Positions 1-64,000 of a DNA stretch of 64,000 bases are shown piece after piece. Source of the stretch: Acorus gramineus (lineage: Eukaryota; Streptophyta; Magnoliopsida; Acorales; Acoraceae); NCBI GenBank assembly GCA_030737835.1, contig CM060847.1:16344656-16408655 (forward strand), written 5' to 3'. The number at the start of each line of letters is the position of its first letter. The first letter of the stretch is position 1. A program made the position numbers and the translations under genes. The notes beneath the pieces are model-generated. The model had not been told where the DNA came from. It made no database searches and was given only the letters and a program-made list of their open reading frames with translations.

Positions 1-420
1 CTTCCCAACACCTTAGTCCCACATCGGTTAAAACCACTTCATTGTTTCACCTTATATACAGAGTCAAACCATTCCATTGTTGAGACTTATTGGACCAAAC
101 CCCTACACGTGCGCACACGAAGCCCAACCCATCAACCCGTGGGTTTGGATTTCTGGTGAAAAAACTAGTTAACCGGGCGTGCGCACTCGCACGTCGCGCC
201 TGCACATGAGGTGGGTCGGGCTGGGTTGCGGGCCACACTTGGGCGCGCGCAGGGGGGGTGCAAATCCCTCGGGCTTGGCCGTATGGGCCAAGCATTAGGG
301 TGCAAATCTCTCACAACTCTTGAATGGTTTGTTTCACACTTGGGTGCAAATCTCTCACAACAACTCTTGAATGGTTTGTTTCACACTTGGGACGTTTGGT
401 TTGGTGTAAGATTAAGTGGG
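1..420. repeat. dispersed GC-rich repeat, left part
   Basis: Bases about 165-300 match 48,603-48,745 closely, sharing the GC-rich stretch with repeated GCGCGC/CACTTGGGCGCG words and the run GGGGGGGTGCAAATCCC. Bases 1-60 carry the CCCACATCGG-type word that is common at the ends of plant LTR elements. A short phrase (CACAACAACTCTTGAATGG and its neighbour) is duplicated near 310 and 355. This looks like a transposable-element fragment; I could not place its family. Confidence 0.6.
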
Positions 421-999
421 TCAGCTTGGTTTTTCTTTTTATGCTTCGTAGCGACAGAGCACCGTAACTCTAACCCACATGACATGACAAGGCAAACATA
501 CTTTCTTCTTTCTGCGAACAAATCACTGGCTTTGACCATGATTGGGACCTATGACCAAGCACTACCCTAGTGGTAAAAGAGTGAAACAATGACTAAACAA
601 AGGATCAATAAACAAAAAAATAACAAGAAATTGCTGGGCCCAAGTTAAGACCTAAATCCCAAAGAACCCAAGTCGAAGAAAGATATAAACAAAGTTTAGA
701 CAAAGACAAATAAAGACGAAATACAAAGCAGGGCAATAACTGAAACAAAAAGTATGATTCGATTGCAGATGGTTACACCAACGGACATTCTTCCTACCCG
801 TGGATCTTCGGTCTCAGTCCCATACGACGATGGATGCCATGGATCAATTACTCCTTTTTAACATATACCCAGAGAACGTCCTCTCCCGAACACCAATAGA
901 CCTGGATCATCTCCTTAAATACCCGGAGAATCCCTCTCCGTAATCTCAAAATCCACCACCAGGCCAGGTCACCTCAACAAGGAAGCTCTAAGGCTCCTT
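421..999. other. upstream region of the small membrane-protein gene
   Basis: No gene is recognised here. The last 150 bases are pyrimidine/CTC-rich and lead into the ATG at 1,000. A TTAAATACC word near 914 could act as a TATA-like element, but this is weak. The segment has no match in the other copy of the flanking repeat (48,603-49,245), so it belongs with the gene rather than the repeat. Confidence 0.35.
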
Positions 1000-1320
1000 A
1001 TGGGGAACATCATTTCTCCCACTTCCACAACAACTGTGAAAACCATAGCCAATATCAACACCAATGCCCTCACCCTCTTCACTGGAGTGATGGCTATGCT
1101 GCCCATGCGCAATCTAGATTCTCCGACCAAAAAACTTCTTTTCCTGTCCTTCTTGGTGTCCTATCTCCTTATGCACGTCTTTGCTCTTACTATCAAGGTC
1201 ATCTCGGAGGTGGAGCATGCTTTGCCCTCCACATGTTTTATTCTGTTCCTCGTGCTGTCTGAACTCGTGCTCGCCGTCGTCGCGCTAGCAATTCGCATGG
1301 CTCTTTTCATCTTCGAATGA
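1000..1320 (+). CDS. small three-helix membrane protein (window-wide family)
   Basis: An intact 106-residue frame that I cannot assign to a named family. Residues about 23-36 form a short hydrophobic segment ending in a MLPM-type turn, 46-68 a strong membrane helix, and 79-105 a second strong helix that ends in SLFIF/ALFIF just before the stop. The same pattern (LFNGLMGILPMGR, KKLLFLSFFV, LALRMSLFIF) recurs in broken copies at 18,058-18,342 and 62,785-63,530. Related hydrophobic modules occur in the three 166-residue genes at 43,270, 45,996 and 46,788. It sits between two halves of a dispersed repeat. An integral membrane location is inferred only from hydrophobicity; no enzymatic motif is visible. 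It is a single exon with no clear core promoter. Confidence 0.6.
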   Translation: MGNIISPTSTTTVKTIANINTNALTLFTGVMAMLPMRNLDSPTKKLLFLSFLVSYLLMHVFALTIKVISEVEHALPSTCFILFLVLSELVLAVVALAIRMALFIFE

Positions 1321-1462
1321 TTGCACACTTATGGACATACAAAATGTGTGCACACACTATATTATATGCGTCATACTATATATTGGTCATGTTTTTTTTT
1401 TTTCTAAAAAGAAGGTGTGCGTGAGCTTTAGTTATATTAATTAAGACAAAACATGTTCAAAA

Positions 1463-1603
1463 TGTTTGTTATGTTGTATTATTTTTTGCATTGTTTGGGA
1501 ATATATAGTATTGAGCAAGTTCTCTACACGGTTACATTGAAGATCTCTTTTTTGAAGTTTGGTGCCTTCAAGTTTTGATATCTTGATGAGGAGTCTAATT
1601 GTT
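1463..1603. repeat. dispersed repeat, right part
   Basis: About 140 bases match 49,109-49,245 at roughly 95 percent by eye, including the phrase TTTGGGAATATATAGTATTG. Together with bases 165-300 it pairs with the two halves of the repeat at 48,603-49,245. The DNA between the halves differs completely: here it holds the membrane-protein gene. Confidence 0.65.
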
Positions 1604-3540
1604 GTGGATATTCTATGCTTGTTTTATTATGTTTATATCTTGTTTGATTTTTACTGTGATGCTACAATAAAAGTCAAAAATATCTTTTTTAATTACTACA
1701 TCATCATTACTATAAATAATACTAAAAATTAAAAAGTTATTTTAACTATCACATCATTATAATTAAAATCAAATGATTATAAATAAATTAAATTAAATAA
1801 TTAAAATAAAATTAAATTGTTATCAAATTATTATAATTAGAATCATACAATTTACATCTATATCAAATCAGAAGAAAAGCTTGATAGATAAAAAAAAGAA
1901 CAAATCATCTTCACAGAGAGACAAGTTCAGCCCTTGGCGTGGCGACCCCATTTTCTGATTCCTCCTCCCTCCCGCATCGTGTGCGAACCCACCACCGGCG
2001 AAGACGCGAACGGCTGGGATTTGATCTGACCCTTGTCAGCAACGACAGTTCGAATAGGAATATTGGGGTCGGAGAGTTGGACGGACTCGGGAGAGAGACG
2101 GATTCGGAGCTGCACATCAATCCCAGGTTTGGGGACTCGCAAAATCTCGTGTGATTGTTCGATCAAAATTATTCATTTGTGTTTTACGGTTATTTAAAAA
2201 TCAATAGCTTTACCAAGCAAAAAAAAAAAAAAAAAAAATCAATAGCTTTACATGAACAATGTTTTTTTTTTTTTTTTTTTACCAACGGTGTATTATGTTT
2301 AGTGGTTAATGCACGGAGGCTCTGTTTGGATGTGAGATTTTCAAAAGCTGAAAAGCTGTTTTTGAACAAATTTGGATCTTTGATTTCGGCAACAACAATG
2401 TTTGGGTTGTAACGATTACTTCTTATTCTTTTCTGTAATTTTATACATAACATCAAATTAGATCAGGTGAATCTATATCCTTTAGCGTGATTGGTGGCAA
2501 TTTGGGTATCCCATCAGGAGGAGAATGCGAAGATATAATAGAGTGACCCTTTTCAAGAAAAGGTTTCACCAAATCAAACAATTAAGTAGACAATCATAGT
2601 TGACAAAGACCGTACCAGAGATCAGAGATTGTATTGGATGTCTCTCCTTGCTAGGATGGCCTAATTGAAAAAAATTGATACCTTTTTGTGAATACAAGTT
2701 TGTGAAGTGGTAGAATTAGAGTTTGTTTATGAAAGTTCAATAGAAGAGGTTTTTGTTTTGGGTAGAGATTATATTTTGTAGGGGCTTAATTTGGATCACT
2801 CCATGACTATGGTGCTTCTCAAAGAAGTCTGAAGATATTCTTCATGTTCCTATATTAACTGCCAACAGAAGCAACCACAGAAAAATAAAATAAAATATAC
2901 ATGTTTGAAGAAACTCTATTCCAGTAACCTCTCTGCAAGTCATAAAAATAAAGTCATAACATAAATGAATTCAGCCAATGTGCGCAATAAAAGCTAAATT
3001 TTTGCAGGATAATAAAATAAGTATTTCATTGTAGATGAATAACTTCAGGAAGCTGCATATTAATGATCCTATCCCATCTGCTAGCAAGAGATATGTACAG
3101 TGTAGGGGCAAAAGGATCACTTAGGCTGCATATTAAGGTTCATCTGACTTGTTTCATTTATCAGAATAAGTGGTAACATGAGCCTATCTTTGAGCAATTA
3201 AGAAACCACATCTGCTACAAGTTCAGTTGCACTGTTAATGACAGAGCATTATAATTGTTGAAAAGCACTTTAAGAAAAAACATGCAAGACCTGAATGTTC
3301 AAAAAGAAACTCAGGTTTCAAGTTGATGAAAGCCAGACAACATTTGAACAGAGAATTATTGTATTCCATCGACAACATTAAGCTGAATAGCAGCAAGAGA
3401 AATTTCATGAAAATCAATGTGTGGTTAGATTTATGGGGATTAGGAAGAACAAGTACATCAGAACTTTCATTTTTGAGGTCAGTTATGAAACAAAAAATAT
3501 GATCAGTACATAGCTTTACAATGGATCCTCATAGTCATCT
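1604..3540. other. intergenic, AT-rich, one GC-richer repeat scrap
   Basis: Bases 1,604-1,900 are AT-rich with nothing recognisable. Bases about 1,980-2,035 are a diverged copy of the repeat seen at 26,690-26,740 and 48,178-48,230 (shared words CCCACCAC, CGAACGGCT, GGATTTGATCT). Poly(A) and poly(T) runs lie at 2,220-2,238 and 2,262-2,280. The rest, up to the end of the WD40 gene, shows no gene; bases after about 3,400 are probably its 3' untranslated and downstream sequence. Confidence 0.4.
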
Positions 3541-3571
3541 CGTTCTCCTAGGCTATTTCCATTGCTATGGC

Positions 3572-6500
3572 CTATGTACCACTGCTGATTGACATTAGAT
3601 ATTTAGATGTACCCCATATGCGGATCGTTCCGTCCTCACTAGCTGATGCCAACATGTGAGGATTTGCTGGATTCCAACTGACACTGACAACCATTCCCGA
3701 GTGCCCAGACAATATCTGTGTCGGCTCCCCTGATCCTTTGTGCCATATATAGACCTTCAAATTATAGAGTAATGGTTCTAGAAATGACACTGGGAATCAA
3801 AAAGATATCACTAGGGGTGTAAAGGGTGAACAAGTCAATTATAGAATATAATCAATATAGTATACGATATTACATGGAAATGCGATCAACCACCCAAAGT
3901 AACAATGGTTGCAAATACCTGTTCAGGCAGAGGCGAGGCCTCAATTCCAGATTATCATCTGTAGTCCACCAATTGAATAAAGACTAACCCAGTCATGTCA
4001 AATTCTACATTATTAGAGTTTATCTAAAAAATGGGCATCAGCCTTTCTGCTTGTCCTATAAGGTGCAGCATAAGACTATATATATATATATATATACCAT
4101 TAAACAAAAAAGATTTATAGCTGCAGAAAAATCTGGAGAGGAATAGATATGAACATATTGAAAGCTTCAGAAAACATGGGCTTTATATAGACTGGCTTTA
4201 CAGGTAAAAAGAGGCCTCTGAACTCTTGTTCTGGCTTTACAATTTAGAAAATGAGGACTCCCATCAATTAATGTTTTAGGAAGAACCAATGGACTCTTGA
4301 GCAAAAACACCATTTTTTTTATACCAATGATCTCCAGCGATTAATTGTCAAAAAACAAGAGATAACAAAATGGGAATCAGTAGAAATGTTTTATACCTGT
4401 GAATCCTCGCTTCCACTGGCAATGAAAGCTTGCTCAAGACATCCCATGCGAGACCTTATGACATAACGTTTGCATTTGCGACCCTTATATGTACACATGA
4501 ACTTTGGATTACTTTTTATGCTCCACAAATGAATTTTTTGATTTCGAAGATCTGCTAGCAAGAAATCACCATCCCTTGACAAAGACAATGAATGGATAGT
4601 ACTCGCTTCTTCAATTAGCCTACTGTCACTTCCCATTGTCTCGAGCAACTGAATGACTTTTTCCTTACACATGCGCACCACCCATTTGAAATCGGTGGTG
4701 ACAGTGGCATCCCGTTTCAAACGCAATTTAGCAATCCCTGAATCCCTTGGATTTATGAAAATGTCTTTCTGCCAACAAACAATGCATTTCCCATCGAGAA
4801 CATGAGATATCATGTCATTGGATGACACGCATTCTTGAACGCATTCTCCAGTACTCACATCCCATTGTTGGACATCCTTCCATGTCCCACATGTGAAGAG
4901 CTGACTGTCATCAGGGCTCCAAGCAACTGTCTCAATGGGTTCCCGAAGACCAGTTAGTCTGTGTTTTACTGACAGTTTTCCGATCTCTGGAACTTAAAAA
5001 AAATACAAACAATCATTTTTAACCCAAGGGATAGAAAGTAAATATCAATACATGAATAACTACAATGCCCCAATTGTAAAAAATGAGAATTCAGGAGGAA
5101 AACATTCCTATTGTGGAGACATAATAGTTAACCTGCATCCATTGCAGCAGTTGTGAAAAATGAGAATTCATAAGACCCACTGCCCAACTTCTCAAATGTT
5201 CCTGCTCAATTTCTCTAAGAAACATAGCAAAAGGTATGGGAAATTTATCCCCACTTCAAGTTATTATTACATATCTCATGAATTCTTTTACATAATTTGT
5301 TTTTCAAGGGCTCAGCATTAATTACTAACATAATCACTTATTGTTCATCACATGGATGTGGGTGTAAAAGAGTTGCCATCTTGTTTCAGAAACCAATATA
5401 TTTTTGTCACACACACATGTTAGCAGAAGCACTTTGTTAGAACCTTCATATATGCATATGTTAGCACGGTATAGAAGGTAGCCAATTCAAATTACATTAT
5501 ACAATTAAGAACAAGAACTGAACACAAATTACTATATGCTTCCGGTTGCCAATTCAAGGTTTAAAATATCTGTACTTCATCCTTTTCCATTTTCCGGCTT
5601 CCAGATCATACAAGATTTATAAAGTAATACCACAAGGAGAATAAAATGACTCGGTGGAAAATAAGAGAAGTTTAAAACAGCACCACAGACTTAGCTACCT
5701 CTTGACAGGGTGATAAATGAGACAGGAACTAAAACTCAGTGCATTTCAAGTCTGTCAAACAACAAAATGTTAAGTTCAAAGGATTTCTGAATCTTCTGTA
5801 TAAAAAAGTTTACCTCCCATATAATTGCAGTTTTAGCACTTGATGAGGAAACCATCAATTTTCCGTTATTAGAGAAACTCACGACATAAGCTCCTGCACT
5901 GTGATCCAGCAGTGTCTGGGCAATTAAATAAACAACTTTAGGGGACAATCTAGCCTTCAATTGAATTTGTGCAGATGAATCCTTATGTGATCTTATTTAT
6001 ATACAATCAAAACACAGACAAGATGGTCTAAATAGATCTTGTTCCGAAATATCTTATGTGATTGAAAAAAAAAAAAGATACGCATAATTTGATTGTTGTC
6101 ATTAACCATAGCACAAAGCAAGAGAAAAGTAGAAGTTTCTGTGAGAATGGAACAAAAACAACAAGCATAACAGCCAAGAAATAAACATTTAGACCTGAAA
6201 TGACTAAATAAGACAAAAATCAATGTGCATACCTTCAGTAGATATTGTTGTTTGAACATGTAGTGATTCTTGGATGAAAATTTAGTCCGAGGAAGTATTC
6301 ACATAAAATAATTTCAACAATGCTTCACCTTTCCTTCGTTTTACAAGCCTTGCTGGCCTTGCTAAAAGCCTAAAACTTAACTCAAAGAAGTGTTATGGAT
6401 CCTCACTGGCCACAGCAGATCATTTCTGCAGGTTTCTTACTTATATACATGGATTGGAATCCTAATGAATTGATACTAAGCATCCATGATTCATATAATT

Positions 6501-7503
6501 TTCAATATCCAAGAATCAGAATTTGAACACTAAATAATCTCATAAAAAATAGGTATGCTATTAGACAATAGGTTTGGTCCCGTATGTCACATCCATATGC
6601 CATTCAACAAATAATCTCTGTAAAAAATGAGTGCATTCCAATTCTAAATCTATGTTGTTTCTTTGCCATTTTAACTTCACATGTTATTTCCCTAGCATTT
6701 ACACATTACTCTGAACCTGTTTTCAGATCAACTTAGTTTATATTTGCATTACCTTTAGAAATCAAACAACCTCTAAGGTCAATCAACTCAAAAAAAGGAA
6801 CATAAATATTGATAATAAGGGAGGTTGCCTGCATCATATATAGAGCCTGACCTGTATTGTATAAGAAGGAATCCAGTCTTCCTTTCTGCACTGATGATCC
6901 CAATATAAAGACACGGAGCTGTCCAGGGAGTTGTGGAAAACACAATCCTTACACTGTGTGAGTAGAGCTTGTTCAACCAAATGCTCTAGCCTTCTTTCGA
7001 AAATCATGATTTCAGGAGGAAATAACTTCTGTAACTCCTTCAGTAATGCGCCTGCCAATTCCTCATCAGAATATCTAATCCTCTTGTGCTGTTGAGAACA
7101 AATGAGGCAACGTGAAAGTTGATGCACCTTCTTCTCATCAGTGCAATTTGGAGTAATTTTTTTGTCTCAGTGTGTACAAAGCATCCATTTCCTTGTTCTT
7201 GCCAAGAAGCTCAAAAAACTTCTGCTCCCATATCAGGAATGATGCATGCTTCAAAATGTTTTCATCCTCTAAACCGAGTTTGTGCAACGTAGCCACACTT
7301 TCGTTCCATTTTCCTTTACGTATTTGGTCTATAAATGCATTCGCCTCAGATGAGCGCAATGTTACTTCCCACTCTTGTTCAAGTAGAGCTGCACTCTTAT
7401 CATAACCAAGAGAATAAAGGGCATCTGTTATGATCCTTATAAATTCAACTTTCTTGATTATTCCTTTAGAACCAATTAACTCCTCTGATATTTGTTCCAG
7501 CAT
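3572..7503 (-). CDS. WDR26: WDR26/WDS-type LisH-CTLH-WD40 protein, one-base frameshift
   Basis: Four coding exons on the minus strand: 7,503-6,852, 5,915-5,814, 4,984-4,397 and 3,754-3,572, all with GT donors and AG acceptors and phase-0 joins; about 507 residues. Exon 1 encodes a LisH motif (around [20 protein letters not shown]) and a CTLH region ([14 protein letters not shown]). The later exons encode WD40 blades, including [29 protein letters not shown] and a last blade ending TIRIWG. This layout is typical of plant WDR26/WDS homologues, which act as a scaffold or substrate receptor of the GID/CTLH ubiquitin ligase (family knowledge). One extra base in a seven-T run at 7,157-7,163 shifts exon 1 out of frame. 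Dropping one base restores the CTLH-to-WD reading and the phase-0 junction, so this is either a base-calling error or a recent lesion. The start is the first ATG of the exon, 30 bases inside it. Confidence 0.85.
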
Positions 7504-8367
7504 CGTATCTTCCAGACTGCCAAGGACATTTCAAGCAACAGACCACAAATGAAAAACCACACAAATAAAGCATTTCCAGTAACCAACAAGAACAGTGAAG
7601 TCAACAACAAAAAAAAAAGGCACAAGACTCTAGACCTCCAGGAACGCCCAACAATGAAGATTTTACACAAATACAAAAATTAGATGCTAAAAAAATCATC
7701 TAAAGGAGTAAGTGATCCAAAACAAAAAAAATTATAAAATATAAAAATTCAAGAAACGGAGCATACATGAAAATCCCCACAAACATATCATCGCTATCTA
7801 CCCAAAACTAACACTAAAATTATGAAAAACAATGATACACATCCTACACCCCCAAAGACACCCAACAAGGGAGATTCCACAAAAATACCAAAAGAAGGAA
7901 ATTTTACAAAATTCATCTAATTAACAGAGAATGTAATCCGTAATATCAGTTCAAGAAACAATACTGACATGAAAGTTCCATAAACAGATCATACAGTGCA
8001 CAACAGGAACAATAAAATTAGAGAAAAAACGATAGATATTCCAAGAAAACAAATAAAAATTCGATATATTACAAAGTTCATCCAAGAAAGTGATCCATAA
8101 ATTTTTTTTTCAAGAAACGGAGACATACATGAAAACCCCCCAAATAAATCATCACAAGAACCAACAAGAACAGAAAAATCAGAGATGATTAAACGGAGTA
8201 CTCCCTCCGAGAACCCAAAATCTTCCCCAAACAAGTACCCAGTTGTCTAAAGAACCAAATTGACACTGCAAGATCTGGCATTGATCAAAATCCTTCATAC
8301 CCAATTGAAGAATCAGTTCAAACAATGCAGAATTGGGAGATAAACAAAGAAAGAAAGAAACCAATAC

Positions 8368-8480
8368 CCAGATTAAGGATCGTGTTCTTGCACTGTATTT
8401 GTTTGCAGGCTTGAAGAGAGGAAGAGACAGAGGGGTTTTAAAATGAGTGTGCTGATGCGCGCGGAAATGCATCCGGGTCT
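8368..8480 (-). other. probable 5'UTR exon of the WDR26-type gene
   Basis: The minus strand carries a pyrimidine-rich leader (CTCTGTCTCTTCCTCTCTTC) ending at a good donor, CTG|GGTATTGG, near 8,367. No long frame starts here. The next acceptor lies just above the ATG at 7,503, which implies a leader intron of about 850 bases (7,520-8,367) that holds no other gene. The transcription start is not visible, so the outer edge is approximate. Confidence 0.4.
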
Positions 8481-8519
8481 TTAAAAAGAGTTGGGCGACT
8501 ATAAACTTCCTTTAGGAGG

Positions 8520-9640
8520 GCATATTTGAAAATCAGTATTTTCAAAAGAGACCCTATTTTGATAAAGAACTATGCAGAGATCCTTTTCTGAATATAAGTT
8601 TACGTCTCTGAAAATGAAAGTTCACTATATGGGGAGATATTAAGGATGATATTAGTTCCCATGTAGATTTTAATTGGGATTGGAAGATAAAATTGGAAAC
8701 AGACCATGGGAGTCGGGACCATTTTATAGATATAAATTTTATAGGGGCTGAATTGCCATTAGTCCAAGGGGAAATTTTATAGATATAAATTTTATACATT
8801 CATGACTATTTTAATATAAACAAGGAGAAAATGATTTTGTGTTTGATTATATTTTAAATTTTTTTCATTGGAAGACGTAATAATAAAGTTTTTATTGTTT
8901 GTATAAAATGTGAATAAAAAGTGGATAAAGATTTATAAATGATAAAAAAATGATGACAATTGATTTTATAAAAAGTGATGATAGTTGAGTCCACGTATTC
9001 TTTTAATTTGAATAATCTGAAATAACTTAATTCTAATGGGTGGATGGAATACATATACAGCTTTATACTAGTTAATTCTGACATACATATTCTCATTTAT
9101 TCTAGTTATCCAAACATTCATAATGAGGTTATTTCAACTAATTCCAATTTATTCTGAGTTTATTTTCGAATCAAACATGGGTTTAAAGGTAAAATGTTTA
9201 CATATTAATCTCCTATCGGAGTCAAAATTATTAACTTCTAAAATAATAACCAATGAACACTTGAATCTGCATGAGTGGAGATCAAATCAATTCATTCTCA
9301 AGAACACTGGAAGAGAGTTTCTTCATGAATAATACTAATAATGAGTTACATGAAGGCTCATTAGCAGCTCTGATGAACAAGAAAAAAACACCTGATTCAA
9401 ATAACCCTGTACAGTTGAGTTACAGTGATTTAATTACAATTACAGAACAGAAGATGGTGTCCATTTTACATGATGTATCTCAAAAGATTAAGTACACATG
9501 TACACTGAAGAGTATAATCAAAGATGAATGGCTAAAATATATGCATGTGCCCCAAAAGCATCTATCTATTTTTTTGGACAATAAAGATCCATGGCACAAT
9601 GTATATGGACATTGTGCAACTAATGGCAGGAATTCAATCT
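8520..9640. other. intergenic with one MITE-like insertion
   Basis: This lies between the WDR26-type promoter and the 3' end of the BTB gene. Bases about 8,865-9,125 resemble a MITE listed separately. Bases 9,130-9,640 are probably 3' untranslated or downstream sequence of the BTB gene. A plus-strand frame across 9,271-9,807 runs antisense to the last BTB exon and is not considered a gene. Confidence 0.4.
8865..9125. mobile_element. MITE-like element
   Basis: It shares order and wording with 52,165-52,625: CATTGGAAGACGTAATAATAAAG near the left, the middle TGTGAATAAAAAGTG and TGATGATAG segments, and TTATCCAAACATTC near the right end. The left end is not clear. It is non-autonomous with no coding capacity. 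Confidence 0.45.
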
Positions 9641-9649
9641 TCTATCTTC

Positions 9650-12600
9650 TCAATTGGAAGCTCCTTGAGAGCAAAGCATGTAACCAGTTCGTAATATATC
9701 GATTAAAACAGCATCAAGCTGTTCAAGGTCTCCTGCATCACGCATCTGTGGGTAGAGAGGGACAAGATGAGTTGCAGCAGCTTGAACTACATCCCACTGG
9801 GAGATAGTTGCAGCGAATTTCATGAGATTCAAAGACAGGTTTGGTTTGGAATTTAAGCATGAAAGGATGACATCCATGCTCACTTGCCGAACCTCATCAA
9901 TGAACCAAAGTTCAGCGATCCATGAAAGTTCTACATACGTCTGTAAGTCATGTTGTTGTTGATCTGTGTTCATATTTTTCCATTGACAGCGAGGTTCAAG
10001 TCTTGGAAGTGTTCCGGAATAAAACCATCTGACTAGTTTGACAAGTGCTTCCCAGCAAATCGACACCTTTATAATTCGTGAAGAACTGCAAGATCACTAA
10101 GGTGGATGAATAAAAATATTGAAGGCACAGAAGATAGAATGAAGAAAATGAATTAGGTGATCATTTGATTTACTAAGGAAATATAGAAAGCCAAGACAAA
10201 TGAATAGATATAAAGAGGCTAAGAACAATCACTACCACCCTCACAACCCCACAACGCCCACCTGCATAATGTGCTCGTTTTTAATGTCCTATTAGCCAAA
10301 TGTCTTTAGGAATGGTTTCTGATGCACAATTCGAGTACTAACAGGTGGAATAGATTTGATCAATGTCAAGATCTAATGTGTTTGCCAATGTATGTTAGTC
10401 CTTTCCAGGGGTTTAAGGCCAAAGATAAAGCTAGAAGTACCAAAAGAAAAATAACAGTACAAAATAACATCTCAAAAATGTAGGAGTAAAGTATGATATC
10501 AAAAGATGACTTTTTGTACTCTGAGCATTAGACATTGGCACACTTCCTTGAGATAGCTTCCTATGTTCTATACCGTGTTGTCATGCCTAATGCTTTTTTT
10601 TCACAGAATTCTTTTTTGTTATTAAAAGTGTTGTCTTAGAACCAAGGCACTCGATCAACCTCTTGTTTTCCATATGACAGTAGATAAATGAAGAGTGTTC
10701 AACTCAAACAATCAATAAATTTGATCGTTTATGTCATCATATGATAATCATCCATCATCCATATAAAAGAAAGGGCATGGAGTAGATGTGGAACCTGTCT
10801 TGCATTCCTGACTGAAATAATGCCCGAAAATAATCACAGTTTGCCCATAATATGATCCTGTGTGCGTGCACGTGGAAGGTTGATAGTGAGCAATTGCTAC
10901 AATTCTGGTACCCCCCTCTGGTTGCATTAGCTTCCAAGATAATGTCTCTGAAATCAACAATGAAACATGCACATTAGGGGCAAGCATGGTGTTAGGACTT
11001 GGTGTTGTAAAACATACATATTGTTCCATATAAACGGTCGACTCTTACGAAAAAGGAAGGCCAGCAGGTTCTAGAGCAGCAGTGAAGTCAATAGTGGGAA
11101 TGCCACTACTTAATATTGGATGTTTTCGGTGAAGCATATGTGACAGCAATTTCAAGCCACAATGCTTGGAAAGAATTTTCAGGGGACTTAGCAGGTCCTC
11201 ATCCACTTGGAAGCACCCCGTATAGACATATTCCAACAATTTTCTTAGGGCAGTATTGTCAATGCGATCAGACAAACGAACTCTGTGTCTGGGCATTTCA
11301 TATTTTTGCACAAGATTCTGATCTACAGTGGACGGATTTCCTTTACAACACAACAGACCAGGAGGTAGCAAGGAGGGGCATCTTGACATAAGAATTATGC
11401 TGTGTACATCTATTGATTGCCCATCTGAAAGCAGAAGTTGAACGTCGGCTAGCTCATATTCAGAGATTGCTTTCTCCATTCTTTTGCCTAGCTTAGTTGG
11501 GTAACCATAAAATCCAAAGAAGTTTAAGTTGTAAGCAGAATACAACCTGAGGCGTGGACTGAAAGAATCACTGTTTAACTCCTGGAGATTGTTGATCATA
11601 TCTTGAACTTCAGATCTGTTTGAGCCTATGATTTCCTTTGGGGCTAAGTCAGATAGCGAGATCAAACAAAAAAGTGCTTGAAGACTGTAATACAAAACAA
11701 TATCTCCACCTTCTAAATCTTCCGTGTATACACTACAACACATTCTTTTTTCATATCTATGTTGCGAGTGACAGGTCACGATCAACCTACTAATACATGT
11801 GTCATTGCATAGGCACCTTTTAATAATAGCTGATAGAACCTGTACACCATCTTTCTCAACGACGAATTTTTTATACTGCGGCAAGGATGAATACCACACT
11901 ATGTATATTGACTTCATGACTGTCTTGAGGTTGTCAAGAGCACCACAAGCATTCCCAAGGAAAGTTGATTTTAGAACATCCAAAAGGTTTTCCAAAGGCC
12001 TATATCCAAGTGGCCTTAAAGCTTCGGAAAGATGATGTCTTGCTTTCAATGAAATATACTTGGATGGAGAAGTCATCATCAACAAAACTGCTCTGGCTAG
12101 AGGCTCAAGCTGGGATGTATGGGAGGAACTGAGAGAAGAATAGCATCCTTCACACATTGATTCCACAGCAACAAAACTATAGAAGGAAATAAAACAAAAC
12201 AAAATATCAATGAATTTTTTAGAACTTGGATATGCTCCCATGGAAAATGATAGCCTAATTGTTTTAAATGCATAATTCATCTTTAGACCAAATTATTTGA
12301 AGAAAATGGCGATAATGGCCATAAGAGGGGGAAAGATTCATACCAAGCACAAGAAATAAGAATATCAAGGCAATTCTCTTCTCCATCCACTATGGGGTGG
12401 AAGGTTTCATCACAGTGTGTTGCAAGCCATCCAAGAATGTCCCATATGTAAGGTCTAATAATTGAAACATCATCATATATGACATCCATTAACTCTTTTG
12501 GCGGGAGTGGAACTGCATGTCGAGATATTTTACTACGATTGCCCACTAGAAGATCAAGAAGAATTCTGTCAATGCTTGATTTCCAAAAATACGAATGATG

Positions 12601-15600
12601 CTCCCCAGCCCAACGAGTTATTAGTGCTGTACGGCATGCCTCCACTACTAAAGGTACCTGATCAGCAGGAACCTTTTGACAAGATGAGGATCTCCATCCA
12701 CCCATTGCACCAATGATACCTTGGACTATAGGCAAAAATTGAAACTTTACTAGCACAGAGAAAAGTCTTTCAGATCTCTGCATACAGCAGTAGAAAAATT
12801 AATATGGCATATGATATGATTAATTAATAAACTGCATAAAGAGAACTGTATTGATAATATATATACCATTATATATTTTTTCAAAAAATTATTTATACCA
12901 TTATATGTTGACAAAGAATGAATGCCTCGATCCGAACACGGCGGGGTTGTGAGTTCTCAATACAGCAGACAATCAAAGACAAGAGATGTTCCCCATTTTC
13001 CAAAAGCTTTATTGCACCATCACCACACAAAGCTGAAACAAAAATCCAAACATACATCATTACTCGCATTCGCATCAATGTATCTCAAAAGAAAAAAGAA
13101 TTTTATAAGCATGCCAAGCCCATGTGCAAAAATCATCCACTGAAAGAAATGGGTTACCTAGTGCAGAACATAATTGCAACACGGCAATTGCTATAGAAGG
13201 ATCAGCTTTAATGCAGAGATCCTGAAGGTCATCTATCAGTTTAGTGTTACTCCAAACAGGATACCTAGAGTAAGGGAACCTCTGTAATACTATCTTCAAA
13301 AGTGATGCCATTTCTAAGAAACATTCAAGTGTTTGAATCCCACTGATGTAATCCTGTATAGCATTGATGATGGTGTTCACAGCATCAGTTTCCTCCAAAA
13401 TCTTCCAAGATTCTTTGTCGGCGTCAGGTACATGCACCTTTTTTATGATGCAGGTCAGAGCAGCAGCACATGAGACTGCAATTTTTTTTTCTTGAAGAGA
13501 TAAAAGGAGTGATAAAGCAAGAATGAGATCTGACGTACGATATTGGGCTATGGAGTCTCCTAAAAAATAAAATAATTTCACAGTCACATCTGCAGCTGTC
13601 CGCAATATGTTTTCATTCCTCGAATGGAGAATTCCTTCCAGGGCCACCAACATATCTACAATTGATTCCTTGATGGACAAGTGTCAGATGCTTGTAAGAA
13701 ATAGAGAAATGAAACGAACTCACAAATATGGTTTGGAAACTCATGCACAAATATTCATAAAAACTTCCATAAAAATATTCTCCAGTTTTAAATTTATTTT
13801 TAATGCAGCATATGGTCATCTGAGCGTTAAAATCACATTACATCATGAGTATGTCCATGTACAATATATGACTGAGTCGTTCCTCTGACCATATATTTAT
13901 CTTTCATGCTTGTCCTGAGAAAGATTTTCGTAGCAAGTAGATACCTCCGCAGGGAAATAAAAGTTTCTTTTGATTATCACTGCCAAATGCGACATGCAGA
14001 TAGGCACAATTACAACAAGGGCTACCAAACAGTCATCAAGGGAACAACAAAGATTGTGAACCATAAAAAGGTTCCATTACAATCACAGGAAGATAATACA
14101 CTTGCATCCTGATTAATTGTTTATTTGGAATACACAAACATACTTCTGGTGTCCTATATTATATACCTACACCTACAACTACTTGGTCTCTTAGTAACAC
14201 AACTCATCCCACCTATATTGAGATCACCTACACCTACACCTGATGAGATACATAAACGAATATAGTGGATAGGGAAGATGGTTGGAGTTTGAGGTGCGTA
14301 AACGCTTTCCTTAAAGTGTTATTAGTCCCTACTCAATTTAATTGAGTTTGCTAAAGGGTTTATTGACTAAACACTTCCAGGATACGACAAACTCTAGGAA
14401 TCTGCAGACAGCAACTCTGAAGAACTCCCACAACACGCTGTAGACTAAAAACTGGTGATTTAAAACTGATCAAAGAACAGACTTAAATAGGGTTTGAAGG
14501 GTTGCCTTTGCAACCTTTTAAAAATTCTATTATAATAGAAGGGGTGCCTTTGCATCTCTTCATATTATTTCAGTTATCACCTGTAGAGGTAACTATTGTG
14601 AATTTCTGAAGGGATGCAGATATCTGGCAAAAATAATTTCATATGCTAAGTGCGCCTAATAATGCGCCTATGCGCGCGCGCGTACGTGTGTAAGCATGTA
14701 TGTGTATGTGATCCCCCTTTGTCTTTTCCAAGACACCCTTACACATGTGGGCTAATATATAAAGTGGAAAATCTTTTCCAATTTTCCGATGTGGGACTAT
14801 TCCGAAGCACCCACTACATATTACAATCTATCTTCTTTAACAACACTTACATGACTCATCATGATTTTTGTTTTTACTTCAAAAGTGTTATAATACAAAG
14901 GCGTAGTTTTTTATGGTTTTGTGGATGAATCTGATGTAGAGATACATTGACAGTGCAGCAGTAGTTTTTTATGGTTTTGTGTGGATGAATCTGATAAAGA
15001 GATCTCCTCTACTAGGACACATTCACTTTACTTGTTTATTTTGCTCTGTTTTTGCTTTATGCTTTCTTTTCACTGTATTTGGGCATATTATTTTAATACA
15101 AAAGCATATGCCTATCGTTTCCCATCAAAAAAATAAATTCAAAGGTGTTATTATTAAGAGACGGTCATGATTTGAGATTACTCTTAACTCTTAAGTTTTA
15201 TGAACTATGACCCTCGGACAGGCATCGCCATATGCTGCATCCAATCCAAACACGCAAGTGAATTCGAGCAGACCTTTCCTTCTCTCTCTCTCTCCCCCTC
15301 TCCTTACTACATGGATATTTTATTGAGAAAAAAACTAAAGATTACATTGTGTTACATTGCACAGGGTAGCAAGACTAAGGCCGTTTGGAAACCCGTTTAG
15401 ACGTGATTTTGCTTTTGCAGAAATTTAGAAAGCTAAACTTGTTTCCAAACGGTTTCAGGAAAAAAAACTTCTTAATTAAAAAATTTGTTTCAGCTTTTAG
15501 TACAAAAATTATACCTTTTTAAAAACAACGAAAGTGATCTTTCTAGGATTCAAATTTTATTAAGCTATTTTATATAAATCATACTTTTGGATACCCATCT

Positions 15601-16139
15601 GGCTTCTTCACCATGGAAAGAACACCTTACAAAAAATTGCAATAAATAAAATATGGGATTTACAAGAACTACAATACCTTTCCCTCTTTCTTTATTTTTC
15701 ATAATTTCCATTCTCTTTTGTTTCTCAATCATAAGTTCACTCCATACAGAAGCCGATGCTCAATCATATACTCTTAAAACAATTTCTTTCCAGTAATTGA
15801 TTGATTACCTTGACGAGTGGCTTCTGCGACGGATCAGAAGAGATGCAATCGACAAACACGGACATCGCCCGGACGGCGAGCCCTTCGACCTCCGCATCCG
15901 AGCACCGCCATCGTCGTACTCCATCATCGCAACTCCTGCAGCACAGAATTCCAAATCCATCAATCTCGGATAGCGAAAAGAAAAAACATTCCCAAATCGT
16001 GGAGCTCATCACAGGGTCCTTAAGGTCAAGAGTGTTACTTGATCCCGAGATCGAGAGCTTGGTGGAGGCGTTGACGGAGAGTGATTGCATGGTCGCTGAG
16101 CTTGCGAGTCTTCTCCTTCTTCTGCTTCGAATGCCTCAT
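9650..16139 (-). CDS. ARM-repeat and double BTB/POZ protein (At1g04390-type)
   Basis: Eight minus-strand exons: 16,139-16,039, 15,935-15,809, 13,668-13,158, 13,032-12,899, 12,777-12,344, 12,176-11,049, 10,947-10,795 and 10,085-9,650. Each junction is GT-AG and the phases agree throughout, giving 3,024 coding bases and 1,007 residues, close to the family's roughly 1,000. Residues 1-670 are helical ARM-type repeats. A first BTB starts near residue 678 (ADVQLLLSDGQSIDVHSIIL) and a second near 812, with the hallmark FHVHAHRIILWANCDYFRALF. The tail is helical. Such proteins are thought to recruit targets to CUL3 ubiquitin ligases; the family assignment is from memory of the architecture and the N-terminus (HQALDLGIK, EVEGLAVRAMSVFVDCISSD). 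The start is the only ATG in frame upstream of exon 1's conserved part. The gene looks intact. Intron 2 (15,808-13,669) carries an insertion and was partly duplicated to 51-61 kb. Confidence 0.88.
13669..15808 (-). other. large intron 2 of the BTB gene
   Basis: This 2.1-kb intron holds no other gene. Bases 13,669-14,245 and 14,848-15,130 recur at 54,470-60,790. Between them an insertion of about 600 bases (14,245-14,848) is absent from the duplicate. Bases 15,379-15,470 carry a shortened MITE-like foldback (GCCGTTTGGAAAC ... GTTTCCAAACGG). Confidence 0.7.
14245..14848. mobile_element. non-autonomous insertion in BTB intron 2
   Basis: About 600 bases lie between CCTACACCTG and ATGACTCATC. The duplicate at 60,510-60,530 joins these two flanks directly, giving an empty site. 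An ATGA word repeats at both edges. Left and right ends resemble those of the larger insertion at 19,825-21,850: AGATGGTTGGAGTTTGAGG on the left; GACACC, CCAATATATAAGT-like and TGTGGGA words on the right. The family is not identified; an LTR-type or other non-autonomous element is possible. Confidence 0.55.
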
Positions 16140-16654
16140 CTTTTTCTAGGGTTCCCGAGAGCTGAAAGTGAGGAATTTTGGGTATTTCTGAGGATCAGCA
16201 GAAAAAATGGGGGCTCTTTTTATTCTTGGAAGTTTTGAGAATACTATGTTTTACTTTTTAATCGCTGTTTCGTGTATACGGTCGGTCAGTTTTTGGAGTC
16301 TCATTGTAGGAATGTCTATCCTCACCTAACATATCCTTTAACCCAATAGCAATAAATAAATAAAATAAAATTTCATTCGGTATTTGGCTGTTTTTATCGA
16401 TCTAGATCGATCAAACTTGATCGTTATTTTAGATTTTGAACGATCGATCTTGATCGTCATTTTAGATTTCGGACGATCAAACTTAGTCATCATTTTAGAT
16501 TTTGGGAGACCGAAATTGATCGAACATGGTCCAGAACTATATCTCTATATTCTTTGTAAACAAATTAATTTTTGGGTTAATCCATCATATTCTACGTTAA
16601 TTCTTTTAATGAGACTCAAAAGGATCTGATCTAAGTTAAGATCCCATAACTCCT
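16140..16654. other. upstream of the BTB gene, with a short minisatellite
   Basis: This is the probable 5'UTR and promoter of the BTB gene. Bases about 16,395-16,510 hold four imperfect 33-36-base repeats built on GATCGTCATTTTAGATTT. Bases 16,530-16,654 show nothing else. Confidence 0.45.
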
Positions 16655-17014
16655 TGAATCCACAAGGAAGAAAATTCAAAAGGGAGATAATTGTATTAAT
16701 TGATCAAAAGTTGTCTCTTACAAAGATGGTGACACTTCTTATATAGGCTACAAATATTAAAAATACATACTCGTAATGTCAATTATGACTCTACTAAAAA
16801 AAAGCAAAGATACAATTACAATTATTAAAATCTAATAAAATAAAATATTAGATCCTACAAATTCTAAAATCACAATTCACAAACAAAAGTGATTATTATG
16901 ATTTAAATAATAAGATTTGTCTATAGATGACAATATCTCATAAAATTTTATTTTGATGACAATTTTGAAATCAAATATTCTGCATTTATTTCTTTTCAAA
17001 TCTATCTTACATCA
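16655..17014 (-). repeat. 3' LTR of the deleted Gypsy element
   Basis: It matches 17,692-18,042 over its whole length at about 90 percent by eye. It begins TGATGTAAGAT right after the purine tract on the minus strand. The 90-percent figure implies an old insertion. Confidence 0.6.
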
Positions 17015-17389
17015 GTCTCCTCTTCTTCAAAATAAACTCGTCATCGAGTTTAAGATGAAAAGATCTTAGATGATCAGGTGGGTGATATTAGATGTAATCA
17101 AATAAACCAATATGAAATATTAAAAAAAATTTCCCTTCTTATTTAATGCATTTTTGTATTTGACCTTTGGCAAGATGAAAGACATCTTCTTGATTTTTAA
17201 TTCCTTCTCAATAAAATCGATCATTGTGGTAGTCGCAATGTCTCTATCATTACTGTTATCGATGTTGGCACAAAAAACACTCTTGTTGATGGTGGATAGA
17301 GTCTGTAATACGAATTTCTGTAGTGGCTCTTCCATCTTTGGGGTCACCACTAAGGAAAACGACTCATCTTGTTCTTCTCCAATAACCTC

Positions 17390-17680
17390 TTAAAAAATAA
17401 CGGGAGAAGCAACATGCTCCATCTCTTCGTTTGTCATGTCCTGATCAATATCTGGTTCAACCAACGGTTGATCATAGTGGTCAATCGTTGGACTATCTTG
17501 ATTTTCATGAGGACTTTCTTCAATTGTTTCCATCGATCCATCAACCACATCTTGACTTGATACAACATGTAACAGGTTGGTCATGGAAGAACCTTTGGAC
17601 ACCACGTCGACCCTTGATCTCTCCAATTGTGATTCCACTCTTACGGCCGTCGAGATTGCTTCTGTCAAGCTGTAAATCAA
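17390..17680 (-). pseudogene. gag remnant of the Gypsy element
   Basis: A minus-strand frame of 96 residues beginning near the internal left end. Its first 20 residues (around LTEAISTAVRVESQLERSR) look like the helical stretch that precedes the zinc knuckle in Ty3/Gypsy Gag. The rest is acidic and low in complexity, and no CCHC motif is left. A second small frame (17,120-17,350) continues the internal region. Neither is likely to be functional. Confidence 0.4.
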
Positions 17681-17691
17681 TTAGGAATCCT

Positions 17692-18042
17692 TGTATCCAC
17701 AAGGAAGAAAACCCAAAAGGGAGATAATTATATTAATTGATCAAAAGTTGTATCTTACAAAGATGGTTTCACTCAAATATTAAAAATACATACTCATAAT
17801 GTCAATTATGACTCTATTAAAAATAACAAAAACACAATTACAATGACAATTATTAAAATCTAATAAAATAAAATATTATATCCTACAAATTCCAAAATCA
17901 TAATTCACAAACAAAAGTGATTATTATGATTTAAATAATGAGATTTGTCTATAAATGACAAAATCTCATAAAATTTTATTTTGAAGACAATTTTGAAATC
18001 AAATATTCTGCATTGATTTCTTTTCAAATTTGTCTTACATCA
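17692..18042 (-). repeat. 5' LTR of the deleted Gypsy element
   Basis: Partner of the repeat at 16,655-17,014. Its outer edge at 18,042 lies only about 15 bases from the end of the membrane-protein pseudogene at 18,058. Confidence 0.6.
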
Positions 18043-18057
18043 TAAAGTGATCATAGA

Positions 18058-18342
18058 AGATGAAGAGGGACATTCGGAGGGCTAGAGTGAAGACAGCTAA
18101 AAAGCCATCCTCGTTCTCGTCCTCGTCCTCCTGTCCCTCAGACAGTCAAATAGGAGCTTCACAGTAAGAGCGAGAACATTAGTGAGGAGGTAAGCCACGA
18201 AGGAGGACAAGAAGAGGAGCTTCTTGGCCTGGGTGTCTGGCCTTCCCATCGAAAGGATTCCCATCAATCCATTAAATAAACTGATTGCTTTGGTGGACTG
18301 AAGGCCCCTTTTATAGACGTGCCACTGAGACGCCGAGTGCAT
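18058..18342 (-). pseudogene. small membrane-protein family, frameshifted copy
   Basis: The minus strand encodes ISLFNGLMGILSMGRPDTQ, KKLLFLSSFVAYLL and LALTVKLLF in one frame that stops at 18,097. The family's terminal helix (FLAVFTLALRMSLFIF) follows in another frame up to about 18,058, after an acidic DEDENED-like stretch. Compared with the 1,000-1,320 gene it has lost a piece between the second and third helices. It abuts the deleted Gypsy element. Confidence 0.6.
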
Positions 18343-19215
18343 GAATCAAGGACAGTACGTTTGCACTAACTTTGTTAAAAATGGGATTTCGGTCACACTA
18401 ATTTGACAGAGACTTATACGAGATTATCTATATTTATAGAGACGTTGATGCGGCCTTTAATCCTATTCTTAATCCCTCATTCTCTTCAAACAAAGCTAAA
18501 AATGCCTGAACTCTGAAACCACCACCTAGGTCTTATTATTTATTTTCCCCCAAATCCTCAACCATTTATGTATTTTGTAAATATGTCATCTTTCTTTCAA
18601 AAAAACATTTATTGGTTATTTGAGTTCTTTTAGATTTTTGGGCTTTTCTCTTTATCTAACGCCCACCAAAAAATAGTTGTTTTTTCTGTCTTAGACTCTA
18701 TTTTTTTGCTTGTGAATGATTGTGTTTATGCTGTTTGTAAATTTGTATTTATGAGAGATTATTTTTTTAAAATAACGGCAGGCTGTTTATAACATGAAAA
18801 GCATAGTTACATACGTCTGAATGAGAAGCCTAATGAAAAAATGATAATCTGTGACTAATGTTTTTTGATAATATTTTTTTTCATCTTAGAGAATTGTTGC
18901 CCTCAAAACTGTTAGAAATCAAAAATTGAAGATAATGAATGAAGAATATTATTAGGGTTTGTATCCAATATTTATAGTACAAAAAGGAAAACGAGGAAAT
19001 AATTAATCTACCCTTAACCCTAACATATATCACACTCATCAAAAAAAGATAATTTTTAATAGTATCAACATGGAGACGATCATTCTTGAAAGAGGAAGGA
19101 GTTATACATCACTCTTATAGAAGATGGAGATGAGGTTGTACAGGATGTTCATGAGTTTAGAAATTAGAACATATACAACCCAGACGTTTGATGATCGTTA
19201 GAATTAATAGGACAA
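18343..19215. other. intergenic, AT-rich, possible small LTR scrap
   Basis: Bases about 18,910-19,026 begin TGTTAG and end CTAACA and have the wording of a Copia-like LTR end, but no partner or target duplication is seen. Otherwise there is no gene. Confidence 0.3.
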
Positions 19216-19455
19216 ATGACCGGTGCCTATCCAGCTGATCTATTTGATGCGAGGTTAACTTCAGTTGAAGCAGATGAACTAACTAAACCATTTACAAAGG
19301 ATGAAGTAGAGAAAGTGATCGGACAGTTGCCCATGAACAATGCGGCCCAAGTCTTCCTGGGGAATTTTATTTTCACAGAAACGTCCTGGTGCTTCTCAGA
19401 CTTGAATTCGTGCGATAAATTGAACACTTTTAACCCTGCTTGGGTGGAAGAATAG
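19216..19455 (+). pseudogene. LINE reverse-transcriptase fragment
   Basis: The frame contains LTKPFTKDEVEKVIGQLPMN, the typical start of plant L1-type LINE reverse transcriptase, where an (N/K)APGPDG box would normally follow. It stops matching right after this point, and the rest of the enzyme is missing. Confidence 0.5.
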
Positions 19456-20586
19456 ATGCAATATAGGATGGAAAATGGGTGAATAAACTCAAAAACCTAG
19501 CCGTTTACGAAAAATAAGTGGGTATAACTAATTCAGAATAGCTGGGTGAAGTTGGTACTAATAATTTGGGTTTTCCTTGAAATTGTGTTATTTCACCTAT
19601 TTTATTCCATTGGTTTATCATTTGTCATCACCTCAAATCATTTTTTTTTTATATTTTATAAATCATTATCTGCCTCTCATTCACATTTTATATACAATTT
19701 ATTTATGATTAAAAAAATGAGATAACAATGTGCACAACTAAATGGAAAATTATATATTTCATTGGTATATAGATCTCTAACACTTATTCCCAATTATTAT
19801 GTATACAATTGTAAAAACAATATAGGGAATAGTAAAGATGATTGAGTTTGATCAGGCGCCGCTATCCTTAAAATGATAATTGCCCCCACTAAAAAAGATT
19901 TTGCTAAGAGGTTCAAGCAATTCATTTTCAGGATACAACAAGCTCACAGAGTTTAAACTCTATAAACGTGTGCAATAATGATTTTTAAGCCCCAATTGGT
20001 AAATCCTATCTCAAACTCATGAGCTGTGGCAAGATTGAATTACTCATTTTATCCTTTTTATTTAAATGGAGAAGTTTTTTCCATAACCGATTCCTTAAAT
20101 CTCGAGGTGGTTATGATTTAGGATATTCTCTCTTTTTAAAGCAATCAATTCAATTGAATACCAAAAAAAATAAGATTTACATTTTTTTATTCAGATTGAT
20201 ATGTGAAAAAAATATCGAATTCAGTTTTGGTGGGGATTAGAGGAGAAGATTATAATTACTCTAGTAATTTTTTTTATTTGCGATCTGATTGTGGTGCAAA
20301 CAATGACGATCCATTCAGGTTAAGCTTTTCGATCTGAATAAAACATATTGTTCTGATTTTACATTCATCTTTGAATCATCAATACATTTTTGAGATCGAA
20401 TTTAATTTAAATTCAGATACATTGCCACTGTATCTGAATTTTTAGCCTTGCATAATATTATTCAGTACGATTTTTGAGATCTGAATAAGTACGATTTGTA
20501 TAATCGTTTTTGTTGTTGTGTATGTATATAAGTATGCATATTGAGTCGTTCAGTATATTTTTAACCTTGCATGATCATTATTTAAC

Positions 20587-21050
20587 TCATTTGGATTCAA
20601 GATACATTGTTATCTAATGTAAAGTTGTTAATTCAGATTCCAGATACATGTGTATCTTAATTATTTATCCACCCCAATTTGTTGTTTGTTATTTTTCTTT
20701 TGGTGGATTTGATTAATGTGTATCTGAATAATATTTAATTATTTTTTGACATCTATATTTAAAGACTTTCATTAATCATATATGCAATGCCTCATTAGCA
20801 TGTAAACCATAATTGTTTTATTTTTAAACTCATTCAGATTCCAGATACACTTGTATCTAATGTAAAGTTGTTATTTCAGATTTCAGATACACGTGTATCT
20901 GAATTATTTACCCAGCTCAATTTGTTGTTTGTTATTTTTCTTTTTAATGGATTTGATTAATGTGTATCTGAATAATATTTAATTGTTTTGTCATGTATAT
21001 TTAAATATTTTTATTAATCATCTAAGTAACGCTTCATTAACAGGAAGAAT
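20587..21050. repeat. two direct repeats of about 240 bases
   Basis: Bases 20,587-20,820 and 20,829-21,050 share the same order: CCAGATACA..GTATCT, TAATGTAAAGTTGTTA, CAATTTGTTGTTTGTTATTTTTC, GATTTGATTAATGTGTATCTG. Each contains a GATACA/TGTATC inverted core. Confidence 0.65.
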
Positions 21051-21054
21051 ATAA

Positions 21055-21305
21055 TTGTTTCATATGAATATACTCATATGTTTCTGAAATTCTAATATAT
21101 TCATTTGTAGCTGTATCTGAAATTCTAATATATTCATTTGTAGTTGTATCTGAAATTCTAATATATTCATTTGTAGCTGTATCTGAAATTCTAATATATT
21201 CATCTAAGCAATGCTTCATTAACAGATAGAATATAATTGTTTCATATGAATATACTCATCTGTATCTGAAATTCTAATATATTTATTTGTAGCTGTATCT
21301 GAAAA
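21055..21305. repeat. 33-base minisatellite
   Basis: The unit begins TCTGAAATTCTAATATATTC and ends CATTTGTAGCTGTA. About four copies run in tandem to 21,205, then a further run follows after a repeat of the preceding 45 bases (GAATATAATTGTTTCATATG at 21,046 and 21,229). On the minus strand it reads as an 11-residue repeat (NEYIRISDTAT), but this follows from the 33-base period. Confidence 0.7.
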
Positions 21306-21850
21306 AAATAGAGGTAGAGGTCGGAGGAGTTCTTGGAAGGTAACCGATCTACCTCTCATATGATAGAGGGCGACGAAAGGCAATCCAAAGATAGTGATGC
21401 CGATCGCCGGAGATGAAAAGGCAGGCCGGAATGAATTTTTGTAGTGGAGTAAAAAAGAAATTTTTTTCAAAGAAGAATTGGCGGTTATTCAATCCCAATT
21501 AACAAGGGATTGTTTTTTATAATAAAAAATTCAAATATAAAAGAAGGATAGTATTGTCTCTGTACTTTTTACCTTTAAAAAAAGTCAAACAGGCAACCAA
21601 TAAATTAATGACACTTATTGGGGCTTCTCAATGGGGCTCAAATTTTGGGGTCCACGTAGTAAGACCCAAACGTGTGTGGACCACTTTTTCATTTGTCTTT
21701 TCTAGACACCACTAAAGTAGTAAGCCAATATATAAGTTGAAAAGTTCTTTTTTCACTTTCAATGTGGGATTATATATGTTTTAAGTCTCTCAAAGTCTCC
21801 TACCTATTACAATCTATTTAACAACAATATCACTAACACACATAATAAAA

Positions 21851-22275
21851 CTAGATAAAATATGAAATAAATTTTTTTTTTTTTTGGATAAAAAGGAAGA
21901 TTTTTTTTAAAAAATGGTAGACATTGTCATTAAATAAAATGTACTCATAATGACTGAGATAAAAAGAAAATTATGTAGTCTTTTACTTTTAATAAACCAA
22001 AAATAAGGAAAACATCGGGAAAGAGACCTGGTCTGAAATTGATTTTTTTTTTTTTTATTTTAAAAGACCCCAGATTGGAGCATATACTTTACTTATGTAT
22101 TTCAAAAAAGTTATGTACACCGTACAAAAGGTCATCCAAAAAGTCGCTTCCACTATACAGGTCTTTGAAAGTACTATCAACCTGTGTAGTTAATAGTATC
22201 ATCAGATAAATCTTCAGATACTCCATGCTTTTGTGTCCTCCTAACGTACTGCGTGGTATTTTAGAAAAAGTGAAA
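21851..22275. other. AT-rich, no gene seen
   Basis: It contains poly(A/T) runs at 21,872 and 22,043. The minus-strand frame at 22,089-22,352 has no recognisable domain. Confidence 0.3.
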
Positions 22276-22830
22276 GTGACTTTAGAAACACTTTCGTGGT
22301 ATAGTCTATCCCAAGAGAAATCAGGATTAAAATCTTTTTGACTCACGATCATGGGAAAGAAACTCAGCGTGGTATTTTAGAAAAAGTGATTCTAAAGTCC
22401 GTTTGGAAACATAGATTGAAAAGTAGCTTTTAGAATAAAGCTGCTTTTTAAGAGAATTTTAGACGTTGACTTTTTTAGGATGCTTTTTTTAAAATCAGGA
22501 ATCAATATTTGAAAGGAGTTTAATGTTTGGTAGAGAAAGTTGCTTTTCAATTCAAAAAATCGATTCTGAGCAAAAAGCGTTGTTTCTGAGCTTTTTAAAA
22601 CACAGATTTCGAGAGAAAAATTAAAAGGAATCCAGCTTCCGATTCTGCAAAAAGCTGCCCCGTTTGACTGCACGCTTTTAGCTTTTCAGCTTTTCAAAAA
22701 GCAAAAGCGCGCCGAATCGCGCAACCAAACAGGGCATAGAGACTTTAGAATCACTTTCGTGGTATAGTCTATCCCAAGAGAAATCAGGATTAAAATCTTT
22801 TTGACTCACGATCATGGGAAAGAAACTCAA
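22276..22830. repeat. duplicated 85-base segment flanking a MITE
   Basis: Bases 22,280-22,362 recur almost exactly at 22,745-22,829 (CTTTCGTGGTATAGTC, CAAGAGAAATCAGGATTAA, GATCATGGGAAAGAAACTCA). A MITE lies between them, and its immediate flanks (GTGATTCTAAAGTC and GACTTTAGAATCAC) are reverse complements of each other. Confidence 0.65.
22394..22738 (-). mobile_element. MITE, CCGTTTGG family
   Basis: Terminal words are TCCGTTTGGAAACA and AACCAAACAGGG. Inside are AAAGTAGCTTTTAGAATAAA, GTTGACTTTTTTAG and TTTTCAATTCAAAAAATCGA. Further copies lie at 53,563-53,902, 53,905-54,249 and 60,115-60,455. It has no coding capacity; a hAT-like origin is possible. Confidence 0.65.
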
Positions 22831-25800
22831 CGACACTCGTGTGCATGTCGGCATCGCATCAACTCAGGTTGACATCATGTCGTCATCAGAAACAATCACG
22901 GTCGGACGCAGGTCGGCTTCGCATGAATGCAAGCTAACATATGGTCCGAATAATATGAAATAACAGTTTGAAAAAAATTGTAACTATTCAATCTTATCTC
23001 AGCATTCAGAACATGATGAATAAGTAATGACCTCATTAAATACTTTCGATTAGTGTAAGAATAAATATACATACATCTTGTTAGGCAAACTAAAACTTTA
23101 CACTGACCTAAAAGGAATTTGGCACGGGATCGAAAATCACTCTTTTTTTTCTACAATTTGATTAGAGTTCTATGTTTATGTAAGAATGTCACTGGAAATC
23201 TATTCTTATTAACAAAACAAAAATAAATCAATGTTTATGTAGTAAATTAATGTTAGGCTACATAAGGTTGAAGACATTAAACATATATAAATACATTTGC
23301 TGAAAATGTATCTCTATATATACTCTATATCTATACTCTATACCTAAAGTAACGTAGTAGTGACAAAAGTTTTCGACCTACCTGCTAAATGAGGACAAGC
23401 TGGGTTATTTACAGATCGGCCCCCAGGTCCATGATATTTATAACAAGATCCCTGAAAAAATCGACCAATTTTGTCAACTTCCTTGGTTACGATCAGGTCC
23501 TTGCAAAATCCATCAATTTTTTTTCTTTTTATGAGATATTTGAAGTTCCGCCCTCAATTTTAATTTACCAGTTTTTCAAGTAAACCTCTATCTGTGTTAT
23601 AAAGAAATCCATGATTCAGTTTTTAGATTTATAACAAGGTCTGTGGTGTCAAAACATGACTTGTCGAACTTCAAATCTTATCCAATTTTTTTTTTGAACT
23701 ATTAAGATACCTATAAAATTATAAATAAATATTTTAGTCTATTCATTTGAACTCATAAAGTTTACTTATGACGTTATTTGGTAAAATCCTGTTTTATTTA
23801 CCTATGAACCTAAGATAATAACTTATTTAAAATAGTTTATGAATTATGACATTTTCTACAATTTAATCATTCATGTAAAAAATAACATCATTTATTTATG
23901 CATTTGACACTTTAATATCATCATGTATTTTAAAATCTAAAAAATAAAATAAACTTCATTTATTATATTAAAAATGCATTTTATTAACTCACACGAAAGT
24001 ACATACACTATAGGACAAAATGGTGTAACACTTCTTTTTTTCTCTATTTACCCCTACAGCATCCATGGAATGACATGATTTTATACTTTTGGTTTGTTTT
24101 CCTCCCAAGGGTAACATTGATTACAAATGATAATCATGTCCTTATCATTTGTTTTTTTTTTTTTTTTTTCCTGTCCCTTTGTGTTTGCTCATTCTAGTTG
24201 GTTTAAGATTATGTATGTTTTGCCGTTTTAGCCTATGATATATGTTTTTTTTTTTTTGGTCTCCCTCTTTTTGGAGGTTCCTATATGTATTGCTTATTAT
24301 AGTTGGTTATAGATTTTGTATGTATTGCTCATGTGTAGGGTTTTATTTGTTTTCATATAGGAACCTTTTTTTTAAAAAAAGGTGCTCCGTAGGATTTTAT
24401 CATTTGATCTATTTCACATAGGTGGAAGGTGTTTGCCAACTTAATCAAAACTCGGTTCGTTTCATATAGAGATTTTAGTTTTCATATTTTTTGCATGTAC
24501 TGCTAATGTATTTTTTTGTATATATTGCTCATGTATAGCGATTTTATTTTTCATATAGGGATTTTATTTTTTATATTTTGTTTTTAGGAATTTTATTTTT
24601 CATGTACATACAACTCATATAGGGTGGTTTAGTGAATGCTTTATAAAACATTTCCATTATTTTTTTATTGACAAATAATTTGTAAACCTTTTTCATTTGT
24701 CTTTCTACTGAAATGTAATTTGTTTTTATCATCCCACATAACTGACTTCTATTTATGTATATAATTCAATTAAGATATAACCACTACTGTTTATTTTCAT
24801 TACAAAGGGAAAAATAACATTAGATGAAGAAAAATGATTCACAAGCCCCATTTCATAGGCTCCATGTAAACCCTATGAGATGGCACTGGTGATATTACCC
24901 ATAATACCCTTTAATTCAATTTCGGTTACTTCCACCGTATTAATGGGACGGTTATATATTTTTGTGATTGCATTGCATTTATTTGTGATTTGTTTTTCAT
25001 TTTTTTATTATATTTTTTAATCATCTATTGGTAATTGAATTTTCTCCTCAATTTTCATGTTAAAATGTTAGTTATTCTTTGAAGAACTCTTTGAAACAAG
25101 TCGGTTTCGATATTTGATCAACTTTTTAAATCGGATTTGATTTCTGGAGGACTTTTTCAGCTGTTTATCCGATCAAAGAAAACAATTGAACATTTTGGTA
25201 TCCATTTCAATGTTTGTCGATTCAGGTGTAGTGGTTATTGTTGTATGTTCTTTCAATTGTTTTTTTTCTTTTTGTATTCCGAATATGTTTTTTATGTTAA
25301 TTTTGGGCAGTTTCAAATTTTACATGAAAGTTTTTTATTTCATGTTTTGACGTTGAAGGTTGAATCTAGTATGTTAATGCATTAAATTTCAAATTATTAA
25401 AGACTTATATACATTATATTTCAAAATATTTCAATTAATTACATTTCAATTTTAGACTTATATACATTATTTTTTAAAAGTTAGTGATATGGTAATATAT
25501 TATATCTGAAAGTCAGTTACATTTGTAGAATGTAACTAACTTTTAATTGTTATATATACCAAAAATCAGTTATATTGAAATATGTAACTCACTTGTAATA
25601 CAATTTATTGTTGAAATTAAGTTACATTTTATAAATGTAAATGACTTTTATTATGAACTTTTGTTTTATACCGTGATTTGTGTTTTATTTCCGCATTCAT
25701 CGACATGCATCACAAATACTTTGTCTAATGATTGTAATTAAATAATCATTAAATTAACAACAATGTTTTAAAAAAAAAACGTTGATTATTCCTTATTGCC

Positions 25801-26149
25801 ATCGTTTTTTTATTTAATGAGAGGTCGCAAATAAAAATTCTTTCTTCTTCAATGTTTTTGAATAAATGGGTTTTTTCAATTATTTCATTTTTTTAGTTTT
25901 TTTTAAGAATCTGGAGAGGATTCTAATTTCGGTCTTGTAATGGTTTCTTTTTTTTTTTAATTTTGAATTGGTTTTGAAAAAATGGATTTTCAAAATGGAA
26001 TAGGTTGATTTGTTTTTCGAAAAAAGTGGGGATGGATTTAATGAGGGAGAAAAATGTGGGATTTGAATGAGAGGTAATATTGTATTTTGTATTTTTAATT
26101 TTTTTTTAAATTCAAGGGAGCTTATAGAGCTTGTCAATAGGGCTTAAAT
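22831..26149. other. 3.3 kb of AT-rich DNA without a recognised gene
   Basis: Short frames here have no recognisable domain. Bases 22,910-22,930 are the reverse complement of a 21-base word found twice near 46,317 and 46,374. Bases about 24,270-24,600 repeat the phrase GTATTGCTCATGTATAG/TTTTCATATAGGGATTTTA several times. Bases 25,480-25,650 repeat GTTACATT..ATGTAACT words. Long T runs lie near 24,152 and 24,245. Confidence 0.35.
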
Positions 26150-26169
26150 AGTGGGGCATGTGTAGGAGA

Positions 26170-26767
26170 ACTCTTAGATGAAACTTGTTAAGTGAATCGA
26201 TATGCGGATTTCATGTGAACTTCATCCGGTCAATATATTTTTAGATGTATTTGAATGGAAAAATATACCAATTAAAATGAGTTTGGGGAGCTCTGTTTCT
26301 TCAGAGTAGGCAATTTCAGCCTGGAAATTAAAATAAGTCAAACTGATTCAATTGTTTCAATCAAATGCGGCATCAAACATAATGATTTGTGCAAACCCAA
26401 TAAACAATCTAACCCAAAAGAAAATAAAGAAAGAAAAATCACCACGGGCAGAGAACCCCAAAAAAACATACATCCTCCAAAAAAAAAAAAAAAAAAAAAA
26501 AAACAATCTCTTTCACACTCAATAGAAGATTCAAACTCGTGTTTTCCCCCCAAAAAAAAAAAAATTGCAATTTTGATTTAGGATTTTCAAATCGCAAAAG
26601 TCGGGGCATTGTGATTCAGCCTCGACAGCAACTCTGACGCATTCTGTCGTAGATTGTCCGACTCCTGCACGTCCGGATCATGCCATCAATTGCCCCACCA
26701 CGCTGTAAGACACGAACGGCTCGGATTTGATCTTCCTCCGAGGATTGGAAAATTTGAAAGCTTTGAC
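26170..26767 (+). repeat. dispersed segment, copy 1, left flank of the viral locus
   Basis: Matches 44,189-44,480, the inverted 44,780-45,090, and 47,670-48,250. Landmarks are GATGAAACTTGTTAAGTGAA, TTTGGGGAGCTCTGTTTCTT, a poly(A) run, then CACGAACGGCTCGGATTTGA and CTTCCTCCGAGGATTGG. Viral sequence starts right after a GCTTTGACAATC word. Confidence 0.75.
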
Positions 26768-29120
26768 AATCATAAAAAATGATTTTTATTCATCAAAAAA
26801 TAATGAGAAAAGAAGATGGTTTTTCAACACTATACCCAAAGAAGAACAAGGTCCGATTAGAGAACAGTGGTATGATCATATGAGATTTGAACGAAACACT
26901 GTATATTTCTTTGATTGGTTTGAACAAACTTATATTCCGATGCTACAAAACATGCTCGTTGATCTTCCCAAAGAAGACCATGCTATGGTCCTTGAAAAAA
27001 TTGATAAATATACCACTAAATGGAGGAAGTATAACAATGAAGAGGTGGAATCTATCCACCCACCGTTTGAAAAGATTAAAGTTACAAAATCTGATATTAT
27101 AGCCAGCCCTCTTAAGACTACTACTGGGGTAGACCCTGGTAGTCCCTTCAAGGCTGAATATTTTATTCAGGTCATGGAACAAAATAATTTTACTAATGTT
27201 GCGTTAAGATCTATAAGTAGCCAAACTGAAAGGATAGAGAAAGCCCTCACTGAAAACAGTATCCTTGACAATATTCATACCGAAGGTCTGCAAAATCCAA
27301 AGACCCCGGCTACTTCATCCAAAAATATAGTCAAAAGGACTGAAAAACCAATATTCATTCCTCAACAGAATCTTGAAAAAGGGATCAAGTTCAAAGATAC
27401 ACATTCTGAAGAATTGCTGTTTAAATTATCTGAAAGATTGGGAAAGTTATCCATTAATAACATCAACGATGAGTCCTCTTGTGAAGAAGACTCTCAAAGT
27501 GATAGTGAGAGTGGAAGCATTCCTGAAAACTCTCCTGATCTTGAAAACTCGCCTGATCATTCTGATATTGAAATCAATAAGCTAGGGACTGTAACTCAGA
27601 CCTCGAGAACAAAAAACTTCTATAGGAGACCAACCCCAGTTGATGTTCAAATAGAAGAAAATAATGATGTTACTCTTACGACCTCCTATGATGGTAAATC
27701 TCTCGTTGAATGGAATCTTGATGGCATGTCTGAATATCAAATCAGCCAATTATGTCATTCTATGCTTATTTATGCTAATGCCTGTAGGATACAGGGCAAT
27801 AGTGATAAACATATAACAGATATGATAGCCACATCTTTCATGGGCCAATTAAGAGGTTGGTGGGATAACTTCCTTACCCCTGAGCAAAGACGTGCTATTT
27901 ATACAGCTGTAAAAGTAGATCCCAATGGGAGATCTGAGCCTGATATTGTCACTACTTTAGTTCTCACTATATTTAAACATTTTGTTGGCAGCCATAGTGA
28001 CACTGCTGACAGGATTAGAGAACAGCTTATAAATCTTAGGTGTCCAACCTTATCTGATTTTAGATGGTATAAGGACACATTTTTATCACAAATTTATAGG
28101 ATAGACAATTCAAGCAGTGATATTTGGAAAGAAAAGTTTGTCTCTGGGTTACCCAAGCTCTTTGCTGAAAGGGTTAGAAACAACCTTCGTCAAGAATATG
28201 GGGGACATATCCCTTACTCCGTCATAACATTCGGAGAGCTTATACAAAAAATAAACCTGATAGGTCTGGCTCTTTGCAATGACCTGAAGATAAAGAATCA
28301 GCTCAAAAATCAACATTTGACTTCCAAGAGAGAACTTGGAGACTTCTGCTACCAGTTCGGGTATCAGAAGGAAGACATTAAGAGTCCCTCTAGATCCCGG
28401 AAAAGGAATACCAAACATTCTTATAATAAAAGACCTCCTGAGAGAAGATATTATAACTCAAATAGAACTCCTGTCCAAAAACCCAGAAAGCGGTTCCCCA
28501 AAAAGAAACCCAGCACCTCTAGTCCTCCTACCTGCTTCAAATGCAAGCAGAAAGGACACTATGCCAATAAATGCTTTAGTAGAAAAACGAAAAATAAAGA
28601 ATCTATACAAAACTTAGAAGAACAGGATTCTGAGTCTGAAAATTGTGGCTGTGACTGTTGTGATCTTGAATCCTATGATTCATCCTCAGACACAGATGGC
28701 CTAATGGTCCTTTCAGTCCAAGAACAGTTCGTTTTAGATACTATTGATTCTATTGAGAATCCTGTCGAAAAGAAACGACAATTAGAAAAATATATCAGTT
28801 TAATAAAAACCCCTATCAGTCAGACTCAAGAAGAGAATAAGGAAAAATACTCTTATAAAGAGGTAATTCAAAGATTAGAATCTGAAAAACCCAAAAGGGT
28901 GACTATAGGGGAACTAAGAAAAGAACAAATTGATATGAAAAAAGAAATCAAGGACCTTAGAGACAGGGTTACATACCTTGAATCTATCCCAAAATCAGGG
29001 AAAACAATGAAAATTCTGATAATGAAGAACCTATCAGAGAGCAACCTGAAGAAGAAGAAGAATTTATTAGCTCTCTCGAAAGATATACAAAACAAAAATG
29101 GAATGTTGAAGTTCTCCTAA
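26727..29120 (+). pseudogene. copy A: coat protein and zinc-knuckle part of polyprotein
   Basis: A 797-residue frame; the first 13 or so residues are host sequence read through. The coat-protein-like core is followed by a basic region and a CCHC zinc knuckle (CFKCKQKGHYANKC), the mark of Caulimoviridae capsid proteins. The frame continues into the protease linker and is broken by an indel near 29,005, after which the last 40 residues are out of frame. There is no movement-protein domain and no natural start codon, so this is a 5'-truncated relic. Confidence 0.85.
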
Positions 29121-29476
29121 AAATTAAGACATTTTCTTTAAAATACAAAGCCCTTATTGACACTGGGGCAGATATGAACTGCATTAGGGAAGGATTGATC
29201 CCTTCAAGATACTTTGAAAAGACTACCCATGGTATAAACACTGCCAATGGGGAGAGCCTAAAGATTAATTATAAGATACCAGATGTCCATGTTTGTAATA
29301 AAGGATCATGTTTAAAGACATCGTTCCTTTTAGTAAAAGATCTTCGTCAGGGTGTCATCCTAGGAACCCCCTTCATAAATATGATAAAGCCCTTCTCGGT
29401 TGATACTGAAGGCATCCATGCCACCCAAAATGGGAAAAATATTTTATACAAATTTTGTGCTATCCCCAATAAGTAA
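29100..29476 (+). pseudogene. copy A: aspartic protease fragment
   Basis: Contains the retroviral-type aspartic protease motif LIDTGADMN near 29,155-29,180 and a GTPFINM flap-like segment. The frame runs to a stop at about 29,476, where 0.5 kb of the linker and RT start have been deleted. Confidence 0.8.
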
Positions 29477-30124
29477 GATTTGATCAAGAGGGTCTATAAT
29501 TCCAAAATTTTTTCTAAATTTGACCTTAAATCAGGATTCTGGCAAATCCAGATAAAAGAGGAAGATAGATATAAGACTGCATTTACAGTGCCATTTGGGC
29601 ATTATGAGTGGAATGTTTTACCTTTTGGGCTAAAAAAATGCACCCTCAGAATTTCAAAACATAATGAACGAAATATTTAATCCTTATGGATCCTTTTCCA
29701 TTGTCTATATTGATGACGTATTAATATTTTCTGAGAACATAGATAAACATTGGAAACATCTGAATATCTTTCTTAAAATAGTAAAACAAAATGGTCTGGT
29801 AGTATCTGCCAAAAAGATAAAACTCTTCCAGACCACAGTTCAATTTCTAGGATATAAAATCTCTGGAAATGATATTACACCCATAAAAAGGGTAATAGAT
29901 TTTGCAGACAAATTCCCGGATTACATGAAAGATAAAAAGCAACTTCAAAGGTTTCTTGGTTGTCTCAACTATGTCTCAGACTTCTATAAAAATGTAGCTT
30001 TGGACAGAAAGCTTTTGTCCAACAGACTAAAGAAAAATCCTACACCTTGGACCATAGAACATACCCATGCAGTCCAAAGGATTAAAGGGAAAGTAAAGCA
30101 GTTGCCTTGCTTGAATATAGCAAG
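29477..30124 (+). pseudogene. copy A: reverse transcriptase fragment
   Basis: RT motifs FSKFDLKSGFWQI and the catalytic YIDDVLIFS box (near 29,708) are present, but in two frames because of an indel near 29,637 (a run of seven A). The N-terminal fingers are missing from this position. Confidence 0.85.
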
Positions 30125-30376
30125 CCCCAAAGCTATCTTTTCTCAACCAGCTTAGACAGGCCTTAGAATACAAAGAAAAGTTTATTAATGAGCTCTCTGA
30201 AGAGATCAGGTTCCAGAAGACATCTGAGCAAATTAGTAGTCCCATTTTCCAAAAGAAGGTCTCTGATTTTCAAAAAACTATTGAAAATGAGGCCTGTTCA
30301 GACCTTCCCTCTGCCTTCTGGCATAAGAAAAAGCATATGGTAAGCCTACCATACATCAAAGACTTTAATGAAGAAA
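30124..30376 (+). pseudogene. copy A: displaced protease-RT linker segment
   Basis: These 250 bases correspond to copy B 38,155-38,410, which lies upstream of the RT there. Here the segment sits downstream of the RT, joined after a CAAGCCCCAAAG overlap and joined again to the C-terminal region at GAAGAAAACCTC. RNase H is therefore missing from copy A. Confidence 0.8.
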
Positions 30377-31401
30377 ACCTCTGTACCACTATTCTCTATT
30401 GAGAAATCTGAAGTAGACAAAGAAATAGCAGAACTTATCAAGATATACTTTCCCAAAGATGACCATTCTGGTACTGGTTATCATTTTTATATCCCTGAAA
30501 TGATAGGGAAAAATCCTGATTATTATGAAAATATCCTTTTAGAAACAAACAGTGCCAGGATTGTGCACCACTATAAAAATAAAAACACCTTAGAGATCTC
30601 ATACTCTAAACTATGCATCCAAAAGATATTAACCTTAAGAAACTGGGACAAGAACCCCAATGCTTCTAGGCGATTCCAAAAATCAATGATCAGACCCAAC
30701 TACTATAACTATTGGGATTATCAAAAAGCTTGGGAAAATGTACTATTAGTTCAAAATTGTGTCCTAAAACATTCTTGGTTTATCCATTTTGTCTGCCAAG
30801 CCAACATTCCAACTTGGTTTTACTCCTGGTGGCAAGTATTTGGTGCTGATGGAAGAATTTACCAGAAGGTATCCAAACTCATATGGAACAGGAAGAGTTA
30901 AACCCCCAAAATAATATTGATTTATTACAATACCACAATCAGACAGGGATACCATGGATCCTCCAATGGGATTTCCAGGTAGAAAAAAGATTTCCTCCTC
31001 ACCTCAAGAGGGACGTATACACAAAATGGTGGGTTAAATATAACCCACAGAAAATTTTATCTGGTTATAAATTACCAATTTATGGAAGGCCACGAGAAGA
31101 TAGTTATGAGACTATCAAAGCAAGCCTTATTGGAGAATACACTAAAAGATTCCCAAATTTGAGCCAGGAATCCATTGCATTAAAGGCATATGAGCACATG
31201 TTTAAAATGTTCAAAGGAGACAAGCCCGCAACCACAATGGCAACCAACTCTCGAGGTCCGGGAGGGACTCAACAAGGGTTAGAAGATGACTCTCAAAGGC
31301 CAGAAGATTGTGATTCTCAAAATACCGACAATGACTCCCAAGGGCTTGAAAACATACCCTCTGATTTTCCTGAAGACGAGTTTGATCCAGCGGAAGGGTA
31401 G
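30377..31401 (+). pseudogene. copy A: C-terminal polyprotein region
   Basis: Two overlapping frames (30,368-30,901 and 30,883-31,401) encode the same region as copy B 36,700-35,664, split by a one-base loss near 30,850. The region is rich in aromatic residues (WFYSWWQVFGAD, PWILQWDFQVEKRFP) and ends with an acidic, Gln/Ser-rich tail. I do not recognise its function. Confidence 0.75.
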
Positions 31402-31990
31402 TAAAAAAAAAAAAAGATAATAATAAAATAATATATATAACAGGAAGAAGAATCCAGAAGACCCTAGCAACTCACGGGTTCAAAAAGGACAGTCACGGGA
31501 GCGCATGACAAAAAAGAAAAAGAAGAAATGACTTAAAGCAAAAAGATGTCACCAGAAGAGGACAAGAAGTCACTCAAGGAAGAATGACCACGGATTCCAA
31601 ACCCATTGAAGTCCGCAAGCTTTGCCTATAAAAAGGAGGAGAGTTAGTCGAAGGAGGGCATCGGCGAAAAAACCAAGTCCACAAGAACCCTCTACCAAAA
31701 AACCCAGAGTACTTTGTAACATAGAAGATTGGGCAAAAGAGGGAGATATCCTTCTCAATCCCAGAGTTGTAAGTTTTCTTTTCTGTAAGCCTATGTGCTA
31801 CGTTCTATGTATTATACATGTTACTATGTAATATGGTTTATGCATGTTTAATAAGATAAGTCTTTCCAGTTTCCATCCTTTCTGTCTTCTGTCATTTAAT
31901 TTTCAAAATTAAAAAAAAAAAAAAATTGTCTTAAAAGTTTTTATTCTAAAAGAAAGAAAAAATTTGTCTTAAAAGTTTTTATTCTAAAAG
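31402..31990 (+). promoter_or_regulatory. copy A: viral intergenic region and promoter
   Basis: Non-coding DNA between the polyprotein stop and the primer-binding site. A TATA box (CTATAAAAAGG) lies at 31,626-31,636. TGAC-containing words precede it (GTCACCAG, AAGTCACTC, AATGACCAC). An AATAAG word near 31,851, about 220 bases downstream of the TATA box, could serve in polyadenylation. This matches the usual pararetrovirus full-length-RNA promoter. It points toward 32,003 and so into the inverted copy C. Confidence 0.75.
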
Positions 31991-32003
31991 TGGTATCAGA
32001 GCC
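31991..32003 (+). other. copy A: tRNA-Met primer-binding site
   Basis: TGGTATCAGAGCC is the standard initiator-tRNA-Met complement that primes minus-strand synthesis in Caulimoviridae. It marks the zero point of the viral map. Viral sequence stops here. Confidence 0.9.
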
Positions 32004-32045
32004 AAGTGTCAATCTTGGGGATCTGATATATTAATGAGCTCTCTG
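32004..32045. other. junction filler between copies A and C
   Basis: Bases 32,004-32,019 equal a 16-base word of host flank at 42,578-42,593. Bases about 32,032-32,045 equal a viral word (TTAATGAGCTCTCT) from the protease-RT linker. Between them are a dozen bases without a clear source. Composite filler of this kind is typical of error-prone end joining or template switching. Confidence 0.65.
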
Positions 32046-33000
32046 GGTTTTTGGACAGGAGTTCTATTTGAGTTATAATATCTTCTCTCAGGAGGTCTTT
32101 TATTATAAGAATGTTTGGTATTCCTTTTCCGGGATCTAGAGGGACTCTTAATGTCTTCCTTCTGATACCCGAACTGGTAGCAGAAGTCTCCAAGTTCTCT
32201 CTTGGAAGTCAAATGTTGATTTTTGAGCTGATTCTTTATCTTTAGGTCATTGCAAAGAGCCAGACCTATCAGGTTTATTTTTTGTATAAGCTCTCCGAAT
32301 GTTATGACGGAGTAAGGGATATGTCCCCCATATTCTTGACGAAGGTTGTTTCTAACCCTTTCAGCGAAGAGCTTGGGTAGCCCAGAGACAAACTTTTCTT
32401 TCCAAATATCACTGCTTGAATTGTCTATCCTATAAATTTGTGATAAAAATGTGTCCTTATACCATCTAAAATCAGATAAGGTTGGACACCTAAGATTTAT
32501 AAGCTGTTCTCTAATCCTGTCAGCAGTGTCACTATGGCTGCCAACAAAATGTTTAAATATAGTGAGAACTAAAGTAGTGACAATATCAGGCTCAGATCTC
32601 CCATTGGGATCTACTTTTACAGCTGTATAAATAGCACGTCTTTGCTCAGGGGTAAGGAAGTTATCCCACCAGCCTCTTAATTGGCCCATGAAAGATGTGG
32701 CTATCATATCTGTTATATGTTTATCACTATTGCCCTGTATCCTACAGGCATTAGCATAAATAAGCATAGAATGACATAATTGGCTGATTTGATATTCAGA
32801 CATGCCATCAAGATTCCATTCAACGAGAGATTTACCATCATAGGAGGTTGTAAGAGTAACATCATTATTTTCTTCTATTTGAACATCAACTGGGGTTGGT
32901 CTCCTATAGAAGTTTTTTGTTCTCGAGGTCTGAGTTATAGTCCCTAGCTTATTGATTTCAATATCAGAATGATCAGGAGTTTTCAGGATCAGGAGAGTTT
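32009..33000 (-). pseudogene. copy C: coat protein, part 2
   Basis: Continuation of the coat-protein region in another frame after the two-base loss near 32,980 (the open frame itself starts at 33,154). It includes GQLRGWWDNFLTPEQR and the basic stretch before the zinc knuckle. The last eight residues come from junction filler. Confidence 0.8.
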
Positions 33001-34637
33001 TCAGGAATGCTTCCACTCTCACTATCATCTTGAGAGTCTTCTTCACAAGAGGACTCATCGTTGATGTTATTAATGGATAACTTTCCCAGTCTTTCAGATA
33101 ATTTAAACAGCAATTCTTCAGAATGTGTATCTTTGAACTTGATCCCTTTTTCAAGATTCTGTTGAGGAATGAATATTGGTTTTTCAGTCCTTTTGACTAT
33201 ATTTTTGGATGAAGTAGCCGGGGTCTTTGGATTTTGCAGACCTTCGGTATGAATACTGTCAAGGATACTGTTTTCAGTGAGGGCTTTCTCTATCCTTTCA
33301 GTTTGGCTACTTATAGATCTTAACGCAACATTAGTAAAATTATTTTGTTCCATGACCTGAATAAAATATTCAGCCTTGAAGGGACTGCCAGGGTCTACCC
33401 CAGTAGTAGTCTTAAGAGGGCTGGCTATAATATCAGATTTTGTAACTTTAATCTTTTCAAACGGTGGGTGGATAGATTCCACCTCTTCATTGTTATACTT
33501 CCTCCATTTAGTGGTATATTTATCAATTTTTTCAAGGACCATAGCATGGTCTTCTTTGGGAAGATCAACGAGCATGTTTTGTAGCATCGGAATATAAGTT
33601 TGTTCAAACCAATCAAAGAAATATACAGTGTTTCGTTCAAATCTCATATGATCATACCACTGTTCTCTAATCGGACCTTGTTCTTCTTTGGGTATAGTGT
33701 TGAAAAACCATCTTCTTTTCTCATTATTTTTTGAAGAATAAAAATCATTTTTTATGATTTCTTTGTTTATTTCATAGTCATCATTCTCACTTATAGTAAG
33801 CATGTCCGACTCAACGGGATCATATTCAGATAAAGGAATTTCATTTTGAGTTTCAGCTTCATAAACAGCTGAAGCAACTCCTATAGGCTGGCTAAAGTAG
33901 GAGGCATGGGTTGCCGAATACTGGCTATCTCTCTCAGAAACAGAGCGTCTTCTGGGAGTCAAGTTTTCTCTTCTGCTTACCGGAGTAGTTCTAAAAGATC
34001 TTGTCCTTTGTAAACTACAATTAGTATTAGAAAATCGTATTTCAATATTACCATCTTTTTCAAGAATTTCTTTAAGGTCTGAGTTTTCCAGGGGTCTATC
34101 AGGTTGAGCATTTTCAAGGGTCCAGGAATTAGGTAGTCTGATCTCATCCCATTTTAAAGCTTTAGGGATAAAGAAGTTATTCTTTGGGTTAGTCTGAAGT
34201 AAAGTAGTAATACCTTTAATATCAGAAACCCTGCTTTTAGGGGCTAAAGTATTCATAACCTTGAAATAAACTCTATAACTAAGGTTTATATTTAATGTGC
34301 CATTATTAAGGCTGAAACCATCCGTCTGGATTCTTAGGACTAAAGCGTCCAAAATGTTGGGATCAGCTAAGGACACAGAGAAATTAGGAAAGGCATTAAA
34401 AAATATCGGTCCTTTACTTAAGCTGGATTCAACTATCCCAAGAACAGAATCGGCAAATCTTAGATGCCTATTGTCTTGGAGACAAACTAGAACAGCAGTG
34501 TTCAAGTTCTCTCTAGCTAGGGCATGTACTGATACCTGCACTAATCCAATGTGAAGATAGTGATATTGGGATTTTGCCCTTATCCTGTCTATTTCCTTTT
34601 GGGATATAAGGTGGAAATTCTCATGCCCATCAGTCAA
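32973..34637 (-). pseudogene. copy C: movement protein and coat protein, part 1
   Basis: A 554-residue frame. The first 170 residues show a 30K-type movement-protein core (GLVQVSVHALARENL, ADSVLGIVE, VSLADPNILDALVL). The coat-protein part follows. Upstream, the codon equal to Trp60 of the copy B frame is TGA (34,734-34,736), so the natural N-terminus is cut off. The frame ends because two bases are missing near 32,980. Confidence 0.85.
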
Positions 34638-35070
34638 AGGGATGGTTCTTTCAATAGTCTTGATATAATAGTCTGTTTTAAGACTAAAGGTGTTACAAAC
34701 ATAAATCTCGTTGAATGGGACTTTAGGGATTTTTCAATTACTGACAGATTGTTCTATATTCTCATAGTTTATCTGTTGCATGTTTTTAATGGACATAGTC
34801 CTAATGGCAGGGGGATTTGATGCTCTAGAGGTGGAGGCTCCATCCGTAGAAGTGGAGGCTTCATGTACCCATGATATAAGGGATCGGAAAAGATTGGCCA
34901 TGAGGGAGTGCAAGGAAACCAGTCAACGACGTATTACGTCCCTAACTCTACTGAACCTTAGAAGAGAGTGTGGACAACGCGACTACAAGGTTATAAAAGC
35001 ACTGTTCACCGGCCGGTACTGTTCATAAAGTACTGTTCATACAAGCAAATCCCTTAAAAAATTAGTTTTT

Positions 35071-35083
35071 GGCTCTGATACCA
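35071..35083 (-). other. copy B/C boundary: tRNA-Met primer-binding site
   Basis: TGGTATCAGAGCC on the minus strand. It is the second viral zero point, 7,344 bases from the one at 42,415-42,427, which defines the unit length. Confidence 0.9.
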
Positions 35084-35663
35084 CTTTTACTATAAAAACT
35101 TTTAAGACAAATTTTTTCTTTCTTTTAGAATAAAAACTTTTAAGACAATTTTTTTTTTTTTTTTTAATTTTGAAAATTAATTGACAGAAGACAGATAGGA
35201 TGGAAATTGAAAAGACTTATCTTATTAAACATGCATAAACCATATTACATAGCAACATGTATAATACATAGAACGTAGCACATAGGCTTACAGAAAAGAA
35301 AACTTACAACTCTGGGATTGAGAAGGATATCTCCCTCTTTTGCCCAATCTTCTATGTTACAAAGTACTCTGGGTTTTTTGGTAGAGGGTTCTTGTGGACT
35401 TGGTTTTTTCGCCGATGCCCTCCTTCGACTAACTCTCCTCCTTTTTATAGGCAAAGCTTGCGGACTTCAATGGGTTTGGAATCCGTGGTCATTCTTCCTT
35501 GAGTGACTTCTTGTCCTCTTCTGGTGACATCTTTTTGCTTTAAGTCATTTCTTCTTTTTCTTTTTTGTCATGCGCTCCCGTGACTGTCCTTTTTGAACCC
35601 GTGAGTTGCTAGGGTCTTCTGGATTCTTCTTCCTGTTATATATTATCTTATATTATTTTATTT
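35084..35663 (-). promoter_or_regulatory. copy B: viral intergenic region and promoter
   Basis: Same as 31,402-31,990 but inverted. The TATA box occupies 35,440-35,450 (minus-strand CTATAAAAAGG). The sequence around it is identical to that of copy A over at least 60 bases. It faces leftward into copy C and would make sense RNA of that copy, while copy A's promoter makes antisense. Confidence 0.75.
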
Positions 35664-36971
35664 TTATCCTTCAGCTGGATCAAACTCGTCTTCAGGAAAA
35701 TCTGAGGGTATGTTTTCAAGCCCTTGGGAGTCATTGTCCGTATTTTGAGAATCACAATCTTCTGGCCTTTGAGAGTCATCTTCTAACCCTTGTTGAGTCC
35801 CTCCCGGACCTCGAGAGCTGGTTGCCATTGTGGTTGTGGGCTTGTCTCCTTTGAACATCTTGAACATGTGCTCATATGCCTTTAATGCAATGGATTCCTG
35901 GCTCAAATTTGGGAATCTTTTAGTGTATTCTCCAATAAGGCTTGCTTTGATAGTCTCATAACTATCTTCTCGTGGCCTTCCATAAATTGGTAATTTATAA
36001 CCAGATAAAATTTTCTGTGGGTTATATTTAACCCACCATTTTGTGTATACGTCCCTCTTGAGGTGAGGAGGAAATCTTTTTTCTACCTGGAAATCCCATT
36101 GGAGGATCCATGGTATCCCTGTCTGATTGTGGTATTGTAATAAATCAATATTATTTTGGGGGTTTAACTCTTCCTGTTCCATATGGGTTTGGATACCTTC
36201 TGGTAAATTTTTCCAATCAGCACCAAATACTTGCCACCAGGAGTAAAACCAAGTTGGAATGTTGGCTTGGCAGACAAAATGGATAAACCAAGAATGTTTT
36301 AGGACACAATTTTGAACTAATAGTACATTTTCCCAAGCTTTTTGATAATCCCAATAGTTATAGTAGTTGGGTCTGATCATTGATTTTTGGAATCGCCTAG
36401 AAGCATTGGGGTTCTTGTCCCAGTTTCTTAAGGTTAATATCTTTTGGATGCATAGTTTAGAGTATGAGATCTCTAAGGTGTTTTTATTTTTATAGTGGTG
36501 CACAATCCTGGCACTGTTTGTTTCTAAAAGGATATTTTCATAATAATCAGGATTTTTCCCTATCATTTCAGGGATATAAAAATGATAACCAGTACCAGAA
36601 TGGTCATCTTTGGGAAAGTATATCTTGATAAGTTCTGCTATTTCTTTGTCTACTTCAGATTTCTCAATAGAGAATAGTGGTACAGAGGTTTTGAATTCAT
36701 AATTGCTTTGTGATTCTGGGGATGCTATTTCAGCAAGTACGGCAAATTGATTTTGATTTTCAAAGAGATTTTCTTCCTTAACCTCTGGCTTTATGAGGTT
36801 TACAGAAGGTCTTGAGCTCTCAATTTTAGGGTCCTTTGTGGAAGGATCTTTGCCTTCTTCTTTTGGTCCATTTCCCTGCAAGAATTCACGTGAGAGATAA
36901 TCAGGAAGACTATTAAAGTCCCCTTTAATATATTCTATGTCAAAATCATAAATCCTAATAATGCTTGCCAT
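35664..36971 (-). pseudogene. copy B: RNase H end and C-terminal region
   Basis: A 435-residue frame. Residues 1-30 are the end of RNase H and its connector (IYDFDIEYIKGDFNSLPDYL). After a Lys/Glu/Pro-rich linker comes a 300-residue region rich in Trp and Tyr that I cannot assign, ending in an acidic tail (DFPEDEFDPAEG). The frame is separated from the RNase H core by a shift near 36,965. Confidence 0.8.
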
Positions 36972-37468
36972 CTAGCAAAAATTTGTTTCGAAGCAAGATT
37001 TTTTACATCTTTTTCAAGTACATATTTTGCCGAGCTACAATCTATCCTTAAGAGGAACTTTTGGTTTAAAATGTCCCCTTGGAATTTGGTTATGCAATTA
37101 ACTATGGCAAGGATCTCCTTTTTTATTGTGGAATACTTTCTTTGAGCTTCATTCCACGTCCCTGAAGTAAATCTTACTAATTGTTCTTTGTTATCAATCC
37201 TTTGTTTCAGTATTCCTCCATATCCTATGTCAGAGGCATCAGTTTCTATGATTTTTGGTGCATTGGGGCTTGCTATATTCAAGCATGGCAACTGCTTTAC
37301 TTTCCCTTTAATCCTTTGGACTGCATGGGTATGTTCTATGGTCCAAGGTGTAGGATTTTTCTTTAGTCTGTTGGACAAAAGCTTTCTGTCCAAAGCTACA
37401 TTTTTATAAAAGTCTGAGACATAGTTGAGACAACCAAGAAACCTTTGAAGTTGTTTTTTATCTTTCAT
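36935..37468 (-). pseudogene. copy B: RT thumb and RNase H
   Basis: A 177-residue frame. It starts with the RT thumb/connection (RFLGCLNYVSDFY) and continues into RNase H, with IETDASDIGYGGIL, the Glu-bearing KEILAIV helix and LRIDCSSAKYVL, the usual acidic active-site pattern. Frameshifts cut it off from both neighbours. Confidence 0.85.
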
Positions 37469-37571
37469 GTATCCGGGAATTTGTCTGCAAAATCTATTAC
37501 CCTTTTTATGGGCGTAATATCATTTCCCGAGATTTTATATCCTAGAAATTGAACTGTGGTCTGGAAGAGTT

Positions 37572-39164
37572 TTATCTTTTTGCAGATACTACCAGACCAT
37601 TTTGTTTTACTATTTTAAGAAAGATATTCAGATGTTTCCAATGTTTATCTATGTTCTCAGAAAATATTAATACGTCATCAATATAGACAATGGAAAAGGA
37701 TCCATAAGGATTAAATATTTCATTCATTATGTTTTGAAATTCCGAGGGTGCATTTTTTAGCCCAAAAGGTAAAACATTCCACTCATAATGCCCAAATGGC
37801 ACTGTAAATGCAGTCTTATATCTATCTTCCTCTTTTATCTGGATTTGCCAGAATCCTGATTTAAGGTCAAATTTAGAAAAAATTTTGGAATTATAGACCC
37901 TCTTGATCAGATCTTGCTTATTGGGGATAGGATACCTGATCCACTGGAGAACTTTATTTAATGGCTTGTAATTTATGACAAGTCTTGGTACTCCCCTTTC
38001 TAACTCTGCGGCTTTCTCTACATAGAAAGCTGCACAGCTCCAAGGTGAGGAGCTCTTCCTAATAAGGTTTTTTGCAAGTAGCTGGGATACTTCCTCTTTG
38101 CAGATCTCAAGGAGCCTATTATTCATTTGGATAGGCCTGGCTTTTGTGGGGATGTTTTCTTCATTAAAGTCTTTGATGTATGGTAGACTTACCATATGCT
38201 TTTTCTTATGCCAGAAGGCAGAGGGAAGGTCTGAACAGGCCTCATTTTCAATAGTTTTTTGAAAATCAGAGACCTTCTTTTGGAAAATGGGACTACTAAT
38301 TTGCTCAGATGTCTTCTGGAACCTGATCTCTTCAGAGAGCTCATTAATAAACTTTTCTTTGTATTCTAAGGCCTGTCTAAGCTGGTTGAGAAAAGATAGC
38401 TTTGGTGTAGCACAAAATTTGTATAAAATATTTTTCCCATTTTGGGTGGCATGGATGCCTTCAGTATCAACCGAGAAGGGCTTTATCATATTTATGAAGG
38501 GGGTTCCTAGGATGACACCCTGACGAAGATCTTTTACTAAAAGGAACGATGTCTTTAAACATGATCCTTTATTACAAACATGGACATCTGGTATCTTATA
38601 ATTAATCTTTAGGCTCTCCCCATTGGCAGTGTTTATACCATGGGTAGTCTTTTCAAAGTATCTTGAAGGGATCAATCCTTCCCTAATGCAGTTCATATCT
38701 GCCCCAGTGTCAATAAGGGCTTTGTATTTTAAAGAAAATGTCTTAATTTTTAGGAGAACTTCAACATTCCATTTTTGTTTTGTATATCTTTCAAGAGAGC
38801 TAATAAATTCTTCTTCTTCAGGTTGCTCTCTGATAGGTTCTTCATTCTCAGAATTATCAGTGTTTTTCCCTAATTTTGGGATGGCTTCAAGGTATGTAAC
38901 CCTGTCTCTAAGGTCCTTGATTTCTTTTTTCATATCAATTTGTTCTTTTCTTAGTTCCCCTATAGTCACCCTTTTGGGTTTTTCAGATTCTAATCTTTGA
39001 ATTACCTCTTTATAAGAGTATTTTTCCTTATTATCTTCTTGAGTCTGACTGATAGGGGTTTTTATTAAACTGATATATTTTTCTAATTGTCGTTTCTTTT
39101 CGACAGGATTCTCAATAGAATCAATAGTATCTAAAACGAACTGTTCTTGGACTGAAAGGACCAT
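37572..39164 (-). pseudogene. copy B: protease and reverse transcriptase
   Basis: A 530-residue frame. Residues 1-140 are a Glu/Lys-rich linker with a coiled-coil look. The protease motif DTGAD starts at 152. RT follows, with PRLVINYKPLNK, KFDLKSGFWQI and the catalytic YIDD at 494-497. The frame ends soon after YIDD because one base is missing near 37,585 relative to copy A. In the natural virus this region is fused to the coat-protein part; here a stop at 39,258 separates them. Confidence 0.9.
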
Positions 39165-39257
39165 TAGGCCATCTGTGTCTGAGGATGAATCATAGGATTC
39201 AAGATCACAACAGTCACAGCCACAATTTTCAGACTCAGAATCCTGTTCTTCTAAGTT

Positions 39258-42257
39258 TTATATAGATTCTTTATTTTTCGTTTTTCTACTAAAGCATTTA
39301 TTGGCATAGTGTCCTTTCTGCTTGCATTTGAAGCAGGTAGGAGGACTAGAGGTGCTGGGTTTCTTTTTGGGGAACCGCTTTCTGGGTTTTTGGACAGGAG
39401 TTCTATTTGAGTTATAATATCTTCTCTCAGGAGGTCTTTTATTATAAGAATGTTTGGTATTCCTTTTCCCGGATCTAGAGGGACTCTTAATGTCTTCCTT
39501 CTGATACCCGAACTGGTAGCAGAAGTCTCCAAGTTCTCTCTTGGAAGTCAAATGTTGATTTTTGAGCTGATTCTTTATCTTCAGATCATTGCAAAGGGCC
39601 AGACCTATCAGGTTTATTTTTTGTATAAGCTCTCCGAATGTTATGACGGAGTAAGGGATATGTCCCCCATATTCTTGACGAAGGTTGTTTCTAACCCTTT
39701 CAGCGAAGAGCTTGGGTAGCCCAGAGACAAACTTTTCTTTCCAAATATCACTGCTTGAATTGTCTATCCTATAAATTTGTGATAAAAATGTGTCCTTATA
39801 CCATCTAAAATCAGATAAGGTTGGACACCTAAGATTTATAAGCTGTTCTCTAATCCTGTCAGCAGTGTCACTATGGCTGCCAACAAAATGTTTAAATATA
39901 GTGAGAACTAAAGTAGTGACAATATCAGGCTCAGATCTCCCGTTGGGATCTACTTTTACGGCTGTATAAATAGCACGTCTTTGCTCAGGGGTAAGGAAGT
40001 TATCCCACCAGCCTCTTAATTGGCCCATGAAAGATGTGGCTATCATATCTGTTATATGTTTATCACTATTGCCCTGTATCCTACAGGCATTAGCATAAAT
40101 AAGCATAGAATGACATAATTGGCTGATTTGATATTCAGACATGCCATCAAGATTCCATTCAACGAGAGATTTACCATCATAGGAGGTCGTAAGAGTAACA
40201 TCATTATTTTCTTCTATTTGAACATCAACTGGGGTTGGTCTCCTATAGAAGTTTTTTGTTCTCGAGGTCTGAGTTATAGTCCCTAGCTTATTGATTTCAA
40301 TATCAGAATGATCAGGCGAGTTTTCAGGATCAGGAGAGTTTTCAGGAATGCTTCCACTCTCACTATCATCTTGAGAGTCTTCTTCACAAGAGGACTCATC
40401 GTTGATGTTATTAATGGATAACTTTCCCAGTCTTTCAGATAATTTAAACAGCAATTCTTCAGAATGTGTATCTTTGAACTTGATCCCTTTTTCAAGATTC
40501 TGTTGAGGAATGAATATTGGTTTTTCAGTCTTTTTGACTATATTTTTGGATGAAGTAGCCGGGGTCTTTAGATTTTGCAGACCTTCGGTATGAATATTGT
40601 CAAGGATACTGTTTTCAGTGAGGGCTTTCTCTATCCTTTCAGTTTGGCTACTTATAGATCTTAACGCAACATTAGTAAAATTATTTTGTTCCATGACCTG
40701 AATAAAATATTCAGCCTTGAAGGGACTACCAGGGTCTATCCCAGTAGTAGTCTTAAGAGGGCTAGCTATAATATCAGATTTTGTAACTTTAATCTTTTCA
40801 AACGGTGGGTGGATAGATTCCACCTCTTCATTGTTATACTTCCTCCATTTAGTGGTATATTTATCAATTTTTTCAAGGACCATAGCATGGTCTTCTTTGG
40901 GAAGATCAACGAGCATGTTTTGTAGCATCGGAATATAAGTTTGTTCAAACCAATCAAAGAAATATACAGTGTTTCGTTCAAATCTCATATGATCATACCA
41001 CTGTTCTCTAATCGGACCTTGTTCTTCTTTGGGTATAGTGTTGAAAAACCATTTTCTTTTCTCATTATTTTTTGATGAATAAAAATCATTTTTTATGATT
41101 TCTTTGTTTATTTCATAGTCATCATTCTCACTTATAGTAAGCATGTCCGACTCAACGGGATCATATTCAGATAAAGGAATTTCATTTTGAGTTTCAGCTT
41201 CATAAACAGCTGAAGCAACTCCTATAGGCTGGCTAAAGTAGGAGGCATGGGTTGCCGAATACTGGCTATCTCTCTCAGAAATAGAGCGTCTTCTGGGAGT
41301 CAAGTTTTTCCTTCTGCTTACCGGAGTAGTTCTAAAAGATCTTGCCCTTTGTAAACTACAATTAGTATTAGAAAATCGTATTTCAATATTACCACCATCT
41401 TTTTCAAGAATTTCTTTAAGGTCTGAGTTTTCCAGGGGTCTATCAGGTTGAGCATTCTCAAGGGTCCAGGAATTAGGTAGTCTGATCTCATCCCATTTTA
41501 AAGCTTTAGGGATAAAAAAGTTATTCTTTGGGTTAGTCTGAAGTAAAGTAGTAATACCTTTAATATCAGAAACCCTGCTTTTAGGGGCTAAAGTATTCAT
41601 AACCTTGAAATAAACTCTATAACTAAGGTTTATATTTAATGTGCCATTATTAAGGCTGAAACCATTAGTCTGGATTCTTAGGACTAAAGCGTCCAAAATG
41701 TTGGGATCAGCTAAGGACACAGAGAAATTAGGAAAGGCATTAAAAAATATCGGTCCGTTACTTAAGCTGGATTCAACTATCCCAAGAACAGAATCGGCAA
41801 ATCTTAGATGCCTATTGTCTTGGAGACAAATTAGAACAGCAGTGTTCAAGTTCTCTCTAGCTAGGGCATGTACTGATACCTGCACTAATCCAATGTGAAG
41901 ATAGTGATACTGGGATTTAGCCGTTATCCTGTCTATTTCCTTTTGGGATATAAGGTGGAAATTCTCATGCCCATCAGTCAAAGGGATGGTTCTTTCAATA
42001 GTCTTGATATAATAGTCTGTTTTAAGACTAAAGGTGTTACAAACATAAATCTCGTTGAATGGGACTTTAGGGATTTTCCAATTACTGACAGATTGTTCTA
42101 TATTCTCATAGTTTATCTGTTGCATGTTTTTAATGGACATAGTCCTAATGGCAGGGGGATTTGATGCTCTAGAGGTGGAGGCTCCATCCGTAGAAGTGGA
42201 GGCTTCATGTACCCATGATATAAGGGATCGGAAAAGATTGGCCATGAGGGAGTGCAA
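39258..42257 (-). pseudogene. copy B: movement protein, coat protein and zinc knuckle
   Basis: A 999-residue frame. The 30K-type movement-protein core lies near residues 115-230. A Ser/Arg-rich linker, coat-protein core and acidic patch (ESGSIPENSPDPENSPD) follow, then a basic region and a CCHC knuckle at Cys975, Cys978, His983 and Cys988. The frame ends at a TAA (39,258-39,260) where copy A has a CAA codon, so this is a premature stop. The first ATG is at 42,257, another at 42,242; the true start is not certain. Confidence 0.9.
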
Positions 42258-42414
42258 GGAAACCAGTCAACGACGTATTACGTCCCTAACTCTACTGAAC
42301 CTTAGAAGAGAGTGTGGACAACGCGACTACAAGGTCACAAAAGCACTGTTCACCGGCCGGTACTGTTCATAAAGTACTGTTCATACAAGCAAATCCCTTA
42401 AGAAATCAAGTTTT

Positions 42415-42427
42415 GGCTCTGATACCA
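42415..42427 (-). other. copy B: tRNA-Met primer-binding site
   Basis: TGGTATCAGAGCC on the minus strand, followed by the 160-base leader to the first ATG. Only about nine viral bases lie between it and host DNA. Confidence 0.9.
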
Positions 42428-42436
42428 CTTTTAGAG

Positions 42437-43104
42437 ATCAAATTTGAAAGCTTTGACAATCCACTATAATGATAATAATGACAACAATCAGCAATCCCCA
42501 TAAACCCTCAATTGTCAAACCTTCCCTATTTTCCAATCCTCGGAGGAAGATCTAGGGGTAAAATGGATAAATCCAAAAAGTGTCAATCTTGGGTCATTCT
42601 CCAAAAAGACTGGTTGAAAATATCAATACTACGCATGTGAAAAAACAAATACACTGGTATAGAAACATGTCATTTAAAAGGAGTTGTTGGGTCAAAATAG
42701 AGAATTAAAAAAGCTGTGGTCATTTGTTTTATTCGGATGCCATTCACCCCTGTGAAAAAATAAATAGACTGGCATTGAAAATGTCATTTAAAAGGAGTTG
42801 TAAAGTCAAAATAGAGAACTTAAAAAAGCTTCGATCGAAAGCAAACCTACGCTGAAATGTCATTGTCGGCTTGTCGCCCTTGGAAAATAAAACAAATTGA
42901 TGAGTATAGAAACATGTCATTCCATCGCTCCGATACAAAAAAAAAAAAACAAAAACCAAAAAGTATCAATCTTGGGTTATTCTCCCAAAAAAGACTGGTA
43001 TAAAAACATTTCATTTAAAAAGGAGTTGTGGAGTCAAAATAGAGAAATAAAAAAAATTTGCGTCAAAAGAGCGAAAAGACTACTGTACCTCTGCTCAATG
43101 CCAC
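42437..43104. repeat. right flank of the viral locus, three imperfect repeats
   Basis: Bases 42,440-42,461 repeat, in direct orientation, the 22 host bases at 26,750-26,771. Bases about 42,500-42,555 are an inverted copy of the host repeat otherwise seen at 48,211-48,270 (CCAATCCTCGGAGGAAGATC). Bases 42,570-43,070 hold three imperfect units of about 190 bases sharing GTCATTTAAAAGGAGTTG and GTCAAAATAGAGAA. No gene is seen. Confidence 0.6.
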
Positions 43105-43152
43105 TAATTATTTGCGTGATGTCCTTCCTATTTGGTATCTTATTTTTCTATC

Positions 43153-43162
43153 CTATAAATAG
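43153..43162 (+). promoter_or_regulatory. TATA box of the membrane-protein gene at 43,270
   Basis: CTATAAATAG lies 107 bases upstream of the ATG. The same box occurs at 46,671-46,680, also 107 bases upstream of the third copy's ATG, and is missing from the inverted copy. Confidence 0.7.
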
Positions 43163-43269
43163 CCTTCATTCTGATCATTCAGGTTCTCTATCCCTTCCCA
43201 CCAAATCAAAACCATTGTGCAATGATCAAGTGATCAGCCCTTCCCTCCGAGCCAACCTTCGCAGCTTCC

Positions 43270-43770
43270 ATGGTTCACCTCCCCTCCTCTTCCCCAACCC
43301 GGCTCCCACCAACCCCACCACACCACGCACTCATGAAGTTCGCTCTCTTGGTCATCTCCTTCTCCACAGCTGCCTTGTTTAACATCCCCATGTCTCCCCC
43401 ACAAATCACTGCTTCGCGAATCTTCCTCATCATCTATTCCGTCATCGTTTACGCCGTGTTCGTTGTCGGTCTCTGCCTCCTCTCCGTCTCCCTCATCCGC
43501 CGAACACCTTCCCCTTCATCGAACCGCCGCCAGACCCCACCTCGCAAGGCAGTCTTGAGGCTTGCGATCTGGGCGATCGCGCTCTCGGCGGGTGCGCTCT
43601 TCAACCTCCCGACGGCGACGACAGAGACCTCGTTTGGGGAGGTTCTTGTCATGGTTTATGCTGTCACGATGTTCTTGACACTCAATATGGGTTTGGTTCT
43701 CCTCTGTTGGAACCTGCAAAAACAACAGAGGTTCCCGTCTCCGCTCCTTGTAACTGCCCCCAACGTCTGA
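43270..43770 (+). CDS. four-helix membrane protein, copy 1
   Basis: 166 residues. It has two similar modules of two hydrophobic segments each: residues about 21-78 (FALLVISFSTAALFNIP then a long helix ending LLSVSLIRR) and 93-150 (LAIWAIALSAGALFNLP then FLTLNMGLVLLCWNLQ). A basic, Ser/Pro-rich loop separates them. The N-terminus is Pro/Ser-rich, and the tail PSPLLV.APNV is short. The ATG is in good context (TTCCATGG). I do not recognise a named family; the module resembles that in the small proteins at 1,000 and 18,058. The coding DNA is much more GC-rich than its surroundings. A family-type terminal helix follows out of frame at 43,830-43,908. A role at a membrane is inferred only. Confidence 0.7.
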   Translation: MVHLPSSSPTRLPPTPPHHALMKFALLVISFSTAALFNIPMSPPQITASRIFLIIYSVIVYAVFVVGLCLLSVSLIRRTPSPSSNRRQTPPRKAVLRLAIWAIALSAGALFNLPTATTETSFGEVLVMVYAVTMFLTLNMGLVLLCWNLQKQQRFPSPLLVTAPNV

Positions 43771-43819
43771 TGTGGGTCGAACTTGGTCTGGCCCTTCCAT
43801 TGAGAGATTGAACTCCGGT

Positions 43820-43908
43820 ATTAACATTTGTTTCTCATCTGGTGCTGTCTGAGCTTGTGTGCGCGTTATGTACTCTTGCCCTCCGTATGTCCCTCTTCAT
43901 CTTTTGAT
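43820..43908 (+). pseudogene. out-of-frame terminal-helix relic
   Basis: After the stop of the gene at 43,270, another frame reads HLVLSELVCALCTLALRMSL and ends FIF then stop, matching the last helix of the 1,000-1,320 protein (LVLSELVLAVVALAIRM). It is repeated in the inverted copy and near 47,350-47,425. It could be a decayed third module or a missed 3' exon. Confidence 0.5.
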
Positions 43909-44188
43909 ATATCCGTGTCATGTCTCCAAGTACCGGTTCAACTTGGGTTATGTTCAATAATGTTGAATTATATTTAGTTACCCAGATTTGTCTTTAATAT
44001 GTGATTTCAGCATGGAGTGTATTTTGCAATTTAATTTGTATGAATATCACATGTATGTTTTGCAGTTAGTTGATGGATTTTTAACAGAATCTATGATATT
44101 ACCCATGACCCCAAAATCGATTTTTTGAGTCCTCTGTCCTCAATTTTTTAAGATAATTGGAAAACCTTAAAAAGGGACTACAATTAGA

Positions 44189-44480
44189 TGAAACTTGTTA
44201 AGTGAATAGATCCGCGGATTTCGTGTGAACTTCATCCGGTCACTTGTTTTTTTAGATGGATTTGAATGGAAAAATATACCAATTAAAACGAGTTTGGGGA
44301 GCTCTGTTTCTTCAGAGTAGGCAATTTCAACCTGGAAATTAAAATAAGTCAAATTGATTCAATTGTTTCAATCAAATGCGGCATTAAACACAATGATTTC
44401 TGCAAACCCAACAAACAATCTAACCCAAAAGAATATAAAGAAAGAAAGAAAGAAAGAAAGCACAATCACCACGAACAGAG
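44189..44480 (+). repeat. dispersed segment, copy 2 (with inverted copy 44,780-45,080)
   Basis: Same segment as 26,170-26,430 and 47,670-47,930, starting GATGAAACTTGTTAAGTG. It lies about 280 bases downstream of the membrane-protein relic in each cluster copy. Confidence 0.7.
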
Positions 44481-45495
44481 AACCCCACAACATATAATTC
44501 ACACTTAATGGATATGAAACATAAACATTTTCTCACTAAATGTTCGTGGTGATTGTGCTTTTTTCTTTCTTTCTTTCTTTATATTCTTTTGGGTTAGATT
44601 GTTTGTTGGGTTTGCAGAAATCATTGTGTTTGAAAAATTAATGGGACATGTAGTTTGGAATATATGTTGTGTTGTTCGATTTTTAGGTTGTGCAGTTCAA
44701 AATCTTTTTATTTCTTTTGCACCTAAACATTTGAGAAAATGTTTATGTTTCATATCCATTAAGTGTGAATTATATGTTGTGGGGTTCTCTGTTCGTGGTG
44801 ATTGTGTTTTTTTTTTTCTTTCTTTCTTTATATTCTTTTGGGTTAGATTGTTTGTTGGGTTTGCAGAAATCACTGTGTTTAATGCCGCATTTGATTGAAA
44901 CAATTGAATCAATTTGACTTATTTTAATTTCCAGGCTGAAATTGCCTACTCTGAAGAAACAGAGCTCCCCAAACTCGTTTTAATTGGTATATTTTTCCAT
45001 TCAAATCCATCTAAAAAAACAAGTGACCGGATGAAGTTCACACGAAATCCGCGGATCTATTCACTTAACAAGTTTCATCTAATTGTAGTCCCTTTTTAAG
45101 GTTTTCCAATTATCTTAAAAAATTGAGGACAGAGGACTCAAAAAATCGATTTTGGGGTCATGGGTAATATCATAGATTCTGTTAAAAATCCATCAACTAA
45201 CTGCAAAACATACATGTGATATTCATACAAATTAAATTGCAAAATACACTCCATGCTGAAATCACATATTAAAGACAAATCTGGGTAACTAAATATAATT
45301 CAACATTATTGAACATAACCCAAGTTGAACCGGTACTTGGAGACATGACACGGATATATCAAAAGATGAAGAGGGACATACGGAGGGCAAGAGTACATAA
45401 CGCGCACACAAGCTCAGACAGCACCAGATGAGAAACAAATGTTAATACCGGAGTTCAATCTCTCAATGGAAGGGCCAGACCAAGTTCGACCCACA

Positions 45496-45996
45496 TCAGA
45501 CGTTGGGGGCAGTTACAAGGAGCGGAGACGGGAACCTCTGTTGTTTTTGCAGGTTCCAACAGAGGAGAACCAAACCCATATTGAGTGTCAAGAACATCGT
45601 GACAGCATAAACCATGACAAGAACCTCCCCAAACGAGGTCTCTGTCGTCGCCGTCGGGAGGTTGAAGAGCGCACCCGCCGAGAGCGCGATCGCCCAGATC
45701 GCAAGCCTCAAGACTGCCTTGCGAGGTGGGGTCTGGCGGCGGTTCGATGAAGGGGAAGGTGTTCGGCGGATCAGGGAGACGGAGAGGAGGCAGAGACCGA
45801 CAACGAACACGGCGTAAACGATGACGGAATAGATGATGAGGAAGATTCGCGAAGCAGTGATTTGTGGGGGAGACATGGGGATGTTAAACAAGGCAGCTGT
45901 GGAGAAGGAGATGACCAAGAGAGCGAACTTCATGAGTGCGTGGTGTGGTGGGGTTGGTGGGAGCCGGGTTGGGGAAGAGGAGGGGAGGTGAACCAT
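45496..45996 (-). CDS. four-helix membrane protein, copy 2 (inverted)
   Basis: Its protein is identical to that of the copy at 43,270 over all 166 residues. The DNA upstream differs: about 65 bases containing the TATA box and start region are gone, and CCTTCCTAT joins almost directly to TCCTTCCCACC near 46,070. Unless another promoter acts, this copy may be silent. It forms the right arm of the palindrome. Confidence 0.65.
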   Translation of the reverse strand: MVHLPSSSPTRLPPTPPHHALMKFALLVISFSTAALFNIPMSPPQITASRIFLIIYSVIVYAVFVVGLCLLSVSLIRRTPSPSSNRRQTPPRKAVLRLAIWAIALSAGALFNLPTATTETSFGEVLVMVYAVTMFLTLNMGLVLLCWNLQKQQRFPSPLLVTAPNV

Positions 45997-46105
45997 GGAA
46001 GCTGCGAAGGTTGGCTCGGAGGGAAGGGCTGATCACTTGATCATTGCACAATGGTTTTGATTTGGTGGGAAGGACATCACATAGGAAGGACATCACGCAA
46101 ATAAT

Positions 46106-46610
46106 TTGTAATTATTTGTAAGAGCCACTATTTCTAGAACGTCCTCCCCTCCTCTTACAAATAATTATTTGTAAGGCCACTATTTCTAGAACGTCCTCTG
46201 CCCAACACCAACACCTCCTCTTCCCTCCTCTTCACCAACACCAACACCTCCTATTTTAAAGTCAAAATATTTGCGTGATGTCCTTCCTAAATAAGAAACC
46301 CTTCCCACCAACACCAGCATTCATGCGAAGCCGACCTGAGTTTAACATCACGCAACCCTTCCCACCAACACCAGCATTCATGCGAAGCCGACCTGAGTTT
46401 ATTTTAAAAAAAAAAGTTTATGTTAAATTGGGAAGGACATCGTGATGGTTTATGTTGATCTTGGGTTTTAATTGACGATAACGTCCGTTATCAAAGTTTG
46501 TTCGAATATTTTTTATTTGCGGTGGTGTTAGGTGAGGTGGTGTAGCCCAGCCAAATAATTATTTGCAATTTAATTATTTGCGTGATGTCCTTTGTATCTG
46601 GTATCTTAAA
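46106..46610. repeat. short local duplications upstream of copy 3
   Basis: It contains two copies of CACTATTTCTAGAACGTCCTC, three of CAACACCAACACCTCCT-like words, two of a 55-base segment with CCAGCATTCATGCGAAGCCG (46,314 and 46,371), and several TTTGCGTGATGTCCTT words, which also mark the promoters of copies 1 and 3. No gene is present. Confidence 0.6.
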
Positions 46611-46670
46611 TGAACATCGTTGTCGGTCTTTGCGTGATGTCCTTTGTATGTGGTATCTTATTTTTCTATC

Positions 46671-46680
46671 CTATAAATAG
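46671..46680 (+). promoter_or_regulatory. TATA box of membrane-protein copy 3
   Basis: CTATAAATAG, same spacing to the ATG as in copy 1, with the downstream leader GCCTTCATTCTGATCATTCA conserved. Confidence 0.7.
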
Positions 46681-46787
46681 CCTTCATTCTGATCATTCAG
46701 GTTCTCTAACCCTTCCCACCAAATCAAAACCATTGCGCAATGATCAATTGATCAGCCCTTCCCTCCGAGCCAACCTTCGCAGCTTCC

Positions 46788-47288
46788 ATGGTTCACCTCC
46801 CCTCCTCTTCCCCAACCCGGCTCCCACCAACCCCACCACACCACGCACTCATGAAGTTCGCTCTCTTGGTCATCTCCTTCTCCACAGCTGCCTTGTTTAA
46901 CATCCCCATGTCTCCCCCACAAATCACTGCTTCGCGAATCTTCCTCATCATCTATTCCGTCATCGTTTACGCCGTGTTCGTTGTCGGTCTCTGCCTCCTC
47001 TCCGTCTCCCTCATCCGCCGAACACCTTCCCCTTCATCGAACCGCCGCCAGACCCCACCTCGCAAGGCAGTCTTGAGGCTTGCGATCTGGGCGATCGCGC
47101 TCTCAACGGGCGGATTCTTCAACCTCCCCACGGCGACAACCGAGACCCCGTTCGGGGAGGTTCTTGTCATTATATATGCTGTCACGATGTTCTTGACACT
47201 CAATATGGGTTTGGTTCTCCTCTGTTTGAACCTGCAAAAACAACAGAGGTTCCCGTCTCCGCTCCTTGTAACTTCCCCCAACGTCTGA
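46788..47288 (+). CDS. four-helix membrane protein, copy 3
   Basis: 166 residues. The first 115 or so residues are identical to copies 1 and 2. Changes cluster in the second module (STGGFFNLP versus SAGALFNLP, a Ser to Pro, MV to II) and at the end (TSPNV), with silent changes in the same stretch. The promoter and TATA box are intact. The frame is open, so selection or very recent duplication has kept it. The out-of-frame terminal helix also follows, near 47,350-47,425. Confidence 0.7.
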   Translation: MVHLPSSSPTRLPPTPPHHALMKFALLVISFSTAALFNIPMSPPQITASRIFLIIYSVIVYAVFVVGLCLLSVSLIRRTPSPSSNRRQTPPRKAVLRLAIWAIALSTGGFFNLPTATTETPFGEVLVIIYAVTMFLTLNMGLVLLCLNLQKQQRFPSPLLVTSPNV

Positions 47289-47669
47289 TGTGGGTCGAAC
47301 TTGGTCTGGCCTTCCATTAAGAGATTGAACTCCGGTATTAATATTTATTTCTCATCTGGTGCTGTCTGAGCTTGTGTGCCCGTTATGTACTCTTGCCCTC
47401 CGTATGTCCCTCTTCATCTTTTGATGCCTCCGTGTTATGTCTCCAAGTACCGGTTCAACTTGGGTTATGTTCAATAATGTTAAATTATATTTAGTTACCC
47501 GGATTTGTCTTTTGCAATTTATTTTGTATGAATATCATATGTATGTTATGCAGTTAGTTGATGGATTTAACAGGAATCTATGATTTTACCCGTGGCCTCA
47601 AAATCGATTTTTTGAGTCCTCTGTCCACAATTTTTTTAAGATAATTGAAAATCCCAAAAAGGGGACTAG

Positions 47670-48265
47670 AATTAGATGAAACTTGTTAAGTGAACCGATC
47701 AGCGGATTTCATGTGAATTTCATCTGGTCAATATTTATTTTAGATGGATTTGAATGGAAAAATATACCAATTAAAACGAGTTTGGGGAGCTCTGTTTCTT
47801 CAGAGTAGGCAATTTCAGCCTGGAAATTAAAATAAGTCAAATTGATTCAATCAAATGCGACATTAAACATAATGATTTCTACAAACCCAATAAACAATCT
47901 AACCCAACAGAAAATAAAGAAAGAAAGAAAAAATCACCCCGAACAGAGAACCCCAAAAAACATATATCCTCCAAAAAAAAAAAAAAAAATCTCTTTCACA
48001 CTCAATAGAAGATTCAAACTCGTGTTTCCCCCAAAAAAAAAAAAAAAAAAAAAAAAGCAATTTTGATTCAGGATTTTCACATCGCAAAAGTTGGGGTATT
48101 GTGATTCAGCCTCGACAGCAACTCGGGCTCATTCTGTCGCAGATCTTCCGACTTCTTCACGTCGGGGTCGCGTCATCAATTGTCCCACCACGGTGTAAGA
48201 CACGAACGGCTCGGATTGGATCTTCCTCCGAGGATTGGAAGATTGGGAAGCTTTGACCATTGAGG
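47670..48265 (+). repeat. dispersed segment, copy 4 (longest)
   Basis: Matches 26,170-26,767 from GATGAAACTTG through two poly(A) runs to CTTCCTCCGAGGATTGG and on to GAAGCTTTGACCATTGAGG. It shows the arrangement of the host site before the virus entered at 26,768. Confidence 0.75.
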
Positions 48266-48602
48266 GTTTAGAGCATTTTCTAACTCAAAGCCTTCAAATA
48301 TGACTCTCCATATTTGGAGGAAATTCATGTTTGGAGGGTGTTGCACTCCAACCATCACCTTCATTTTATCTTATAAAAATATAATGTTATATAAAAATTC
48401 ATTAATAAATATTATTATTATTAATTTATTTATATAAAAATTATATTAATGAAAAGATGTCATTAAGACCTTTAAAATGAGTCTAATATTAAATAGTTTT
48501 AAAGTTATTTTTACATTAATAATTTTTTAAGTAAATAAATAAAATAATTCTTGAATAATCAAACGAGTGAGAATTCATTTAAAATCAATTCTAAAATAAT
48601 TT
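48266..48602. other. left half of an interrupted inverted element
   Basis: Bases 48,300-48,360 (CTCCATATTTGGAGG, TTGCACTCCAACCATCACC) have inverted counterparts at 49,410-49,490 (CCTCCAAATACGGAGAGTC, GGTTGGAGCACATCAC). The repeat at 48,603-49,245 lies between them. The rest is AT-rich with no gene. Confidence 0.4.
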
Positions 48603-49245
48603 ATGGTGGAAAAACTAGTTAACTGGGCGTCTGCGCTCGCACGTCGCGCCTGCACACGAGGCGGGCTGGGTTGCGGGCCACACTTGGGCGCGCCCGCATG
48701 CGCGCACAGGGGGGGTGCAAATCCCTCGGGCTTGGCCCCGTATGCGCGGGTTTCTTTTTATCTTTCACAACAACTCTTGAATTGTTTCAAAGAAAAACAT
48801 ATTTCTTTTGTCAATCATTCCTTTCGCTTGTCGCTTTCGTAAGTTGTTAGGATAAGACCACGGTTTGTTCCAACTATATCTCTCTCTAACCGAATAACGT
48901 ATTTGTATAGGGCTATCGTAGTCGAGCTGTCCACAATTCAATGTCCATCGCCTACTTGAAGGACTGTACCGGTATTTTTCGCCAAAGGTTCATAATCTCA
49001 ATTGAAATAATGAACCTTCCACAATGGGGCTCATTTTTTCAAAAATTCGATTTTCAATATTCCTATTTACGGCGACGAAGAATAAAACGAAGAATAAGGT
49101 TTGGTGTAATATTTGTCATGTTGTATTATTTTTTGCATCGTTTGGGAATATATAGTATTGAGCAAGTTTTCTACACGGCTACATTGAAGATCTCTTTTTT
49201 AAAGTTTGGTGCCTTCAAGTTTTGATATCTTGATGAGGAGTTTAA
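48603..49245. repeat. dispersed GC-rich repeat, second copy
   Basis: Counterpart of bases 165-300 and 1,463-1,603. Its middle (48,790-49,105) contains a short frame (48,941-49,225) with no recognised domain and no relation to the membrane-protein gene found in the other copy. Confidence 0.6.
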
Positions 49246-49529
49246 TTTTAAAATCAATTCTAAAATAATTTAATATTAGGCTCATTTTGAAGGTATCAAT
49301 GGAATCTTTCCAACTATAGTACTTTTGTTAAAAATGAATTAACGGATCTAAATATATATTAGGTTGAATTAATTAATGTATAAAGTAAAAAGTGAAAAAT
49401 GTGATTTGGATGTGGCCTCCAAATACGGAGAGTCAAATCCAAATCTTCAAATTTGAAGGTAGATATAGGGTATGGTTGGAGCACATCACTTTTTAAATTT
49501 GAAGATATATAATGATGAAGGTTTTGTTG

Positions 49530-51155
49530 AATTAAAAGTTGGAAGAGGTGACTGGGGGTCAGAGGGGACCATTTTGAATTTTTTGGGGTCTGAGGGGACC
49601 GTTCTGAATTTTGATCAAAATTCCTGAATGGTGCTGTCAGACCCAATCACCTCTCCCAACTGTTAGATTTCATGGGCCTATATGGGTCCAGCACAATTGA
49701 AGGTTTGAAAAGCCAATGTGAAAGGAACACATGTTATGCACGCATGGACATGCATATAAGCAGGTGGGGGTATAAAAGGTCCTTATTGGGTCTCTCTTCA
49801 TGAAATTGACGCACGGGCCAAAGAAGAAAATAAACTATATCAATTTCTTTTACTTCTCTGTTCACACTCCCTCTCGAGCAAAAAAAACTTTTCACTCGCT
49901 CTCTTTTACTCTCTTTCTCACTTACTCACATACACAACACCCAAGAAAATAACTTCTTCCTCCTTCTAAACAGCTCCAACCCTCTCTGTTTTTCATTAAA
50001 CCAGCCCACCAAAGTCCCTCCTCTCTCTTTTTTTTTTTTTTTTTTTTTGCTTCCAAACAGCCCGGGTGCCTATCTCCTTTATTAAAACAACCAAGGTCCC
50101 TATTTATAGTCTCATGAAAACCACTGTAGTGCCCACTGTTTCCACTCCTCCTCCGTGTACTGAAAACCATCCGAATGACCAGCCAACTGTATTCCTTCCC
50201 TCCCTCACTCTCTTCCTTCCTCTCTCAGAAAACCATCCGAAATGATCAACTGTTCCCCCATCACTTCTCCTTTTGTTCATTTACTTTCAATAGAGCACAG
50301 TCACCCATTCCTTTCATTAGCCTCTAAGAAAACATAATTAGCATTTAATGCTCCTCTCTCTCCTCCTTTGAAGGCACCAAAACAAAAGCCTCCATCTTTC
50401 TTTGCCCTGAGAAAACATCCCATCCTCTCAAAGGCAACATTTAATGCATGTTCCCCTTTCTTTATTTGACTTTTGACCATGCATGCTTATTTGTTTGTGT
50501 ACGTGGGGAGTGAGTGAGTCACATATATGGTGATGCATGCATGTAGATATATGGTTTTGATGTAGCTAGGGTGATATGTATGGTTGATGGAGGCATGAAA
50601 TAGGAGTGTAATGCATGTATTTATAAGAATGTTTAAAAAAAAAAAAAAAGAGTTATTATGGACAAATATTTAACCGATTCAAATATCACCCGAGATAAGT
50701 AAATTGGATTCTAAATCGATCAAAATCAGGTGATTACAATTGTGTTCTTCATATTATTTGAAAAATTATTTAGATTTTTATTGAGGTAATCTTGTATTTT
50801 TCTTTCATCTTGTATTCTTCAAGTTTTAGATAAATTTGAGAGGACATTATTATTATTATTATTTGATATAGTGGATTATTGTCGAAGTGTTATGTAGATA
50901 TAGACTTAAAATAAACTACGTTAAATTGAGTGTTTCTTTATAATGTGCATGCTTTTATATTTTTTACTTTGTATATATTATTTCACGATTATTATTATTT
51001 ATTTTATATAAATAAAATTGTTAAAAATTTCAACACTAACTTCCAATACTACAAAACCCCATGAACACTCAATTCCAACACAAACTTCCAACTTTCCAAT
51101 ACCGTGATGATTATTATTATTCTTATTATTATTTATTTCACACAGGAAAAATGGT
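49530..51155. other. 1.6 kb without a recognised gene
   Basis: Bases 49,880-50,250 are CT-rich (repeated CTCTCT and TTCC words). Bases 50,500-50,600 have TGCATG-rich words. The rest is AT-rich, with ATT trinucleotide runs near 50,850 and 51,110. No frame carries a recognisable domain. Confidence 0.35.
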
Positions 51156-51454
51156 TAAAACAGCTTTATTGCACCGTCACCACATAAAGCTGAAACGAAA
51201 ATCCAAACATTCATCGTTACTCCCATTTGCATCAATGTATCTCAAAAGAAAAAGGAATTTTATAAGCATGCCAAACCCATGTTCTAAGTCAAAACTCATC
51301 CACTGAAAGAAATGGGCTAGCTAGTGCTGAACATATTTGCAACACGGCGATTGCTATAGAAGGATCAGCTTCAATGCAGAGATCCTGAAGGTCATCTATC
51401 AATTTAGTGTTTCTCCAAACAGGATATCTAGAGTAAGGGAACCTCTATAATACT

Positions 51455-52137
51455 GGTCATATTTGTTGCAGTTTAATTTTATATATTATAAATTATAAAT
51501 TATAATTTTTTTTATAAGTTATAAACATGTTTGTTGTAATTGTTTAAAAATAGTAAATAAGTAGCAGTGGATGTTTGTTTAATAAATTGTAAAACAGCAT
51601 TTTCCTGTACAATTGTTAAAAATAACCCTACACTACAGAAGTAAAAAATCGATTTATGTTTGATTAAGTAAGTTGATTTTTACATATAAAATAAATTTTA
51701 TAAATATTTAAAAGAAAATTAAATTAACATAAATAATATTTTAAAATCATTACAACATTTTTCAAATATTACATTCTAGAATTTTAATAAATAGAGTGAC
51801 AAATGGAATTATAAAAAAAATTAATAATGTATTTTTTGTAATAGTAAAAAAATCGAGAAGATGAGTGGTGATTTAGTAATTTTTGGTGTCATAGAAAAAA
51901 AAAACGCATTATTAGTAAAAAAAAATTAAGGGCATGAATGTTCAAAATAAAAAAATTTAATGCCTTTTATAAGTTATAATTTCAAAAGCATCCCTTTCAT
52001 AGCTTAGAAATTATGACTTTTTTAAGTTGTTTTTAATTTAAATAAGTTTCAACAAATATGCAACAATTACTTATTTTAAGCTAAAAGTTATAATCTACAG
52101 TTTATAAGTTTTAACAAACATGTACATTATCTTAAAA
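51455..52137. other. AT-rich insertion within the duplicated exon 3
   Basis: It interrupts the exon copy between counterparts of 13,290 and 13,300. It has TATAAATTATAA words near the left and TTATAAGTTATAA words near the right, suggesting an AT-rich foldback element. No gene. Confidence 0.4.
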
Positions 52138-52164
52138 AATGATGCCATTTCTAAAAAACATTAA

Positions 52165-52625
52165 AGGCCCGTTCGGATAGAGGTATAAGCTATTCTGGAG
52201 TTTATACATATTCCAGGAATTGTTGACTTTATCAATAGAATAAGAGATTCTGTGTTTGGTTGTGTTTTCAGTTATTCTTATTGGGAAACGTAATAATAAA
52301 GGTTGGAGTGTTTGATTGATGAAGAATAAGATGTGAATAAGGTGTAAAAAGTTAATTTGACATGTGAGCTCCATTGATGTATAAAAGGTGATAACATGTG
52401 ATTTGATGTGATGATATGTGATTTGATAGGCATGTCCACTTATATCAGTGGAGGAATAACACAATTTCAAGAGTAGACTTGAAATACAAATAACAGCTTA
52501 TTCTCTCCTTATTCAGCATAGTTATATCTCTTTGTTCCTTCTATCCAAACACTTTTTTTTTATTTTATTCTTCTCTATTTCTTTTTTATTCCATCTTTAT
52601 TCCTCTAATCAACCAACCAACCAAT
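52165..52625. mobile_element. MITE-like element in the duplicated exon 3
   Basis: Starts AAAGGCCCGTTCGGATAG and ends near CTATCCAAACACTTTTTTT. It contains GGGAAACGTAATAATAAAGG, shared with 8,865-9,125. The source exon has no insertion at this point (between CATTTCTAAGAAACATT and TGATGTAATCCTG). Confidence 0.5.
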
Positions 52626-52860
52626 CAACCCCCTATTGATGTAATCCTATATAGCATTGATGATGGTGTTTACAGCATCAGTTTTCTCCAGAATCTTCCA
52701 AGATTCTTTGTAACATTGAATTCAAAATATTCCAAAATCTTCCAAGATGATGGTGTTTATAGCATTGAATTCAGGTACATGCACTTTTTTTTATGATGCA
52801 GGTCGCACATGAGACTGCAATTTTTATTTTTATTTTTCTTGAAGAGATAAAAGGAGTGAA

Positions 52861-53562
52861 TGGCCGGTCTTCTGTACAGTTAATCAAGACAATTGTTTAA
52901 GACTCTCATATTTTTAAAGGGTCTCTGAATTTTAAAAAAAATATTTATCTTTTATTTATTAAAATTTTTATTTTGTTATGGTTTTTTGAATATTTATCTT
53001 ATATTTAAAAACTTATTCATATTTGTAGTTTAATTATTTTGTTTCTATTTAATTATGATTTGATTTTATCTATTATTTGATTTGATTTATAAAAATAAAA
53101 CATTAATTTTTTTTCTTTTTTCTTTATCTTTGGTACTTTTTTGTTATTCTTTTTCTTATTTGTTTTGATTTTTTTTTCCTGTTTTTCATTCCCTATCTTA
53201 TTCTGTGTTTTATTATTGGTTAATATTTATTTTATTTTCATTTTATTTGTGTGATTTACAAAAAAAAAAAAAAAAAAAAATTCATATTGGCTGGTTTACA
53301 CGTTATTTTTCATATCATATTTATATATATTTCTATTTTTTTATTTTTTATGTTTATTTTTTTTATATTTTATTCAAAATTTCTGATTTGATTATAATTT
53401 ATCTTTTATTTTAAAAAATTCAATTTTTCTCTTTGCATTTGATTTAGTCTTGTTTGTCCCTTTCTATTAGTCTTAGTAGTTAAAAAAATAAAAATAAAAA
53501 AAAACCAATTTTAAAAGCTCCATTTCAAGATTTTGTCTAGGACGACCCTATTTTTTTTAGGC
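52861..53562. other. AT-rich insertion, low complexity
   Basis: T-rich DNA with a 20-base A run near 53,261. It interrupts the copy of exon 3 after AAAAGGAGTGAA. No gene is present. Confidence 0.35.
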
Positions 53563-53902
53563 CCCGTTAGTTGCGTGTTTGGACGTGTTTTTATTTTTTG
53601 GAAAGCTGAAAAGCTAAAATCGTACAGCTAAACGGAGCAGCTTTTTATATAATTGGAAGCTAGATTCCTTTTAATTTTTCTCTCGAAATCTGTGTTTTAA
53701 AAAGCTCAAAAATAACTTTTTGATCGGGATCAATTTTTTAAATTAAAAAACAGTTTTCTTTGTCAAACATTAAAATCCTTTCAAATATAGATTCCTGAAT
53801 TAAAAAAAAAAAATATCTTAAAAAAATCAAGGTCTAAAATCATCTTAAAAAATAATTTTATTTTAAAAACTATTTTTTAAACTCTATTTTTAAACATATC
53901 CT
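53563..53902 (+). mobile_element. MITE, CCGTTTGG family, forward copy
   Basis: Starts GGCCCCGTTAGTTGCG and ends near TTTAAACATATCC. It contains AAAGCTGAAAAGCTAAAATC and ATTCCTTTTAATTTTTC. It is followed within a few bases by an inverted copy. Confidence 0.6.
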
Positions 53903-53904
53903 TA

Positions 53905-54249
53905 GGGTCCGTTTAGAAACACAGATTGAAAAGTAACTTTTAGAATAAAACTGCTTTTTAAGATGATTTTAAACGTTGACTTTTTTAGAATGCTTTTTTT
54001 TAATTCAAGAATCAATATTTGAAAGAAGTTTAATGTTTGGTAGAGAAAGTTGCTTTTCAATTCAAAAAATCGATTCTGACAAAAAAGAACTTGTTTCTGA
54101 GCTTTTTAAAACGCAGATTTCAAATGAAAAATTAAAAAGAATCCAGCTTTTGATTATGTAAAAAACTGATCCATTTGACTGCACGATTTTAACTTTTTAA
54201 CTTTTCAAAAAATAAAAACGCGTTCAAACGCGCAATCAAACGGCACCTT
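53905..54249 (-). mobile_element. MITE, CCGTTTGG family, inverted copy
   Basis: Starts GGGTCCGTTTAGAAACAC and ends AATCAAACGGCACC. A CCTTAG word lies at both edges and may be the target duplication. It is the reverse complement of the preceding MITE, giving a foldback of nearly 700 bases. Confidence 0.65.
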
Positions 54250-54492
54250 AGTCATTTTTAGGTTAGTCATTTTTAGGGTCGGCCCCTGAGAGTGAAAAAA
54301 AGCAAGAATGAAATCTGACGTACGATATTGGCTTGGAGTCTCCTAAAAAATAAAATAATTTCAGTCACATCTGCAGCTGTCCGCAATATGTTTTCATTCC
54401 TCGAATGGAGAATTCCTTCCAGGGCCACCAACATTCGTAAATATGGTTCAGATGGACAGTGTCAGATGCTTGTAAGAAATAGAGGAATGAAA

Positions 54493-56736
54493 CAAACTCA
54501 CGAATATGGTTCCCAGACTCACGCACAAATATTCATAAAAACTTCCATAAAAATATTCTTCAGTTTTAAATTTATTTTTAATGCAGCATATGGTCATCTG
54601 AGCATTAAAATCACATCACATCATGAGTAGGTCATGTACAATATATCATTGAGTCGTTCCTCTGACTATATATTTATATTTCATACCTTATCCTGAGAAA
54701 GATTTTCGTAGCAAGTAGGTATCTCTGTAGGGAAATAAAAGTTTCTTTTGATTATCACTGCCAAGTGCGTCATGCGGATATGCACAATTACAACAAAGGC
54801 TACCAAACAGCCATCAAGGGACCAATAAAAATTGCGAACCATAAAAAGATTTCACTACAATCACACGAAGATAATACACTTGCATCCTGATTAATTGTTT
54901 ATTTGGAATATACAAACATACTTATGGTGTCCTATATTATACACCTACAACTACTTAGACTCTTAGGTCCCGTTTAGATATATTCCTTCATAAAAATTCC
55001 TTCATAAAAATTTTCATAGAAATATTCTCCAGTTTTAAACTTATTTTTAATGCAGCATATGGTCATCTGAGCATTAAAATCACATCACATCATGAGTAGG
55101 TCATGTACAATATATGACTGAGTCGTTCCTCTGACTATATATTTATATTTCATGCCTTGTCCTGAGAAAATTTTTCGTAGCAAGTAGGTACCTCTGCAGG
55201 GAAATAAAAGGTTCTTTTCATTATCTCTGCCAAGTGCGACATGCGGATAGGCACAATTACAACAAGGGCTACCAAACAGCCATCAAGGGACCAACAAAAA
55301 TTGCGAACCATAAAAAGATTCCACTACAATCACACAAAGATAATACACTTGCATCCTGATTAATTGTTTATTTGGAATATACAAACATACTTATGGTGTC
55401 CTATATTATACACCTACAACTACTTAGACTCTTAGGTCCCGTTTAGATATATTCCTTCATAAAAATTCCTTCATAAAAATTTTCATAGAAATATTCTCCA
55501 GTTTTAAACTTATTTTTAATGCAGCATATGGTCATCTGAGCATTAAAATCACATCACATCATGAGTAGGTCATGTACAATATATGACTGAGTCGTTCCTC
55601 TGACTATATATTTATATTTCATGCCTTGTACTGAGAAATTTTTTTGTAGAAAGTAGGTACCTCTGCAGGGAAATAAAAGTTTCTTTTCATTATCTCTGCC
55701 AAGTGCGACATGCGGATAGGCACAATTACAACAAGGGCTACCAAACAGCCATCAAGGGACTAACAAAAATTGCGAACCATAAAAAGATTCCACTACAATC
55801 ACACGAAGATAATACACTTGCATCCTGATTAATTGTTTATTTGGAATATACAAACATACTTATGGTGTCCTATATTATACACCTACAACTACTTAGACTC
55901 TTAGGTCCCGTTTAGATATATTCCTTCATAAAAATTCCTTCATAAAAATTTTCATAGAAATATTCTCCAGTTTTAAACTTATTTTTAATGCAGCATATGG
56001 TCATCTGAGCATTAAAATCACATCACATCATGAGTAGGTCATGTACAATATATGACTGAGTCGTTCCTCTGACCATATATTTATATTTCATGCGTTGTCC
56101 CGAGAAAGATTTTCGTAGCAAGTAGGTACATCCACAGGGAAATAAAAGTTTCTTTTCATTATCACTGCCAAGTGCGACATGCGGATAGGCACAATTACAA
56201 CAAGGGCTACCAAACAGCCATCAAGGGACCAACAAAAATTGCGAACCATAAAAAGATTCCACTACAATCACACGAAGATAATACACTTGCATCCTGATTA
56301 ATTGTTTATTTGGAATATACAAACATACTTATGGTGTCCTATATTATACACCTACAACTACTTAGACTCTTAGGTCCCGTTTAGATATATTCCTTCATAA
56401 AAATTTTCATAGAAATATTCTCCAGTTTTAAACTTATTTTTAATGCAGCATATGGTCATCTGAGCATTAAAATCACATCACATCATGAGTAGGTCATGTA
56501 CAATATATGACTGAGTCGTTCCTCTGACCATATATTTATATTTCATGCCTTGTCCTGAGAAAGATTTTCGTAGCAAGTAGGTACCTCCGCAGGGAAATAA
56601 AAGTTTCTTTTGATTATCATTGCCAAGTGCGACATGCGGATAGGCACAATTACAACAAGGGCTACCAAACAGCCATCAAGGGACCAACAAAGATTGCGAA
56701 CCATAAAAAGATTCCACTACAATCACACGAAGATAA
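54493..56736. repeat. 469-base tandem array, five units
   Basis: The word CTTAGGTCCC recurs at 54,962, 55,431, 55,900 and 56,369, exactly 469 bases apart. The unit corresponds to BTB intron 2 bases about 13,745-14,200. Units two to five also carry a GTTTAGATATATTCCTTCAT segment absent from the source. The last unit is cut by the solo LTR at 56,737 and resumes at 60,012. Confidence 0.9.
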
Positions 56737-57319
56737 TGTCACGCCCCAGGCGTCCCCGAGACGTGGCAAAATAATAAGATATCAGCTATCAATACCTGAG
56801 GTCAATAAAGACACCAACAACAATACACAAGGCGGCAAAGCAAGATAATGATAACTGACTGAAAAGCGGAAGCATAATATATAAACAATGTCTGTAAATC
56901 AAAAACATTATTACAGACTCGAATACACAATCACTGTCCTGTGAGAGCCAAGTCTAGACCAAAGAAAATACAACCTGTGCCACATGCACGATTTACAAAA
57001 CATAAAATGACTCTAGGAATGCTGACAGCCTCGCACTCGCCACCCGCCGGCAGAACGCTCCACGCCCATAAGACCACACCACAGGAAAGCTCCAGCTCCA
57101 CGCCCAACACTGCCCCTGAAAAGAAACAGTATGCGAGGGGTGAGCTACAAGCTCAGTGAGTGGCTGGAAACCAATCACCATACTACAGTTCAATACATAA
57201 TCAATTTCCTTTCAAGGAAAAACATGGGTGGAAACCCATGGATAACTGGGTCACGCGGCGGCGCGACCATCCTCACCCCCACCCTCACTCCCGGAGGGAG
57301 TCTTTTGGGACTTTTGGGG

Positions 57320-57405
57320 AGAGACCATACCGTCGGTCGAAGAGACCCGGATTTACTGGTCTAGAGACCATACCGTCGGTCAAAGAGACCCGGATTTACT
57401 GGTCT
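57320..57405. repeat. 43-base tandem pair inside the solo LTR
   Basis: GAGACCATACCGTCGGTC begins at 57,321 and again at 57,364 and continues in both to GATTTACTGGTCT. One base differs between the units. Confidence 0.8.
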
Positions 57406-57599
57406 ACACAACACTACTGGATCATCTACATCTAGATAATTGCTCAAACGATGCCTTTAAACATCGACACAGGACCGGACCCAACAACTATGGGAACGGT
57501 CGAACAACGAATGGGTCACGCGGCGATATTCTTCACCTCATCCTTACCCTCACTCCTGGAGGGAGACTTTTGGGACTTATGGAAGAGATTTAGACTATT

Positions 57600-58385
57600 C
57601 TACACCCTTGGTCCACCCGGTAGCCTCTCCCACACTCCGTAGCCTCATACCTGGTATACTCCCACTATCAGTACTGTCCGACGCATCGGAGGTACCTACG
57701 GACGGGAGCCCTCTGTCAGGTCAGCTTTCCAACGCCGGGGAGTCCCTACTCGGATCCAACGAAAGGGGAGAACGATTCCCACGCCCGTAACATCATTCGT
57801 TAACCCTCTCCCGGGTAGTATCTACAACCCGATCTCCTCAACTCACCGCTCTACACCCTTGGTCCGCCAGTAGCCCTTTCACCGAGTAGCCTCTACCTGG
57901 TATACTCCCACGATCAGTACTCTTCCGAATGCATCGGTGGTACCTACGGATGGGAGCCCTCTGTCAGGACAGCTAAACCCGAGAAGTTCCTACATCGGAT
58001 CCAACGAAGGGGAGAACGATCCCATGTTCGCAAAGCGAACCCAATGGAAAACAACTACTCTCGATACTCACTTATCGAGATATCAAAACACAGGCATAAC
58101 AACAATCTATTCGACACAAGTTAGTGGGTCGTAACATCGCCGACCCACCCCACCCTCACCCTCACCCTTTAAGGGGTGACATGGGCCTCTTGGGACAGAC
58201 TAGGCTGCTCTCCACCCTTGGTCCACCGGTAGCCTCTCCCACACTCCGTAGCCTCTACCTGGTATACTCCCACTATTAGTACTGTCCGACGCATCGGAGG
58301 TACCTACGGACGGGAGTCCTCTGTCAGGGCGGCCTGTCTAACGCCGGGGAGTCCCTACACGGATCCAACGAAGGAGAGAAAACAG
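57600..58385. repeat. three dispersed copies of a 150-base block inside the solo LTR
   Basis: Blocks beginning ACCCTTGGTCC at about 57,603, 57,854 and 58,214 share CCTGGTATACTCCCAC, GGTACCTACGGA and GGGAGYCCTCTGTCAGG. Spacing is irregular, 251 and 360 bases. Confidence 0.75.
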
Positions 58386-60114
58386 CCTACTCACGCGTAT
58401 ACGATCCTCTTGGATCCGTCGACAACGATTCCTAACATTTCTAATGTCATGAATTCTCAAGAATTCCTTCAGGGCGCATAACTAAGATGCGGGAAAACAT
58501 ATATTATAACAACAAGGTTATAATATTCTCTAAGGCATGCTTACAACAATATACTCACATTTGATTTAAATAAATTAAACAAAATGGAAAACATGCGTAG
58601 GTCGGGGCTTTCCAATCAAGGGACATGGTGTATAGGCCTCTATACATGATATAAGGGTGCATATCCCTAGCATACAAAGTCTAAGGTGGCATGGTTACAT
58701 CATATTAATCATGCATACATGGTATCTACATATTATAGCTAGGGGGGCCCATCGATGCGCGACGCGCGTCTATGCGGGTCGAGCGCATCCCTAGAGAGGG
58801 GGGGGGGGATTGGAATCGAACCACTCACCTTACAACTCGGGACCTCGCGCATCCCATCCGACGAGATCTGTAAGGTAGGGGCATCCAATTTAGTGAGAAC
58901 AACAAAATTCACACATAGAAATTTACTCGCGCGCACTCCCACGGGCACCCCCGCTCGCTCCAGCACCCGCGCGACCACTCCGCGTGCCCCCGCGCACTCG
59001 CGCGCACGCGCCCACGCGCGTCTGCGCGCCCGCCAGCGCCCGCCTGCGCGCGCAGACAGCTCCCGATGCGCGCCCAGCCAACCCTAACCCCATTTTAACC
59101 CTTCCCAACCCCTCACACACACCCTAACACATCTACCCAACATGCATGACCCTCCCAACCAACCCTAAGCCATAAAAATCAAGAAAAGAAGGGGAAAGGC
59201 TCACCTTTGGAGGGGAAATGAAAGGGGGAGGCTCGGGGGCCCTCGATGCACCCGCGACCACCACTACCACCACCTCCTCAGCCTCTCCTCAGCCTCCTCC
59301 TTGGCTGAAAATCAGGGGGGAAAAGATCATGAAAAGGGAGCTTGAGAGAGAGGAGATCAACAACATAACACACCCACACAAACCTTCTTCACCTTCTCCT
59401 TCACTTCTCTTTGGGGAATAAACACAAACACATGGGGGGCTTGTGAGAGAGGAAGAGAGAGGGCTTGAATCCCACGTAGACGTGGGGAGTGAGAGGGAGA
59501 GAGAGAGAAGAAGATATTTTGCACACAAATATCTAAGGAAGGGGGGGGGGGAATGACTAAGTCGTCCTTGACCAGAAATTCTGCGCATGCTTCACTGGAA
59601 CAGCCATAACTTCCTCGATATAGCTCTGAATTGCACAATTCCAATTCCGTTGGAAAGCTAAGAAGATTATCTACAACTTTCATGTTCATGCCAAGATCAA
59701 ATAATCTCTCCAGCTATTCCGAAATTAGAGCTAAACATGGAACAGGGCTGCTGCCAGAATTTCCCTCCCCGGGGTATACTTGATAAAATACCCATAACTT
59801 TTACTACAGGAATCCAGTTGATCTAATTCCACTTTTGTACGAAAGCTAACTCAAAACTGGACATCTCATAATAAAATTATATTTAAACCTCTTCATCTTG
59901 GATTTTAACAAAATCAAATCCAAATACCAAATTGGAAATACATAACTTCAAGGAAAAAATTATATAGCCAAATTTTTCAATCAGAGCGCTCCAAATGACA
60001 CAGGCATAACAGATAATACACTTGCATCCTGATTAATTGTTTATTTGGAATATACAAACATACTTCTGGTGTCCTATATTATACCCCTACACCTACAACT
60101 ACTTGGACTCTTAG

Positions 60115-60455
60115 GCCCCGTTTGGATGTACGTTTGGGACAGCTTTTGTTTTTTGAAAAGCTGAAAAGCTAAAATCGTGCAGTCAAACGAGACAACTTTA
60201 TTCAGAATCGAAAATTGGATTCCTTTTAATTTTTCACTCGAAATCTGTGTTTTGAAAAGCTCAAAAACATCGTTTTTTTATCAGGATTAATTTTTGAATT
60301 GAAAAGCAATTTTCCCTGTCAAACATCAACTACTTTGAAATATTGATTTCTGAATTAAAAAAAACATCTCAATAAAAGTTAAGTTTTAAAATCATCTTAA
60401 AAAACAGCTTTATTTCAAAAACTAATTTCAATCTATGTTTCCAAACATACCCTTC
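60115..60455 (+). mobile_element. MITE, CCGTTTGG family
   Basis: Starts GGCCCCGTTTGGATG and ends TTCCAAACATACCC. The paralogous site in BTB intron 2 (14,180-14,225, CTTGGTCTCTTAGTAACAC) has no insertion, which fixes both ends within a few bases. Confidence 0.75.
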
Positions 60456-60484
60456 ATAACACAACTCATCCCACCTATATTGAG

Positions 60485-60520
60485 ATCACCTACACCTACA
60501 CCTACACCTACACCTACACC
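60485..60520. repeat. CCTACA microsatellite
   Basis: About five and a half CCTACA units, against two and a half in the source at 14,229-14,244. It is not the plant telomere repeat. Confidence 0.85.
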
Positions 60521-60790
60521 TGCATGACTCATCGTGATTTTTGTTTTTACTTCAAAAGTGTTATAATACAAAGGCGTAGTTTTTTATGGTTTTGTGGATG
60601 AATCTGATGTAGAGATACATCGACAGTGCAGCAGTAGTTTTTATGGTTTTGTGTGGATGAATCTGGTCAAGAGTTCTCCGCCACTAGGACACATTCACTT
60701 TACTTGGTTATTTTGCTCTGTTTTTGCTTTATGCTTTTCTTTTCACTGTATTTGGGCATATTATTTTAATACAAAAGCATATGCTTATTT

Positions 60791-62784
60791 TTTTTTTTTC
60801 ATATACTTTTTATTTGAAGCGTATATTATCATATGAAATGATGTATATATTAAAATATAATAATAATTTTTTTTAAATTGAGAAAATGAAAAAAAAAGTA
60901 TCATACACTATGACAAAAGCTATATATTATGCTAGTATTATGTTATCATAGTGCATCGCGAGCTGTAAACGGGATTGCGTGTCTCAGCGCACTTTTGAGT
61001 TTGAGCGCTGATACTTTGAATTTGTTTTGCAGCACATTCTACAGCACCATATACTAAGATAACTCAGTATATACTATGTTATCATAATATCGGGCGTTCT
61101 ATTACAGTGTATGGTACAAAAATTTTATAATTTTTTTAACTTGTATATAATTCATTTCATGGAACATTATCTACTTCAGTGAAAAAAAGAGTGTATGTTT
61201 TTTTTTAAAAAAAAAAATTAGTGTGAACTGCAATTGAGGCTGGACATATCATTTTCCTTTTGAGTTTACAAGATTAGTTGTCCCAAGTACTCATTCATTT
61301 TCAAATATAAAAAAATTACAGTTTATTTAAAAATTACGTACATTTTTTTTTTCATAAATGATTAAAAATTAGCTTTTTCATAACCGATTAAGAGATAATT
61401 TGTTGGATAAGATGACCGTGACTTCAAATGAACACTTGGAGTCGCGTTACGATGTCGCTCTCCTTAAGACAATATTTGCCCCTTATACAGTGTGCACAGG
61501 ATACAATATGTCTGCAGGATAACTTAAAGCAATTTCCACCAGCGTTAGCACGGACGATGATGAACAAAAATACTGAAGTGGAATCTAAATGAACCAAGAC
61601 CCCAGTATTAGGGCCTGTAAGTAATGCGTTCGTCTTACAGAGGGTATAAACTAATAAACATAAAAAAATAATAATTAAATACAGATGAAATCCATGCGTT
61701 GATGACACATAAGCACAAAAAAAATCAATATCAAAACAAAATGAATAACTAATAAACATAAAAAAATATTTAAAAATGGATGAAATCCATGCGTTGAAGA
61801 CACATAAGCACAAAAAAAAAAAAAATCAATATCAAAACAAAACGAATAAAAAATAAACATAAAAAATATATTTAAAAACGAATAAAATCCATACGTTGAT
61901 GACACATAAACACAAAAAAAAAAAAAAAAAAAAAAATTAAACGAAGAAGAAGTTTCTTTGGTCTTACAGAGGGGCTATAAAAGGAGGTCTTTGTTTTTTA
62001 TATGTATTATTGGCCGGTGGTGGATCGGTGGAGATAGAAAAATTGTTCCTGCGGCGAGAATGGTTTGGGATTGACGAGTAAGAGAAAAGTTAATTATTAA
62101 AAAAAGAGATGAAAAATTTGGGTAAAAAAGTTTTTTTTCAATTCACCTAGATAGAGATTAGGGGAATACTACTTCTTAAATGGGATTCTCAATCCCCCTA
62201 ATTAATGATGTATCAATGAAACATTAACCAATTTTACATTATAGAAAGTGACAGAATGAAATATCAATCTTCTGGTCACCCAGTGAATTTTTTTGTTGTC
62301 ATTGATAAATAAAAATTATCACTAGATCAGAACCCTTCCACTAAATCCACACATCTAAATGCTTTTATAAAGTGCTAAAGTTACAAAATATGTTTAATAT
62401 TGTAAAATAACACACAAGAATCACAGGCAACAAAATATAAAAGACAGGTACATGATAGATTCAACCTTTTAACAAAAAGTTGAATATAACAGGTACTTGA
62501 AAGTATAGAAAGTGATCCTTGAAGGAGTTCGGATTCAGTCAGGTTTGGTATCATTAGTACCATTAATATTAAACTGCACTGTTAATTAAACTGCACTGTT
62601 AATATTAATATTAAACTGCACTGTTAATTAATTGAACTATACAGCCTGATGATCGAACTGTACATAGAGTGACACTGTACATAACAATTGATTGTGTAGT
62701 TCGATTCATAGGTTGTGTAGATCGATTGATTGGCAGTGGAGTTCGATACTGATAGTACCCAGGCTTGAGTAATGGATCCGGTCT
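60791..62784. other. 2 kb without a recognised gene
   Basis: AT-rich. It holds a three-unit tandem repeat (listed separately) and, near 62,565-62,635, repeats of TTAAACTGCACTGTTAAT. The minus-strand frames at 61,424-61,905 come from the tandem repeat. Confidence 0.35.
61680..61925. repeat. three tandem units of about 95-101 bases
   Basis: GAAATCCATGCGTTGATGAC (and variants) starts near 61,687, 61,782 and 61,884, each followed by an A-rich run and TCAATATCAAAACAAAA. Confidence 0.75.
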
Positions 62785-63530
62785 CTACTAGAAGATGAAG
62801 AGTGACATCCGTAGAGCTAGAGTGAAGACAGCTAAAACGACCATAAACACCCCAAGAAGCACGAGTACGTGCATTGGAAGCTCCTCCTCTTCCTTCTGCT
62901 CCTTGAACAGGAGATTCACCGCAAGAGTGACAACTTTAGTGAGGGGTTACCCACAAAGAAAGACAAGAAGCGGAGTTTCTTTGGTTGGGTGTCTGGCCTT
63001 TCTGTTGGCTTTGAAAATTGATTTTTTTGACTGAGCCCTAGGTGAACTTTTGAAATGGGCCCCATACATATCCATACAAAAAAAAAAAATTAGATTGTTT
63101 GAATCTTATACATTATTTTATTTTAAACTTCAAATGTTATAAAATGAATATAAAACATTAAATCATTATGGGTTTGGGAGATAATTTTGGGAAGAGAGAA
63201 ATTTAGGGGATTTGGGAATATGAAACGGTTTATTAGTGTGTGTGTATATTGAGAGAGATTTAATAAAATTCATATGGGAATTTTCAAGTTTTTCAGAATG
63301 AGCACTAATAGGATATGATATGGGCATATCTAAGGTTTAATAGCTTTCATAGTATGGTAGACCTTTCAAGATTATAGGGATTTGGGGCCCTTTCTAGGTG
63401 GAGGCCCTAGGCAGTTGCCTTGGTGACTTCTGTCCAAGGTCGGCCTTGGCCCTTCCCGTGGGAAGGATTCCCATCAATCCATTAAATAGATTGATTGATT
63501 GCGCAGTAATTTTGATGAAGGTAGCTTTAT
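62785..63530 (-). pseudogene. small membrane-protein family, split and frameshifted copy
   Basis: The N-terminal part (63,530-63,440, INLFNGLMGILPTGR) and the C-terminal part (63,010-62,785, KKLRFLSFFVG, then VLVLLGVFMVVLAVFTLALR and a SLFIF ending) lie on the minus strand, separated by about 430 unrelated bases. A further frameshift follows SFFVG. The terminal helix is the clearest in the window. Confidence 0.65.
63011..63439. mobile_element. insertion splitting the membrane-protein pseudogene
   Basis: About 430 bases between the two halves of the family's GRPDTQ region. Its ends hold TGAGCCCTAGG / GGGCCCCAT on the left and GGGGCCC / GGCCCTAGGCAG on the right. It has no coding capacity, and no target duplication was established. 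Confidence 0.45.
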
Positions 63531-63589
63531 AGGAAGTGCCGATAAGCAGGCGACAACAAAAGCCCCTTGGAATTATAACAATAAAAAAA

Positions 63590-63865
63590 TGATTTTTTAT
63601 TTTTAAGTCCCCACAAACTATAGGATTTGGTGATTGATCCCTCACTTCTTCATATTTTGGTTTTAATACCCAGATATAAAGGATATGTTCATTTTTAGTC
63701 CCTCATAGAGACTAAAAAGCAAATCAAATAATTTAGGGATAGGTCCCTCCTAGAGACTAAAAAGTAACATCTTTTAAATCTGGAGATTAAAACCAAAATA
63801 TGAATAAGTGAGTGATCGATCACTAAATCTTATAGTTTATGAGGACTTAAAAATAAAAAACCCTA
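63590..63865. mobile_element. foldback MITE with 75-base inverted ends
   Basis: The left end at 63,594-63,668 (TATTTTTAAGTCCCCACAAA, TTCATATTTTGGTTTTAAT) is the near-perfect reverse complement of 63,786-63,860. Inner repeats GTCCCTC.TAGAGACTAAAAAG occur twice. Bases after 63,865 show no gene. Confidence 0.8.
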
Positions 63866-64000
63866 AAAAAAAACAAAAAAAGCCGCGTAGAATAACAAAG
63901 GTTGAAGCACATCTTATTGCTGGTTTAATTAGTTGGTTATAGCTTCCCAATTTTATTATTATTGTATATCTTTATATTTATTATATCAAACCATAAGAAG

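What the first reader, a model, noticed from the sequence alone, without database searches (positions are those of the whole stretch)
31600..35460. Two convergent copies of the viral promoter flank copy C
Copy A ends with its promoter (TATA 31,626-31,636) pointing right, and copy B's promoter (TATA 35,440-35,450) points left. Between them lies only the 3-kb copy C. The sequence around both TATA boxes is identical. If both fire, sense and antisense RNA of the movement- and coat-protein region would be made from one locus, a ready source of dsRNA and siRNA against related virus. The geometry is read directly; the function is inference.
Basis: partly seen in the sequence, partly recalled or inferred. 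Interest (0 to 1): 0.8.

Follow-up and report, generated by a model that had tools for sequence, protein, structure and literature searches.

The report
Inverted viral insert with facing promoters
A sweet-flag (Acorus) chromosome carries a 15.7-kb block of plant-virus DNA that looks to have gone in as one piece during repair of a chromosome break and leaves two copies of the viral promoter pointing at each other; such blocks can make double-stranded RNA, but that was not tested here and is a known phenomenon.

Summary
The geometry is real: two TATA regions (31626-31636 +, 35440-35450 -), identical over 390 bp, point at each other. "Copy C" is not a separate copy: it continues B as one terminally redundant 1.4-unit run (42433 to about 32042, minus strand), to which A is joined head to head. 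The array 26772-42439 is best read as one insertion: a 22-bp direct repeat flanks it, and two paralogous empty sites elsewhere in the genome carry that sequence once. The A/C junction contains 16 bp (32004-32019) copied from the host flank (42578-42593) and 17 bp matching the virus. So the facing promoters look like a by-product of break repair, and an assembly error is very unlikely. The virus has florendovirus organisation; the host is an Acorus. Of 23 promoter copies examined, 11 read into antisense viral sequence within 4 kb, but only this pair faces each other. dsRNA/siRNA output is plausible: rearranged inverted-repeat caulimovirids make 22-nt siRNA in tomato (from a review). No RNA data were available. 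Each promoter's own read-through RNA could also fold into a hairpin (stem about 345 bp), so convergence is not required. A new member of a known kind; its origin is better supported than any function.

The parts
26750..26771 (+). left copy of the 22-bp target duplication
   Evidence: identical to 42440-42461, no other copy in the window on either strand
26768..32003 (+). viral block A: CP region to promoter, leader and PBS; internally rearranged in the RT-RNase H part (joins near 29463, 30130, 30378)
31626..31636 (+). TATA box of A's promoter-like region, pointing right
   Evidence: promoter function inferred
31850..31855 (+). poly(A)-like AATAAG in A's leader
   Evidence: function inferred
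31991..32003 (+). PBS-like TGGTATCAGAGCC at the right end of A
32004..32019 (+). junction filler, 16 bp identical to host flank 42578-42593
   Evidence: shuffle control; source native to two paralogous empty sites
32020..32028 (.). 9 bp of junction without an assigned source
32029..32045 (+). 17 bp identical to viral sequence at 30183-30199 and, reversed, 38333-38349; its last bases overlap the start of C
32042..35070 (-). 'copy C': MP-CP region, the continuation of B beyond one unit; reading frame interrupted
35071..35083 (-). internal PBS-like sequence of the B/C run
35221..35226 (-). poly(A)-like AATAAG in B's leader
   Evidence: function inferred
35440..35450 (-). TATA box of B's promoter-like region, pointing left
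   Evidence: promoter function inferred
35664..36971 (-). ORF2 of B, 435 aa, no Pfam match
35071..42433 (-). viral block B: one unit from just before its PBS to the internal promoter; polyprotein ORF interrupted
42415..42427 (-). PBS-like sequence at the right (5') end of B
42434..42439 (.). 6 bp between the viral end and the right target duplication
42440..42461 (+). right copy of the 22-bp target duplication
42578..42593 (+). host sequence that is the source of the 16-bp filler

Best explanation
A chromosome break in an Acorus genome, at a repeat-derived site with inverted arms, was repaired by capturing DNA of a florendovirus-like caulimovirid from a mixed population of viral genomes. One end took up a rearranged block ending at the PBS (A), the other a 1.4-unit run starting at the PBS (B+C). 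The two inner ends were joined head to head by template-switching repair that copied 16 bp from the host flank and 17 bp from the virus; a 22-bp target duplication was left outside. The opposed promoters are a by-product. If the locus is transcribed, RNA from A's promoter would be antisense to C and RNA from B's promoter sense to C, and each read-through RNA could also fold on itself through the two leaders (stem about 345 bp, loop about 3.1 kb). Dicing of such RNA into 21-24-nt siRNA is the likeliest biological effect, on the tomato precedent. Shown here: structure, target duplication with empty sites, templated junction, mixed viral origin. Inferred: that all blocks came in at one time, break repair by a theta-type pathway, transcription, siRNA, any effect on virus.
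For: 22-bp direct repeat at the two outer ends. Two paralogous sites (C8:19950461-19950790, C98:157736-158057) run straight across the insertion point with the 22-bp sequence once (exact at C98, one mismatch at C8). Junction filler from host flank and virus; 0 of 2000 shuffles of the 25-nt filler gave a 16-mer match anywhere in the window, and the longest match in 400-bp flanks was 12; the host 16-mer is also in both paralogs. Two of the four viral block ends lie within 8 bp of a PBS; that the minus-strand gap lies there is recalled. Short shared words at A's joins and left end. Mixed origin: at 44 of 62 sites that differ among A, B and C both alleles occur at other loci; synonymous excess in B-C (15 of 29, expected 28%, P 0.006) and A-B ORF2 (8 of 10, P 0.0004). 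Precedents: caulimovirid DNA as filler in break repair (PMC4241990 passages; PMC10377300 passages); siRNA from inverted-repeat caulimovirids.
Against: No RNA, small-RNA, methylation or read data. 9 bp of the junction (32020-32028) have no source. The synonymous excess is not significant for A-B ORF1 (11 of 27, P 0.097). The empty sites are paralogs, not the allele, so a later rearrangement inside an older insertion is not strictly excluded. The right-flank target stretch folds no better than shuffles (z 0.06). AATAAG between TATA and PBS may stop transcripts before C. C-to-T excess at CG/CHG is only suggestive (3-fold, P 0.056; unpolarised B-C P 0.28).
Confidence: 0.7

Rival explanations
1. 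One reading: both promoters fire, the sense and antisense RNAs of C pair, and the locus is kept because the siRNA protects against related virus.
For: Facing TATA regions identical over 390 bp; precedent that inverted-repeat caulimovirid loci give siRNA that silences matching transcripts (review).
Against: Only 1 of 9 close promoter pairs is convergent, so the geometry is not enriched; a single repair event explains it; the AATAAG after each TATA box may stop transcripts before C; no RNA data; no related virus now infecting Acorus is known to me, and none was sought beyond.
Confidence: 0.12
2. The locus is inert: methylated repeat DNA without notable transcription, or with 24-nt siRNA only.
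For: G/C-to-A/T excess, 14 of 23 polarised changes, 3.4-fold per site, P 0.006, with a weak lean to CG/CHG; endogenous caulimovirids are often methylated (PMC10377300 section 3.5); interrupted reading frames.
Against: The context bias is weak (P 0.056; unpolarised B-C P 0.28), and most A/B/C differences predate the insertion, so the spectrum may be viral.
Confidence: 0.4
3. Two-step origin: B/C or A came first, and the other came later or arose by inversion inside the older insertion.
For: The empty sites are paralogs, so the order of events is not seen directly; rearrangement between copies is discussed for other EPRVs (PMC1899175 passages).
Against: A's left end and B's right end share one 22-bp target duplication; the inner junction carries filler from this very flank.
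Confidence: 0.12
4. Assembly artefact at the A/C junction.
For: Long near-identical inverted repeats (98-99%) are hard to assemble; no reads were available.
Against: Copies differ by about 1%; the junction holds 16 bp copied from a host flank 10.5 kb away, in the same orientation, plus viral filler; the outer ends form a target duplication with empty-site paralogs.
Confidence: 0.02

Closest known systems
Transcriptionally competent siRNA areas (TSAs) of tomato: rearranged endogenous caulimovirids in inverted-repeat form giving 22-nt siRNA (Valli et al., known here only through review PMC10377300 section 3.5)
   Same: Rearranged endogenous caulimovirid with long inverted repeats and viral promoter-like regions.
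   Different: No siRNA shown here; two facing promoters; origin traced to an insertion with a templated host filler. Whether TSAs have facing promoters or such junctions I could not check (paper not held).
Endogenous florendoviruses (Geering et al. 2014, PMC4241990)
   Same: Unit length, ORF1 domain order, ORF2 size and lack of known domains, Met-tRNA PBS, over-length integrants joined through the PBS.
   Different: Not placed by phylogeny; A is inverted against B/C.
Filler DNA at T-DNA and break-repair junctions in plants (review PMC8395108, passages)
   Same: Inverted joining, microhomology, filler copied from the genome or from the insert.
   Different: Virus-derived DNA instead of T-DNA; one locus, from sequence only.
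Endogenous banana streak virus and rearranged solanaceous EPRVs (PMC10377300 section 3.4 and PMC1899175, passages)
   Same: Viral fragments duplicated in the same and opposite directions.
   Different: Other caulimovirid genera; no promoter-facing geometry was named in the passages seen.

Membership tests
Florendovirus (Geering 2014) | genome unit 7.2-8.5 kbp | tested here: met
   unit 7339-7344 bp from repeat spacing; range from PMC4241990 section 6
Florendovirus (Geering 2014) | ORF1 with MP, CP plus zinc finger, protease, RT, RNase H in this order | tested here: met
   Pfam MP, Caulimovir_coat_dom, zf-CCHC (21.2 bits, cut-off 20.8), RVP, RVT_1, RT_RNaseH in order on the minus strand of B; the ORF is interrupted in B
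Florendovirus (Geering 2014) | ORF2 of 45-58 kDa in another frame, without known domains | tested here: met
   435 aa (about 50 kDa by rule of thumb), no Pfam match; 15 homologues at E <= 0.001, among them a Sorghum bicolor protein at 3e-49
Florendovirus (Geering 2014) | Met-tRNA consensus at the genome start | tested here: met
   TGGTATCAGAGCC at three places; assignment to tRNA-Met in line with the PMC1899175 passage
Florendovirus (Geering 2014) | monophyly in AP-RT-RH1 phylogeny | not tested
   named reference sequences were not at hand; a citrus virus with similar organisation groups with petunia vein clearing virus, so organisation alone does not decide
TSA-type inverted-repeat endogenous caulimovirid | rearranged caulimovirid in inverted-repeat conformation | tested here: met
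TSA-type inverted-repeat endogenous caulimovirid | transcribed, with dense 22-nt DCL2-type siRNA | not testable with these tools
Single break-repair insertion with templated filler | target duplication and empty site | tested here: met
   22-bp repeat and two paralogous empty sites; the allelic empty site was not available
Single break-repair insertion with templated filler | filler copied from nearby host or insert sequence | tested here: met
   16 bp host plus 17 bp viral; shuffle control of the first 25 nt

The most novel reading that the evidence does not exclude
A plant can gain a ready-made RNA-interference locus in one step: repair of a single break captured DNA from several co-infecting variants of one virus, joined it head to head through host-templated filler, and so made facing promoters and long inverted repeats at the moment of endogenisation, with no later rearrangement needed. 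In this Acorus genome about half of the promoter copies examined (11 of 23) read into antisense viral sequence, so the capture process itself may favour loci that make dsRNA.
Probability: 0.25. Interest if true: 0.65.

Novelty: new member of a known kind. Interest (0 to 1): 0.42.

Why it matters
How inverted-repeat viral loci that feed plant RNA silencing arise is usually inferred in general terms (recombination among existing copies, or capture of concatemers; review passages). Here a target duplication, paralogous empty sites and a host-templated inner junction indicate that the inverted form was made at integration, from a mixed viral population. That makes a one-step origin of such loci testable in other genomes, by looking for host-flank filler at head-to-head joins.

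Tried and rejected
Copy C as an independent insertion: rejected, it continues B. Dating by A/B/C divergence: rejected, because at 44 of 62 differing sites both alleles occur at other loci. Methylation footprint as evidence of silencing: weak. Fragile hairpin at the target: the one stretch folded (42440-42560) is no better than shuffles. Relatives in IMG/VR: none by protein or by an exact promoter pattern. tRNA gene in the window: none by ARAGORN. A's internal rearrangement as a shared defective lineage: its three junctions (up to 3 substitutions) were found only in the window itself (L001 overlaps the window) among 38 loci held; the genome-wide search for it did not complete. Papers: no held paper has both 'Acorus' and 'pararetrovirus'; 'pararetrovirus' with 'convergent transcription' and 'inverted repeat' gave one paper, unrelated by title and abstract start; for at least three of 'caulimovirid', 'convergent', 'antisense', 'dsRNA' 585 papers exist and the 12 listed are not on this by title. 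These searches cover open-licence PMC papers only.
Full report
What is there. The window lies at G000:C1:16344656-16408655 of a 398.6-Mb genome. Its BTB-type protein at 11045-12280 is 95% identical, over 69% of the query, to one of Acorus calamus; the host is thus taken to be an Acorus, species not settled. Between 26768 and 42433 lies DNA of an endogenous caulimovirid: Pfam finds movement protein, coat protein, zinc knuckle, aspartic protease, RT and RNase H in that order, then a 435-aa ORF2 without a Pfam match.

The two promoters. CTATAAAAAGG occurs twice in the window, at 31626-31636 (+) and 35440-35450 (-). A and B are identical over a 390-bp run, 31433-31822 in A, which includes the TATA box. 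In both, AATAAG starts 224 nt after the start of the TATA box, and TGGTATCAGAGCC starts 355 nt (A) or 357 nt (B) after its end. That these are promoter, poly(A) signal and Met-tRNA primer site is inference from the family; a similar set of signals is described for tomato EPRVs (PMC1899175, passages).

Copy C belongs to B. 32038-35089 repeats 39377-42433 in the same orientation at 98.7%, with a spacing of 7339-7344 bp. Reading on the minus strand, the virus starts at 42433 (6 bp before a PBS), runs one unit to the internal promoter and PBS (35083-35071) and on to about 32042. B plus C is one over-length integrant of about 1.4 units. Geering et al. describe over-length florendovirus loci, one of them a 1.2-mer continued through a tRNA-Met consensus (PMC4241990, passages). 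A (26768-32003, plus strand) is joined to B/C head to head. A is itself rearranged: against B its blocks run P[1-856], P[1328-1995], P[853-1104], R[568-1592], with short shared words at the joins.

Insertion as a unit. AAATTTGAAAGCTTTGACAATC stands at 26750-26771 and at 42440-42461 and nowhere else in the window on either strand. A search of the genome with the right flank found two paralogous places that match it over its whole length, C8:19950461-19950790 and C98:157736-158057, both 94%. The joined host flanks, with one copy of the 22 bp, align straight through both: L030 (C8) over positions 1-671 of 671 at 89% with 43 gap columns, L031 (C98) over positions 177-671 at 95%; the first 176 positions do not align at C98. 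The 22-bp sequence is exact at C98 and has one mismatch at C8. The 15,668 bp between the repeats (26772-42439) are therefore best read as one insertion with a 22-bp target duplication. The outer ends are simple: A shares AATC with the target; B has 6 bp of filler.

The inner junction. Between the PBS of A and C lie 42 bp. The first 16 (32004-32019) equal the host flank at 42578-42593 in the same orientation; the last 17 (32029-32045), whose end overlaps the start of C, equal viral sequence at 30183-30199 and 38333-38349; 9 bp between them have no source. None of 2000 dinucleotide shuffles of the first 25 nt had a 16-mer match anywhere in the window on either strand, and the longest match in 400-bp flanks was 12. 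The 16-mer is native host sequence: both paralogous empty sites have it. The junction as a whole has one full-length match in the genome, itself, among 41 listed matches. Filler copied from the genome or from the insert, inverted joining and microhomology are features of plant end-joining and T-DNA junctions (PMC8395108, passages). So the head-to-head join was made at this chromosomal site, most simply during the same repair event. A misassembly would hardly produce it.

Mixed viral origin. In 16 alignment blocks of about 300 bp that held at least two window copies and at least four copies from other loci, A, B and C differ at 62 sites; at 44 both alleles are found at other loci, at 18 one allele is private to the window (blocks with fewer copies were dropped, and 19 of the 20 loci L009-L028 were used, L010 being left out because it overlaps L009). 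In a tree of a 591-bp CP stretch (15 copies, 14 after an identical one was dropped) A, B and C do not form a clade, though the supports are modest, 0.75-0.82 at the nodes concerned. Substitutions show a synonymous excess for B-C (15 of 29, P 0.006) and A-B ORF2 (8 of 10, P 0.0004), not for A-B ORF1 (11 of 27, P 0.097). Most of the roughly 1% divergence is therefore likely older than the insertion and cannot date it.

How unusual is the geometry? The promoter stretch has 41 matches in the genome, a lower bound. Of 9 neighbouring pairs closer than 20 kb, 1 is convergent (this one), 4 divergent, 4 tandem; one tandem member is a partial match without the TATA part. I mapped viral blocks around 23 promoter stretches that span the TATA position: 2 in the window and 21 in 20 fetched loci. 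Of the 23, 11 have at least 100 bp of antisense viral sequence within 4 kb downstream (9 of 21 outside the window), 7 of them starting within 1 kb (6 of 21 outside); only the window pair faces another such stretch (for one promoter in L015 only 3.4 kb downstream were held). Promoters that read into antisense viral DNA are common in this genome; two that face each other were seen once.

What it probably does. RNA from B's promoter would be leader plus sense C; RNA from A's promoter leader plus antisense C. Either, if it reads through, ends with the antisense of the opposite leader: a stem of about 345 bp (31.66-32.00 with 35.07-35.41) around a 3.1-kb loop, so one active promoter would be enough for dsRNA (inference). 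The inverted arms of the locus, up to 2.7 kb at 98-99%, would give longer hairpins to RNA that enters from outside. Against this, the AATAAG before the PBS may stop transcripts early, C's reading frame is interrupted, and the unit with the open 999-aa MP-CP frame has no viral promoter upstream of it within the insert. A G/C-to-A/T excess (14 of 23 polarised changes, 3.4-fold per site, P 0.006) with a weak lean to CG and CHG (P 0.056; unpolarised B-C P 0.28) fits methylation but does not show it.

Comparison. Organisation and unit length meet the florendovirus description (PMC4241990 section 6); phylogeny was not tested. As a mechanism it resembles the tomato TSAs: rearranged inverted-repeat caulimovirids that give 22-nt siRNA able to trigger degradation of matching transcripts (review PMC10377300 section 3.5). 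Inverted, duplicated and truncated EPRVs are reported from tomato, tobacco, rice and banana (passages). Hence: a new member of a known kind, with an unusually clear record of how it was made. Papers were seen as follows: PMC10377300 passages and section 3.5; PMC4241990 outline with abstract, passages, sections 6 and 11; PMC1899175, PMC9124383 and PMC8395108 passages; the others only as search listings; Valli et al. not seen.

Noticed in passing
window 43193-44544 and 44726-46073: A near-perfect inverted repeat of host DNA (99.3%, 1.35-kb arms) with a third copy at 46629-47966 (91%); each carries a 166-aa ORF with only Pfam matches below the cut-off.
   Followed up: partly
window 54532-56737: Tandem array of a unit of about 469 bp (94-96% identity), related to 13514-14194.
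   Followed up: no
L012 (C4:22997500-23007400): Another promoter that runs 440 bp into sense viral DNA and then into inverted viral sequence (R[1-1542], minus), a fold-back without an opposing promoter.
   Followed up: no
G000:C6:10879197-10880478 and C6:11069461-11070747: Two divergent promoter pairs about 190 kb apart with nearly equal spacing (1281 and 1286 bp), perhaps one rearrangement duplicated.
   Followed up: no
window 26690-26771 and 42440-42570: The insertion site joins two inverted ends of one repeat (shared GATCTTCCTCCGAGGATTGGAAAA); the same arrangement is at both paralogous empty sites.
   Followed up: partly
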